In this document: positions 1-64,000 of the stretch, piece after piece
Position numbering within the stretch: the first letter of the stretch is position 1
Layout: each line of letters opens with the position of its first letter
DNA from: Sinohyriopsis cumingii
Lineage: Eukaryota; Mollusca; Bivalvia; Unionida; Unionidae
DNA length: 64,000 nt
Direction of reading: 5' to 3'
Assembly: GCA_028554795.2 (NCBI GenBank)
Contig: CM068842.1
Span: 50,613,574 to 50,677,573 of the forward strand
Position numbers and translations under genes: made by a program
Notes under the pieces: generated by a model
What the model was told of the DNA's origin: nothing
The model's input: the letters and a program-made list of their open reading frames with translations, nothing else
The model's database searches: none

Positions 1-714
1 CCAAAGTGCCTAAACCTAAGTGCCTGTGATCTTTATCAAATGGTTTTAAAACAGAGACGCAAGTACCTAAACCTAAGTGTCTGTGATCTCGATCAAAAGA
101 GTTTTAAAACAGAGACCTAAGTGCCTGTGGTCTTTATTAAATGATTTTAAAACAGGGACCTATGTGCCTATACCTAAGTGTCTGTGATCTCGATCAAAGA
201 GTTTCAAAACAGAGACCTATCTGCCTAGACCTAAGTGCCTGTGATCTCGACGAAAGAGTTTAAAACCAGAAAGCTAAGTGCTTAGACTAACTGCATGTGA
301 TCTTGATCATAGTTTTAAAACAGAGACCTATATGCCTAGTCCTAAGGGCGTGTGATCGTGATCACAAAGTTTTAAAACAGAGATCTAAGTGCCTAGACCT
401 CGATGCTCGTGATCTTGATCAATGAGTTTTGTAACAGAGACCTAAATGCATAGACTTAAGTGCATGTGATCGTGATCACATAGTTTTTAAAAGAAGATAC
501 ATAAGTGTCCATACCTAAGTGCATGTAATCTTATTCAAATGGTTGTTAACAAGAAACCTAAATGTCTAGCCCTAAGTGCCTGTCATCGTAATCACTGAGT
601 TTTAGAACAGAGATCTAAGTGCCTAGACCTCGATGGCAGTGATGCTGATCAAAGAGTATTATAACAGAGACGTACGTGCCTGTGATGGTGATCACATATT
701 TTTAAAACAGATAC
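1..714. repeat. Minisatellite, ~57-bp unit
   Basis: About twelve diverged copies of a unit of roughly 56-58 bp, each containing CTAAGTGCCTGTGATC, then GATCAAAGAG and TTTTAAAACAGAGAC. The copy start TGTGATCT recurs at about 184, 240 and 296. The array probably continues left of the window. No coding potential is seen. Confidence 0.9.
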
Positions 715-2230
715 TAGTTTTAATAAAGGTGGCTATTTTTTAGGGTGGATCGGCATTATTGCATAAATTTGAGGACCGATGCCCGGATGTTCTTTTTTTC
801 AAATTTGTACAGATTCATCTGAGCGACTTATAAAAATCTGAACAATATTTCGCTCTCGATTAATATGTTATTTGTAATTTGTAACTATGCTATGGGTCAG
901 TAGCTTAATCTACAGAATAATGTTTCTGTTCTTTTCTGCTCTGTTAATTTAAGAGATTTTTGTTCTTCATCAGGGCGGCCATGTTTGGTGGCCAAAATAG
1001 CATTGTTTGAACAAAATTGATCGGTATTGATAACAAAGTACTTTCCCTCAAATTTAGTTTAATTCTGTTCAGCACATTTGAAGAAATTCTTTAAAGTATT
1101 TTCTATTTTAGTAACGGGTGTCCTTTTAGACGGCTGATAGACATTACTTGCATCAGTTTGAAAGACCTTGGTATCATGATGCTTTTGAAAACAAACTGTT
1201 TTCTATATTTGATGACAGATTGGATATTGTTTTTTTTTTTTTTTTTTTTAAATAAAATGTTAAATTTTGATGCGCTGCTGATTCTTAATAAATTTGGTGA
1301 TAGCTGATTTACGTGTTTTAGAAAGGAAACCGCTTTAATTATTTTGTCTATTGTTAGAAACAACGGAACTGTTATAATGTTGACTGATATCATGATGCAA
1401 ACATTAAAGGTTTTTTTTATTTCAATATGCTCTGTGAAATGTGAACAAGGTAGTCAGACGGTTTTAGAGAAGATATTGTAAAGAAGAACTGGTGACATGT
1501 TAAGTATATATTTGTACTGAGTGTTTACCTTTTGTCTATGATTATTATAGATTGTAATGGTCATCTGTAAACAACATATTACCAATGTAACTTTGTAATT
1601 TTTGTCCATGATTGTAGATTATTCTTTAAGATAGTGGTCATTTGGAAACAACATGTTTCCTTGGATCTGAGTTCAGGACATTAGTTTTTAACTTGGAAAA
1701 ACCATGGTCTACCTGATCTTTGACAGGTTGTTTGCTAACTTTTAAGTAAGAGACCTGACCTTGTGTTCTGTGAAAGAAGTTATTGGCGAAGATGCTCGAT
1801 ACACAGTGGAGGATATTTGTGTTACCACGGGCATTAATGTGTCAGCTATTTTTTGATATACTGAAAATGTATTTAGAGCTCAGAAAAGTGCATTCAAGAC
1901 GAGTCCCGCTATTTTGATTTTTGATTACAATCTGCAAACAGTTAGGTCCCAAGTATGAAAAAGTGACAAGATATGTTTGAATGAGATGGTCACATTTGTT
2001 GTTTTGCTGGTGGTTTTCATCCTTCGAGTTCAAAGACGAACATGACATTACTATCTGGTTTGTTTTCTATCAGCACGTGATTAGCTAGCTGATCAGGCCA
2101 ATCTGAGCTCTGAACTGTTGTCTATGGCACGCTGGACAGGATATGCAGCCTGGGCTTGCTTGATAAATAGAGGACATGCTGAAGTGTTGAGATTTACGAT
2201 GTTCGCGCTTAAGTACGGCGTGGACAATTC
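715..2230. other. Intergenic or intronic, no gene seen
   Basis: AT-rich sequence with a poly-T run near 1230-1249. Only short ORFs without domain signals occur on either strand. No exon, RNA gene or complete transposon could be supported. Confidence 0.6.
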
Positions 2231-2239
2231 ACCTTAGTT

Positions 2240-3225
2240 CATAATCCAATATGGATAAGAATGCGCCAGGTGGAACAATCCGGGACAAGATCTTCCCAAG
2301 ACGCAGAGTCACTGCTGAAGTGTTTCAAGGATGCCTTGACGAAGTCTTTGAAGCGTAATATCTGACCTCCCTGTGTTCGTTCTCCTTCGTTCAGCTCGCG
2401 TAGTCGCTACAGATCTTGTGTAGTCGCTCGTCTGAATTATGTTCAAATGTCTTGCTCATCACATCTGTGACTATTGATACTTAAAATCCTTGTCCTAGTG
2501 AGAACCTCTATGCCTGGGATTTTGTCCTACTATCTTATTTCCTCGGATTCCTGGAGTAGCCCATGCAAAAATGGCGCAGCTTCCTGGCATGGTGTCTTTA
2601 CACCGTTCTGGTTTCACATGCATACAGAAGGCTCGGCAGCACAATATTTTTGTAGGCTTGCAGTTTTGTTTGCAGTTTGACGTGTCTGCGTTTCCTACCT
2701 TTTGCACGTAGTCTACCAAAGGGAACACATGGCTTAGCAATTGTGTCGCTGGTTTCGTATGTGACAATGTACTGCCGAGGTAGGTGAACTTATCTACCGC
2801 CTGAAGAGTAGGGCCTTATATAATGATGTTTGGTTCCACGTAAGACTTTCCTGGTACGGGTTGGAGCATTACCTCTATACGTTAGATATTGATTATGAGA
2901 CCGAAGCTGTCACAAGCTGAAGGGAAATGGTCCATACTCCCTTGCATGCCAGACTAAGATTTGGCATTTAGGAAACTTTTGGCAACTTATATAAAGATGA
3001 CGATTAGTAATTGTATGTATCTTCATATCTACCAGTATTTTCCTCTGACTGGAGAGATTACCATCAGTCTGGATTCTCATGTAGATCACCCGTGTCTTAG
3101 TCACAGAGGGCATCTGTAAGCACAGCAGATAACATCATACGGAAGAGAGTTCGGACCAACACAGAGCCTTGCTTGACTGCATAGGTGACTGGGAATGGTT
3201 CCGATGACTCACTGTTGTCTACGAT
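2240..3225 (-). mobile_element. Decayed non-LTR retrotransposon (LINE) relic
   Basis: On the minus strand, 3097-3240 reads EPFPVTYAVKQGSVL followed by LFRMMLSAVLTDA, which matches the classic reverse-transcriptase stretch before the catalytic motif in RTE/CR1-type LINEs. Near 2250-2400 the minus strand reads RFKDFVKASLK and WEDLVPDCSTWR, the usual C-terminal tail of the same ORF. Between them the frame is broken by stops and shifts. It is a dead copy lying immediately 5' of the chitin-binding exon; its exact ends are not visible. Confidence 0.7.
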
Positions 3226-3235
3226 GATATTCTCT

Positions 3236-3285
3236 GAAGAAGAAGAAGAAGAAGAAGAAGAAAAGAAAAAGAAGAAGAAGAAGAG
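3236..3285. repeat. (GAA)n purine microsatellite
   Basis: Nearly pure GAA/AGA tract on the plus strand, interrupted once by an A-rich step. Confidence 0.9.
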
Positions 3286-3361
3286 CACGTGAAGAGTTCT
3301 ACTTTTCATGAGAAAAAGTGTCAGTTCTGTATATCTCATCACATATATTCTCTCTTGCCAG

Positions 3362-3512
3362 CGTCCGTCTCCTCTTTCAACTGTGCTGGTAAAGCAGATG
3401 GGGTTTACGAGCCGGGGTGCCAATCTTTCGTAATGTGTAAAAACGGGACCTCTTCAATTGTTGAGTGCAAACATCCAATGGTGACCAACCTCGAGACACA
3501 GTCATGTGACCA
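3362..3512 (+). CDS. Chitin-binding (CBM14/peritrophin-A) protein, exon A
   Basis: Internal exon of a probably secreted chitin-binding protein. The acceptor is a pyrimidine tract ending TCTTGCCAG and the donor is CA|GTAAGT. The translation carries a CBM14-type domain: a first Cys (SFNCAGKADG), then YEPGCQSFVMCKNG, VECKHPMV and a closing SCD. The exon starts in phase 1 and ends in phase 2; the next exon supplies exactly one base, completing Gln. Known role of the family: binding chitin in peritrophic matrix, cuticle or mollusc shell matrix. Earlier exons, including any signal peptide, were not found and may lie left of the window. A decayed LINE and a GAA tract sit just upstream. Confidence 0.8.
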
Positions 3513-4177
3513 GTAAGTACTGATATATATTTTGACGACTTTAACTTAACCTACAGTTTAAAATATGATACAGATTACAACGAATGAAAATAAACCGGCT
3601 GTTCATTTCTTGTTCGATCTCAAGTGACAACACATGCTGTGTAGTCACCCATTCAAGAGTGGGATTTTTGTTCTGGCATTTCAGGTTTCCTTATAATTGC
3701 TCTCACCGTAAACCGACATCTAAGCCTTTGAAATTATGGAATAGTGTACATGTATATACTCGCCTAAATAAACTGCATCGACTCATATCGTTTAGATACA
3801 TTTATTTTTTATGAAAAAAAATCCATATACAATAACTTAGGAAAAATATATTTTCAAGGACAAAATTACATTGTTGACTGGAGAAGCAAATGGTGAGAAA
3901 TGGAATTTGTCAACACTTCTGTTAATTGTAGTCTCAGTCTTCTTGATAAATACGATTCGATATTTGCTTTTCTTGGTTTTCGTTTAGAGTCGCATTTTAT
4001 GAATATTCTGCATAACTCATACCTTATGCGATCAATTCAACAAATACTTACTATACAAGGCCACTCTTAAAGCTGTGATGAAAGAGTGATTTTACAATAC
4101 ATGAAATATCCTCGTTTTGAGTTTGTTTAAGATATATCTGCAGCCCTCAAGAGCCTCGATTAATTTAGTCATTAGGA

Positions 4178-4178
<1 letters not shown>

Positions 4179-4260
<82 letters not shown>
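4179..4260. repeat. (TA)n microsatellite
   Basis: About 40 uninterrupted TA units inside the first visible intron of the chitin-binding gene. Confidence 0.95.
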
Positions 4261-4261
<1 letters not shown>

Positions 4262-4532
4262 TCCTAATTTAAAGTTTTCACCCTACAATCTTGCTTTCGC
4301 AGAAGGTAAAGATTCAAGATTTATACATTAACCTTTCCCATCCTGGAAGCAAATTATGATAGTACGAGATAACAATTCAATCCAAATATTAAGGACCATT
4401 TCCGACTAGGCCACAGCCCACTTCAGCACTACTGCATAAAAACAAAAACAAAAAACCCACAAAAAACACGAAGCTACCTATCTTATTACAGCAGAAAAAA
4501 CATTTCCCGTACTACTGCATTGAAACAACAGC

Positions 4533-4533
4533 A

Positions 4534-4592
<59 letters not shown>

Positions 4593-4739
4593 GGACCACG
4601 TAGCTTACCACTGTAATGAAAATAACAAAACGACGAGACCACTCCCTTTACTACTATCTAAAAAAACAAAAATAAACACGAGACCACTTAACTACAACAT
4701 AAAAAGAAACCACGAAACCACATTCCTAAATACTTAATG

Positions 4740-4784
<45 letters not shown>
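4533..4784. repeat. Two (CA)n microsatellites
   Basis: CA tracts at 4533-4590 and 4743-4784. They are separated by about 150 bp of A-rich sequence in which a phrase of the type 'acgagaccac' recurs, suggesting local duplication. Confidence 0.9.
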
Positions 4785-4785
<1 letters not shown>

Positions 4786-5317
4786 TCCTTTCAAATGCAT
4801 GAATGAAAAGGAAAACACTTTTCAACTGTCTAAAAATGTCTACAGACCTTATTGCCTGTCTCATTATTACAGACAAAATAATCAAAACACGAATCCACTT
4901 TTTCTTTATTAATGATTGAAAGAGAGCCCAATATTTCTATTGGAAGAAAACCAGAAAGGACTCTCATGCTTTAAAAAAAAACAAAAAAAAAACTATTCAT
5001 GAAAAACAAATGCATGCATACAAATATTCACATGCGGTTTTTTAAATAAAGGTGACAACAGTTTACAATTAAATTGGTATCGTTTAATATTCTAGCTCAT
5101 CTGCTTTCTCTACTTGTTTTAACAGTTAAACCAGTTGAAGGATATATGAAACCCAAGGTTACTGTCCTCAAGTTTACCGTATGAAAGGACATACTTGCTT
5201 GCCCACCCCTGCAGCCAAACTGCCCCTTTGATTGACACAACATAAAGTGCAGGCGGGCTTTCCTAAAATGTATGGAAAAATATAACCACTTTAAATTAGA
5301 TATTCACTGCTGACGTC

Positions 5318-5447
5318 ATATTTATAATTTGCTTTGTCAGCCCTTTAAATGTTAGGGTATACAGTGGACCAATATTGATTATTTATAATTTGCTTTGTCA
5401 GCCCTTTAAATTTTAGGCTATAAAGTGGACCAACATTGGTTATTTAT
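5318..5447. repeat. 65-bp tandem duplication
   Basis: Two adjacent copies that share TTTATAATTTGCTTTGTCAG, CCCTTTAAAT and AGTGGACCAA, with a few substitutions. Confidence 0.85.
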
Positions 5448-5989
5448 TTCTGTCTCATCTGCATGCAAATTAAATAGCGTAGAGTCCACAATGCCGAATT
5501 ACTTTACTGGACAGGTGTAATAAAGCAATCAACATCATCTGCACCAATCTGAATAAAACAGCAATTGTTTCAGCTGGAATCATTACAAAGTCACACGTAA
5601 TCAAGACTGTGAAAGAGATGAATGAATTCAACACGTGTACATCAGACAATAACTTATGCACGGTTTGCCTCATACATGTGCAGTCCTTTGTCAATTTCGT
5701 TTGCAATGGAGATAAATTGTTTTTCGTGTGAATTATTTCTCTTTAGCAAGGGTCATGGAGATGTGCTGGTATCTCAAAAACCACTGTAAATATTACCCTG
5801 GGTCACGAGCATCTGACATTTCGAGCAGATACATTCGAATATATTTACTGAATTAGTTCCTCACGTTAAAGTGTGTAACTAGCATGTTTTCTCTGATTGC
5901 CCAGCCATAGAGGTTATTGGTTTTGGATACATGATATTTGGCACTGAACCCACTTTTTTCATCTTCTCACCCTACACTGAAAGTCTCAA

Positions 5990-6100
5990 TCCCGTTTTTA
6001 CAATGGAAGTCTCTACAAAATTTTCACACTGGAAGTCTTATCACATTTTCACATAGGAAGTCTTATCACGTTTTCACAATGGAAGTCTTATCACATTTTC
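5990..6100. repeat. Short tandem repeat, ~25-bp unit
   Basis: About five copies of a unit containing GGAAGTCTTATCACATTTTC. Confidence 0.8.
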
Positions 6101-8481
6101 TCTTTCCATCTTCGTCTGCATAATTTTCGTGATTTACTTTTAGATGCCTATGTGGGATCATACCAATTCCACCACTATGTGAGATCATGAAAATTCTACC
6201 ACAATGTGGATCATGTTGATTCCACTGTCAATCATCAGAACTTATCAGTCTGCCTAGTTCAACATAAGAATTGTTAAAACTGGCACCCAGAGCTAGCATT
6301 TTGAGTTGTGTGATAATGTATTGGGTCAGTTTTGTAATGCTTCATGCAAATCTTTATGAACTCCTCAAAGATGTCAAATATCAATAAAGTATTTTTTACA
6401 TGCTGTAGTCGTAGGGTCAACTAATGATTGAAGATCGAAGTGTGATATCACATCGAGTACATGATGGTAATATTCATTTATTATGGTTAAACCACACAGA
6501 CTAGAATACACATTTTCTATGGTGGCAGAACTGTTTCATTAAACACTTCAAATCTGTTGAAATATTCATATAGGTAGAAGTCTCTTCTCAGATATTTAGG
6601 TGTCTATGCACCTACGGTACAATATTTTTCTCTGTGGCAATTTTATTGCGTCAAAATATTGAATTGTCTCAACGAAATTGTCTTTATATACATTCTTGGC
6701 TAATTGCGTTCTAAATTGACACAGGAATCAAAAGCTATCTATAAATTAAAAACTTTTCCTCCCTGGATGTTTTCTAACACTTTTTCTGTCCATTCAAGTA
6801 TAAAGTCATAGCTGGATGAAATATATGTTTCGTCCTTGTTCGCTATGATTATTTTACTTATTACTTAGATCGTTTTTTCCCCATCTCCATGGTGAACAGG
6901 TGTGTATCATAGTCTGAAAAATAATGAAGGAAGAGTGGGATGAACTTCGTATATTTTAACTTTAAATTGCACATGTTAGTTGCTGGACCTCTATATAGTA
7001 TGGGCAAGTGGTCATAATCGCAAACTTTGTTTCCAAAAAATCTTTTCATCGCAAATCTTAGAAATGTCGGATAAATCGAAATTCGTTTCTTCTTTTTTCA
7101 GTGAAGATTATAGGTTTTAAATTCTTTAACCTCATTTTGTGGTAAACTATTTCGATATCCTACCAATCCGCCTTTAAAACACCGGAACAGAATCAGTATA
7201 TCTGTTAATGATTGGTTTGTAACATTTATGAATTTACCTGAGGTACATGCAAAACCCTCAAGCAAGCTGTTTGTCCAGTCCAATTTTTTTTTTTTTTGTT
7301 CCTCCAGAACAGTCTATGTTGTCTCATGCACGGTGATTCTTTCATAAATTACAATAAAAAGCATACGAAACTTTGATATGTTTTATATTTGTCAAGTAAT
7401 TTACTTTCAGCCATTGCATATGTTGAGCTGACTATACTATAATCGTGTTTTTGTGCCCTGATAATGTTCTGGTGTATTAAAAAAATAAAGCATGTTTTTG
7501 AGACATATTTATGTACTTTATGTCTGTTTATCTTTCACGGCACCAGTCTGGATAGATTTTTAATTCCAACGTAACGGTACCTTCAACTCAGTAGTTACTG
7601 GATTGATTGAATTAAATATAATGAAAATGTGAAGGTTTTTTTTCTCCATCCCAGTTACACGATCGAGTTTAATGTATTTTATTTCATTGTCCATAAGGTC
7701 TTAACTGTTGTTCTTCTTCTTCTTATTCTGTAATACCCTGCCGTCGTCACAAAGGGACGAATCTTTGCGACAACTCCACTTCTCACCTTTCACCCACATT
7801 TACTTATATATCAAATTATTATTCAGATATACTAGGTAATACATTTTCATATTTGATCATGTCTTCAATTCTCATTGGACATCCATTACACCAACTTGAT
7901 TACTTGTCAAATTGCAGTAAGAAGTCATGTGAGTTTTTTTAGGGTATTCAGAACTGATATTCAACTGCATAAAATAAACATGCGCTATCTTTCTTCTGTA
8001 CATTAAGGAAAACATTTTTTATTTTTCACCCAGGAAGGCAAGTGTAAATATGAGCATCATTTACGCAGGGAATTCCTATCTATGAGTAATGTTAAAAATT
8101 CAATCAATCCTGTCAAATATTCAATCTTACTTTCGCTATATTCCTGTCCACATTTAGTATGCAAGATGTCAAATAAATATTCAGCGACATAATTCATTTG
8201 ACCTCTATTCAACATGTCCGGAGGTCTTGTTCTGTGACAGAATTATCTGCACTAAGTTTTATTTCATTCTGATTTATGAATTCTGCATTGCACAGTATCT
8301 GCGGACAGCTGTTTCATATGTTTGATCATTAAGTATTGTTGTACGTTAGCAGAATAATTATCTCTTTAATCAGGGTTTAATGCCATTGAAAAGTTCATAT
8401 AACAATTGATTGTTACCGCCGTAAAGTCTGTACTTATTGCTGAACTATTTCTTAAATGAATATCAGAGTGTTTTCGTGATG

Positions 8482-8526
<45 letters not shown>

Positions 8527-8644
8527 ATATATAGTTTATTTACGCTAAAAACTGATCAGAAGTTCAATAAACTGTCATTTGTATGGACACTCACTATAAT
8601 TAATACTATTAAGCACTAAATCGGTTCCTTTCATATGAGAGTTC

Positions 8645-8740
8645 TGGAGCCAGGATAGCTCGGATGGTATAGCTTTGGATTCGTAATCCAATGGTCCCGG
8701 ATTCAACGTGTTGAAAGTGCCGTTAAAAAAAAAAAGATCA
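8645..8740 (+). mobile_element. tRNA-derived SINE head or tRNA pseudogene
   Basis: CCAGGATAGCTCGGATGGTA (D-arm and A-box-like) is followed by an anticodon stem TTGGA/TCCAA with loop TTCGTAA, that is a CGT (Thr-like) anticodon. A B-box-like GGTCCCGGATTCAA comes next, but the 3' acceptor strand is lost. GTGCCGTT and an A11 run then follow, as in SINE tails. It is not an intact tRNA gene. Confidence 0.65.
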
Positions 8741-8884
8741 CACAATCGACTGAGTATTCCTTAAGGTGCATTCATTAGAAAGAACCAATCATTCAATCGA
8801 CTGTATAAAATAAACCGTATTGCTGTGATCTAATGGTTGCATTTGCATATTTTCATCCAGTGAATTTCCTATGCACTATTTCAG

Positions 8885-9030
8885 GCCTATCAACGTGAAC
8901 ACTCCGTGCGGAACGTTCAGAGATTGTTCGTTTCGTGACGACGGCAAGTACCCGGATCTAGAAAGTCAGTGCCGTTGGTTTCACACCTGTTCCTTTGGAC
9001 AATTTCAAGGTCACAGTCCATGTCCAACAA
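8885..9030 (+). CDS. Chitin-binding (CBM14) protein, exon B
   Basis: Second visible exon of the same gene. It runs from acceptor TATTTCAG to donor ACAA|GTGAGT, enters in phase 2 and leaves in phase 1, so it joins the exons on both sides without a frame break. It encodes the start of a second CBM14-like module: PCGTFRDCSF, then DDGKYPDL, CRWFHTCSFGQFQG and PCP. The DGKYPD plus C-x-WFHC spacing is typical of invertebrate chitin-binding modules. The module is finished by the next exon, whose VCDFPFNV segment supplies the last Cys. Confidence 0.82.
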
Positions 9031-9399
9031 GTGAGTCTAGCAAAGGGGGTCGTTATACACAGAGAATATACTTCTGATAGATTGACAGGTGTAAGGTGAA
9101 GTTGTCTGCATTTGCATCATGCGCAGTGGAGAGTATTTTGGTATGCCTATATATTTTCATGTGTTCGGGCTGAAATTTCTTTGGATATTATACTTGTGGA
9201 AATTATACAATATCTAAGCGCACAACTAACCAAAATGGCTGCTCACATGTGCTTTAAAAATCATCCTAAATTAGTTTAAATTACACCATCTTTAGTAGAT
9301 AGAGAGATTCGGAAAATGAATTTTGCCAAACTAGACAATACCAGCTGCTGAAAGTGCAATGAATGAATGAACTACAAAATATATATGAAAAAAGTTAAA

Positions 9400-9915
9400 A
9401 ACATTATGGCTCTTTTCTTCACAACGTACCTTTGAAGTCCAAGAAGTGAAAATAACCAAGCGGAGCTACATTATTTTTACAGGAGTACATCTGAATTAAG
9501 GCCATGCTGTATACTCTATAGTCAAAGTACAAACATCAACACATCAATCATAAACCAACATAAAGATGAGTAAACGCTCTTTTAGCAATACCTACGATAC
9601 GCCGTCTTTTGAAAAAGCCAGGATAATCTGTGAGGACAATGTGTGAAAGTATTTTGCTTTAAAAATGTAACCCAAAATGTGAATCCAGAAAGGTGGCACT
9701 CTACAGTTTCGTATTTTGCATAAGGTTAAATGTTTTAAAGAAAAATAATTTCACAGGTTTTCCTTACAGGTTGCAGAGTTTGGGTTATAGAGTATACAGC
9801 TTGGCCTTATTTCAGATGTGCATCTATCAAATAACTGCTAGTACTGCTTGGTCATTTTCACTTTCTGGACTTCAGAAGTACATTGTAAAAAAGGAGTCAA
9901 TAATTATGCTTCCTT
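9400..9915. mobile_element. Foldback/MITE-like inverted repeat
   Basis: The arm 9400-9540 is the reverse complement, with some 15-20 percent divergence by eye, of 9775-9915. For example, ATAGAGTATACAGC, then GGCCTTA and TTCAGATGT recur in inverted order. A related flanking phrase, GGTGGC(A/G)CTCTACAGTTT, occurs at about 9692 and again at about 10858. No transposase is present, so this is probably a non-autonomous DNA transposon within the intron. Confidence 0.6.
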
Positions 9916-11442
9916 TCTTATATTTTTTAATTCATTCATTGTACTTTCTGATGCTGGTTTTGTCTAGTCTGGAAAAAAATCGTTTTCCATATTTTAATAA
10001 CTACTATTAGATGTGGGCTTAGATCATGTACAACTTCGATGAGTATACTATCCAAAGAAATTTCAGCCGCAGTACATGAAAGTAACATGTACGAGTACCA
10101 ACATTATCTCCATGGTACATGTTACAAACGCAAGCAACTTCTTACATCTGTCACTCTCTCAAAGTTCGTAATATCTGTAGAGAGTCCCGATAAAGACCAC
10201 ATATGTATTATTATGGTATGATTTGAATTTGGTTGTATAGCTGCAACGTTTAAGTCACAATAATCAAAACAGTCCTTTAAAATAATTCTCATTTTTTCCA
10301 CCACAGAACAATATTCAATTTTAGCAAAGTCCAACACAAGCCCAGTGACCTACCCAACCATCCTCATGAAAAGTGAGCTATTTTAAAAATGCACATCTCA
10401 TTTTCTTAGAATAGCAACCGATGTTACTCAGAAAGACAGGAACAAGAAACTTACCTCAAATATTCCTGAGATATCACTAATAAATTCTGAAGTTTTATCA
10501 GGGATGGATCAAACCAGGTTCATGTAGATCAAAGGTCAAGGGGTAAAATGTTTGCTTATTCTTCGAACACTAGTAAACGAAAAACGAGAACCTGATTTTA
10601 TCATCATTGTTTACCTTATCTTTATTACAAATGAATAAAAACTATAATTTTCGCTATATTTTTCATTCACTTGATGCATCAGTTTTAAATTTAAGTTGAC
10701 TTCACTCCTGTCTTCTAAGACTTCTAATTTCCCTACAATTAGGCCATTGCTTACACAACAGGCATGTTGTTTGTTAATGTACGTTTTATTAGGAACGACA
10801 GACATGATGATATGAAAATAGGAAAATAATTGCATACATTTTCATATTTGTATTAAGGTGGCGCTCTACAGTTTCATATTTTGCATAGGGTTAGAATTTT
10901 AAAGAAAAAGAATTTCCCTGGTCTGCTACACTAGTTAATGGCTATTTAAAAAAGAAATGAGTATTTCGAAATACCATATGGTTCGTTCAAAAGAAATGGT
11001 ATTCCATTCTCGATAGAGCGTGTCACCGTCTATATAATTGTATTATTATGCACAGTCATTTATTCTTAATAATGCAGTTGGTCTTGGAAGAGTTACATGA
11101 AGGGATTTATTCATTTATTTAATGTAATAATCATTCTTTGGAATTTTTGTGATGTAATATTCATTCAAAGACGTTTGCATTAATGGCTGTACGAATTAAT
11201 AGCTATCATGGAATTACCGTGCATTCATTTAAAGACATTTGGCTTTATAACATAATAATTCTCTTGTAGTATTGGTACATAAGTACAATACAGTCATCAT
11301 TCGGAATACCTTTGAAACGAATTCGGAATACTTGGAACTATTGGAATAGATAGAACTTTTAGGATTTTTAGGAATTCATTAACCAATGTAAGTTATTTTA
11401 AATTCTTCACTTTGTATTTTAGGAGCATAATAATATAAATTA

Positions 11443-11471
11443 GACACACACACACACGCACGCACGCACGC

Positions 11472-11560
<89 letters not shown>
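11443..11560. repeat. Compound (CA)n-(TA)n microsatellite
   Basis: CA/CG-rich tract at 11443-11506, then about 27 TA units to 11560. Confidence 0.95.
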
Positions 11561-11563
<3 letters not shown>

Positions 11564-11803
11564 CGTATATTGTAAATATATCGACAAGTAGCTTTTACAT
11601 GTAGTCCTTAGTGCGAAACACCAAATGGCTAACAGATTGTCGGTGTCATGTTATTTCTTACGTGCGATCGATTTGTTCATTTATTATGGGTGATCCTTTG
11701 TAATTATTGAAGTTTACATGTATTCCATTCATATATTTTTATGCGTGGTATTTGCCTTTGTGATAATGCTTTCAGAATTCAAACGTTTTTCTTATTATTA
11801 CAG

Positions 11804-11883
11804 CTCTGGTTTTTAATGTGAAGCTACAAGTCTGCGACTTTCCTTTTAACGTGGAACCTCCGTGTGGCACGAAGACGATTTAG
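11804..11883 (+). CDS. Chitin-binding (CBM14) protein, terminal exon C
   Basis: Last exon of the gene. The acceptor TTATTATTACAG is followed by two bases that complete the split codon from exon B, then 25 codons and TAG at 11881-11883. It encodes LVFNVKLQVCDFPFNV and ends PPCGTKTI. The pattern L-x-FN-x(4)-VCD is the canonical close of a CBM14 module. A candidate polyadenylation signal AATAAA lies at 12459-12464. Matching intron phases across three exons make the gene model firm, although the 5' end is missing. Confidence 0.8.
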
Positions 11884-13854
11884 TCCTAGCAAGATCAACA
11901 GTGGGGACAAAAATCAGAATTTCGCAAGATTCACATAATACATTTAAATGCTTGCTAATGTTCATCCTTTTGTCATATACCGACACACTAATTATGAATC
12001 TGCATTTTTCGGGGAGTAAGCAAAAAATATGAAAAATCAACAATATAAAATCAAATGTCCAACTGAAGGGCTCTGTCTTTTTCAGTAAATTTAATATATT
12101 TTCTTACTTGGCAAAGATACACAGTCTCAAGAGCGAGAGAAAGAAACATGTAATATATATTTTATAAAACGAATTATTTAAATATGTAAGTTGGAGAAAA
12201 ACGATACGGCCACGGTGGCGATACCATTGTTGTAGCCACAGTTGCGATACCGTTGTTGTGGCCACGGTGGCGATATCACTTATTAAACAACTTTCCTTTT
12301 CCATTTAGATTTGATATCTGAGCTTTCGTATGTGCATTCAGTGACTGAACATATATGACCATGCTATGTGTTATTCTGTGTCACCTATACAATATCGTAT
12401 ACTTGTTACTACGACAAACGATACGCATTTTTAGGACAAACTGTTGATTGAACATTGTAATAAAATTGCATAAGTAGCAATATTAGTTCTCGTTATAATC
12501 ATATTCATGTTTGAAACAGATGGAGAAATTGGGCAGTGATGGGTATCGATTGCAAATGGAAATTGAGTGACAATCAAAACATGGGTGCACGGGTGCAGCC
12601 TCTGTTACCGTACACGGCTGCAAACTTGCCAGGGCACACACATATTCACATCTGAATGCAAACATAACCAAAATCTTTACAAGTAAACTGAAAATCATTA
12701 TAATATACTGTTTAAATATGTCACGCTCTAAAGTCTGTCGAATATAACCGTTCTGTGATGTTTATACAGTATCCCACCCCAACAATGCTCACTGTGTCAA
12801 TCAGCGCAAAATATATATTAACCAAAATAAAATACTCTTCATTTTTGTACGACAACAGTTATCAATGTTACAAAATAACACAATTTGAAGCATTACATGT
12901 ACAAACTAAATTTTTAAAATGTCACGAACCTAAAGGTATTCCAAAAATTCGGAACGTCTTTTAATCAATGGTGTAATGCAGACGTTAATCGCACTTACAA
13001 TGAATAGAGACATAAATCCCGACGGTTTAGCCTTAAAAATATATAATAAACAGAAAATCTACGTTTTTATGGAAATTTATGGAAAATGCTTCACTCATGA
13101 AGTGGCAAAACCACTCGTGGCAATATAATGTTTCCACCTCATTCGTGAAATAGTTCTTACATCTACTAAAGGAAGGAACCAAAACAAACAAAGAACCTAA
13201 AACCGTATATGTCCTTTATTGAAGTAAATATCATTTCATTTTCCTTTTGTTCAGAAAATAAGGCTGATGCCAAAACATTTAAGGGCTTATAATTTTCCAG
13301 ACTAAAATTTCATGCAAGAAGAGCATTTAAAAAATCTAAAAGAACTCTTTGAATTAAGTTCTACAAGTATGGACATTTTGTTTATGAATATTGGTTTCCA
13401 TTTCTTGTTCGAACGGAAATATTTATTCATTAAGCATGGACTTCATACTTTGGATGGAAAAATTACTTCCGTTCTGATTCGAAATTTAACTTTACAAGTA
13501 ATTATATACGGGATAAACAAACACTCAGCGTTCAGCATTTCTGATGTTAATGTTAAGTTGATAACAGAAATTAAAAAACGATATACCAGTTTTCCATTTT
13601 GATTTATTTGATGGAAGGAAAGCGGATAACAATTCTCAGATTTATCCAGCTATGACATTATCTGTGTTCTCATTCCATTTATGAGGGAATGTGTGCATCA
13701 CAGCGCGCATTCCTATCGACTGCTTTTCGCACCAAATTCCAGACCAATGATATTGCTCACAGTAGGGCCCTTTCTCGAACCGGAAACAATGTACGTTCAA
13801 CAAGCCGAAAAACAACTCACCAACTTCATTTGATGTTGTCGTGTGGACTTTCTA

Positions 13855-13892
<38 letters not shown>

Positions 13893-13894
13893 AG

Positions 13895-13953
<59 letters not shown>

Positions 13954-14805
13954 TACAACAACAAACAAAAGTGAACTGAGTTTAAATAACATACATCTTT
14001 CGAAGTCCAATCCAAAAAGTTCCGTGTCAGACTAAGATAAAACTGCTAAAATGCTTTTTTAAGAATAAGTTTATACTTTTTGATTTAAGTAACATTGCTC
14101 ATACTGAACAGCACACAGCATAATCACGAATCGAAATTTCAACGGCCAGATTGGGTCAAAATACGTTCAACAGTCACGATGTCTCATTACAGTGATGCGT
14201 CACTCTTACTAATGGCAGCCACAATTGAAATCACACTCGCCCTCTGTGTACGAGCTTTTAAGGTTTGAAAGCCACTGTACTGACTACAATAAAGCATTAT
14301 TTATAGTTATTTCTTTTTTCTGATAAAGATATTTCTTAGCAAGTTTCATTAGAATTGTTTCAGCCGCTCTGGAGAAGTCGAATATAGAAACTATTGACGG
14401 AAGGACGACTTCATTATCGATAATGCAGTGTAAAAAACAGTTGAACCAGTTCTGATGCTGCTTTCTGAAAACAGAGGCAAAGAGTAAAGTACTTTGATCT
14501 AAAGACAATTATATGTTATGGTCACTAGATTAAATTTACCTTGTTTAAAATTATAACTCGTGCACGATAAATTTGTGATAAAAGCCACTCTTTTATCGTA
14601 TTTTAAGGTCGTAAAGCTGCTCATTTTAAATGGACTTCGACCATAATTTTAACCACCTTCAGGTAAAGCTGGATTTGATAATGCATGTCATTAAAGACAG
14701 ACATATATCTAACTGCATGTATTCTTTGACGGACAATAGTGTACAACCGTCTAACGGCCTATATATATTATTTCTAGAATCGTGTATACGCTGATGTGAT
14801 GTGTC
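11884..14805. other. Intergenic, no gene seen
   Basis: Downstream of the chitin-binding gene. It holds a candidate AATAAA at 12459-12464 and an (AAT)n microsatellite at 13856-13951. Other ORFs are short and show no recognisable motif. Confidence 0.6.
13856..13951. repeat. (AAT)n microsatellite
   Basis: About 30 trinucleotide units with one interruption near 13892. Confidence 0.95.
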
Positions 14806-16146
14806 ACAATTACAGGGGCACCAGATGACATGATACGAGAATGATCACAATTACGGAGGTCCAGGATGTTGTGATACGATAAGGATCATAATCAGAGCGG
14901 TGCCATATGTGATACGACAATGATCAAAATTACAGAGGTCCGGGATGATGTGATACGAGAAGGATCACAATTACGGAGGTCCGGGATGATGCGAAACGAC
15001 AAGGATAGCAATTACGGAGGTCCGGGATGGTATGATACGAGAAGGATCGAAATTACGGAGGTCCTGGATGATGCGAAACGACAAGGATCGCAATTACGGA
15101 GGTCCTGAATAATGTGATACGACAAGGATCGTAATTACGGAGGTCCGGCATGATGTGGTACCACAAGGATCGCAATTATGTAGGTCCAGGATGATGTGAT
15201 ACGATAACGATCATAGTTACGGCGGTGCCATATGTGATACGACAATGATCACAATTACAGAGGTCCGGGATGATATGATACGAGAAGGATCACAATTACG
15301 GAGGTCAAGGATGATATGGTACGACAATAATCTCAATTACGGAGGTCCGGGATGATGTGAAACGACAAGAATAGCAATTACGGAGGTCCAGGATGGTATG
15401 ATACGACAAGGATCAAAATTACGGAGGTCCTGGATGATAGGAAATGACAAAGATCGAAATTACGGAGGTCTGGGGTGATGTGATAAGACAATAATCGCAA
15501 TTACAGAGGTACTGAATTATTTGATACGACAAAGATCGTAATTACGGAGGTCCGGCATGATGTGATACGACAAGGCTCGCAATTACGGAGGTCCGTGATG
15601 ATGTGGTGCAACAAGGATTGCAATTACGGAGGTCCAGGATGATGCGAAATGACAAAGATCGAAATTATGGCGGTCTGGGGTGATGTGATAAGACAATAAT
15701 CGCAATTACGGAGGCCCTGAATAATGTGATACGACAAGGATTGCAATTACGGAGGTTCGGCATGATGTGATACGACAAGGCTCGCAATTGCAGAGGTCCG
15801 TGATGATGTAATACCACAAGGATCGCAATTACGGAGGTCCGTGATGATGTGATGCGACAAGGATCGCAATTACGGCGGTCCAGGATGATGCGAAATGGCA
15901 AAGATCGAAATTACGGAGGTCTGGGGTAATGTGATAAGACAATAATCGCAATTACGGAGGTCCTGAATAATGTGATACGACAAGGATTGTAATTACGGAG
16001 GTCCGACATGATGTGATACGACAAGGCTCGCAATTACGAAGGTCCGTGATGATGTGATACCAAAAGGATCGCAATTACGGAGGTCCGGGATGATGTGATA
16101 CGACAAGGATCGTAATTACGGGCGTCCGGGATGGTGTGATACGATA
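14806..16146. repeat. Minisatellite, ~41-bp unit, ~33 copies
   Basis: Tandem copies of a unit containing GATGTGATACGACAAGGATC, then GCAATTACGGAGGTCCGG. Variants recur at fixed distances: GTCTGGGG at about 15469, 15673 and 15919 (5 or 6 units apart) and GGTGCCATATGTG at about 14899 and 15224. This shows higher-order structure. Open frames here are only by-products of the repeat. Confidence 0.95.
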
Positions 16147-17146
16147 ATTTGTGCCTATTTCTATATGTGCAAATTATGATGAGCTTGAATTTGTCAACGC
16201 GGGGTATTGGTTCTGCAGCAATTGATCTCCGTATTAAAAGTATTGCAGGGTATTTGTTATCTCAAATAACTATATTATAACGAAAATTCAAAAAGAAAGA
16301 TGCTCACGCTAAAGAGTTGTTCTCCACAAGAACCTAAACTCAGAACTCAAAGGAACACACCAACGAATAAGGACGGAAATGTTAACACGCTATCTATATG
16401 TTGCCTCTGTATTCGTTCAGGGGCATGAAAGGATTAAATCAGCCTGCCATTCAATAAATTCACCTACTTACAAATATAGCTCAATAGTTATGACAAAATA
16501 TATTATATATTTCGATCTCATGCTCTTTTGTACGTATCTCGCTGTCACGTGTATCGAGCTGGAGTGGATAAATAACCAGACAATTGCCAGGTGACAGACA
16601 AATAAAACAATACAAATCAAACAAAACAAGAAGCAAGGAAGAAGAAAAAAAGCTACAACATCACGACGGTTCTCTGACTTACTACAATCTTGATGAGAAA
16701 TGTAGTGGATATGAACAAATTACATGATCATTAAAACGCAAATGTCTCCCTCATAGAACTTATTGTATGACTTAAGTAACGGTAATTAAACAACTTCTTT
16801 GTAAATAAAACTATTTATTTTACACACAACAAGACAATTAATACTCAGTCAGTGCAATGAAGGTTTCCTAATCAGATAAAAATTAAAATGATCATTCAGG
16901 CAAAAATTCCCAAGTCATCTAATAGATTGCAAATATGTTATATTCAAATAATGGGTTGAAGAAAGTGTTCCATTCAAATAACAGATGGTATAAAATGTCC
17001 TGCTCAAATAATATGCGGCAGACAAATTAACACTCCCTATGTGGGTACGTTTATATTAGAATCCACTTAGGCGAATAATTGCAGGTAAGCGGACTGACCT
17101 GTCGCAAGAACAGAGACAAACTGACCAATCTTTAGCATAAAACGTC
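16147..17146. other. Left flank of the Polinton, no gene seen
   Basis: AT-rich sequence with no exon or RNA gene that can be supported. It ends with AAACGTC at 17140-17146, directly repeated at 32143-32149 on the other side of the element. Confidence 0.6.
17140..17146. repeat. Target-site duplication, left copy
   Basis: AAACGTC immediately before the AGCAGCAGGG terminus; the same 7 bases follow the right terminus at 32143-32149. Polintons usually make 6-bp duplications, so one base may be a chance match. Confidence 0.75.
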
Positions 17147-17358
17147 AGCAGCAGGGAAGTTCTACAGACCAGACTCCCAGACCAAAATAAAGCCTCCTAC
17201 GCGAACTTTCTCCGTAGAAGCCTCAGATTTCAAAAATAAGCCTTCCTACGAAAATTAATTTGCGTAAATTCGTCCCCGAATGCAATTTTTGTGAGCAAAT
17301 TCGATGATTCTGGACAAGTAAAAAACGAAGATTTTAGGGGGGGGGGGGAAATTTATTC
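17147..17358. repeat. Polinton left terminal inverted repeat
   Basis: 212 bp beginning AGCAGCAGGGAAGTTCTACA and running through a G12 tract (17337-17348). It pairs with 31932-32142. Differences seen: A at 17280 against G in the reverse complement of 32009, and one extra A after the G tract. Confidence 0.97.
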
Positions 17359-17394
17359 TGGTGTTTTTTTGCACAAAGGATTTGGCTGCAAGTC

Positions 17395-18060
17395 TCATGA
17401 ATAAATTTGATCAAGACCGATTCGATATCTACTACGCTGATCATGAAGATTAATCGTAATAAAACCATGCGGTGTTGCCTGGGCGCGGCTGAAGAAATTT
17501 TTGAATTTGTTTATGTCCATATCGCCGTTGCACCAAGTCTGATGAATATTTCTTAGCGTGTGAGTATCGACGCCATTGAAAACCGACAAAATGTTACAAT
17601 TGTCCCTAATTACCTTTGGAATTTGCGTATATCGCTGCGTCACGTAAATCACATCGGTGTTCTTGTGTCGGCCACGCGAGAATATCCTAGCCGGATTAGT
17701 TTGCTTATCCAGCATAACATCATCGAATACAACAAGATTATTAACATCGCCGTCTAAATTTTCCACTGATGGAGCTTCATTGATGTCTGTGATGAATTCG
17801 ATTGTGCCTTCGTCGGTATTGTCGCTAAATTCCTTTAGCACTTGATAACAACGCTGATCATCAACGGACGGTGCAACCAAATACAACTTATCCCATTTTA
17901 GCCATCGCATTATCAAATTTAGCAACAACTGCGTCTTTCCAGAACCAGACGGGCCAATAATTATCATCCTTATCGAATTCGGTAACACCGCGTTGTGTTT
18001 CACCTGCTCGCGTCGCTTCGTGGCTGAAAAATCAATTACATTCATGTTACTAGAATACAT
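17395..18060 (-). CDS. Genome-packaging ATPase (FtsK/HerA, A32-like)
   Basis: P-loop ATPase that, by homology with poxvirus A32 and other Polinton ATPases, pumps DNA into the capsid. From Met at 18060 the protein is 221 residues. The Walker A motif GPSGSGKT is at about 36-43 (catalytic Lys 42), Walker B NLVVFDDV at about 108-115, followed by SRGRHKNTDVIYVTQR, the usual motif of this family with its conserved Gln. The frame stays open further upstream from TTG codons, but homologues begin close to FSATKRR, so Met at 18060 or at 18045 is the likely start. The ATG at 18060 overlaps, on the opposite strand, the ATG of the zinc-ribbon gene in one CATG. It lies about 36 bp inside the left terminal repeat. 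Confidence 0.93.
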   Translation of the reverse strand: MYSSNMNVIDFSATKRREQVKHNAVLPNSIRMIIIGPSGSGKTQLLLNLIMRWLKWDKLYLVAPSVDDQRCYQVLKEFSDNTDEGTIEFITDINEAPSVENLDGDVNNLVVFDDVMLDKQTNPARIFSRGRHKNTDVIYVTQRYTQIPKVIRDNCNILSVFNGVDTHTLRNIHQTWCNGDMDINKFKNFFSRAQATPHGFITINLHDQRSRYRIGLDQIYS

Positions 18061-18235
18061 GGATCTATATTGTGTTAAGTGTCGCACGCGCACAGCTACG
18101 ATAAATCCAATCGAAATTGTCACACGCAATAACAGGAACGCAATTGCAGGAGAATGCGAAGTTTGTAAGACACGCAAGTTCAGATTTGTAAAAAAAAAAA
18201 TAGAAGAACCGGAGGAGACATTACCGCCTCCATGA
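18059..18235 (+). CDS. Small zinc-ribbon protein (DUF5679-like)
   Basis: 58-residue protein with two CxxC knuckles, C5-x2-C8 (YCVKCRTR) and C33-x2-C36 (GECEVCKTRKFRF). The central stretch includes RNNRNAIAG. This layout matches the short DUF5679 zinc ribbons found in large DNA viruses and phages, whose function is unknown; the assignment is from memory of the pattern. A Pro/Glu-rich tail ends the protein. The start was chosen at ATG 18059 because it immediately precedes the first knuckle; the frame is open further upstream, but only inside the opposite-strand ATPase gene. The stop TGA overlaps the next ATG as ATGA, a virus-like coupled arrangement. Confidence 0.75.
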   Translation: MDLYCVKCRTRTATINPIEIVTRNNRNAIAGECEVCKTRKFRFVKKKIEEPEETLPPP

Positions 18236-18567
18236 AAAATCTACCTGGGTTGCCCTGGGCGAAATATCCCGGAGAAAAGCATCTGCCAGGATACAATTAC
18301 TGCGGACCTGGTACGAGGCTCGATATAAGACTCAACGATAATAATCAACCAAATCCCGGCGAAGATCCAGTAAACGCCATCGATAACGCGTGTTACTATC
18401 ACGATCTTGCGTATCGCAGCGAGGATTTACAACAAAGACATCTCGCTGATATTAGGCTAATTCATGCAATAGACGCGATTCCTGACAAAAGTTTCAAAGA
18501 AAAATTGGCAACCTGGTTGATAAAAGGCGCGATGAAAGGTAAATTAGTACTCGGCGCTGGTAAATAA
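18232..18567 (+). CDS. Parvovirus-type phospholipase A2 domain protein
   Basis: 111-residue protein whose core resembles the PLA2 domain of the parvovirus VP1 unique region. The calcium loop is YNYCGPGT (residues 21-28) and the catalytic helix is DNACYYHDLAY (51-61), with the His57-Asp58 pair. LPG at 18-20 precedes the loop, as in parvoviral domains. In parvoviruses this enzyme hydrolyses phospholipids to let the virion leave the endosome; a similar role for this particle is inferred. Here it is a free-standing gene, not fused to a capsid protein. It overlaps the zinc-ribbon gene by 4 bases (ATGA), and the integrase ATG begins 2 bases after its stop, suggesting a single plus-strand transcription unit. 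Confidence 0.88.
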   Translation: MKNLPGLPWAKYPGEKHLPGYNYCGPGTRLDIRLNDNNQPNPGEDPVNAIDNACYYHDLAYRSEDLQQRHLADIRLIHAIDAIPDKSFKEKLATWLIKGAMKGKLVLGAGK

Positions 18568-18569
18568 TA

Positions 18570-19520
18570 ATGGAGCAAATATATTATTCTCCGCGAGGAT
18601 TCTGGAGAGGAAAATCAGCAATTGCCAAACTCGCTAAAGCCGCTAAAGTAAAACAATCCACCGCTGAATCGTGGTTATCGAAACAGGCAGTCTGGCAAAT
18701 ATATCTTCCTCCGCCTAAGAAAATACCATATGCAAGTTTCACCGTCAGTGTCCCTAATGAAGTCCATCAGGCTGATTTAATGTTTCTTCCTTACGATACC
18801 GTCGACGGAGTCACATATAAATATGTCTTGACAGTCGTTGATATCGCCAGCAGGTATAAAGAAGCGGAACCGTTATCGAATAAAACAGCAACGGGGATCG
18901 CTAAGGCGTTTAGCGAAATTTATTCACGATCTCCATTAACATGGCCGAAGCTTCTCCAGGTTGATCCAGGTCGAGAATTTCTTGGCGCGGTTACTTCACT
19001 GATGAAAAAGAACAATGTTAAAATCCGTCGCGGTATTGTAGGTGTTCATCACAATCAAGCTATCGTTGAGAGATTCAACAAAACTCTTGCAGAACGATTA
19101 TTCGGATACCAATACGCGCGTGAATTTATTCAAGATAATCGATCTCATGATTGGGTATCAAGATTGCCTCATGTGATTAACGCACTAAATAACGAAGTAA
19201 CACGAACAATAGCAATGAAACCCGCAATTGCAATTACAAAATCGAATATACCCCTAAAGCGAGATTCCACAATTCCGCCTGTGCTAGGTAGCGTCACGGT
19301 CCGGTATTTATATAAAGAAGGCGAGGCCGAAGGAGGAAGAAAAAGAGCAACCGATCCAAATTGGAGCGTTACGACACATAAAATATCCGCCGTAACAAGA
19401 TCATCGGGAAGACCAGCAATTTATTTCCTAGATTCGCTAGCGCCACAACGCGGATTTACCAAGGAGGAATTACAAATAATACCGAAAGATACTCAACTAC
19501 CGCCAGCGTCATTAATGTGA
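18570..19520 (+). CDS. Polinton integrase (retroviral-type rve, DDE)
   Basis: 316 residues. The N-terminal segment YYSPRGFWRGKSAIAKL with WLSKQAVWQIYLPPP is the standard start of Polinton integrases. The rve core has D69 (HQADLMFLP), D132 (LQVDPGREF) and E167 (QAIVERFNKTL), the DDE triad with 34 residues between the last two. The C-terminal region (about 236-305), including WSVTTHKISAV and IYFLDSL, resembles the SH3/chromo-like tail that binds DNA or chromatin. It catalyses insertion of the element using its terminal repeats. All catalytic residues are present, so the gene looks intact. Its last 28 bases overlap the end of the convergent polymerase gene. Confidence 0.97.
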   Translation: MEQIYYSPRGFWRGKSAIAKLAKAAKVKQSTAESWLSKQAVWQIYLPPPKKIPYASFTVSVPNEVHQADLMFLPYDTVDGVTYKYVLTVVDIASRYKEAEPLSNKTATGIAKAFSEIYSRSPLTWPKLLQVDPGREFLGAVTSLMKKNNVKIRRGIVGVHHNQAIVERFNKTLAERLFGYQYAREFIQDNRSHDWVSRLPHVINALNNEVTRTIAMKPAIAITKSNIPLKRDSTIPPVLGSVTVRYLYKEGEAEGGRKRATDPNWSVTTHKISAVTRSSGRPAIYFLDSLAPQRGFTKEELQIIPKDTQLPPASLM

Positions 19521-22465
19521 AACCGAATTCTACCTAACTGAGATAATTTTCTTACTCTTGACACGGCTAAATACACTAAATTTGACCAGGAAATTCTATC
19601 ATCGACAATCCAAACTTGGCCATCTACGGTTAATCCCTGCGACGAGTGTATCGTTGTTGCATATCCTAATTTCCATGGCGATCTTTCTGCGTTTATCGCG
19701 TCATTAACAAGATTAATATCAACAAGAATAATATCGTTCAGTACCAAGATCTTTTCCTCTCCGCAGGGTAGAGTAACACTGATATTTTGTTTCCTGGTAT
19801 CAGCGGGCCTGTAACACAACGGCACCTGCAATGTTGGAAATTTCTCGCAATGAAGCTTGAATAACATATCCTGAATAACATCGCGAACAATTTTCCTACT
19901 AGCAACAATCAGATGATCGGGACGCCACAAATTTAGAAAAATATCCATCGGAGTCTCGTCGATTATTCTTCTCATCACATCGCATTGAAACTTATTCGGT
20001 TGTAATCGAATTATTTTCTTAAACTCAGTCAGTAAAATATCATCGGATCTATAATCGGCGTCGATTTCCTCATAATAGTCAACGAAGTTCCTGAGCCATT
20101 CGTAAGGAGATTCTCCATCAATAGGATCAGGCTGGCCATGATCTCCGCACATTACCACGGCGGTATTTTTCCCCTCCAGCCAGGTCAGGAACGATTTTAA
20201 TACAACTAAATTTACTGTGCAAATTTCATCAAATATTATAATTTTATTGATATATTTATTTCCCATACGAGCCGAATCCCATAATCCACCGCTGTATTTG
20301 AAATAACTGTGATACGTGCAAGAATCAACGTCGCGTTGCCTTATTTCTCGCGCTAATCTGTGAGTTGGAGTCAACACTATCATATCAGATTTCGCAAATA
20401 AATTTATCGCTCGCGTTGTTTTACCGCTACCACCAGGACCATTCATGTAAACGAATTTGTTACGTGAAATCGGGTCAAATGCAGATGCAGCCGTCGATAT
20501 TTCCTCGCATTTATCTCGATGAAATTTATCGCAATCTTCGACATCAGCGTCCTCACAGTAATCTAGGATATCCTCGTTTTTTATCCTCCAAGTTCCCCAA
20601 GAACCATCAGCGATTAAATTATCCAGCCTATACTGGTATTTCTTATCGATATAAAACGAGTCCGTTGCGACCCTTACCGCGATATCAGAAAATTTATTTA
20701 TCATCGACAGTAAATTTATGCTCACATAAGCGAGCATCGATGATCTCAAATGCGTATACTGCGCTGATTCTCCGTCGAGATAGCTAATTACGGTACCCAA
20801 CTTTACTCCGTCAATAATAATATTTTCTCTGTTGCAGAATATTCCTCGCGACACCGTATCGGCAATAATAAAGTCCATCTCGGCATCGTTGATAAACAAC
20901 CTAGCGTGTCGGTGTTTATGATCAACGGATCCTCCTTGAGTAAATTTGCCAATTATTTTTCTTCCGATATCTTTCGCGTTTTCACAATCCGTCGGTAGCC
21001 ATACTTCAGTTTGTTTCCTATATGATATAATCGCCTCGCTCACCGTCAACGATACTAACATTGACGAATCCAGCATATACCTCAACAACACCGTAGGGAC
21101 CCATCTGCGTTGAGATAAATGCCGACCGAACCAAATATAACAAATTTTATGTAAATTTTCAGCAAACTCGAATGAAGTTACATAAGCGAATCCCGTCATG
21201 ACAAAATCAGGCAACGGTCCGTTAATTGCTACCCTTGTCATTTCGTTGGTGGGATGGCCAAATTTAGCAAAATAATCCGCACAATCACCATATCCGAGGA
21301 AACTTCCAGGATAGCACGCGCTCATATCAACGGAGATCATATCTTCGAAATAATACTTGGTATTCCACAATCCGCCATGGCCGTATTCGATACAACTAAG
21401 TTGAATATCAGTGAGGTATTCGTTTCTCGTAGGTTTCCACGAATTTCTTTCTCTGGCAGCGTGAGCAGCAACAGACGGAACCGTAAAACAATTCGTTAAT
21501 AACTGATCAGGATTTGACGAATATTTCACCGCGATATTTTTCATAGATTCATGTAATTTTTCATCACGGTAAATATCTCCTCGCGGCAATATAAACTGAT
21601 CATATCTTTCTTCGCTCGAAAATAACCAAACCGATATCGGATCAGATGCGGATAATATTTTGATATATCGGAACATAGCATCGGAATTGTCCTTTGCGCC
21701 TTCCACGGGATAAAATTTAACAACCCGATCTCGCGGAAATATCATTACCGACTGCGACCACGCATGTGAATTATGATCAACAATTTCGATTGGTACTCCT
21801 CGAGATCTATACGGCGACGAATATAATATTTCTCCCGATAGCGTTTTCACGGTAATAGGAAATTTAAGTTTCTTGCTCAACACAGCAACATCGTCAATCG
21901 ATGCGCCATCAACAACTGTCTTCGCCCATGAATTAATTTTATTCAATCTCAACTGTGTCAATCCAGATCCACGACGAGCGTTTTTCATATGCTCGATAAC
22001 ACGCTCAGCCACGCAATTTATCATCGGCGATTCTTTCATCGCAGGTAGATTTTTCATGTCGGGATTATTATTTAGCCGATAAATTCCATAAACAACAGCG
22101 CTAGATGGATACGCCCTAGCATAATAAGGACCGTCAATTCCCAATAATAATCCTGGCTTCGAATTTTTATCAAGAACGACGTTTTTCTTACTGCCACGCA
22201 CTGGATCTCGTTTATCACGAATAATCCAAGTATCGTCAGGCATTTGTGCAATAAATTTTATTCCGAAGATAAATCGTTCTTCTTTATGTTCGTTTTTTAT
22301 ATGCTCGATTATCTTCTTCGCTCGCTCCAGATTCATCGTAGCATCAATAGAATTAGTTTTCCATGTCGACCAAGTGTGAACCGCTCCATCATCGAAAAAT
22401 TCTTTTTTGGCACGATCAACCTCAGGAATGATATATTCTGCCTCATCAAGATCAAATGTATCCAT
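19493..22465 (-). CDS. PolB DNA polymerase fused to SF1 (Pif1/RecD-like) helicase
   Basis: 990 residues in one frame. The middle carries protein-primed-type family B polymerase motifs: YGHGG (361-365, the YxGG motif), motif A SVDMSACYPG (378-387, Asp380), an LRSSMLAYVSINLL stretch downstream of the motif B position (573-586), and motif C VATDSFYID (599-607, Asp602). The usual first Asp of the DTDS motif is Ala. The C-terminal third is a superfamily 1 helicase: Walker A GPGGSGKT (676-683), Walker B IIIFDE (742-747), motif III GDHGQPDP (774-781), HSSQGLT (940-946) and motif VI VYLAVSRVRK (964-973). The first ~350 residues show no clear 3'-5' exonuclease motifs. It presumably replicates the element, with the helicase opening the duplex. 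Most Polinton PolBs I know lack a fused helicase. The start ATG lies 33 bp from the divergent cysteine-rich gene. Confidence 0.9.
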   Translation of the reverse strand: MDTFDLDEAEYIIPEVDRAKKEFFDDGAVHTWSTWKTNSIDATMNLERAKKIIEHIKNEHKEERFIFGIKFIAQMPDDTWIIRDKRDPVRGSKKNVVLDKNSKPGLLLGIDGPYYARAYPSSAVVYGIYRLNNNPDMKNLPAMKESPMINCVAERVIEHMKNARRGSGLTQLRLNKINSWAKTVVDGASIDDVAVLSKKLKFPITVKTLSGEILYSSPYRSRGVPIEIVDHNSHAWSQSVMIFPRDRVVKFYPVEGAKDNSDAMFRYIKILSASDPISVWLFSSEERYDQFILPRGDIYRDEKLHESMKNIAVKYSSNPDQLLTNCFTVPSVAAHAARERNSWKPTRNEYLTDIQLSCIEYGHGGLWNTKYYFEDMISVDMSACYPGSFLGYGDCADYFAKFGHPTNEMTRVAINGPLPDFVMTGFAYVTSFEFAENLHKICYIWFGRHLSQRRWVPTVLLRYMLDSSMLVSLTVSEAIISYRKQTEVWLPTDCENAKDIGRKIIGKFTQGGSVDHKHRHARLFINDAEMDFIIADTVSRGIFCNRENIIIDGVKLGTVISYLDGESAQYTHLRSSMLAYVSINLLSMINKFSDIAVRVATDSFYIDKKYQYRLDNLIADGSWGTWRIKNEDILDYCEDADVEDCDKFHRDKCEEISTAASAFDPISRNKFVYMNGPGGSGKTTRAINLFAKSDMIVLTPTHRLAREIRQRDVDSCTYHSYFKYSGGLWDSARMGNKYINKIIIFDEICTVNLVVLKSFLTWLEGKNTAVVMCGDHGQPDPIDGESPYEWLRNFVDYYEEIDADYRSDDILLTEFKKIIRLQPNKFQCDVMRRIIDETPMDIFLNLWRPDHLIVASRKIVRDVIQDMLFKLHCEKFPTLQVPLCYRPADTRKQNISVTLPCGEEKILVLNDIILVDINLVNDAINAERSPWKLGYATTIHSSQGLTVDGQVWIVDDRISWSNLVYLAVSRVRKLSQLGRIRFHINDAGGS

Positions 22466-22498
22466 TATTATATTTTAGACAAATGTTTAAATTATATA
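22466..22498. promoter_or_regulatory. 33-bp divergent intergenic region
   Basis: The only space between the start of the polymerase-helicase gene (-) and the cysteine-rich gene (+). It is AT-rich, with TATATTTTAG and AATTATATAAT, so it could hold TATA-like elements for both directions. Promoter function is inferred from position only. Confidence 0.4.
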
Positions 22499-22846
22499 AT
22501 GCAATGCAAATGGATACCAATCGGATCAACAAAATCATGCGACAAATCCTGCAGAGGCGATTATTGTGGCGCTCACATATATGCAATTCGACGAGGCAGT
22601 AAAGGACCACAACGGTGTTTAGTTTGCCAAGTTGGCACGCGAGGAAAAACTCGATTGTGTTTATCCTGTGGAGGGAAAAATTATCGAGAATTGCGCCGAT
22701 ATTACAAAAAGAAATCTTCCTCGATAATAACTTGCGAAGAAGATTATATTAATCGATTCAAGGCAAATTATGATTTAAACAAACAGAATATTGTATATGG
22801 AACTGAAATCGACGATTCCTCCAGCAACAATCACGCACGAGTATAG
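22499..22846 (+). CDS. Cysteine-rich zinc-binding protein, unknown function
   Basis: 115 residues from ATG 22499. The frame is open upstream but only across the opposite-strand polymerase gene, and the Cys pattern begins right after this Met. Cysteines lie at 3, 14, 18, 23, 40, 43, 54 and 57; the pairs CLVC (40-43) and CLSC (54-57) look like a zinc ribbon. A basic patch RRYYKKK follows and the tail is acidic and polar. It may bind nucleic acid, but I do not recognise the family. It is the first gene of a plus-strand trio and overlaps the endonuclease gene by 50 bases in another frame. Confidence 0.7.
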   Translation: MQCKWIPIGSTKSCDKSCRGDYCGAHIYAIRRGSKGPQRCLVCQVGTRGKTRLCLSCGGKNYRELRRYYKKKSSSIITCEEDYINRFKANYDLNKQNIVYGTEIDDSSSNNHARV

Positions 22847-23351
22847 ATCTCATCCAACCATTGATGGATATGAAGCATCTTCGGATGGTGTTGTCAGAAA
22901 TATCAAAACGAAAAATCAAGTCGGTAGTGTTAATAGATTTGGATATCTCAAAATTACCATCGGTAATGATAAAAAACGAAGATATACGACTTATTTCTGT
23001 CACAGGTTCGTATACGAGTGTTATCACGGACCAATAAAAATCGGTCTTGTTATCGACCACATTGACGGAAATAAACTTAACAACAAACTATCCAATCTCC
23101 GGGCTGTAACTCAAAGTGTAAATTGTAAATTTAATGGCGGATATCGATCAGCTAAGGCGGTAAAATCATTAAATCGAGAAACAAATGAAGAAATTGTATT
23201 CACGTCGATGAACGCCGCCGCAAGGTATTTTGGTATTAATCAAGCATCGGTGCAACGCGCGGCAGAAAAAATAATCAACGCAGCATTTTCCTATGAATTT
23301 GGCGAATGGATCGAGTTTTACTATATTCCGATAATATCCGAAGAAAATTAA
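22797..23351 (+). CDS. NUMOD4-HNH-NUMOD1 homing-type endonuclease
   Basis: 184 residues. The N-terminal NUMOD4-like motif GYEASSDGVVRNIK is followed by GYLKITI. The HNH nuclease core is CHRFVYECYHG...VIDHIDGNKLNNKLSNLR (His and Asp at about 88 and 87, followed by the Asn-rich segment). The C-terminal NUMOD1-like helix-turn-helix is FTSMNAAARYFGINQASV. This is the standard architecture of free-standing homing endonucleases of phages and large DNA viruses, which cut DNA at a recognition site and copy themselves across. A TTG at 22791 also keeps the frame open, but ATG 22797 is the first Met. It lies in the element's plus-strand early-side block. Its presence in an animal Polinton suggests acquisition from another virus. 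Confidence 0.9.
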   Translation: MELKSTIPPATITHEYRSHPTIDGYEASSDGVVRNIKTKNQVGSVNRFGYLKITIGNDKKRRYTTYFCHRFVYECYHGPIKIGLVIDHIDGNKLNNKLSNLRAVTQSVNCKFNGGYRSAKAVKSLNRETNEEIVFTSMNAAARYFGINQASVQRAAEKIINAAFSYEFGEWIEFYYIPIISEEN

Positions 23352-23373
23352 TTGAATATTACAAAAATTATAT

Positions 23374-23751
23374 ATGGACGAAGAAAATATAAATAACATC
23401 ATCGAAGCCATCGATGATCTGAGAAAGAAAAAAATAAATCTTCCATCGGATCTAGACACGAATAAAATTCGATCCGAATTCGAGACGATTGTTCAAGGGA
23501 AACTCGAATACAAATACACGCTGCCGTCAGAGTACAAATTAATAAAAAAGATCCAAATTGCCATGTATCAATCACTTGCGACTGTCAGCGATGATCAAAT
23601 CGAGGATTTTGTTAAATTATCTACGCTAGTGGAAAAAGCTAGGTTAATTTTATCGGATGCATATGAATCAAAAAAAATTACAAGCTCGCGTGTCAGACAA
23701 CTGAAAAAACTTGTCGATGAGAGCAAGGCCAAGGAAATTTCTGATCCTTGA
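23374..23751 (+). CDS. Helical hypothetical protein
   Basis: 125 residues, rich in Lys, Glu, Asp and Ile, predicted by eye to be almost wholly alpha-helical (IIEAIDDLRKKK, IQIAMYQSLATV, VRQLKKLVDES). It has no cysteines, membrane segment or enzymatic motif, and I do not recognise a family. It begins 22 bp after the endonuclease stop, in the same direction, and ends at a convergent junction with the structural block. A virion or replication accessory role is possible, but nothing visible supports one over another. Confidence 0.6.
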   Translation: MDEENINNIIEAIDDLRKKKINLPSDLDTNKIRSEFETIVQGKLEYKYTLPSEYKLIKKIQIAMYQSLATVSDDQIEDFVKLSTLVEKARLILSDAYESKKITSSRVRQLKKLVDESKAKEISDP

Positions 23752-23886
23752 ATTTTCCTGAAGATTTCCGCAAACAAAAAAATACAAAAATTAAAAAAAT
23801 CTTCCAATTTTGAAAATTTCCCCGGTTTTTATTTATTTTTTTGGCCCATTTTTCCCTGGTGTACAGATTCAAAAAATCTGCGATTC
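23752..23886. terminator. Convergent 3' junction with polyadenylation-like signals
   Basis: A/T-rich 135 bp between the plus-strand trio and the minus-strand block. TTTATT at about 23829 gives AATAAA for minus transcripts, and ATTAAA near 23790 may serve plus transcripts. Function is inferred from position. Confidence 0.45.
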
Positions 23887-25437
23887 TCACGATTTTACCA
23901 GCAGATTGATACTTATCGTTTCCCCGCGTATATCAAGCAAATTTCCTTTCTGATCTGTTAGTTTGAAATTTATCCTCGACAATAATCGATTGTGGCATCG
24001 CAGGTAAAACGGATTCACTGGTTCTTTTATTATCAAATAACCAGGAGATGCGCTAGGTGAAAACGAATACAAGATAAATCCCTGCTGTGCTTGATTTGAC
24101 TCTGACGAATCAACATTGTAGCTGCCCTCGACAACATCCGCGTGAAGATAAATCGCGATAACTTCCGTTATGTTAACGATACCTGGCGAGATATGCCGCC
24201 CCTGCCCGGCGGGATCGTTATTGTGTTTGAGAATTAATTCCGATTGTATTTTTTTAGTCCACGCGGCATGTAACTTCGGAAATAAATCATCGATGGTATC
24301 AGTAACAGATTTTCTCATTTTATCAACATCATAATCGGGAAATTTGAAATTTGGTAGCGTTTCCTCGGTTAAACCAAATACTCTCATGAATTTTTGTTTT
24401 TCTCCTGAATTTCTGATCAACTCGAATTTGCTAATAGGAAGAACATAATCGGCAATTGATATATCGTCGACTATCGCCTGAATAAACATACCATGATAAT
24501 ATTCAACATCATTCGCGAGTTGATTTAAAATTTTCACGCGTTTGATAATTTCGCTACATGAGCCTGATTTATTTAAGATGCATTCATGAAAGGATTCCCG
24601 CAATAAATTTAAATGTAATTTATGTTCTTGATTAAATTCGTTGATGGTTCTTCTTATCGAGATGCCTTCTATGGGGAATATTTTCCTGTTAATGTGGGTA
24701 GCGTCGAAGATTTCCACGCCGGGGGAAATTTTGGGAAGAACCAACCACGAGAGAATTTTTTCGTCCCTAAAAGTAAAAGCGAACATTAACATGTTAAATT
24801 TGTGGATGTTCACGAAGCTGATGGCAGTGTGGATTAGAGACTTGTGTTTGATATCTCCGTACCATCCTTCGTCGGTGGTAAAATCTTCTTTTTTTGGTTC
24901 CGGTTGCTCTGGAGGAGCTTCCTCGTACCAACCTGGAATAATAAAATCAGATTTTTCTGGTTTTGCCAGAGGTGCGATTTCAGGCCAACCTAATATGGTC
25001 CTAATCGATGATTGGTAAATATCTACCATGTAAGGTGATTTCACTTCTATCATCGATGATAGTGTTGGATCGTGCGAGGATATCTTTATTCCCGGGGTAG
25101 CATCGCCGGTTATATTTGATATTCTGGTGGTAAATTCCTTACCTAGTTGCTCAATTTCGTAACTGCCTGTTGGTATGCCAACGACGATCCAATCAGGTGT
25201 TCCATCGGGTTTGCTTTTGTTGGCAAAAACAAGTGAATTGTTTGATAATAATTTGCCAAATGATTTCGATCTAACATTGGGCCAGCTATTGTAGACACGC
25301 AATTGTGTTAACGCAATTTCTTTGACGCTGATTGGTGTTGAAAAATTAATGCTAAATTCTGGATTGGTTGAGCTTAACGATATTAGTGTTGTTGTCGGCG
25401 GTGTCGTGTTTGTCACGATCTGGGCTAGTTCGGACAT
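23887..25437 (-). CDS. Putative minor virion structural protein
   Basis: 516 residues. The N-terminal ~150 residues show IALTQLRVYNSWPN (41-54) and VVGIPTGSYEI (85-95), a pattern I associate with proteins of presumed structural role that recur in Polinton-type elements. A Pro-rich linker near 160-185 includes GWYEE and GWYGD repeats. The C-terminal half is mixed and ends with a beta-rich segment. It could be a penton or vertex protein, because no separate single jelly-roll penton gene is obvious elsewhere in the block, but that is inference. Its 5' end overlaps the next upstream gene by 86 bases in another frame. No frameshift is seen. Confidence 0.5.
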   Translation of the reverse strand: MSELAQIVTNTTPPTTTLISLSSTNPEFSINFSTPISVKEIALTQLRVYNSWPNVRSKSFGKLLSNNSLVFANKSKPDGTPDWIVVGIPTGSYEIEQLGKEFTTRISNITGDATPGIKISSHDPTLSSMIEVKSPYMVDIYQSSIRTILGWPEIAPLAKPEKSDFIIPGWYEEAPPEQPEPKKEDFTTDEGWYGDIKHKSLIHTAISFVNIHKFNMLMFAFTFRDEKILSWLVLPKISPGVEIFDATHINRKIFPIEGISIRRTINEFNQEHKLHLNLLRESFHECILNKSGSCSEIIKRVKILNQLANDVEYYHGMFIQAIVDDISIADYVLPISKFELIRNSGEKQKFMRVFGLTEETLPNFKFPDYDVDKMRKSVTDTIDDLFPKLHAAWTKKIQSELILKHNNDPAGQGRHISPGIVNITEVIAIYLHADVVEGSYNVDSSESNQAQQGFILYSFSPSASPGYLIIKEPVNPFYLRCHNRLLSRINFKLTDQKGNLLDIRGETISINLLVKS

Positions 25438-25882
25438 TATTAATATTCATTTGTTCAATCTCCGAGTAAATACTGATCATTGCCGAAAATTCTAGATCGG
25501 AGATAACGCCATCGTTGAGACTCTCGGAAAGCAGCGATGATAATTTCGAATACGCGTCGTTGACCTGGGATAATTTGTTTTTGTACAATGATAACTTTTC
25601 ACTCATGCACGAGGATATCTTTTTCGCTACGATATTGAGAACACCAGCGATTATCGTTGTTGACGAGATTATTATCGTTGCTACGATCGGCGCTATCGTT
25701 GTTACCGCGAATAAAATTATTCCAGCACCAGCGACTACCGCGGATACCGCGTACACGGCGACGTCAATGATAACTAATCTACGCTGGTATTTTTTTATTT
25801 TTATCTGATACTCGTCTAGGAGTTTTTTTAGCGAATCCTGCCATGACCTCGCCTGATTGTAGCGGTAATCGGATGCGGTCAT
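25352..25882 (-). CDS. Membrane-hairpin protein
   Basis: 176 residues. A basic, coiled-coil-like N-terminus (LKKLLDEYQIKIKKYQRR) leads into a hydrophobic block at 36-86 that reads as two transmembrane helices (about 37-60 and 63-86) with a very short turn. A second helical region (96-145) and a polar Asp/Asn-rich tail follow. No enzymatic motif is seen. Position inside the virion block suggests a membrane-active or internal-membrane protein, but this is unproven. It overlaps the downstream 516-residue gene, so coupled expression is likely. Confidence 0.65.
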   Translation of the reverse strand: MTASDYRYNQARSWQDSLKKLLDEYQIKIKKYQRRLVIIDVAVYAVSAVVAGAGIILFAVTTIAPIVATIIISSTTIIAGVLNIVAKKISSCMSEKLSLYKNKLSQVNDAYSKLSSLLSESLNDGVISDLEFSAMISIYSEIEQMNINNVRTSPDRDKHDTADNNTNIVKLNQSRI

Positions 25883-25902
25883 TTATTAATCTACGATAAC
25901 AA

Positions 25903-27180
25903 TTACGGATTACCAATTGTGTTTATCCGGGATAGATATTCGAAAATTGCAAAATAGGCAATTTGTTCTGTGAAAGATCTATCTGGTGGATCTAACATGA
26001 AAAAAGTGTTGCTATTTTCTTTTAACGAAATAATAAAAAATCCGGGGTAAAATTCATGAAATTTATAACCAGAATTTGGTTGTCTTTCTTGTACTGGTCG
26101 TACCTTAAATTTTATCTCGGAGATAATATATACTCGATATACACCAGTAACTGGCGCGGTAAAAGTAATTTCGTTACTCGCAGGTGTCCAGGTAAGATTA
26201 TATGTCCTAAACACAAATAGCACATGACAGGGTAGATTTTTTGTTTCTACCTCCGTTGGTATCGAAATACGCGATAATCTTCCAAGATTCATTGACGATA
26301 TTTTTGTGCTAATATCACTAATTTTTGTAGTTGCGTCGAAAAGTTTCGCGTTGATTTCTTGAATTTTTCCATCGTTCGCTGATGTATCGACCTTTTGACG
26401 CGCTAATTCACGTACCATGTTAATATCCTCGTTAATTTTTTTCGTTTTCTCATCTATCGATTCACGTATCGCGTTAACCCCCTTGGTAAATTCGGGAACA
26501 ACAACATCGCTGAGTTTATTAATTTCCTCGCTGATTTTTTTGTTGAGATCGTCGATTGTTGTTCTCTGACCCAACGAGATATTTATTTCGTTAATTTCGG
26601 CAAGAATATTAGTAATTTCCTCGTTGATTTTTTTTATTTTCTCACTGAGATCGCTGTGTGTAGTTGAGGAGGTATCGATGAATTTTTTTATATCCTCGTC
26701 GAGTTTTTTACTGAGATTTTTTGATACCTCCTCGAGTTTTTTAAGATCACTATTTAGCTTGTTAAATCTTTTTGTTATTTTTTCCTGGAAATCATCAGTT
26801 GGTGCCTTATCGGACTTTAGAAGCATCGCCGCTGATAACTCACTATTTTTTTGTTTTATATCCACGAGATCGGCCTTTGGTGGGAACTCCGCGATAATAT
26901 CGGCGATATCAGCGATAGATTTTAATACCATCTCAGATTGGCGAGTAAATTGACTGATATGATCATTATATTCTTCTCGCTTGATTATATCAGTTATTTT
27001 GACATTGCTGGTGTGTAATCTTCCCTCGGTATTTTGAAAAACAGCAACTTCGCCAGGATCTACTTCTGACAGCGATAGGAGATTGTTAATATCGCTCTTG
27101 GTTGCAAATTTTGATGTATCGATGTCGCCTGTTTCTGTTTTTTCCTTCCTGTAGAGGGATCTACCATAAATGTCAACCAT
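25903..27180 (-). CDS. Fibre-like protein: coiled-coil stalk with C1q/TNF-like head
   Basis: 425 residues. A short N-terminal tail (MVDIYGRSLYRK) precedes a long run of heptad-rich coiled coil from about 60 to 300 (for example KKINEEITNILAEINEIN). The C-terminal ~110 residues form a beta-rich head with ITFTAPVTGVYRVYI (338-352), which matches the C1q signature F-x-x-P-x-x-G-x-Y. Tail, trimeric stalk and C1q/TNF-like head are the plan of an adenovirus-style attachment fibre, so a receptor-binding role is inferred from architecture alone. It follows the protease gene with an 8-bp overlap (ATGGTTGA). Bivalve genomes are rich in C1q genes, so host capture of the head is possible. Confidence 0.65.
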   Translation of the reverse strand: MVDIYGRSLYRKEKTETGDIDTSKFATKSDINNLLSLSEVDPGEVAVFQNTEGRLHTSNVKITDIIKREEYNDHISQFTRQSEMVLKSIADIADIIAEFPPKADLVDIKQKNSELSAAMLLKSDKAPTDDFQEKITKRFNKLNSDLKKLEEVSKNLSKKLDEDIKKFIDTSSTTHSDLSEKIKKINEEITNILAEINEINISLGQRTTIDDLNKKISEEINKLSDVVVPEFTKGVNAIRESIDEKTKKINEDINMVRELARQKVDTSANDGKIQEINAKLFDATTKISDISTKISSMNLGRLSRISIPTEVETKNLPCHVLFVFRTYNLTWTPASNEITFTAPVTGVYRVYIISEIKFKVRPVQERQPNSGYKFHEFYPGFFIISLKENSNTFFMLDPPDRSFTEQIAYFAIFEYLSRINTIGNP

Positions 27181-27583
27181 GATATTTATCTACGGTATAT
27201 TCAAATAAAATTTTGTTATAAGGGTCGGATGATTTTGAAATTGCGTCAAGAACATTAATTGACTCTGGGCCGCATATCGGTGGATCCGCTAATGTTTGTG
27301 TTGGAAGAGTCGAATACCAAATCGGAATATTCAGCGAAGACACGTAGTTGATAAATTCTTTCGGTGGTGCTAATCCATATGAGTCAAAATAAACGACTTC
27401 GCGAGGATTAATCGCGTAGGCAACCCAATGCGTGCCAGGGCCGGTATTTTTATCGAGATTTATTATTCCCGTCTCGGTAGGGTTTGGTTTTTCTGGTAGT
27501 TGATCCCGCATAAATACGCCTCTGAAAAATTTTATTTTTTTATTCTTTGCTTCGCTAAGTAGATCTAAATTTGAATAGGCCGT
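27173..27583 (-). CDS. Adenain-type cysteine protease (Ulp1-like), non-AUG start likely
   Basis: Capsid-maturation protease. From the first ATG (27511) it has 112 residues, with the His motif GPGTHWVAYA, the Asp motif YFDSYGL, a Gln in LPTQ and the nucleophile in PPICGPES. However, the open frame runs back to 27643, and the codons before that Met read SNLDLLSEAKNKK and FFRGVF. These match the N-terminal segment normally present in adenain and Polinton proteases, so the ATG is too far in. No in-frame ATG exists upstream. An ACG at 27581-27583 in strong context (A at -3, G at +4) would give 136 residues. Alternatively, a -1 frameshift at the A-AAA-AAG heptamer in the upstream gene would join the frames. 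Confidence 0.88.
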   Translation of the reverse strand, partial: TAYSNLDLLSEAKNKKIKFFRGVFMRDQLPEKPNPTETGIINLDKNTGPGTHWVAYAINPREVVYFDSYGLAPPKEFINYVSSLNIPIWYSTLPTQTLADPPICGPESINVLDAISKSSDPYNKILFEYTVDKYHG

Positions 27584-28023
27584 GCTAATCTTAGGCCGGA
27601 TCCGTATGGGGGGCGTCTTAGATAAAGGCCGTTCCCCTTTTTTTTACCGTATCTTCCTCCCATCACTTTTTGTGCTAATTTGGAACCTATACCTCCGAGC
27701 GCACCTAATCCTACTGCTTTTGCGGCTGCCGGAAGAATCCCAGCTAGCAGTCCCGGAAGAGCGGCAAATAGAGGCAAAATACCGCCTGTTTTGACCATAT
27801 CTCTGATGGCGCCTATGGAAAGGCTCACATGAACGCCAGAATTTGCTGATTTGGCCTTGGTAAATCGTTCACGTTGACCTCTAGTTAGCGACAGTTTGTT
27901 AGGCCCACCGTGAATCTGATCGTTTTTCAGTGTTAATTTCATACCGCATCGCTTTGATATCGCTGTTTGGAGTTTTTTCATCTGACCTGGGGTCAGAGTT
28001 ACACTGACGTGTTCGTATGGCAT
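27565..28023 (-). CDS. pX-like virion core protein
   Basis: 152 residues. Two similar N-terminal units, VSVTLTPGQMKKLQTA and LSLTRGQRERFTKA, then VHVSLSIGAIRDM, lead to TGGILPLFAALPG and an Ala/Gly/Leu-rich hydrophobic region (80-120). A basic tail follows (GGRYGKKKGNG, then GSGLRLARP). This repeated LT-x-x-Q pattern plus GG-(F/I)LP segment is a recurring Polinton/adintovirus protein compared with adenovirus pX or core proteins. LGGIG at about 109-113 fits the adenain consensus (M/I/L)xGx|G. It is highly basic, so DNA condensation or membrane contact is plausible. Its 3' end overlaps the protease frame, and codons 127-129 form the A8 tract discussed there. Confidence 0.72.
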   Translation of the reverse strand: MPYEHVSVTLTPGQMKKLQTAISKRCGMKLTLKNDQIHGGPNKLSLTRGQRERFTKAKSANSGVHVSLSIGAIRDMVKTGGILPLFAALPGLLAGILPAAAKAVGLGALGGIGSKLAQKVMGGRYGKKKGNGLYLRRPPYGSGLRLARPIQI

Positions 28024-28056
28024 ATTAATAATCGCTTAATCTAAATTTGGAATTTG

Positions 28057-29478
28057 TCACATGTTTTCGACAGGAGCATCGATGACTCTCATTCTGCCGC
28101 TGATTCCTTCCAAGATCATTGTTCTATCGCTGAGGATCACCGCAACTGCTCTATATAAATTATTTCCTGTGCGAATTCTGGCTTTGAAATGAATATCAAC
28201 AACGGATTGCTTTATCAGGTCGAGATGCTCCAGGGAAAAGTAGTATATAGGATAGCGAGTATTAAAATCTAACTGTGATATTTGCAATCCGGTATCGATA
28301 TTTTGATCGCGACCCATAAAACTTAGCAATCGATAATACGCGCGAGCTGTCGAATAATTTTCAAAATTAATTGATATTTCCTCTGATGGTTCTTGTTGGC
28401 CATTTACTCTCAGTGACACGTTTGTTGCGTGGATACTATCGAATATCATATGGCTGTATAATTGATGATATCTTCGCGTGTGCAAAAAAGCGATAAAGAT
28501 ATGCCTAGGTGCAGAGGTACCTTGCTGCGATGCAATACGCCAAGTAAAATCACCATCAATATCGGTAGTTATGGAATCTGTTGTTGTTGTTAGCCATGAC
28601 ATGACAGATTTACCGCCTTGGTTCATAAATGACAATAATTTTTCTTCTTCGATTATTGATGGAGTTATCGCTGGCATCCACAAGGTAAATTTAAGTAATT
28701 TTACCTGGCCGGCATTTGGGGGATCGAGATTGGCATCTATCACGTTAGTATTGTAATTGATAACACCTTCTCGCCAGATAGCATCATCGCTATTTCCTTT
28801 TCTGATAAGTGTTATGGTATGTTTCGCTCCGTAGATAATTTTTCTGAAATGCCTGCAAAATCCGAATATATGAGATAACGGAATAGCACAAGAAAATCTT
28901 CTGCGATCTCCTTGCAGCATAGATTTTCGCGTGGCAAATCCGAGATTATAATCATTATTAACGCCAACAGGGAGATCTTGGATTACAACGAGGGCTGGAT
29001 TGGGGTGGGTGCGATCGACGGGTTGTCTGATGTCAAGCGGCCTACTATCGGGACGATCAGAATTATCTTTGGCAAACATCATACTAGGACCAGCTGATCT
29101 AGTAAAATCATCCGAGTATCTAGCTAGGCCTATTATCGTCGTTGCTAAGTCAACATCATTAGTAATTGACTCAATCTCTCTTCCATCAATCATGTAAGTT
29201 GCGCTCTTGAATAACGCCATAATACCGTTGTTAACAAATCCGACTCTAAAATCTGCTGCATAGGCGGTATTATCCGCTTTAACAACTTCCCCGGTAACTT
29301 CGATATATGCCTCAGATGGAAGAAAATATCTTGTTGTATCGTGAACTTGAATTTCCAAGCGATTAGATGTATTTGGTTCAACTGCATCGTACGAGAAATA
29401 CTGGAAATCTCGCACGGATGTGTCTCTACCTACAGGCTCGTCCATGTCGAACACTTCATTTGACACTTGTGCGAACAT
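28057..29478 (-). CDS. Major capsid protein (double jelly-roll type)
   Basis: 473 residues, largely beta-rich. FQYFSYDAVEPN (25-36) leads to RYFLPSEAYIEVTGEV (50-65) and FVNNGIMALFKSATYMIDG (81-99), the characteristic segment of Polinton and adintovirus hexon-like proteins. Later segments such as FGFCRHFRKIIYGAKH and FTLWMPAITPSI fit the second jelly roll. It is somewhat shorter than many Polinton capsid proteins but has no break. It would form the icosahedral shell, with the adjacent pVI-like and pX-like proteins inside. It lies 33 bp from the pX-like gene and 15 bp from the pVI-like gene in one minus-strand run. Confidence 0.86.
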   Translation of the reverse strand: MFAQVSNEVFDMDEPVGRDTSVRDFQYFSYDAVEPNTSNRLEIQVHDTTRYFLPSEAYIEVTGEVVKADNTAYAADFRVGFVNNGIMALFKSATYMIDGREIESITNDVDLATTIIGLARYSDDFTRSAGPSMMFAKDNSDRPDSRPLDIRQPVDRTHPNPALVVIQDLPVGVNNDYNLGFATRKSMLQGDRRRFSCAIPLSHIFGFCRHFRKIIYGAKHTITLIRKGNSDDAIWREGVINYNTNVIDANLDPPNAGQVKLLKFTLWMPAITPSIIEEEKLLSFMNQGGKSVMSWLTTTTDSITTDIDGDFTWRIASQQGTSAPRHIFIAFLHTRRYHQLYSHMIFDSIHATNVSLRVNGQQEPSEEISINFENYSTARAYYRLLSFMGRDQNIDTGLQISQLDFNTRYPIYYFSLEHLDLIKQSVVDIHFKARIRTGNNLYRAVAVILSDRTMILEGISGRMRVIDAPVENM

Positions 29479-29493
29479 TTATTATTAAGAATA

Positions 29494-29967
29494 TCATCTA
29501 AAACGAAGACCACTGCCTGAAATAAAACTTGTATTAGCAACTTCATTTGCGAGATTTGTCTTAGCAACTTCCTGCGCTAGATTTGTCTTAGCAACTTCCT
29601 GTGCTAGATCGTTTATTTTTTTATTTGCCGCGTCGTTTATGACTTTGCTGATTTCGGGTGGCATTTCTCTGGTGCTAGGTAATTTGACGGGTTGTTTTTT
29701 GCGCATTAAATTTAATATTTTACTTTTGACAACATTGAAGCCTTTACTGGCCAAATTACCGATACCAGAGATAGCAGTCTCGCCGATCTTTCCTATTGCT
29801 TTTGACGCGAATTGCTTGATCACGGGTCCGATTTTAGGTATTACTCGCGTAACGAGACTTCCAATGATATCGCCGAATCCATTACCGTGAATATATTTGT
29901 ACACGGGCAATCTAGAGTTTACTATGCGGACCTGTTTAGGTCTGCGCTGATGTTTGTGAACAATCAT
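29494..29967 (-). CDS. pVI-like minor capsid protein precursor
   Basis: 157 residues with a basic N-terminus (VHKHQRRPKQVR), an amphipathic middle (about 31-88, for example DIIGSLVTRVIPKIG and KQFASKAIGKIGETA) and a tail with three imperfect copies of a 9-residue unit, LAQEVAKTN (121-129, 130-138, 139-147). Two sites fit the adenain consensus (M/I/L)xGx|G: IHGN|G at 26-30 and ISGS|G at 149-153. Adenovirus pVI is likewise cut near both ends to release a membrane-lytic middle. Homology is suggested by layout rather than strong sequence identity. It sits next to the capsid gene. Confidence 0.68.
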   Translation of the reverse strand: MIVHKHQRRPKQVRIVNSRLPVYKYIHGNGFGDIIGSLVTRVIPKIGPVIKQFASKAIGKIGETAISGIGNLASKGFNVVKSKILNLMRKKQPVKLPSTREMPPEISKVINDAANKKINDLAQEVAKTNLAQEVAKTNLANEVANTSFISGSGLRFR

Positions 29968-29987
29968 GTTATTTCAATTGTGTTGTT

Positions 29988-30428
29988 TTAATCGATGAGT
30001 TCATCGACAAGTTCCTTGTAAATGTGAGAATTAATGATGCCACCGCGGAATAACCGCTGACAAATATCTGAGGCTTCGTTAATTACTTCGCGAGAGTTAT
30101 TTCCGGCTCGTTTTCCTCCGATTAATACTTCGAGGCGAGATACATCGTTGACAACACTGTCAGGGCAAATGGTATATCCGCTACCTGTTTTTGGTTTTGG
30201 AAATTGCGATGGCGATAACGCTTCCTCGAATACTTCTCCTGACGATGTCCCTGACGACGTTAGTGGCGAATATATTTCTGGTGGAGTGTCGCGTCTACCA
30301 AGTGGCGAAGCCTCATCTTTCGGAATATTCCGTTTTCCTGGGGGTGAAAGTTCCTGTAGTTTCCAGTTTGTCGATGTTGGTTCTGGAGGTGGGGGGCGCC
30401 AAGTGGGGCGCTTTGCAGGACTCCCCAT
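29988..30428 (-). CDS. C-terminal part of a frameshifted proline-rich virion protein
   Basis: 146 residues from a Met at 30428, but the frame is open upstream through the C11 tract into the preceding gene's region. The Pro/Ser/Thr-rich N-terminal half includes WRPPPPEPTS and SPLGRRDTPPE. The C-terminal half is compact and helical (REVINEASDICQRLF and SHIYKELVDELID). I do not recognise a family. The most economical reading is that this is the downstream portion of the protein beginning at 31318, separated by a change in homopolymer length (11 C where 12 or 9 would keep frame). Whether this is a real mutation or a read error cannot be told here. Confidence 0.55.
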   Translation of the reverse strand: MGSPAKRPTWRPPPPEPTSTNWKLQELSPPGKRNIPKDEASPLGRRDTPPEIYSPLTSSGTSSGEVFEEALSPSQFPKPKTGSGYTICPDSVVNDVSRLEVLIGGKRAGNNSREVINEASDICQRLFRGGIINSHIYKELVDELID

Positions 30429-31318
30429 TGGATATATTGAAGGAGAAGGGGGGGGGGGTGGCGAAGATCAAAAGGGGAGAAAGAAGGACTATCACTCTTA
30501 GGTGATTGTTCTGAAGAGAGTTGGAAGGAAGGGGGGGAGAACTGGGGGATTAACGTGTCACTCGCCACTTTAGGTGACGGAATTTTCCTTCTTATATCCG
30601 TAAATCTGTATTTAATAACATCTGATGAAAATTTTGCAAAATTTTCATCATCATATTTTACTGGTTTTCCTAAACCACCAAAATAAATTATCGCTAACCA
30701 ATCAATTTCTTCAACTTTATCGGCAATATCCTTATTATTCAAAAAAAATCTTTTATTTTCCGGAGAATTATCCGCAGCCATCTGAATTCTTGAACCATCG
30801 TTACTGAGTAAATGCAACAAGTTCTTGTTCAAATAATTATCAGCGGATATTTTAGGATCAATTGTAAACGAACCATTGCCCGCAGATGGTTTATATTCGC
30901 TTGGTTGAGTTACTGGTTCCTGATCACTCTGATCTTTTTTCTTTTTTGATTTTCTCTCTTTTTTCTGAGGTGTAATTTTTTCTTTTGGTCTGGCTCCTAA
31001 TTCCTGTGGTTGAATATCTTCTTCCCGTAGTTGAATTATTGGTTCCTGTGGTATTACTTTTCTTTTTCGTGTTTTAGCTATTTCTTCCTTCTCCTGTTGT
31101 TTTCTTTCTTTCGCTTGCTGTTTTATATCTTCCGCTAGTTGCTTATTATGATTATATCTATCGTCTGCTGCTTCTAAAAATCTTCTAAAAAATGGATCCC
31201 TTTCACTCGCCTGTGTTTTTTCCGCATAAACTTTATATAACATACCATACCAACTATTACGGGTTTTATATTTTCCCTTTCCTATTTCAGTCAAATATTC
31301 ATTTCGAACAGTAAACAT
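30260..31318 (-). CDS. N-terminal part of the same frameshifted protein
   Basis: The nominal 352-residue frame starts at ATG 31318. About the first 285 residues look genuine: NEYLTEIGKGKYKTRN, FFRRFLEAADDRYN, then a long Lys/Glu/Gln-rich helix (KERKQQEKEEIAKTRKRK) and the folded segment KVEEIDWLAIIYFGGLGKP. After the C11 tract at 30448-30458 the frame becomes an arbitrary shadow of the 146-residue gene. The frame is also open upstream of the ATG back to 31534 (72 codons, gene-like, including ENLRENFTDEGWEIISRPL) without any ATG. The intact gene may therefore have begun further 5'. The protein is not recognised; position suggests a structural role. Confidence 0.55.
   Translation of the reverse strand: MFTVRNEYLTEIGKGKYKTRNSWYGMLYKVYAEKTQASERDPFFRRFLEAADDRYNHNKQLAEDIKQQAKERKQQEKEEIAKTRKRKVIPQEPIIQLREEDIQPQELGARPKEKITPQKKERKSKKKKDQSDQEPVTQPSEYKPSAGNGSFTIDPKISADNYLNKNLLHLLSNDGSRIQMAADNSPENKRFFLNNKDIADKVEEIDWLAIIYFGGLGKPVKYDDENFAKFSSDVIKYRFTDIRRKIPSPKVASDTLIPQFSPPSFQLSSEQSPKSDSPSFSPFDLRHPPPLLLQYIQWGVLQSAPLGAPHLQNQHRQTGNYRNFHPQENGIFRKMRLRHLVDATLHQKYIRH
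30448..30458. other. G11/C11 homopolymer at a frame break
   Basis: Eleven G on the plus strand (C on the coding strand). The frames on either side belong together only if the run were one base longer or two shorter. Confidence 0.8.
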
Positions 31319-31526
31319 ATCTTCAGCAAATTGACCAATTCGATCTATGGAATACAGTGTCGAGAGCGGTCGTGATATTATTTCCCATCCCTCATCGGTG
31401 AAATTTTCTCTTAAATTCTCGATACTAAACTTCCCTTTTTTTACTCCCGGTTTTCCTAATACGGTTTTTCCCTTACTACCTATTTTATAAGCAATTGCAG
31501 GTTGTCGCCCTTGTGCTGCTGCTGCT

Positions 31527-31542
31527 ATTGCTAATTAGCAAT
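31527..31542. repeat. 16-bp perfect palindrome
   Basis: ATTGCTAATTAGCAAT equals its own reverse complement. It contains one of two in-frame stops between the 99-residue ORF and the open extension of the next gene. It could be a stem-loop or a binding site; function is unknown. Confidence 0.7.
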
Positions 31543-31555
31543 CGCTAATTATATA

Positions 31556-31855
31556 TTATAATCGCTCGGGTAATGTTCGTGATTGTTCCTCAATACCTTT
31601 CAACATAGGAAAAATTCCCCTTTTCTTCGTATCCGGATCTTTTTCGTCACCAAATACAACTTGCTCGATTGTTCCGGTAACTGGCTTTAACCATTTCGAT
31701 GATGCCTCGGCAATTCCATGTTGTACATCTTCGTAACCACGAACATTTCTCTTAAATAATTGTTTTGTCGGAATAAGCTTCTTTAATGCCGCTAATTGCT
31801 CTCGCGCTAATCTGGCAGAATGAGGCTCTCCAACTGTACTAGCTTTCGGACTCAT
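31556..31855 (-). CDS. Small Polinton terminal ORF, unknown
   Basis: 99 residues, starting about 75 bp inside the right terminal repeat. It is basic and helical, for example ARLAREQLAALKKLIPTKQ and KWLKPVTGTIEQVVFGDEKD. It has no cysteines, membrane segment or known motif. The reading frame is the same as that of the ATG-less extension (31319-31534) of the next gene; only TAA at 31556-31558 and TAA at 31535-31537 separate them. It may be the 5' part of one larger gene or a separate small gene; both remain open. Confidence 0.5.
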   Translation of the reverse strand: MSPKASTVGEPHSARLAREQLAALKKLIPTKQLFKRNVRGYEDVQHGIAEASSKWLKPVTGTIEQVVFGDEKDPDTKKRGIFPMLKGIEEQSRTLPERL

Positions 31856-31931
31856 ATTATTTTCAACTATATTGTTTTAATGCGAGGTAAAATTAGGATC
31901 AGCAGCCAAATCTTGACAAACTTCGTCGACG

Positions 31932-32142
31932 GAATAAATTCCCCCCCCCCCCTAAAATCTTCGTTTTTTACTTGTCCAGAATCATCGAATTTGCTCACAA
32001 AAATTGCACTCGGGGACGAATTTACGCAAATTAATTTTCGTAGGAAGGCTTATTTTTGAAATCTGAGGCTTCTACGGAGAAAGTTCGCGTAGGAGGCTTT
32101 ATTTTGGTCTGGGAGTCTGGTCTGTAGAACTTCCCTGCTGCT
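31932..32142. repeat. Polinton right terminal inverted repeat
   Basis: 211 bp, the reverse complement of 17147-17358, ending ...CTTCCCTGCTGCT. It is followed directly by AAACGTC (32143-32149). Confidence 0.97.
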
Positions 32143-32149
32143 AAACGTC

Positions 32150-33020
32150 ACATAACATCCGAATATTTACGTTGACCCTTACTCCTTGTAAACCAATGGT
32201 CATTTGTAGAGTATACTGGACACTCATTAAAGGTGTTAATATGGTTTGAATACTTATGTGACATTCAATGAAGCTGGCCTGAATGTCCGACAAGCTTCAA
32301 GTGCTCATGCCAATCACCTTGACCAGCGATATTATTTGGTCGGTGTCCATAGCTACTGGCCACCTGCTAGAGTCTGACTCCATACATAGATGACTTAATT
32401 GTATGCCAACGAAAGCCCTGCGTACACCTGGCCTTCTGTTAATGAAGTGCAACTGTCAAACCACTCCCACGCTGCAAAGGACGAAACATGGGTTTGAACC
32501 CCTTTGGTTCAATATCGGTATCGTCGTTCCTGGTCAGTTGGAAATTTACTGAAGCATGCAGTTCGTTATCTCACAGTACGAATGTAAGACAAATATACGT
32601 GTGAGTAAATGTGAAATATCCAATGATATACACTGAAATCTATCCCCGATAAATAATCACTTTATGGGATTACGTGACACACAAACTATTCTCGACATTA
32701 ACTATATACAAAAATGTACAGTTTATACCAATATAAAAACGAATGATTGTGATTTTTGATGGAACAGTAGATATTATCTAATCAAGATGGTGTAACGCAA
32801 TAAATTTTACTGGCATTGCGACAATCTTGAAAATCGGAAAAACAACAATAAAGAGAATCAATCTACCATCCAAATATATGTATTACAAAAAAAAAAAAAA
32901 AATAATTAGAGAACGTACCTCCTCAGCTAGTGATAGGACGTTGCCATCAAAACGACGTCCATGACAAGGCAAATGAAATATCACAAGGCAGTATAATATG
33001 GCCTATCCTATTCTCCAGTT
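32150..33020. other. Right flank of the Polinton, no firm gene
   Basis: AT-rich sequence. A possible minus-strand exon around 32905-32990 (open, flanked by a weak AG and a GTACGT donor) could not be tied to any gene. An A17 run lies at 32886-32902. Confidence 0.5.
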
Positions 33021-33024
33021 TATA

Positions 33025-33420
33025 AGAGACATCACTGGGTGTGCCAAATCAAAGACCATACTCTTTGCCAATGTCATTTACAGAAAAGTGGCATCGGAAG
33101 AGAATTACAGTATCATAAAAGAAGACCTAACCGAACTGAGCAAATGGAAGAGAGCCGTTGGGGCATGTCCTTAAGACACAACACATGTAACATCCAATGT
33201 TCATATAGATCAGGAACTCCCACACTCCGCCAGTATACACTCAACGGACAAAAGCTGTCAACCACAAGAAATATTCAGACATTTAGGACTGAAAATCTCA
33301 CGCGACTTGTCTTGGAAAAACCACACACACACAAGCAACGACGGAAATAAATATCACTCCGAGGTGCTCGAGAAGAAACGTAAGAACTAGTAATGAAAAA
33401 ATACCAACATTAGCAGTCTA
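33025..33420 (+). mobile_element. LINE reverse-transcriptase fragment (Jockey/CR1-like), decayed
   Basis: Pieces in different plus frames match the region after the RT catalytic motif: DLTELSKWKRAV, then RSGTPTLRQYTLNGQKLST in another frame, then LKISRDLSWKNHTH. The second LINE-like region (44.6-45.5 kb) has the equivalent ELSRDLSWKRHIDKI. Frameshifts and missing ends show it is dead. Confidence 0.65.
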
Positions 33421-33424
33421 CTCC

Positions 33425-34031
33425 TCACAAGCAAGACCCACACAAGCTTACTAATCTACAGTAATTAAATACCCAGAACCGAACCAGAAGGTTTAGATGG
33501 TAAAGGGTTGATGTTGTGGTAATGTTTCTTGCTCTATCGATGAAGTAAGGACATTTACTGTATCAAACAAAAATAGGTAAATGTGACCTACTTTCCGATG
33601 CAGTGCTACAGAATGATGCAAAAACACAAAATCTAAGTTTCATAAAAATATAAGTCCTAACGCTGGCAGCTGTAGCAGCATATATAAAAAAAATTGACAC
33701 TGATCACGTGACTGCGGGCGACGGTGACAACGCCCACGCCAAAGATATATAAGTTTTCCTGTACTTTGTACAAGCGAGCAGAAAGGAAATCAAACCAGTT
33801 TACAGTTCAAATTCCTACGTTAAAACAAACGAGTCCGACGTGTCAAATGTAAAGAAAAACGTATGCTACTATTTATAGTTAAAAATACATACCTCCCCCA
33901 CCCCGAAAAAAATTAAACTGACAAACGTGTCTGACGAGTCAAATATAAAGAAAAACGTATGATACTAGTTATAGTTAAAAATACATACTTCCCCCCACCC
34001 CGAATTTTAAAGCTGACACGGATGTACATAC
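33425..34031. other. Non-coding, with a ~95-bp direct duplication
   Basis: Lies downstream of group III PLA2 exon 4. Copies at about 33828-33920 and 33922-34013 share AAGAAAAACGTATG, TATAGTTAAAAATACATAC and CCCCACCCCGAA. Confidence 0.6.
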
Positions 34032-34183
34032 CTTGAGGCAATCATAAAGGCTTTGATCGCATTCACAGTGGCTCACCGTATAGGGGTTCATATTACGGAA
34101 GTTGTACTTAGTCTCAAATCTATCAATGAAGTACGGGCAATGATCATGGATCCGGCAACAAGCGTCCGTGGCTTGATGGACAC
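34032..34183 (-). CDS. Group III secreted phospholipase A2, exon 4
   Basis: Catalytic exon. It runs from acceptor CATTTAG to donor AAG|GTATGT and enters in phase 1, exactly completing the Gly split in exon 3. It encodes ATDACCRIHDHCPYF, with the catalytic His-Asp pair in the CCRxHDxC signature of bee-venom-type group III enzymes, then SHCECDQSLYDCLK with the paired cysteines. The enzyme hydrolyses the sn-2 ester of phospholipids outside the cell using calcium. It ends in phase 0. The remaining 3' exon or exons were not found between here and the Polinton 1.9 kb away, so they may lie beyond it. Confidence 0.88.
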
Positions 34184-35324
34184 CTAAATGAAGTTAAATT
34201 TATTTTAAGGAGAACAAATAGCTACGATGTCGTAGCCTCAGTTTGATTTGTTGAGGTTGAGGCTACGAATTGATCCCATATCATGTAATGGAGCAAACAA
34301 AATGATCACTAAAGTCAGAAAAACAAATATTGTAGAAATCTACTACATAAGTATAATCATGTTGTGAAAAACGTTTGGCTTATTTTAAATGTATTAAGCT
34401 CTTACACGATAAAATAAATTGGCATGTTTACACTAACCTCACTGTGTCCGCCATGACAGATAACGCGAGACTGTTGCCGTGACCCCTTTTCTATATAAGG
34501 CTTGCCAGACCATATTTGACTATTCTACGCTATATTATTATCAACCAAGTGGCGCATAAATGCTTCTTGGTAGAATTTCAAAGTTGCCGATAAACCGTAT
34601 TTACTTTTAATGCGCTGAATTTATAACTCAAACCGCGCCATATTTTTACAATGATTTGTTTACGTTTCCAAATAAGGCCTCAGTATCCTTATATGGCACA
34701 CAAACAAACGAGGCTGAGAACGGAATTAATCATTATTTGAACTAATATGGCGGAAGATCTAAACGAAAATATAGGATAAGAAAGGTAAACGAGATTTTAC
34801 AAATATTTCTAAAATGATTTGCGATGCTTCCGGTATTAAATAAGAGGACTACTCAGTTTATTTCATTATATGCAAGGAATATGTTCAAATTGTTGATATT
34901 AGGCTTAAAGAGCACCGGGTGTGAATCACATCCGGTTTGCTCCATGGACACATTGGCTCATGTTAGTACCCCGTCCACGAGGTAGGAGTAGGGTTACTAA
35001 TATTAGTACTAGAGAACAAAGTAATGACAAAATGAAACATCTCGACTAGATTAGTACAAGAGCTGTCCAAAACAGCATATATGAAGGTAAAGTATGCTTA
35101 AAACTGTTAGCTTGAGACCGTCGTACACATACATATTTTATATTTTGAAGAATGCATCGGCAACAGTGTCATATTTTATTTACCTCTAGTAACAGTCCTC
35201 GTTCCAAGGTTTGGGTGTTACAAAGCTATTCTCGCAGGCAGATGCTTCGCACTATCTGCTGGAAAAAAAATCTAAACCTATTTTCTCCAAAAGGGTGGTG
35301 GTGGTGTGTATGCGTGTGTGTGTA

Positions 35325-35355
<31 letters not shown>

Positions 35356-36124
35356 GTGATTTTTTCTTGTAGGGAAAAACCACTCTAGGTCTATTGTTTC
35401 CGGTGTGGAAAACTCCTCTACAGCTACTCATCCGGGGCAAAAATTTCCACTGGAGTTGGCTTTCTGTAGGAATTAATTATGATCCGCTTGACGAGAACTG
35501 ATTAAACGGTATAAGTAGAATGTATCAAACAGGTTTGTCACTGTTACATATTTAAAGAGGACATGGACCAAATACAACAATGAAGGAATGAGAGCTAAAA
35601 CAGGACAGTATTCAATTCAAAGAAAAAACACGAAGAACGAGAATGGTGATATGACCGGAATGCAAATTATTGTTTTGTCTAATTGGTGTAGTACTTCTTA
35701 TGATCAAGCTGCATCATGCTTCAGTAATAGTAACTAAGCAACTAAAGCAAAGATAAAGTTTAACGCAGTTCACTGCAGCGTGAAATATAGGTCGGAGTGA
35801 TTTAGCTTTAAATGAAGAGAATATTACAACCTCGTTACAGGACAACTAAACTAAACGCAATGGTTGCCACGGGATACATTTGTGGGAAATACAGGTCACA
35901 GTGACCACATTTGACTGAAGGGTGTATCACTCCTCATGATGCATCTTTATTCGAAGTTAAGTATTATTCTGCCGGCAAAAGTGTCCAAAACGCTGAGGTG
36001 AAAATCAGTAACCACGAAAAACTATGTTGTAGGTAAAGGTAATCGTACATTACTAAACTGTGAAACATGTGACCTTTTTCACGAAGGTTGTAGCACTGCT
36101 CATTAAGCATCTGCATCCGAAGAG

Positions 36125-36137
36125 TGTGTGTGCGTGC

Positions 36138-36174
<37 letters not shown>

Positions 36175-36189
36175 TATGTGTGTGTGTGT

Positions 36190-36232
<43 letters not shown>
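36125..36232. repeat. (GT)n/(GC)n compound microsatellite
   Basis: Abuts the 3' end of the minus-strand SINE that follows. Confidence 0.95.
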
Positions 36233-36236
<4 letters not shown>

Positions 36237-36238
36237 GG

Positions 36239-36535
36239 ATTTTTAACGTAGCTTTAAAAAAATTCAGTCATATCGCTACAATGTCTACAGTGGGGCAGTT
36301 TATAGTGATGTCTAGCACTGGGGCATCATGCTGCAGACATGTACCATGATGTCCCACCCAGTAACAGTATCCTGACACCAGGCCGACGTCCTAACTCTAA
36401 CCTCTTAATGCTGAGCGCCAAGCGAGGCAGCTGTTAGTACCATTTTTGTAAGTTTTTGTTATGACTCGGCTGGGGATTGAACCCGCATCCGAGGCGGATG
36501 CTCTAACCATTAGGCCACCGGAACGGTCTGCATCC
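36239..36535 (-). mobile_element. tRNA-derived SINE, family A, copy 1
   Basis: On the minus strand it begins with a tRNA-like head (36463-36530): GGCCTAATGGTTAGAGCATC (A box), then GGGTTCAATCCC (B box). A body follows with GCTTGGCGCTCAGCATTA and GGTGTCAGGATA, and the tail runs into the CA microsatellite. A second copy lies at 41365-41680. Confidence 0.85.
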
Positions 36536-36789
36536 AAAGTCACGTGACACTACAATCAATAACGTCTAATAAAATGGACTAGAACATACCCATATGTCGA
36601 AGCCTGACGGATGGACATACATATATCACCAACTTATAAGCAGGAATTGCTTTGCAATCTGCTCAAGAAGTAATCACGACGGAAAGCCCGTAAAACGATG
36701 AAGACAATTAAAATCTACAATGTAAATATTGGCTGCTAAATTATAAGCGCCGAAGAGGTATGTTAAAATACATCATGCGCAATTCTTAC

Positions 36790-37014
36790 CGAGGTCGTTC
36801 ATATCCTTGGCATTATTCTCGTAGCCACACCATTTTGTACCCGGAAAGATGGCCAAATGAGCACCACTCCCATCGGGCTGCCCGGTTTTGTAATCCGGCT
36901 TGAATGGCATGCCGTCAAACGTGTCCTTGGGCACAATATTATAATCCCGCCTGGACTTCTCAAGTACTTTGCTCTGCATACATTTCTCGAACATATCTTT
37001 AACGTAGTCTTGAC
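36790..37014 (-). CDS. Group III secreted phospholipase A2, exon 3
   Basis: Runs from acceptor TTGTTAATAG to donor CTCG|GTAAGA, entering and leaving in phase 1. It encodes a linker (QDYVKDMFEKC and KSRRDYNIVPKDTFDG) and then LAIFPGTKWCGYENNAKDMNDLG. This last part is the calcium-binding W-C-G loop typical of group III PLA2, where the bee enzyme has a comparable PGTxWCG. Phases agree with exons 2 and 4. Confidence 0.87.
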
Positions 37015-38014
37015 CTATTAACAACTACATGTTGTACATAAGTTACGAGTCTATACTCTTAAAATAAATAACAGAAAAGAGTGAAAAGCAAACAAGCTTT
37101 GTAAAATACAACAAATAATTTATTTCCCTTGAATACAAAGTGAAAATGAAAAGAGGAAACGTACCGTATTGTGAATTCAATCCCAAATAATTCAATAATA
37201 ACAGATGCAAGTCCTAAAAATACAAATTCTTCATAAACTTTAGTGTAAATCCAAATTAACTCCAACGCTGAAAGTGTTGATGTGCATGTGATGGTTCGTA
37301 AAGTGTTGATGTGCCAACAGTCTCTTGTTGGATCACAAAAATACAATCCAAGAAGAAATCGTTATAAATATTTTTAGTACTAATTCAAGTATGTTATCAG
37401 AGCACTTTTTTGTATTAACAAAATCACTTGAATTAAAGAATTTGAAGAAAAATTCCATTCCAAATGAATTACTGGACACAACAATAATATAATTTGATTC
37501 TAATAGATCTTAAAGCAAGAAGAATATTTTTCCAGTGACAAGATTATATAGTCGTCTACTTGACCTCATGTCACAATTAGCATTTTCTAAAACTTAAGCC
37601 ATTACCTAATGGAAAATAACGTTCTAGAAACTTCTTAAAGTTTACAAAATAAAATGTCGATTTTAATGAGAAGACATATGATTAAAATTATAATATATAA
37701 TCTGAACTATGTTAGGTACGACAGTGGAATCCCAATAAATTAGATCAAGACCCAAATAAACGTTTAATTATATTAATAAAGATAATAATATTAAACCTAT
37801 AAACATAGAATTTTTAGCTATGTATTAGTTGTTTACAGAATATAATCAATAATTCATGTCAGGTAGAACATAAACTTAATTTTGGACAAGGTTAAGAATA
37901 ACATACAATGTTATATTACGATAGCATACAATGAAATAAAATATTTAGAAAACGAACAAACTTACTAACAAACAATGCAAATAAAATATAAATAGCACAT
38001 GCATTTTTGTCGAC

Positions 38015-38054
<40 letters not shown>

Positions 38055-38552
38055 TATTAACATCATTTGTTAAATAATCTTTGTACAATAATATTACAAT
38101 GTTGAAAGTGAATATTAAACTAAGTATTGAAACAAACTCACGCCGATATTTCAATACAAATCCAGACGGATCGGCTTGTACTCTTCTGTTAACAAACGCA
38201 ATATTTTATTATTATCATCCCTTACATTCACCGTATCACATGAAACGATTCCAGCAATTATCACTCAATGGACGCTATCCGAATTGGTGAAAATAAACCA
38301 AGCCATCTGAGAAATCGTTATAATTATCTTATTACGTCAACGTTTTGGCTGGAGAGCATAGTTTTGCAGATGTTGTCATCTTTAGAAGAACTCAAACAAT
38401 ACATTTATTTTACGAAAAATAATTATGGATATCTTGCAAAGACTGTCCTACCTAGAGGAAAATGAGCTTACAACTGAAGTCGACAAAAATGTAATTGTAA
38501 GGCAAATTAATGATGTTGTATGAGAGAGAGAGAGAGAGAGAGAGAGAATTAC
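37015..38552 (-). other. Intron between group III PLA2 exons 2 and 3
   Basis: AT-rich. It contains (GT)n at 38020-38052 and (GA)n at 38523-38547 just inside the donor. No coding sequence was recognised. Confidence 0.7.
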
Positions 38553-38738
38553 CGATGAAAGTCACATTTATTCTAGCTTGCAGCAGCATCCTATCGATAC
38601 CATCACCACCTTCATGGATGTCGCATAACAAAACCCCATGGATACGAGACACAATAGCTTCCAATAGACGTCTGCCGTCCGTAACTAAAAACCGAAACCT
38701 GTCCAACGACAATGGCTCACTGACATGTGCGATCTCAC
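38553..38738 (-). CDS. Group III secreted phospholipase A2, exon 2
   Basis: Runs from acceptor TTATAACAAG to donor TCG|GTAATT, phase 1 at both ends. It encodes the N-terminal pro-region LSLDRFRFLVTDGRRLLEAI, then GVLLCDIHEGGDGIDRM. Assignment rests on exact phase continuity with the signal-peptide exon and with exon 3, and on the similarity of this region to insect group III enzymes, which have a comparable segment before the catalytic domain. A (GA)n tract sits just inside the downstream intron. Confidence 0.75.
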
Positions 38739-39456
38739 CTTGTTATAAAACCAAAACTTCTGATTAAAATTTATGTTCGAAAACAGTTAAACCTGACAAT
38801 TATGGACACCAATATTACTTTGGAAAATGTATCGTAGTTGTAAGGTGGTCTTATTTCCGAATTTCAGAGAATATGCTTGCCCATTTATGAAGTAACATAG
38901 ACTGACTAAATGTAGTTGTAAATGGGATTTGGTCGTGGGAAGAGAGGTGCAAAGAGAAGGTTTTACTATAATTCCGTATATTTTTTAACACGTCAGAATC
39001 TTAGTTGCTCTAACCTCCCATGGCAACATTGAATCAGCTTTAGATATCAGTAGTTCGAGTCAAAAAGGCTTTGTTGAATATTAGGCTTTATTTTATGTGA
39101 GGCCATAAATTACTAAATTTTCCAAGAGAAATAATTTTAATAATTCACTGGAGTGGAATATCATGGATATTTTTCACTCTCCCATCAAACGACGTTGATA
39201 AATTTCATGAAATGAAATCTGAGCTAACTATAGACGCATGCGTAGTCTAGAAGTAAGTTAGTCCGCCTCGCATGCCAGCGAAATCCTACAATGTACATTT
39301 ATTTTTATCTTCATGTTCTTTTATATATGGTTTTATATTGAACTGGGAAGGAGAATTATGCTAGTACTGATATTTTCGATGTGAATACACATCAAACACG
39401 GCAGAACACAACGGTAAACTGCCAACATTATCGTGCGAATTGCAATAAGAAATCTG

Positions 39457-39605
<149 letters not shown>

Positions 39606-39958
39606 AACTCGGAGCAAGAAAATTTCATGCCTTCAAAGATCAACAGTATTCCAAGCAGAGAGTTTCGCCTGCATTTATTACCAATGCCTTTATTATTTAT
39701 GTTGTTATTGCTGTTATTGTTCTTTAAACAACTTCAATGCAATAAAACACGTGGCCGATCCAGTAACGTGCCTAAGACGTCAACATGGGATAACCTAAAA
39801 ATTCATATTATTTCAGCATGTTTCTTTATAACGCAATTATTATTATTCTTTCAGCTTGCTATCATCTTGTTGAAGAGATGTTTACTTCTTCCAGAAACAA
39901 AAACTGCTTAAAGCTACAGCAGACTGCTTGATTCATATGTCAAATCAAAAATACTAAC

Positions 39959-40025
39959 CAGGGTACAACAGCTCTCCAATACAATACTGACTCAAAGTTA
40001 GCAGCAATATTCCTGAGATGTACAT
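39959..40025 (-). CDS. Group III secreted phospholipase A2, exon 1 (signal peptide)
   Basis: ATG at 40025 encodes MYISGILLLTLSQYCIGE, a typical signal peptide with a hydrophobic core and a likely cleavage site after Gly17 or nearby. The donor is CTG|GTTAGT, leaving one base (phase 1) that completes Gly with exon 2. This start fits a secreted enzyme. The 5' UTR probably extends to about 40135, given a TATA-like element at 40163-40172. Confidence 0.75.
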
Positions 40026-40162
40026 TGCTTCTTTCGGTACCGCTTTTCAATCTGCAAAGGAGAAGATCGATAGGGCTTGAAGACCGCGTTTGACATGACC
40101 TAATACAGATATTTATCCTCTACCTGACTGCCGTTTGGGGAACGGAAACAATCATTCGACAG

Positions 40163-40172
40163 TGTATATATA
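40163..40172 (-). promoter_or_regulatory. TATA-like element of the group III PLA2 gene
   Basis: GTATATATAC, about 138 bp upstream of the signal-peptide ATG on the minus strand. Spacing would place transcription start near 40135. This is a sequence and position inference. Confidence 0.45.
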
Positions 40173-41283
40173 CAGTGAAAGCATATTCAGCAATATTTGT
40201 CAAGTTAAAATCAGCAACTACTTGTCATTTTCTTTTTCACATCTTTGAACACAGGTACTGTTACCTATGTTGAATGAAACCGGTTGTAATATTTTTTTAA
40301 TGTTGCAAAAATCTTTGGGGGCTTAATTATACACCATTCAGTGGCATTCAAAAGGAGAAGATAAGCTCTCTATTTTCAGCCTAACCTTCGATAACGTTCA
40401 TAAAACGTGACATTCTGTGCTTAGTATACGATAGGAACAAATACCACATTACAATAAATTTACATGACGGTGAAAGTTGTTAAAATTCAAATCTGATATT
40501 AGGACTTTCATGTTGCCGTATCCAAGCGGATTTTAAATGTCACGCGACAAAATCAACTGATATTCAAGTTAAGCAAAACATTTTTCTCAAGTAATTTGAA
40601 ATACCATGAAACAGCGCAAATTCATTCCCTCTTTCACTCTATCTCCAAACTGACACTATTCCTTGCAGCCGCAGCATAATATTGCAAACATGTCAAATTT
40701 CTAAAAATGTAATACACTCCTACAACTGTACGTTTCCTCACCGTATGCTAGCATAATTCTGAATATTTCCATCTACAAAGGTCAAGGAGAAATGCTACTA
40801 CTACTGCTACTACTACTTGCTCCGAGAAATTCGACTAATTCAGAAGGTAGACACGAGTGACGTTCCATTGCATAAGGTCACAACTACACAAATTTACACC
40901 CCCCAAAAATGCAATTTACAGTAGGTATATTCCAGGACAATTTTGTGTTTATTCAAGGACAATGCTGTGTTTATTCAAGGTCAACGGTGCTTGTGATATA
41001 ATTAAAACACGTGTATTGTCGCATAAAGTATATCAATAGACATATCACAAAGGGGGAGGAATCTAATTGCTCGAAACTAGCAAAATCGTAGAAATAAACA
41101 ATATGTAGATATACAGATATACGGTATTCAACAAATAAGTACACTTCTGAAAGTATTAACTTTGGCAATATAACTGACAATAGATCACCAAGCTTGCGGG
41201 CTCAGTATAAACTGATTACTAACAAATGTGCTTTGTGTAAAAACTTGATCTTATAATCATTTAATGCTCTGATGTTTCGAAAC

Positions 41284-41287
<4 letters not shown>
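40173..41287. other. Upstream of the PLA2 gene, no gene seen
   Basis: AT-rich DNA. Two near-repeats of TTTATTCAAGGACAAT-type sequence occur near 40940-40980. No exon or RNA gene is supported. Confidence 0.55.
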
Positions 41288-41358
<71 letters not shown>

Positions 41359-41360
41359 AG
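41288..41360. repeat. (TA)n-(TG)n microsatellite
   Basis: Abuts the tail end of SINE family A copy 2, on the same side as in copy 1. Confidence 0.95.
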
Positions 41361-41364
41361 GTCT

Positions 41365-41680
41365 ATGTGTATTTGTAACGAAGTTTTAAAAAATTTCAAT
41401 CATGCTGCTACATTGTCTGCAGTTTGACACTTTATAGTGATGTCTAACATTGGAGCATCATGCCGCAGACGTGTAACATCATGTCCAACCCAGTCGCCTT
41501 ATCCTGACACCAGGTCGACCTAGTCCAAATACTAACCTCGTAATGCTGAGCGCCAAGCGAGGGCAGCTGGTAGTACCATTTGTATCAGTCTTTGGTACGG
41601 CTCAGCCTGGGTTTGAACCTGAGACCTCCCGCATCCGAGGCGGACGCTCTTACCACTTAGGTCACCAGAGTGGTCGAACC
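41365..41680 (-). mobile_element. tRNA-derived SINE, family A, copy 2
   Basis: Same orientation and body as the copy at 36239. Shared segments include TAATGCTGAGCGCCAAGCGA and TATCCTGACACCAGG on the plus strand, and the tRNA-like head at 41592-41675. Confidence 0.85.
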
Positions 41681-42089
41681 GTAATGATGTTCAACGAAGA
41701 AACACATAGGAAATTACAATCACGTATATTACCTGTTCAATTTTTGAGACGGCTTATTAATCTTTTTCAATTTTGGAATGACCCACTAACAATAGACCAG
41801 CCTTTTTATGATTTTCTCATCACTTAAATCGCTTTTAAATAGTGCTAGGAAAAACCCGTCTTCCGAGTCAGCAACGACATAGATATTATAATTTATGCTG
41901 GATACTTTAAAGTAAAATATTACCAGAGCTTGTAAATGCATCAGAAACCCCTCACAAGCTAATACAAATTAAATATGAAAATTTCAAAATAAACAAGCAT
42001 AAGTTTGAATACATGTTGCACATAGTTCAGGTGACATCGCTATTGAATCTTTTTGCACGATATTCTCAGTACCTGATGTTGTCCTTGTT

Positions 42090-42335
42090 ATATAGTTTAA
42101 CGCCATTTTTCAGCACAAGATAGGCTATACATGGCGGCCTATATAAAATGGTGGAGGAAGAACCCGGGAAAACCCCGGAAAGAACCGACCCACGAGAAGC
42201 TACCGCCAAGCTTTCTCACACACACACATTGGCCGAGCCCGAGACTCGAACCCACGCAGACAGAGGTGAGATGGCAGTGATCCGTAACGGGGAGCGCTTT
42301 TGACCACTCGGTCACTTGGAGCCCTCTCAGCAGGG
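42090..42335 (-). mobile_element. tRNA-derived SINE, family B, copy 1
   Basis: The head at the high-coordinate end reads, on the minus strand, CCAAGTGACCGAGTGGTC followed by an AAGCGCTCC-type stem, as in long-variable-arm (Ser/Leu-like) tRNAs. The body contains CACGCAGACAGAGGTGAGATGG (plus strand, abbreviated) and ends at AACGCCATTTTTCAGCAC. A matching copy lies at 54320-54566. Confidence 0.85.
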
Positions 42336-42339
42336 TATG

Positions 42340-44164
42340 CAGCAATAGATTGTTATCGTTTTTAAGGGAGATAATTATAAATGTTCGTCAATATTTTAAA
42401 ACTGACCGAACCGAGCGCACCTCTAACTTACTTTCTAGAACGAGCGGTCTCTTGAATCAATAAGGGGAATTATTTCATCGGCGGACAGAAACATCTTACT
42501 GATATTGAGAAGTTAGGTACCAGATAATAAAATATGGTTGATAACCATGGATAGAAAATGTAAAGAAGACAAAAGAAACTTAGTCCTTAGCAAATACGCT
42601 GCTGCATTTACTTCGAAAGTAGCGTACTGGGAGAGAAAGAAAACTGAACATTCAAAGGGCCAAAATAAATCTATATAGGAATTTGAACTCAAGTATAAAG
42701 AATTCTAATCCCGGTACTGAAGGCCCATACTAGGGGCGGCTAATAATACGTGTCTAAATTATCTGAAATAAACAGACAAGGTCATTTACAACCCCTTTTG
42801 TTCTTTAAATAACACCCTTTTTGAACTGGTAGGGACCATTGGGTCCCACTTTTCCATGTCTGAAATCAACACTGTATATTATATGGGTCCATTCTGAGCT
42901 AAAGTGTTGAAATTGTTGGACAAGATGTGAATAAAATATACGATTACATGGCCCATTTTATTTTACTGTACCCGTGGGAAGAGAGTTTGAGTTAATTGGA
43001 GGTGATTTCGACTCTTTTTGATACGTGGTGGTTGTGTGTTCCGGAACATTTAGCTCTGACATTTAAAATAAAGGTAGGAACCAGAATAGTCAATACATTA
43101 TTATCACAATTAAAACTTAATGCTATGAATGTTACTGACTACGTTTTACCTGCATAAAATCATCTTAAAACGTCTTTTTCCCCACCGGGGGTGGAATAAT
43201 TCATAATTATTTTGCACTTTTACGTGCCAGTATTGTATTGCTGTATCTTTTGCTGGAGCTAGTCGCCAGTCCAAGAAACTTTATCCCTTCTACAATAAGT
43301 AATTAAAGACAAGACTTAAAACACGATCCCCGTCTGATACCTTTGTCTATTTCCAACAATCAGAATATCTTCCTTCTTTGTCTTGGATCCAAAGTGAACG
43401 ACATCCGAACAGGGTGTGCAATAAGATGTAAATAATATATAATAAAACTTAGCCATCCCAGCTCTCATATATAAAAGGGCAGAAGAAAAAACAAACATTT
43501 TAATATGCTTGTACATTACCCATTACTTCATTACTAAATCTGACAGCCCCGTTGGAGGCTGAAAAGCCTAATGCTGTCAACAGGATGTTCGACTGCCCAC
43601 AGGAGGATCACTTGACAACTCGTTTGGCGAATACAATTTAACCCATATAAAAAATACCTTCACTCAGGTGCGTCATTGAACGAAATTAAAATGACGATTC
43701 TAAATCGTGTCTCTGCTACAGACTAGTATAGAGTCCATTCCGTTGGGTTCCTTGTGTTTAGGTAGGTCAAGCTGCCAGGCAGAACGTTACTCTTGCCAGA
43801 AAAGGAGGATTACAGTACTGGCGGCTATAGGTGGAAGCTAGTAAATTGGGCTCTGTATATTTTGGCGGTTATAAGTGGTTATTTTTACAGTGAAATGGTT
43901 CATAATTGTTGGGATGATGTGTGAATATTCAAGGAATGCATGCTATAGAACATTACTGGTGGATCGTAATCAATTTTTAATAAAATGTGTTTTTCCACTC
44001 AAAATTCAATTATGATGGAGTAGAGATGGAAGTTTAATGGTGCAGTTTTGAGGCATTCCCTACCTGATTTGTTTGACTCATTTACTTATTTCAGTGCAGT
44101 TACCTGTCTCTCAATTGCCTTCAATTGTAAGAATTATTTGGCATATGGTGAGTAATAAATGTAA
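42340..44164. other. Intergenic, no gene seen
   Basis: AT-rich DNA with short ORFs only. No domain, exon chain or RNA gene is supported. Confidence 0.55.
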
Positions 44165-44616
44165 TTGTCACCAATGAGTAGTGAGAAAATATTAGTCCAA
44201 ACAAGATTATCTACAAGCCTAAGTGGAAAGAAAGATCAAGGCAAGCAACAAATAAAAACCAGATTACAGAGTGGCTCCCTGATGGAGACATCTGACACAA
44301 GTATGAGTGAATCAAGCTTGAGTACAATTCAGCTGGACTCGGATGAGATAAAGCAAAGTCTCAGAGGGGGCATTTCAAAAGCAGATTTCACATCTGCTAT
44401 TACTGACTTGGTGAAAAAGATGACCTAACAGAAATTGTCTCAACTATTGTGAGGAAAGTGTAAGAGAATGTGAAGGATGATATGAGAAAGGAGATAGTTG
44501 TAGGAAGTGAAAGGGTAGTAGAGGGCACAGGAGAGTTGATGGATAGGGTGGAGTCACTGGAATTCGAAAACCACCAATTGCGAGAAAAAATACAAGAGGC
44601 ATAGAAGGAAAATGAT
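44165..44616 (+). pseudogene. LINE ORF1-like coiled-coil fragment
   Basis: ORF of 87 codons beginning MSSEKILVQTR, rich in Ser/Thr/Gln, followed in another frame by a Glu/Lys-rich heptad segment (ELMDRVESLEFENHQLREKI). This layout fits the coiled-coil ORF1 of L1/Tx1-type elements. Stops and a frameshift break it. It is followed abruptly by an RT fragment of another type. Confidence 0.5.
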
Positions 44617-44625
44617 AAAATGAGG

Positions 44626-45600
44626 AGTGACATTCTAACAGACTGCCAGCAAGGTTTCCGTGCCAATCGAAGCTGTGAATCACAGCTCATTACCCTAGCA
44701 GATGATCTCGCCAAATCATTAGACAGAGGGAAGCAGTATGATCTTGCTATTCTTGACTTCAGTAAGGTTTTCGATCGTGTCCCCCATGAAAGACTCCTCA
44801 GTAAGTTGGACCAATATGGCATCAGGGGTAACACCCAGAAATGGATCAGAGATTTCCTATCAGACAGATCGCAGAGAATTATAGTAGATGGAGCAATTTC
44901 AGACCCAGCACCAGTCGTTATTGGGGTACCTCAAGAGAATATTTTGGGTCCTATCCTCTTCCTGGTGTTCATCAATAATCTACCTGCGAGCGTCAAATCC
45001 AACATGAGACTTTTTGCAGATGACTGTATAGTCTACCAGGAAATAAATATCTCCAAGGACTGTGAGATCCTACAAGAAGACCTGAACCTACTGGCCTTCT
45101 GGGAAAGAACTTGGGGTATGTCGTTCCATCCAGAAAAATGCAGCATCCTAAGAATATACAGGAACAAAATCACCAATCTTGTCCGAATATACTCTTATGG
45201 GGCACATGTTAGCCAGTGAGCACGCAACAAAATATCTCGGAGTTGAATTGTCTAGAGACCTCTCTTGGAAAAGGCACATAGACAAGATAGTGAAAAAGGG
45301 AACAGTAACCTTGGTTTCCTGCACCGCAACCTCCAAATCAACAATGAAGTAAAAAGTGCGGCATATTTCACTCTGGTTCGACAAAGTCTTGAGTATTGCT
45401 CGACTGTGTGGAGCCCACATAATACAGATCTAATAAATAAGATAGAGATGGTTCAGAAGAGAGCTGCTAGATTGGCCAAAAATAAATAGCGTAACACTAG
45501 CAGTGTTTGTGCAATGTTGAACAATCTCCAATGGGAATCACTCGAATCCAGGCGAATCGAGGCCCATGATATAAGACTGATCATTCAGCTATTATTTTGA
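44626..45600 (+). pseudogene. Non-LTR reverse transcriptase fragment (Jockey/CR1-like)
   Basis: 199 codons read without a stop: QQGFRANRSCESQL, DLAILDFSKVFDRVPHERLL, IGVPQENILGPILFLVFIN and the catalytic MRLFADDCIVYQ. After about 45210 the frame shifts and continues YLGVELSRDLSWKRHIDKI, then LEYCSTVWSPHNTDLINKIE and VQKRAARLAKNK. The endonuclease domain is missing and the fragment is broken, so it is inactive. Confidence 0.82.
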
Positions 45601-45719
45601 GTGTGGTGTTTTTAACGTGTCCAAGGGGAAAAGGATATTGGAAATTTAATGCCCGACTATAGAGGAACATTGAGTATACTGATTTGGTCAAAACGTGTAT
45701 ACCTGACACTCTAAATGAA

Positions 45720-48010
45720 TATTATGTGTGTGTGTGTGTGGGGGGGGAATAAAGATGACTCTCTCCGTGTTTCTCTTTCCTGTAATGATCAAATGTTCTT
45801 TGACATTTTGAAAATGAAAATAAGATCTGAAACTATATGTTATTCTATTAAAAACAAGACAGAAACGAGAATAATAATGACAATTGAGCAGGAAATAATA
45901 AAAATTCGTCGGGGGGGGGGGGGGAACTGTCTAATAACATAGATGGGGAAACTCTGGAAAATTTAGAGAGACAAAAAGCAGAAGTAGAGGAACTTAGGAA
46001 AAAATACATAGAAGGTGTTATATTAAGATCTAAAGCTAGATGATATGAATTTGGGAAAAAAGCACAATGTACTTTTTAAATCTTGAAAATAAATACTGTC
46101 GATAAGACAATAAAGGAAATTGTTTTAGATGATGGGACAAATATATCTGACCAAATATATATTTTAGAAGCTCAAAAACAGTTTTATATGGAATTGTACA
46201 AAAGTAGAATTGCCCAGCTTGATGATGAAACTCAAGAAACTCGAAATATATTGTTTAATTACAATATTAAACTTAGTCAAGAGAAAGAGATTCATGCGAG
46301 GGTCTGCTTACAATCAATGAATTCGGTATGTCTCTAAAACGGGTGGAAAATGGAAAAAGTCATCGCTCGGATGGATTCACTGTAGAGTTCAGTAAATTCT
46401 TTCGGAAGTTTCTTGGGGGATTTATATGTAGATCAATAAATTACTGATATACTGTAGGAAACGTTTCAGATTTTCAGACTCAAGGAGTCATCACATGTCT
46501 ACCAAAGGAAGAAAAAGACAGAAGACATTTTAAAAACTGGAGACCTATATCCCTTTTAAATAGTGACTATAAAATTGCTTCGGGAGCCATTGCAGCTAGG
46601 ATTAAATAGGCTCTTCCATCAATAATTACTGATACTCAAAAAGGATATATGAAGGATAGATTCATTGGAGAAAATACCAGGCTATTATGCGATATCATGG
46701 ACCAATTTGAGAATGAAAACATATATGGTTTATTATTGTTAATATACTTTGAAAAAGCCTTTGACTCAATTAATTGGATCTTTGTGGAAGAAGCTTTACA
46801 ATCTTTTAACTTTGATGATTCCGTTTGTAAGTGGTTTAAACTGTTTTGTGATGACTCTAAAATTTGTGTTATAAATAATGGGCATATGTCATCTTTTTTA
46901 GACTTGAAAGAGGATGTCGTCAAGGAGATCCCCGTGCACCTTATTTGTTTATCATTTGGGTTGAGATTTTAGCTGTAACTTTAAAGCAAAATGTGGATGT
47001 ACGGGCAGTAATCTTTGACGCCAGTGAATATAAATTGGGTCAGTATGCCGATGACCCTTTTATTCTTCTTGATGGATCTCAACTTTCTCTTGAAGCAACT
47101 ATGAATATCTTGCAAGTTTTTTTCTTCTATTATCTGGACTTAAATGTAACATAACAAAAACAAAAGCTATTTGGAATGGAAACAGGAAATTTTCTACTGA
47201 AAGAATATGTCCCGAAATGGGCCTAATTTGGTCCTCCTCTAACTTTACACTCCTTGGCATAGAATTTTCTCCATAATTATATGAAGAAACTAACAAAAGC
47301 AAAACGAATACTGGCAAACTGGAGTCAAATACATCTGTCAATATTAGTAAAGTAATTGTAAAAACTCTTGTTCTGCCCATATTCATACATCTTTTTCCAG
47401 CACTGAAGCAGAACTAAATCGCACATTATCTAAGTTTGTATGGGGTGGAAAATTAGAGAGAATAATACTTGATATACTAGTTTCCCCGAAAAACGAAGGA
47501 GGACTAAATATCATAAACATATTTTCATTCATTAGGTTTATTAAGATAATATGGGTTAAACGATTGATGGAAAAGGAAAATGGAACGTGACAGAACTTAG
47601 TCAATACAACTATACTCAGAAATAAAAAGGATATTTGGAATTTACGGAGAAGGAAATTAGAAGAATTTAGTAAGTTCATTAAAAACAGTTTCTGAAGAGA
47701 TGTAATTTTGGCAGTAATTAATTGGAAAGAGGAACCGCAAAGTCCTAACGAGTATCTATCCATGAGTATTTTAAATTTTGACCCCCCCCCCCATTGTTCT
47801 ATCAATACAAATCCTGGACAGAAGCCGGTTTTGAAAATGTGAATGATCTAGTAGATGATGACGGCAATTTAATACCTTTTGAAATAATAAAACAAAACAC
47901 TGGAAGCGATGATTTTTTGAAATACTTCTTAATATCTAAAATTCCAAAAGCATGGAAAGATGCCATAAAAAAACATTTAGTACATAATAATTTTGATGAG
48001 GATTTTCTTC
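45720..48010 (+). pseudogene. Decayed L1/Tx1-like LINE ORF2
   Basis: A series of plus-strand pieces in shifting frames: EELRKKYIEGVILRSKAR, TIKEIVLDDGTNISDQI, WRPISLLNSDYKIASGAIAA, TQKGYMKDRFIGENTRLL, LIYFEKAFDSINWIF, YADDPFILLDGSQLSLEA and, near 47800, SWTEAGFENVNDLVDDDGN. The order matches an L1-type RT plus its C-terminal region. A G11 tract lies at 45911-45921 and a C10 tract near 47783. Many stops show it is dead. Confidence 0.75.
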
Positions 48011-51000
48011 ACCAGCTTGTCTGCATCAATAGAGGCGGCCTGCAAAAAGGCTTTTGCTGCGATCCAGCAAAACATATAATGTCTCCAAGGCTGCATCCCT
48101 CCGGATGTGAAGAGATCTGCAGAAAGAGTTAATGTTATCAACAACGCAAGTCTTGATGCTTTGACCACGGTTCTCACAGTCTCTACAAGGCATCTGGAGA
48201 TACAGAGTCCTCCTTCAACATATTGATCTTGGCATTCGAGGCTATGTGTCCGAAGCTTTGGACGGTGTGTTTAGGTCCCCTACCGAAATCCGCACCTGGA
48301 TGCGCCCGAATAAAATGAGGGGTGCTTAAAAAGGACAAGCTTGGGAACAGACCCTTAATGTATTGACTGTGATCAGAGACAAAAGCGCATAAGTGGGGGG
48401 AAATCAGCCCTTCTGCTGTCTGTTCTCCTACTGGACGATTTCCTTGCTGAGTGAGGGAGCAAGTGTCCAACTTGGGCCATGCCTCCAGATCGGTTCTTAA
48501 AACTCGATGCCCATTACCCATACAGCCTGGACGGAAACAGAGAAAGGGAAGTTATCGAACCTGTCCCTTCCGCTATACCAGTGGTCAAACCTCTGTACCT
48601 TGTATGAAGACCGAAGGCACACGCACAGCGTACGTCGATGGACGCGATTGGGTGACCTGTGACCAAAAACGGAAAACTGACACCATGAGTGACTGAGCCT
48701 GGTACCCGGTGACAGAATCTCAGTGAATGTCACTTGATACACTGCTGGTGTCCAAAGCCAGGTCTTTGGTACCTGGTAACAGACCTTTTATCTGTCATTA
48801 TATAGATTTCACAGTGGCCAATGCCTTATGACAAATCTCTGTCATGTAACACACTGCCCGATGCCCGGTCAGAAGATGCAGGCTTTATATATAGTCCCTT
48901 GCTCAAGTCAGGAAAGTGGGGTTCACTATTTCGGGATGGCAACTTATCCACATACGGAATTACAGAGAAATTCTCCTACTACAGATATCCTCTCCAGTGT
49001 ACACGGAGACTTCCTAATGCTGGATACCTAATCTATTGAAGCAACCAACTTCTGCACACTGGAATGTGCCATAAAAACACTCCTGATAACGAAGGTCTTC
49101 CACAGACGAGAGAGAGTCAAGACCCTTCTTTATTAAACTATAGGTTCAGAAATTTTTCGTCCAGTCCCAAACGTGTTGGGCTACAAATGACAAAATGGGG
49201 CAAGCGTCCATGTGTACACATGCAAAACAGGTCGAGTGAGTGTCTTGTTCTGCTTTTTTATGCTAAAATTTGCCAGCACCCTGAGACATACTGAAGGCTA
49301 CAAGGAAAATGTACTAAAGAAAAAGGAACTAGAATAACAACGGGTAGAGATTACTTACCCTACCACAAGTTACTATTAGAGGGATGAAACACAAGCAGCA
49401 GCAGCACCTATCATACAATGTAACGAAATCCCTCAAAATCAACGAAAATGGACACAGATACACGCTAATAAAAGAAGGACTCGTAGTGGTGAATAAACAA
49501 TGCAATACAAAAGGATGCACTTGACAGTATAAATGTACAAATGATCGCTAAATTGACAAGATGTTGAGTGCTCAAGAAACATGCACAAACTCCATAGAAA
49601 CGAAGCTGGGATATTCCTATTGTTGAAAGTGGACCAAATTATCAGACCGTGAACTTGTTTTCTTTTCTTCTTCTTTTATTCTAGACCTACATCTGAAAAC
49701 TCAAGACATACATGCACAGGGTCTATTCTAAGATGTTAAATAACATAAAATTGCATAGGATTTAAAAACAGATGTTTATGTATGTGTTGACAGCTACAAA
49801 TAATAAAATTATTAGTAAATCTGTTTATGAGATTCAGCCTTTTTCCAATCCGTTATATTGGTAAGGTGGTATCTTAGAAGAATGAAGTTAATTCCTATTA
49901 GATGAGTTAGGTCACATGAACAAGTATTTTGAAATATTAGATTGATTAGTAAGATATATCACACGGGGCATACTGTGCCATATAGTGGTTGTTGTTGTTG
50001 TTGTGGATAGCACCTATTCAGAAAATCAATGAACGGTCTGCAGAACAGGATGTCCGCAACATATTGGCATGATTTTATACACTTACTGATATTTCTCACA
50101 TCTCTTGAGCTAGAGTCGGTTGAAAGATCCTTTTGGCGATGTATACAGAATATTTCTGGATCAAATCCTATATTTGGTGACTTGTAAGTACACGTGGAAT
50201 AACACAACCCTATGTCCTGTGGCCATTTTGAATTTCATGCTTGATACGGCTGTTACCAAATACCATTTTTACTCTGTATGTGGGAGTGTTTCAGAAATAT
50301 TTGCAGGAAGCAAAATTGCACATTTTAATGAACAGGTGAGACACATCGTTCATCAGTATCAACAAAGATATGGGGATCTTATTTATCAGACTTTAATAGC
50401 ATGTGATCTATTGCTGGTAGTAAAAAAAATAGTTTCAGGCATTTTTATTATATTATAAACTGCTGAAAAAACAATGAACCCTAAAAAGAAGAAAACCATG
50501 AAGAGCGCATTCTATGGCCACACCATGTTTGATATTTCTCAAGTAGAGTACCATTTGCTAGTGGCTGACCAGGACCACTGGTCAGGGTATATATACAGTC
50601 TTCAATGAAAGTTACTATGCAGAAACCATTATTTTCTCATTAGACTTACCATAAACACAACCTAGACCCCTGAATCTGTAGGGTTTTCATTACTTTAAGT
50701 GCCAGCAAGAATCTATAGATTTCATGGTTACCTTAGAGTTAATTTTAAATCACATATTCTATGGTTTTTTGTTACATTACTGTGGACTCTAGATCACATG
50801 ATCTATATATTATTTTAAATACCTAAATGTGAATTCTAGATCATGTAATTTATAGGTTTCTTTATTATTATTCAAAACACCAATTCTTGAGCAAATGTTA
50901 TTCTGCAAAACCCATTTTCCTTCGAGTTACCAAAAAACCTTGACCACTGCCTTTTCTATCCCAAATCATTAGGCCATTTCCATACCTAAAGTGCAGGCCC

Positions 51001-51459
51001 TTTTCCAACTTTGGGCCAGGTACATGGTCTAGAACAACCTTTATTGTGCAAATACCATTTAGTCAAAGTGACCTTGACCTGTTCACCCCAAAATTACTAC
51101 ATGACAACCATCCATGCACTTTGGCCAATCTATATTGTCAAAACACATTTGTACAGAAACCATTTTTTTCTTCATTCAGTCAAGGTGAATTTGATCATGT
51201 GACCTCAAATCTATTGGCCTCTTCCTTGCCAGCAACAAAATGTTGTGGGTCCAAGTCTATGAAGAAGAACTACTGTTATTGGGCAAGGAGTCTTACTGTT
51301 TTCAGAGAAAAATTGATGTTCATTGGGTTTTTGACTTTGTGTTTAATTGCAATCATAATACATAAGAAAGGTGAAAAACAGAACTCAAGAGTTTTACAGT
51401 AAACAATGATATCAGAGAAAGTTGTCAAATGTGACAGCCTGAATGTTTTCATTGACCAC
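48011..51459. other. Repeat-derived intergenic DNA, no firm gene
   Basis: 48.0-49.1 kb has an unusually GC-rich patch with overlapping short ORFs on both strands and no recognised domain, possibly an old transposon. 50.9-51.4 kb has GTGACCTTGACC and GTGACCTC phrases of a kind common in dispersed mollusc repeats. A (TTG)n tract lies at 49988-50004. Confidence 0.45.
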
Positions 51460-53038
51460 ATCATTTTATATTGATGTATATGTCTTGGTTATGATTTACA
51501 TGTCTTTGCATTGATGTATATGTCTTTACGCTGATGTATATGTATTTGCATTGATGTATACATCTTTACATTGATGTATATGTCTTTGCATTGATGTATA
51601 CATCTTTACATTGATGTATATGTCTTTGCATTGATGTATATGTCTTTGCATTGATGTATATGTCTTTACACTGATGTATATGTATTTGCATTGATGCATA
51701 CATCTTTACATTGATGTATATGTCTTTACACTGATGTATATGTCTTTACACTTATGTATATGTCTTTACATTGATGTATACATCTTTACATTGATGTATA
51801 TGTCTTTACACTGATGTATATGTATTTGCATTGATGCATACATCTTTACATTGATGTATATGTCTTTACACTTATGTATATGTCTTTACACTTATGTATA
51901 TGTCTTTACATTGATGTATACATCTTTACATTGATGTATATGTCTTTACACTTATGTATATGTCTTTACACTTATGTATATGTCTTTACACTGATGTATA
52001 TGTATTTGCATTGATGTATACATCTTTACATTGATGTATATGTCTTTACATTGATGTATACATCTTTACATTGATGTATATGTCTTTGCATTGATGTATA
52101 TGTCTTTGCATTGATGTATACATCTTTACATTGATGTATATGTCTTTACACTGATGTATATGTATTTGCATTGATGTATATGTCTTTGCATTGATGTATA
52201 TGTCTTTACATTGATGTATATGTCTTTACACTGATGTATATGTATTTGCATTGATGTATACATCTTTACATTGATGTATATGTCTTTACATTGATGTATA
52301 TGTATTTGCATTGATGTATACATCTTTACATTGATGTATATGTCTTTACACTTATGTATATGTCTTTACACTGATGTATATGTATTTGCATTGATGTATA
52401 CATCTTTACATTGATGTATATGTCTTTACATTGATGTATACATCTTTACATTGATGTATATGTCTTTGCATTGATGTATATGTCTTTGCATTGATGTATA
52501 CATCTTTACATTGATGTATATGTCTTTACACTGATGTATATGTATTTGCATTGATGTATACATCTTTACATTGATGTATATGTATTTGCATTGATGTATA
52601 TGTCTTTGCATTGATGTATATGTCTTTACATTGATGTATATGTCTTTACACTGATGTATATGTATTTGCATTGATGTATACATCTTTACATTGATGTATA
52701 TGTATTTGCATTGATGTATATGTCTTTGCATTGATGTATACATCTTTACATTGATGTATACATCTTTACATTGATGTATATGTCTTTACACTTATGTATA
52801 TGTCTTTACACTTATGTATATGTCTTTACACTGATGTATATGTATTTGCATTGATGTATACATCTTTACATTGATGTATACATCTTTACATTGATGTATA
52901 TGTCTTTGCATTGATGTATATGTCTTTACACTGATGTATATGTATTTGCATTGATGTATACATCTTTACATTGATGTATATGTCTTTACATTCATGTATA
53001 TGTCTTTACACTTATGTATATGTCTTTACATTGATGTG
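51460..53038. repeat. 20-bp minisatellite, ~78 copies in exact register
   Basis: Unit TTGATGTATATGTCTTTACA with a few recurrent variants (CATCTTTACA, TGTATTTGCA, CTGATGTATA, CTTATGTATA). From 51541 to 53040 there is no net indel over 75 units. Long minus-strand ORFs (20-residue repeats) are by-products of the 20-bp period. Confidence 0.98.
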
Positions 53039-53214
53039 TTTATGACAAGCAAATACTTCCATTAACTAATATCACAAAGGATCAAAATGAATATTTCAAA
53101 CTAATTTATATGTCTTACAACATTTATTTCCAAGCCTTCAGAAAATGCAAAGTTTAGGAGTATTTTCTCTTCATACAGTTACTTGACTCTTGGTTGACCA
53201 GGCTTCTTCTCAAC

Positions 53215-53510
53215 TGCAACACTTTTTCTGATGTATTTCCCAAATGTAGCACTTTTGCTGATGTATTTCTCAAGTGTTAAAACATTTTCTGATGTTTCCA
53301 AACTGTTAACACTTTTGCAGATGTATTCTAAAGTGCAAAACTTTTGCTCATGTATTTCTCAAGTGTAGCACTTCTGCAGATGTATTTCTCAAGTGTAACA
53401 CTTTTGTAGATGTATTCTCAAGTGTAACACTTTTGAAAATGTATTTCTCAAGTGTAACACTTTTGTAGATGTATTCTCAAGTGCAAAAAATTTTGCTCAT
53501 GTATTTCTTA
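53215..53510. repeat. Tandem repeat, ~29-bp unit
   Basis: About ten diverged copies of a unit containing GATGTATTTCTCAAGTGTAA, then CACTTTTG. It lies just after the 20-bp array. Confidence 0.85.
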
Positions 53511-54319
53511 ATGTATAATGTTGTACACATAGAAAGCATGAAATTAATCTTTTTTTTAGAACATACATGTTCTGACATGTCACAAAAGCTAAATTCTGCA
53601 TTTATTGCACTTTTTCAAGACCAACAAATTTAAGATAACCCAACTGTTCAGTGTAACTAATACTTAAATTAACCTAATGTCAAACATTAAACCTCTTTCT
53701 GACCAACACATAATCTTTAAATATCTCTTTTACAAATTAAATGACCAACACAAAATATATTCCAACTTATTTTCCAACTTTTATTTCATGAACAGTAAAT
53801 TTCTAATAACAAAAGTCTCCTAAAGAGGCTGACGCTTTACATGATGAAAATATTTACCAGGAACCCAAAATAAGATCGTTTTTTCATTTAAAATGCAGAG
53901 TACTGAAACCACCTCTGATATTCTTGAGAAACTCCAACGTAACAAAGCTCATAAGAAAAATGTTTTCTTATATCGTCGAGTTAACAAGATAAATGTAAGT
54001 GCGGTATACAAGCATTTGACCTTGAATCTGACAGAAAACCATATAACCTTGTCTGCTCTGTGACCTGCAGAACTAAAAATATGAGGAAATGAATAAGTAT
54101 ACTCCAATTTACTCTGTTTAGTCATACTGCATCAGTAACAGTCTTTTTTTTTTACAACAAAAGAACCGTAAAAAATTAAACAATTCTGTTGACTAAACTT
54201 TTCCTCTATTGGGATTTTTCTCAGAGGGAGAGAAAAAGAAAGGAAAATATTTTGTAGTGATCAAATTTTACATCTTATAATGCCTTCTTTCTTGAAATTA
54301 TAGTAGAGAAACTCAGAAA
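53511..54319. other. No gene seen
   Basis: AT-rich DNA with short poly-T and poly-A runs. No coding or RNA feature is supported. Confidence 0.55.
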
Positions 54320-54566
54320 TGTCGTTGTTGTTGTTTAACGCCATTTTTCAGCACACGATAGGCTATACATGGCGGCCAGTATTAACGGTGGAGGAAGAAC
54401 CTGGGAAATCCCCAGAAAGAACCACCGACCCTCGAGAAGCTACTGGCAAGCTTTCTCACATACCCACATTGGCCTTATCCGAGACTCAAACCCACGCAGA
54501 CAGAGGTGAGATGGCAGTGATCCGTAACGGAGAGCGCTTTAGACCACTCGGCCACTCGGGGCCCCT
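54320..54566 (-). mobile_element. tRNA-derived SINE, family B, copy 2
   Basis: Closely matches 42090-42335: AACGCCATTTTTCAGCAC, GGCTATACATGGCGGCC, then AGATGGCAGTGATCCGTAAC and the tRNA-like head CGAGTGGCCGAGTGGTC (minus). Its 3' tail is a (GTT)n run at 54320, typical of this type of SINE. Confidence 0.85.
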
Positions 54567-55009
54567 CCATAAATGTAAGTAAATCCTCAAATTTTCCTGT
54601 GGATAACACAAGACTATTTCCAAATGAATTCTACATTTTATGGCTGCATTTTAACTGTTGACGACCACTGAACATTTCCCTAAAATTCTTTATTGTGAAC
54701 CAAGCAATTAGGAACATGATCAAAACTTTCATTAGAAGAACAATATAAGATATTTACTTCATCTGGGGCCCAAAGCTTCCCAATCCATACCTGTCCTCCA
54801 GAAATACATATACGCACACACAAATCATACCAAAAAACTTGCACAAATTTTATACAACAAAAATACCCTATGCAGTTGTCAATTACCCATACCATAATTC
54901 ACACACCAAGTATTAATATCAACTATATGTAAACATGCCTTAAAAATTATATTTTATATTTTCTCTGTGCATAACTAACTTCAGAAGTATGTTCATTCAA
55001 TACTGCTAT

Positions 55010-55212
55010 ACCCTTATATGGAAGTTCTGTGATTTTGTTCACTACTGGTATACCCATATATGGAAGTTCTGTGATTTTGTTCAACAGTGGTATACCCATA
55101 TATGGAAGTTCTATGATTTTGTTCAACAGTGGTTTACCCATATATGGAAGTTCTCTGATTTTGTTCAACAGTGGTTTACCCATATATGGAAGTTCTATAA
55201 TTTTGTTCCATT
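55010..55212. repeat. Tandem repeat, ~42-bp unit, ~5 copies
   Basis: Unit contains CCCATATATGGAAGTTCT, then TGATTTTGTTCAACAGTGG. Open frames here on both strands are by-products. Confidence 0.92.
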
Positions 55213-56658
55213 TTTATAAACTTGATTATCAGCACAGTACACATTATTTATTTCAAAATAAAATATACAATTGTTCAATACTTAACAAAGAAAAAAGAAA
55301 AGAGACTAACCATAAGGTTTGACCTTGGAGATTAATAATGCCATAAGGTTTGACCTTAAAGATGAAAAACAACACTACAATATGTATGCATTTTGCAAAT
55401 TATAGCAAAAAACAAGGTTGATCAAGATTTAAAAAAGACTACATAAGATTTCTTATGTACCATATGCCATTATGAAGTATCTGCTATTGTAACGATATGT
55501 TTAGGTAGATGGAGGGTGTGAACTTGAGCTGAAATTAGTAACAAATATTTTATATGTAATATATCAAGCGGCAACTCAGAGTACTTTTTTAACATGCCAT
55601 TCTTGATAGATGAAAACCTCTAATGGCAGTATGGTGGATTACAAAGACCTCTTTTGTCTATATGTTGCAGTACTTTTTATTATGCATGCTATGTATTCAA
55701 AGTTACATTGCTCTATAGTGATACTTTATAATAAACAGCTAAATACAAAGGTTAAAGCAGTTCTGACTGATGAAGCATGACCAAAATAGAAGTTACAGGG
55801 CTCTGCAGGCAGTAGTGTCCGAGAAACTGAGCTAAACATAAAGGCTAATGCAGGTTACTGGAGTGTGAAATACAGGTCACAATGACCAAGTTTTGACTTA
55901 TGAGTCAAATAATATTAATTGATAAAGTGTAAACTATGCCTCTTGCCCTGGTGGTTTAATTGTATTTCCATCAAGTCAGAATGCTAGTAGCAAAGGACAT
56001 ATCATTACTGTCCTTTAATTCTTGACCTTAAAATTTCAACAACTGTCACTTGCTATATAGGTCTATAGGACCTTTGGGACTATATGACACCACAACTAAA
56101 CTTAGGAATCAAGACTAGAACCTAATCAATGCAAAGCATGTACTCCTTTACAATGATAAACAGTTCCTTCAAGATATTTGGCTCTTTTCTCATGGCTATA
56201 GAGATGAATGTGCTTGTTCAAGGAATCATAACGAACCACAAGACCTTTCCTTAATTCCTTTAGCATAGGGCAGTAACATCCAGGTGATTCCTAGGTGTAG
56301 AAAGAAAATCTCAAGATATGCAACTTCTTTACACAGCTTAATATTTTAAACTTTTAAAATTGGTTTCACTGTTTTCATTTATGTTAGATTTCATTATAAT
56401 TTATTTGTGCATAAAAAGTTAGTGTTAAGAATCAACAATTCAATCAAGACAACCTTCCTGAAACAGTTGAAAATATTGGTCACTTAGAGAGTGGCACAAT
56501 CCTGTCCTATTTTCAAAACAAAAATTCACAATTTAAATAAACATGTCAGTATATTATGTAATAAGAATCCAAATTTGGTGTCACCAGATGAAACAAATTC
56601 ATGCTCAGAGATTTAAGCCACAATAAATAGATTGCTTCTACATTATGCTATAAATAAA
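55213..56658. other. 3' flank of the oxidoreductase gene
   Basis: AT-rich. A candidate polyadenylation signal AATAAA for the minus-strand gene is at 56400-56405. A short direct repeat, ATAAGGTTTGACCTT, occurs at 55311 and 55343. Confidence 0.55.
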
Positions 56659-56780
56659 TTAATTCTTTTTTTCCTTTATGGGCGACTTGCCGATCAGCCG
56701 AAACAGTAGAAGCCTGAGAAGCTCAAATGTGATGGTGACAGAGTACTCTGGTTTCAGCATGTTGATCTTGGGAACTCTGC
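56659..56780 (-). CDS. Geranylgeranyl-reductase-like FAD oxidoreductase, last exon
   Basis: Runs from acceptor TTTCATTACAG to stop TAA at 56659-56661. Two bases complete the Gly codon split in the preceding exon (phase 1). It encodes RVPKINMLKPEYSVTI, then FELLRLLLFRLIGK and a Lys-rich end. The last ~20 residues are hydrophobic and basic, perhaps a membrane-associated tail. It is identified only through its link to the exon at 63567-63711, which carries the flavoprotein motif. Confidence 0.65.
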
Positions 56781-58870
56781 CTGTAATGAAACACAAGCAC
56801 AAACTGTGATAATCAACAAGAATTATTTTTTTTAAAAAGATTTTAATGCATTTCCTTGAAGAAGAAAAAATACAATAATTTTTATTTATACCTGGTAAAA
56901 AAATTCTAACAATATATAATTTTATTTCATAATGCTGAAGTGAATGTTAGTCATCTGTTTAAGACTGTGATTACTGGTGAAAACAAGGTAGATCATTATG
57001 CAACAGACACTTCTCCATTGGCAGCTTAACACATTAATCCCTAGCGACGACTTTACGGGGCAGGAGGTAGTAGCCTACTGCTGAGCTTTGTAGCATCATG
57101 GTCATGAATGATACACTAAAGTGGGTGGTATTATAGAAAGGTAGACAGATGTAGCGCTACAATGATACCAAATAATCTGGAATATCTAGTTGCACTACAA
57201 AATACTGATAAAAAACCTCACTTTTTGGACCCGACTTTTTTCTACCCAAAATTCGCCTGTGGTTGGAATCCAATTTTGTGTCTGGATTTTAGACTTTTTG
57301 GTCTCAGATCTAAGGCAAACAAGTACGAACTGCAAACAGATAGATGAGCCTTTGCAAAAAGTAGGATAAGATGGGCATTTGGAATAAAAAGTGGTCTTGA
57401 TACAAAAATAATGGCTCTGTTTAGTAAAAAAAAGAAAAAAGAAGTCCAACTTTTACCCTTCTGCTCAAGCGCGAGTCAAACAGCCAACGAAAAATGATGT
57501 TTCTAACACAACTAGGCAGTATGTTATTGAAAGATGACCGGGGATTTGGTGTTGTTGAGTCTATTCAGAAATAGCTTTCAAAATGTGTTTCCTACGCCAT
57601 TTTCAGGCGAAAATGACAAAAACCTCCAGGGGTTAATGTATTAATAACAAGTTAGAGATCATATCAATTGTGCAATAAAACTGAACATGAGAGAAGACTC
57701 TTCCGAATAGTGATTCCCTGTTTGCACCTAGCAGCTAATACTAAAATAAAATAAAAAGCAAGCATTCCTCATAAATAAAATCTAAAATGTTTTGCCAATT
57801 ACCATAACTTTCTATGATAATGCCATTTATCTTAACTTTCTATGATAACGCTGCTCTGCGACTGCATAAAAAAAGAAAATATTAGCCATAACAGTTTTGG
57901 ATAACCTTTCATTCAGGCCTATGACTTAATGACAACCACAATGAAAGATCCACTTTCAACAAAGTTGTATATGGAGTTTTTGCATACCTGACTTTTGTCA
58001 TACTTGTAAGCAGTAAACAGATGTTTGTTGAAATTTTAATTCAAGGCCCATCCTTATTTATGAGTTAGTGAAATTTTCCATTTGAATAATTAGTTTTCCT
58101 GAACATTATATTGTGTCGTAGTTCAAGTGGGTATTTATGTATATAGGGGACAGGGTAAACAAAGAATTCATTCCAATCTTAAGATCAATCTGAGGCATCC
58201 ATTTATTATCAGAGTTTACAGTTGTGTTCAGATATAGTTCCAGAAGAATTATTTATTTAAATCATTCATTGGTAAGTGTTCATTGACTGGATTAACACAA
58301 CATTTTGGGATTTTTGTAAATTCATTCAAAAACATTCTTTACCACACTATCTGTACATCAGGACATTCATGACTATTGGTACATCAGAATATTTACAACT
58401 ACTGGAATTCATTTGGAATTTTCTATATTGTGGGACTGTGATAGGACATTATTTAGAATTTAATTCACAATACTGTGTCTTTTTGAATTTTCACTTCATA
58501 TTCTAGTGAAATAAATTGTTGAGTTTTACTTAAATTGTTGGTTTCACTTCCTTTCTGTTACATATTTTAAGACCTAGAGTTGTAAGATATAAGCTCCACT
58601 TAAATTGTTGGTTTCACTCCCTTTCTGTTACACATTTTAAGACCTAGAATTGTAACATATAAGCTCCACTTAAATTGTTGGTTTCACTTCCTTTCTGTTA
58701 CACATTTTAAGACCTAGAGTTGTAACATATAAGCTCCACTTAAATTGTTGGTTTCACTTCCTTTCTGTTACACATTTTAAGACCTAGAATTGTAACATAT
58801 AAGCTCCCTACCATATTAGCACATCAAGATGATCTATATTAGTTCATCAGCTATATTATATCCACCCTAC
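56781..58870 (-). other. Intron of the oxidoreductase gene
   Basis: 2.1 kb, AT-rich. It contains four copies of a ~71-bp repeat at 58525-58806 and no recognised coding sequence. Confidence 0.65.
58525..58806. repeat. Tandem repeat, ~71-bp unit, 4 copies
   Basis: Each copy contains ACTTAAATTGTTGGTTTCAC, CCTTTCTGTTAC and TTTTAAGACCTAGA, with few differences. Confidence 0.95.
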
Positions 58871-58986
58871 CAGTCATGATGTCAGCCCATCTGACCAGGA
58901 ACTTATCTCCCTTCCTATGAATGGCCATTGTGGCTGCATCCAAGAGTATTGGGAATCGGTACAACAGCTGACAAAACACCATAGAC
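58871..58986 (-). CDS. Geranylgeranyl-reductase-like FAD oxidoreductase, penultimate exon
   Basis: Runs from acceptor TTTTGTTTCAG to donor ACTG|GTAGGG. It enters in phase 2 (one base completes Trp) and leaves in phase 1. It encodes SMVFCQLLYRFPILLDAATM, then HRKGDKFLVRWADIMTG. This lies C-terminal to the FAD-binding fold, where the family has a variable helical region. No catalytic motif is visible in this exon alone. Confidence 0.65.
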
Positions 58987-60489
58987 CTGAAACAAAATGA
59001 CCAACATTTACAAACTAGGAGATTTATTTGTGATGTACAAACAAGTCGATCGAACAAGTTCATGGCCTTTAATTGTTGTAAATATAGGTAAGGAAAGAGT
59101 TACTACATTCAGATACTGACATATAAGATAATTATTAAACATTTTACAATACCGCAGCTGTAGGTGTTTTGCACAGAAAAACATGGACCTGTCACAGCAA
59201 TAATCTTGCTGCATATGACACGCTTAGTCTGTAATTATTTTCACCAATCTTATGAGTAATCCTTCTCTTAGAAATGCCAAGATAAATAAATTCTATGACA
59301 AATATACAAATTTACAAATCAAAAAATTTACAAATCTGCCCTAAATAAACAGCCAATGATAATTAACTAGTACCCGCATGCATGGACACATATACACATA
59401 CATAAACATGTACACAAACATGTAAACACACAAACTGTGTATCTGTCATAAAGTCTAAAATATACCCAACAGTTCCTAATGCTTGAATACTAACCATACT
59501 AAAGGATGACTCAAGCTATGTTTGAAACATTTGTCCACGGATGTAAGACTGAACTGGAAGTACGTGATACTAAAAGTGCCTGCAACTATTTGCATGGACT
59601 GAAAATGCAGTGTTTTAAAAAAAGGCCAAAATTCTAAATGCCTTTTAAAAGTATTATATGGTTATAATGTACCCATAATTTCATAAGTTTGAAAATTCTC
59701 TGAGTTGCTAAAACAGGTCTCTGTAATTGCTGATAAATGCCAGTAGTGTCTGATAATGTTGATCTTTTAATCTACTATAAAATGCCCAAGTCAGACACTG
59801 AATGTTTCTGCTAAGAAACATATTCAGACTTTAAATAATTGTTTTAACTGAAACTCATACAAGGGATTTAGCTCACTGCACACTAGAGATGTAGATTACA
59901 AAAGTCATGAAACATCCTTAGGTGTTCTGCAAATCATGCCAGGTAACTTAATCAGGGAACTAATTTGGGAGTAGACCATTTGATTTCATGGGTAAATAAG
60001 GATCCTAACAAAAAAGAACATAAAAAGCAGAATAACTCATTATAATATATGCTGATGAGAATCTCTTTCTACTAAAGCACAGCAAAAGTACAAGTATCAA
60101 GCTTGATTGCAGCAGCAAACATGTCATCCTTTACAGCAATTCTCCACCCACCCCCTTTTTAAGGTCACCCTTTCAGCAGCAGGAAAAATGGCCTTGTAAG
60201 AGAGGTTACCTTTCTAGAGGGGGACCATACAAATATGAGTCATAACTACAAATAAAGTATAAAAGACAAAACTTTATAATATTTAATATTTTAATGTGAA
60301 AAACAAAGGAATTTGATAAAACTTTGCTCAATGTTATTTGAATTAATTCAGAATAATCATCAATTGTGGTACAAAACAACTTTGTCAATAAAATATGGAG
60401 TAAAAATGTATGGCTGTAACTACCCCAGTCCAGTGATTTCATTTTTCCACTCAATGCAGTAGAATGTATGCTGATAATATTTGCATCTT

Positions 60490-60880
60490 TCTGAGGAGGC
60501 CATCCCTACAGTAGGTATGCACTGTGGATGTGAGGTCCACCTTTCAGTCGATATGTATGTGGCAGGGTATGCCCTGTAGCTGAGGTCCACATTTCAGTAG
60601 GTATGCATGTAGCAGGGTATGCACTGTGGCTGAGGACCACACTTCAGTAGGTATGCATGTAGCAGGGTATGCACTGTGACTGAGGTCCACCATTCAATAG
60701 GTATGCACTGTGGTTGAGGACCACACTTCAGTAGGTATACATGTAGCAGGGTATGCACTGTGGCTGAGGTCCACCATTCAATAGGTATGCACTGTGGCTG
60801 AGGACCACACCTCAGTAGGTATGCATGTGGCAGGGTATGCACTGTGACTAAGGTCCACCCTTCAGCAGGTATGCATGAAT
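60490..60880. repeat. Tandem repeat with ~50-65-bp units
   Basis: Units share GTAGCAGGGTATGCACTGTG, then GCTGAGG(A/T)CCAC and TTCAGTAGGTATGCATG. Unit length alternates, and a long minus-strand ORF is a by-product. Confidence 0.9.
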
Positions 60881-62167
60881 AAGGTATGCATCTCCAATGT
60901 GATTGGCACAATACCACCCAAAGTACTGAACAATAAATGGCATTTCCTTACTAAGAAAATGGTGAAGAAAATCTGCCAAAAACCTGGAGAGTGCATGACA
61001 AGTGGGCTGCTAAAGGTGGGAGCAAGAACCCCATGACAGAACCATATTCAATAGATTGGGTGGTGAGCATTTTTTAAGCCATTTACTGCTTCCACAATGC
61101 AGTGGAAAAAGCAATTTCAGTCAAACTTATATAGGTACTGCAAGTTTTATATGAAGTACATTTAGTACACCAGGGGCTAATCTCATCAGTGTACAAGTGT
61201 CCCTGAGACCAAAAAGTGTTATACCTGGTTCATCTAGTCACTTCTGAATACCTAAAACAACAATGAAAAATGGCTAAGCTGTGAAATCAACCAGAATACT
61301 GGTTAAACATTACACTAATTTAAGCAGTGGTGTTAAGGAAGAACAAGTGGTATTGTCTGTGGTCATAGTGTGTATCTGCTCACAAGATACACCAATAATA
61401 TCAGAGTACTAGTAGATGAGTATTGAATGGATGAGCAGCTGAATGCATTGTCTGAAAGGCGGAAATAAACAATTTATGAGTAAAATTCCCTCTTGATATG
61501 AAATAAATGAGAAGTTTCCGAATATGGGAGGGATTTAATGTTCCAGTAAAACATACTTGGGGCTCAGGAAAGGTACATTTTAGGTGGAGTACTGATCCTT
61601 TGATGCAATTTAGAATTCTGTATTGTCTTCATATAAACATTGAGTAATCAGAATATTCTGGCATAATTTTAAATGCCTTCCATGGGTACAATGTATGTTT
61701 AAATGGAACAACAATGAAGAACTGAAAGTAGAGTTGGAAAATATGACGTGCAATTTTCATGCATTGTTTTTCTTTATTTTCTCTTGTACTATCATTGAAT
61801 CCAAGACTTGTGCATCGAATGGAGATGTATCATTGATGCATCTACTGCACATTTCTCCTGCTTCCAGCTGCCCAGATATGACAGTCACAAAAGGTTTGGT
61901 CACATTTTTCTTGATTGGAAGGAGGGAGGGGGCAGGAGGGGCCAATGAAACACCCTTCACTATAATGGGATTAGAACAGGGAAGAGGAAGAAAAATCTTA
62001 ATGGCCTGGGGGTCTAGGTGTCTGCTTAGGCCTACTTGCAGGTATAAGGCAGAAACCTGGCAGGGGGTGGGGGGTGGGTGGGCAAAAGCATCCCACATAG
62101 ACACCCTGACAATGATTATGAGCATAGTGGAAGCATATCCTGGACCCATTGTTTGGTGTAAAATTTG

Positions 62168-62505
62168 GTTTAGTTAGTTTAATTAGCCTGAGTTAATAGT
62201 GTAGACCTGTACATATTTACAATATATTTTTACACTCTGAAACCCACCAACACTTTCTTTTCTTCCAGGCCTTTTCAGCCAAAGCCTCAAGGGCTCTTTT
62301 TATGGCTTTTGCATGATGCTTTTCCAAGTTTTAATTTAGTTTAAGTTAGTTTAATTAGCCTGAGTTAACAGTGTAGACCTGTACATATTTACAATATATT
62401 TTTACACTCTGAAACCCACCAACACTTTCTTTTCTTCCAGGCCTTTTCAGCCAAAGCCTCAAGGGCTCTTTTTCTGGCTTTTGCATGATGCTTTTCCAAG
62501 TTTTA
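62168..62505. repeat. ~170-bp tandem duplication
   Basis: Copies at 62168-62333 and 62339-62505 are nearly identical, sharing GTGTAGACCTGTACATATTT and CCAGGCCTTTTCAGCC. Confidence 0.95.
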
Positions 62506-62710
62506 TGATAATTTTCTTTCAGTGTAACTTTTTGACATTTCTTTTGCATATGGAATACTGCTTCAAACATACAGTTTTCTTTTTTCTCCTTTTACCCTTA
62601 TGCTGCTGTAGGGATGATTCTACACTGTCAAGAGGATTGTATTTTGGATCCATTCTTTCAAGCTACTTAATAGATGTTGTCTTCCATGCTTTAAAAGCAT
62701 ATTTTACAGT

Positions 62711-62925
62711 CTGACATGCATTTTGAGTTTCAGTATTCATTCTTCTTGACATGGCATCAACAATTACCCATTATACTGAAAGAGGACTCCACCTGCAGTC
62801 AGTTGAATACTGACTGACATGCACTTTGAGTTACAGTATTCATTCTTCTTGACGTGGCATCAACAATTACCCATTATATTGAAAGAGGACTCCACCTGCA
62901 GTCAGTTGAATACTGACTGACATGC
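62711..62925. repeat. ~105-bp tandem duplication
   Basis: Two copies share CAGTATTCATTCTTCTTGAC and GACTCCACCTGCAGTCAGTT, with a few substitutions. Confidence 0.95.
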
Positions 62926-63566
62926 ATTTGCATTAATAAGTGATGCAATGTGATGTTGATCATACTGCAATTAATGATTAAACTGAACAACATCTGGTAT
63001 ATAAATGGCATGGGGAGGCAACTATACTGGTATCTATAAGAGTTCCTTCCCATAAATGCAATTCTCATTGTCAAAATGCTATATGTAGACAGTAAAGAAT
63101 TAATGTTTCTTCTTTCTGGGATGGCTGGATTTAAGAGTTAGTGGAGTGTATTTCCTAACAATAATGTGATTTTGTCAAATATTTGATAGAGAAATGTCAG
63201 ACTATAAAAATATTTGTAATTCAATATTTATATAATGACTTCAAAACTGAAATAAAAGATGAAATATGAATATATATCATAGCTAATGCTTTTAAACAAA
63301 AGGGGTATGCAGGAATGTCTTCAACTTAATGGAATCCATGTCCGATAACACTTCATGATTTTTTCTGGAGCTTTGCTCAAAATATCTGATGTACATGTCT
63401 TTACAGTATCTTCACACTTGATTTCCTAAGGAAGACTGTAAATACAATTTTGTTTGTTTCTTGGTGCAACTCTGAACTGCAATAAGCTAAATTACGCCAA
63501 TAATGACGAACAATGTTTTAAATCACTTCAAAGGCTTTATGTGTAAATAAGATCATGATTTCTCAC

Positions 63567-63711
63567 CATTTGAAATCTGAGCCAAACTTGTCCATCCATC
63601 TCTGATGGTAAATGGCCATGACCTCTTTATCATAATTCCCATGATTCAATGCCTCATCTAGAAATATGGCTGCCAATTTACCTCCATCCATCGCATGATG
63701 AATGCCTTCTC
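63567..63711 (-). CDS. Geranylgeranyl-reductase-like FAD oxidoreductase, internal exon
   Basis: Runs from acceptor TTTTTCAAG to donor AATG|GTGAGA, phase 1 in and phase 2 out. It encodes GEGIHHAMDGGKLAAIFLDE, the conserved FAD-pyrophosphate-side motif (G-E-G-I-x-x-A-x-x-x-G-x-x-A-A) of geranylgeranyl reductase-like and FAD-binding_3 flavoproteins. It continues as YHQRWMDKFGSDFKW. Such enzymes reduce isoprenoid double bonds or act as monooxygenases; the substrate here is unknown. Upstream exons with the N-terminal Rossmann fold must lie beyond 64000. Confidence 0.68.
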
Positions 63712-64000
63712 CTTGAAAAAAAAGTACAGGTTGCAAGTCCATTTTAAGTGCAAAGAATAATGGTGATATGATTGAAATTATGTTGCAATTAAGTTTTCCA
63801 ATAACAGGTATTAATTCTTTTCTGCGGTCAACTTCACTGGCATTTTGAAAGATGCTACCTTTAAAATGTTAAAATTACCAAAACATTTTTCTGCACTGTA
63901 ACCACTGTGTTTGTGTATGTAGTTTACATGCAATTCTGACTCAATGTGAATCAATCTTCACTGTTAGATTTTCATAACAATTTATGTCTGTTTGGCAAGA
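63712..64000 (-). other. Intron (partial) of the oxidoreductase gene
   Basis: AT-rich, with no coding sequence recognised before the window edge. Confidence 0.55.

Follow-up and report, generated by a model that had tools for sequence, protein, structure and literature searches.

A fusion gene within a polinton-type element

The window, by which we mean the whole stretch of 64,000 nucleotides of Sinohyriopsis cumingii DNA that was analysed, contains an intact-looking element of 14,996 bp with inverted repeats, a target duplication, an integrase, an ATPase, a capsid gene and a protease. Within it lies a long gene that fuses a polymerase palm to a helicase. The features of the element, including the regions of the fusion protein, are as follows:

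17140..17146, left 7-bp copy of the target-site duplication AAACGTC, immediately outside the inverted repeats and identical to 32143-32149
17147..17353, plus strand, left terminal inverted repeat (TIR), 207 bp, 5' start AGCAGCAGG, 99% complementary to 31936-32142
17395..18177, minus strand, A32/FtsK-type packaging ATPase, start codon uncertain (Pfam Pox_A32, E 4.6e-12)
18232..18567, plus strand, phospholipase A2-like protein (Pfam Phospholip_A2_4, E 7.9e-14)
18570..19520, plus strand, RVE-family integrase (Pfam rve, E 8.4e-8)
19493..22465, minus strand, pPolB-SF1 helicase fusion (frame, homologues, alignments, conservation, profile comparison)
19511..20530, minus strand, residues 646-985, SF1B (RecD/Pif1/Dda-like) helicase (Pfam, PHROG, NCBIfam, hhalign)
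20531..21430, minus strand, residues 346-645, protein-primed PolB palm (hhalign P 6.2e-5, motifs in register)
21431..22135, minus strand, residues 111-345, vOTU-like region (C151 and H231 present in 30 of 30 long family members)
22136..22465, minus strand, residues 1-110, candidate terminal-protein (priming) domain (conservation only)
22499..22846, plus strand, Cys-rich zinc-ribbon-like ORF (Pfam DZR_2, weak at E 0.021 and under the cut-off)
22791..23351, plus strand, free-standing HNH/NUMOD homing endonuclease (Pfam HNH_3, E 4e-15; PHROG HNH, 1.8e-28)
27173..27511, minus strand, adenain/Ulp1-like maturation protease (PDB 6lj9, E 0.0028; adenain, 0.55; Peptidase_C5, E 0.018)
28057..29478, minus strand, DJR capsid gene (Pfam DJR-like_dom, E 2.2e-14; 22 homologues)
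31936..32142, minus strand, right terminal inverted repeat, pairing with the left repeat
32143..32149, right copy of the target-site duplication AAACGTC, identical to the left copy

The integrase and the fusion gene are convergent, with 3' ends overlapping by 28 bp, and the zinc-ribbon-like ORF is divergent relative to the fusion gene. The hallmarks of a polinton were found as TIRs with a short target duplication, an RVE integrase, a DJR capsid protein, an ATPase and a Ulp1-like protease, while a protein-primed PolB is present solely as the fused palm. This bears out the placement of the fusion in a polinton-type element by an earlier note made from the sequence alone. The protease match is weak; PDB 6lj9 is the cysteine protease S273R, and Peptidase_C5 falls below its Pfam cut-off; the motifs GTHW, FDSYG and CG in this ORF are presumably those of an adenain/Ulp1-like protease. 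No minor capsid protein was identified in the element by Pfam and PHROG scans, and the Rfam and tRNA scans were empty. Pfam recognised no polymerase in the 16 other scanned ORFs, a scan that a divergent polymerase could escape. The element is apparently recent and open-framed, with one compact replicase.

The frame and its homologues

A sequence check of the window showed the fusion gene to be a single uninterrupted frame of 990 codons (990 amino acids plus the stop) on the minus strand, exactly where the earlier note had placed it. Chance or an assembly artefact could in principle have united two adjacent genes, yet the probability of 990 stop-free codons, computed from the base composition of the element, is ~4 x 10^-30, and 25 of 39 homologues (39-60% identity) carry the same continuous fusion over at least 87% of the query. 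We therefore rejected such an artefact, for which no evidence was found and which we regard as very unlikely. Upstream of the ATG the frame extends just 3 codons, which rules out an N-terminal extension; the N-terminus of the near relative P0001 begins ~20 residues earlier, and those of some distant relatives are much longer.

The domain order of the fusion protein recurs in an alignment of 22 sequences (A1) drawn from 40 homologous sequences, in which the helicase is incomplete in P0004, P0030, P0031 and P0033. A second alignment (A2) comprised 34 sequences. Conservation counts and profiles refer to the 30 of 41 family sequences that exceed 950 residues (hereafter, long members), and locus L044, whose polymerase is annotated as two pieces, was left out of the family analyses. 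Four homologues carry organism names; all are molluscan (Elysia, Sinanodonta) and partial, which by itself makes a mollusc host likely.

IMG/VR should include polinton-like viruses. It yielded no confirmed relative, whether the query was the integrase, the fusion or capsid protein, or the alignment of either protein. In GTDB 31 stretches matched and one was confirmed; it lies on a contig from a MAG recorded as 'Candidatus Diapherotrites', shows 38% identity and several broken frames, and is probably misbinned eukaryotic DNA. An iterated alignment-based search, in which the 7997 best candidates were scored, gained one further protein, and tblastn against phage records gave weak helicase matches alone among the best 30 of 168 records.

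The polymerase palm

Searches of the fusion protein against Pfam, NCBIfam and PDB sequences returned no polymerase match, and none was present among the PHROG families listed (25 of 30, some undescribed). Profile comparison by hhalign nevertheless aligned residues 320-650 with 87 rows of phage-type pPolBs at P 6.2e-5, with the motifs in register. The source of these rows was a set of 122 hits, 110 of which gave ORFs of 480 residues or more; phi29 may be included twice. The score of 43.3 was reached in 0 of 120 shuffles (at most 28.2), reversal gave 14.6, and the remaining regions of the protein did not match pPolBs (P 0.10-0.40).

The palm is marked by motif A (D380), a motif B region at residues 498-508, motif C (ATDS, 600-603) and a WRxKxE motif (626-631). 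All 30 long members retain D380, the second aspartate of motif C (D602), K507, W626, K629 and E631, and all have alanine in place of the first aspartate of motif C. Motif B is degenerate and reads RKIIGKF where phi29 has NSLYGKF. The sequence EYGHGG aligns with YxGG; H363, G364 and G365 are invariant (30/30), and the position of the tyrosine is occupied by Gly362, a glycine in 27 of 30. Motif A (MSACYPG) and motif C are present as the earlier note had read them, whereas its YxGG stands for the aligned position and the glycines but not for the tyrosine.

In three near relatives the palm is more similar to the window protein than the helicase is (palm/helicase identities of 68.0/63.8, 68.6/65.1 and 62.7/61.4%), which leads us to conclude that the palm is probably under selection. 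In three distant relatives the palm is the lower (44.2/49.4, 44.2/49.7 and 42.5/47.9%). Polymerase activity is not certain because motif B is degenerate and the YxGG tyrosine is missing.

The helicase and the C-terminal end

Residues 646-985 contain motifs I, Ia, II, III, V and VI of an SF1B helicase. The SF1 motifs named in the earlier note all lie between residues 676 and 973: GPGGSGKT (676-683), FDE (745-747), GDHGQ (774-778), HSSQGLT (940-946) and VYLAVSRVRK (964-973). This region matched Pfam AAA_30 and AAA_19, a Dda-like PHROG family (5.4e-17) and, by hhalign, three phage SF1 helicases (E 2.5e-15); the match to NCBIfam RecD2 (4.1e-7) lies far under the RecD2 cut-off. As judged from its sequence, the fusion protein is a protein-primed PolB palm that keeps the motif A aspartate and the second motif C aspartate, joined to an SF1B helicase.

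An HNH-type pattern is found at the C-terminus of 26 of 29 aligned relatives, and PHROG nuclease families match at most 26 of 34 family members. The window protein is without HNH, and a tblastn search of the window with 41 family proteins for a displaced HNH domain gave matches no better than E 0.46 beyond the gene itself.

The N-terminal region

The N-terminal region has no Pfam match, and its PDB matches have E values of 0.41 or worse. Within residues 1-110, Ser/Thr102 lies close to the conserved P104 and G105. C151 and H231 are invariant in all 30 long members, and this pair fits a vOTU protease by analogy. The priming and vOTU domains are therefore put forward as candidates, on the grounds of conservation and analogy.

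At the sequence level, comparison with the profile of the 87 pPolB rows and with the Exo I string revealed no exonuclease signature in this region; the motif test was confined to Exo I. Among 30 family members, 2 carry the Exo I-type string D.E[TS] N-terminally, compared with the first 150 residues of 69 of the 87 pPolB rows (18 rows are without it). With neither a profile match nor a conserved Exo I string, we rejected a hidden exonuclease in residues 1-345. The earlier proposal that the exonuclease is lost or unrecognisable agrees with this result, but residues 1-345 are not simply unrecognisable, as they hold the Cys/His pair that fits a vOTU protease.

Relation to known replicases and proposed mechanism

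PMC11071308 describes Tlr1-like helicases (pPolB-S1H; TP-vOTU-PALM-S1H) as proteins that lack an exonuclease and in which an SF1 helicase comes after the pPolB palm, and places them in polinton-like viruses (PLVs) of protists and algae, in transpovirons and in Tetrahymena Tlr1. It also reports the motif C aspartate change in these proteins, as in the active PolB of mavirus, and C-terminal HNH or GIY-YIG tails in different PLVs. The window protein shares the palm followed by a C-terminal SF1 helicase, the lack of a detected exonuclease, the replaced first aspartate of motif C and the Cys/His pair upstream of the palm, and most of its aligned relatives share the HNH domain. The Tlr1 element likewise encodes an RVE integrase, an ATPase and a capsid protein. 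By comparison with the published description, the window protein differs in lacking the HNH tail, in being short (990 aa) and in having mollusc relatives; its element has a protease match, in contrast to the polinton-like viruses known by 2021, which are reported without one. The divergent polymerase lineage proposed in the earlier note is not supported as a new type, as the architecture had already been published (PMC11071308).

Other systems share parts of this design. The canonical animal polinton/adintovirus pPolB has a protein-primed PolB palm, and the elements that carry it also encode an RVE integrase, a capsid protein, an ATPase and a protease. Published models place TP and vOTU domains at the N-terminus of this enzyme; its order is TP-vOTU-EXO-PALM without helicase, whereas the window protein has a fused helicase and no exonuclease signature. 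The Oxyrrhis marina PLV helicase SF1-pPolB (2025) unites both enzymes in one protein but in the reverse order, with the helicase N-terminal and a full exonuclease retained. The mavirus-type virophage pPolB (TP-vOTU-PALM, without exonuclease) misses the same motif C aspartate, but its helicase is an SF3 enzyme encoded by a separate gene.

Taken together, the fusion protein quite probably serves an integrated polinton-type virus as its sole recognised replicase, and its architecture places it with the pPolB-S1H (Tlr1-like helicase) proteins. A candidate N-terminal priming domain would initiate synthesis at the terminal repeat 5'-AGCAGC, whose tandem trinucleotide would suit jump-back priming, and the vOTU-like protease region may then release the primer from the enzyme. 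Copying of the linear DNA would fall to the palm, and the fused helicase, which should move 5'-to-3' judging by its family, may open the strands for the polymerase and aid displacement of the other strand, which would stand in place of proofreading.

Instead, the palm could be a catalytically dead scaffold, with the protein serving as helicase (and protease) while the element is copied by a polymerase of the host; Krupovic, Yutin and Koonin reportedly read the Tlr1-like family in 2016 as an 'inactivated DNA polymerase'. The uniform Asp-to-Ala change in motif C, the degenerate motif B, the lost YxGG tyrosine and the lower conservation of the palm in the three distant relatives compared would agree with this. 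Against it stand the six invariant palm residues (D380, D602, K507, W626, K629, E631) and the higher identity of the palm in all three near relatives examined; the Pfam scan recognised no other polymerase in the element, and polymerases stated to be active, e.g. that of mavirus, miss the same aspartate. We consider a dead palm quite unlikely. The fusion might also have arisen independently of Tlr1-like helicases, in an animal polinton lineage where the exonuclease disappeared and an SF1B helicase was acquired separately, as the absence of confirmed relatives in IMG/VR, the molluscan origin of the four organism-named homologues and the separate reverse-order fusion described in Oxyrrhis would allow. 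The domain order, the motif C change, the Cys/His pair before the palm and the HNH domain of most aligned relatives, however, all agree with what is reported for Tlr1-like helicases, and an independent origin appears doubtful. The broader form of this idea, that a distinct, mollusc-wide and animal-infecting polinton lineage swapped a proofreading replicase for a helicase-polymerase independently of the protist proteins, we regard as unlikely; if true, small DNA viruses would, as they evolve, exchange exonuclease for helicase repeatedly and predictably.

Implications

Relative to the Tlr1-like reading that we favour, the kind of protein is known, and its placement in an animal-associated polinton looks new. 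Among the matches listed from the open-access literature, none described a Tlr1-like helicase from an animal, a weak negative. The novelty is lessened by two papers: PMC12220804 reports that polinton-like elements accompany entomopoxviruses of insects and assigns the capsid proteins of two animal polintons to its PgVV group, and PMC10120064 mentions protist elements in which a helicase is joined to a domain of unknown nature. The literature compared also included PMC12721341, PMC3671162, PMC11071296, PMC4642659 and PMC7805220.

The palm went unrecognised in Pfam and NCBIfam scans, so standard profiles can overlook polinton polymerases of this kind. The fusion protein bears on the published idea that exonuclease loss accompanies helicase gain, and the element would let priming, protease, polymerase and helicase regions be studied jointly in one replicase. 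The range of the helicase-polymerase replicase appears to widen to polinton-type elements whose relatives reside in the genomes of animals.

The fusion gene lies in an element flanked by inverted repeats

The fusion gene (19493-22465, minus strand) forms a single unbroken frame of 990 codons plus stop, as the earlier note had claimed. It lies in an element of 14,996 bp (17147-32142), flanked by a target duplication and by inverted repeats of 207 bp that are 99% complementary. The near-identity of the repeats, together with the open frames, suggests a recent insertion.

Features of the element and its surroundings
14784-16228: array of 41-bp tandem repeats, just beyond the element's left end
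17140-17146 and 32143-32149: 7-bp duplication AAACGTC, bounding the element
17147-17155 and 32134-32142: element termini, tandem trinucleotide AGCAGC; ends 5'-AGCAGCAGG
18232-18567 (+): phospholipase A2-like ORF in this polinton-type element, of the kind known from parvovirus capsids
22791-23351 (+): phage-type free-standing HNH/NUMOD homing endonuclease, next to the fusion gene, which has no HNH tail
44620-45219 (+): reverse transcriptase fragment in the flanking DNA (RVT_1, E 7.2e-22)

The element also encodes a packaging ATPase, an RVE integrase and a capsid protein of the double jelly-roll type, along with a short protease. The top PDB matches of this protease were S273R, a cysteine protease (E 0.0028), and adenain (E 0.55). 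Pfam detected no second polymerase in the 16 other scanned ORFs, a scan that a polymerase as divergent as the palm would escape.

The middle region aligns with protein-primed polymerases

No polymerase match came from Pfam, searched with 34 members, from NCBIfam, searched with 4 proteins, or from PDB sequences, and none appeared among the PHROG matches listed (25 of 30 families, some undescribed). We therefore built a dedicated set of protein-primed family B DNA polymerases (pPolBs) from phi29, PRD1 and others in annotated records, plus IMG/VR loci. A first set (n = 14) gave P 0.0063; hhalign against 87 pPolB rows yielded P 6.2e-5 (probability 65%, 231 columns), with the YxGG region, motif A (DVNSLYP in pPolBs, DMSACYP in the fusion), motif B, the pre-C helix and motif C (DTDSI and ATDSF) in register. 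The score of 43.3 compares with maxima of 28.2 for 60 column shuffles, 27.2 for 60 block shuffles and 14.6 for the reversed profile; compared with those 87 rows, the N-terminal and helicase regions had P values of 0.10-0.40. Because the motifs align in register at this P value, above all shuffles, and the other regions do not match, the assignment as a pPolB palm holds with moderate strength at the sequence level. Of the PolB motifs named in the earlier note, DxxACYPG (motif A) and ATDS (motif C) stand; the tyrosine of YxGG is replaced by Gly in 27 of the 30 long members of the family (those >950 residues, out of 41). Motif B is altered as well.

D380 (motif A) and D602 (motif C) are invariant in all 30 long members, and the first Asp of motif C is replaced by alanine (Ala600) in every one of them, versus DTDS in 85 of 87 pPolB rows. 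A dead polymerase would account for such a palm, a reading that we judge unlikely: the same Asp is absent from Tlr1-like proteins and from mavirus and other active PolBs (Krupovic and colleagues, PMC11071308). Palm identity exceeds helicase identity in three near relatives (68.0/63.8, 68.6/65.1 and 62.7/61.4%) and falls below it in three distant ones (44.2/49.4, 44.2/49.7 and 42.5/47.9%). The palm is probably under selection, which favours, without proving, an active enzyme.

The N-terminal region and the helicase

Neither profile comparison with pPolBs nor a search for the Exo I string revealed an exonuclease signature in the N-terminal region, in line with the earlier proposal of a lost or unrecognisable exonuclease. 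Within residues 111-345 lie N150-C151-V152 and H231-N232, whose C151 and H231 are invariant (30/30). As these two fit the published vOTU residues, Cys in helix 1 and His in strand 4 (the 2024 paper, PMC11071308), they represent a candidate vOTU Cys/His pair. Residues 1-110 are the least conserved in all six pairwise comparisons (52.9% to the homologue P0001). Position 102 is Ser/Thr in 27/28 and lies close to P104 (26/28) and G105 (28/28); since priming residues are described there as alcoholic and near Gly or Pro, S102 is a candidate priming residue, no more.

Residues 646-985 carry helicase motifs I, Ia, II, III, V and VI, whose limits we assigned ourselves, and the core residues GGSGKTT, DE, GDxGQP, HSxQGLT and AVSRV are kept in at least 90% of the 30 long members. 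The region matched AAA_30/AAA_19 above the Pfam cut-offs, a Dda-like helicase in PHROG (E 5.4e-17), RecD2 in NCBIfam (E 4.1e-7, far below the RecD2 cut-off) and, by profile search, Pif1 structures. Aligned by hhalign to three phage SF1 helicases, it gave E 2.5e-15, versus 0.06 for the palm and 0.34 for the N-terminal region. The motif set and the Pfam, PHROG and hhalign matches bear out the SF1 half of the fusion; judged by its sequence, the region is of type SF1B, and the matched families point to 5'-to-3' polarity.

Relatives of the fusion protein

We found 39 homologous proteins; in 25 of them the match spans at least 87% of the query, with identities of 39-60%. A further search added one protein. 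Four of these 40 are organism-named, all from molluscs:

Elysia crispata: P0030, P0033
Elysia marginata: P0035
Sinanodonta woodiana: P0031

The contigs that carry them range from 340 kb to 143 Mb in length. The earlier note proposed looking for the same fusion in other mollusc genomes; these family proteins from Elysia and Sinanodonta match the query only in part (53-80% of its length), and the helicase breaks off early in P0031 and lacks its middle in P0030. In a midpoint-rooted tree of 41 rows, a seven-row clade joins the window protein and the Sinanodonta protein, the latter on a long branch, with support 100/100; the Elysia proteins fall in other clades. The capsid protein of the element also has a Sinanodonta relative. 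An HNH-type C-terminal pattern occurs in 26 of 29 aligned relatives (the exceptions being P0002, P0004 and P0024) and is absent from the window protein. A further relative of the fusion gene, broken and degenerate, comes from a contig (JAADDH010000070.1) assigned to the MAG of a Diapherotrites archaeon and is probably eukaryotic contamination.

Proposed replication and relation to known systems

Most likely, the linear genome is copied from both ends by protein priming. The terminal tandem trinucleotide could serve jump-back priming, a mechanism known from adenovirus. Judging from the domains, the protease region would release the primer and the helicase would aid strand displacement. We consider the overall reading to be likely.

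Tlr1-like helicases (pPolB-S1H) of polinton-like viruses (PLVs) and transpovirons show the order terminal protein (or another domain)-vOTU-PALM-S1H (SF1 helicase) with a changed motif C, and those of different PLVs bear C-terminal GIY-YIG or HNH domains (PMC11071308). Every testable feature of the window protein agrees except the HNH tail, which it lacks. By architecture, we therefore class the protein with this already known kind, with which it may share its descent. The divergent lineage with a built-in helicase proposed earlier stands as a fusion, but its kind and domain order are already published. Genes for an RVE integrase, an ATPase and a capsid protein are shared by Tlr1 and the element described here. 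The Oxyrrhis fusion (2025) differs from the window protein in its reversed domain order and in keeping its exonuclease. Among the matches listed from the open-access literature, no animal host is named for a Tlr1-like helicase. Two animal polinton capsids fall within a PLV (PgVV) group (PMC12220804), and therefore an animal element of the Tlr1-like kind is not wholly unexpected.
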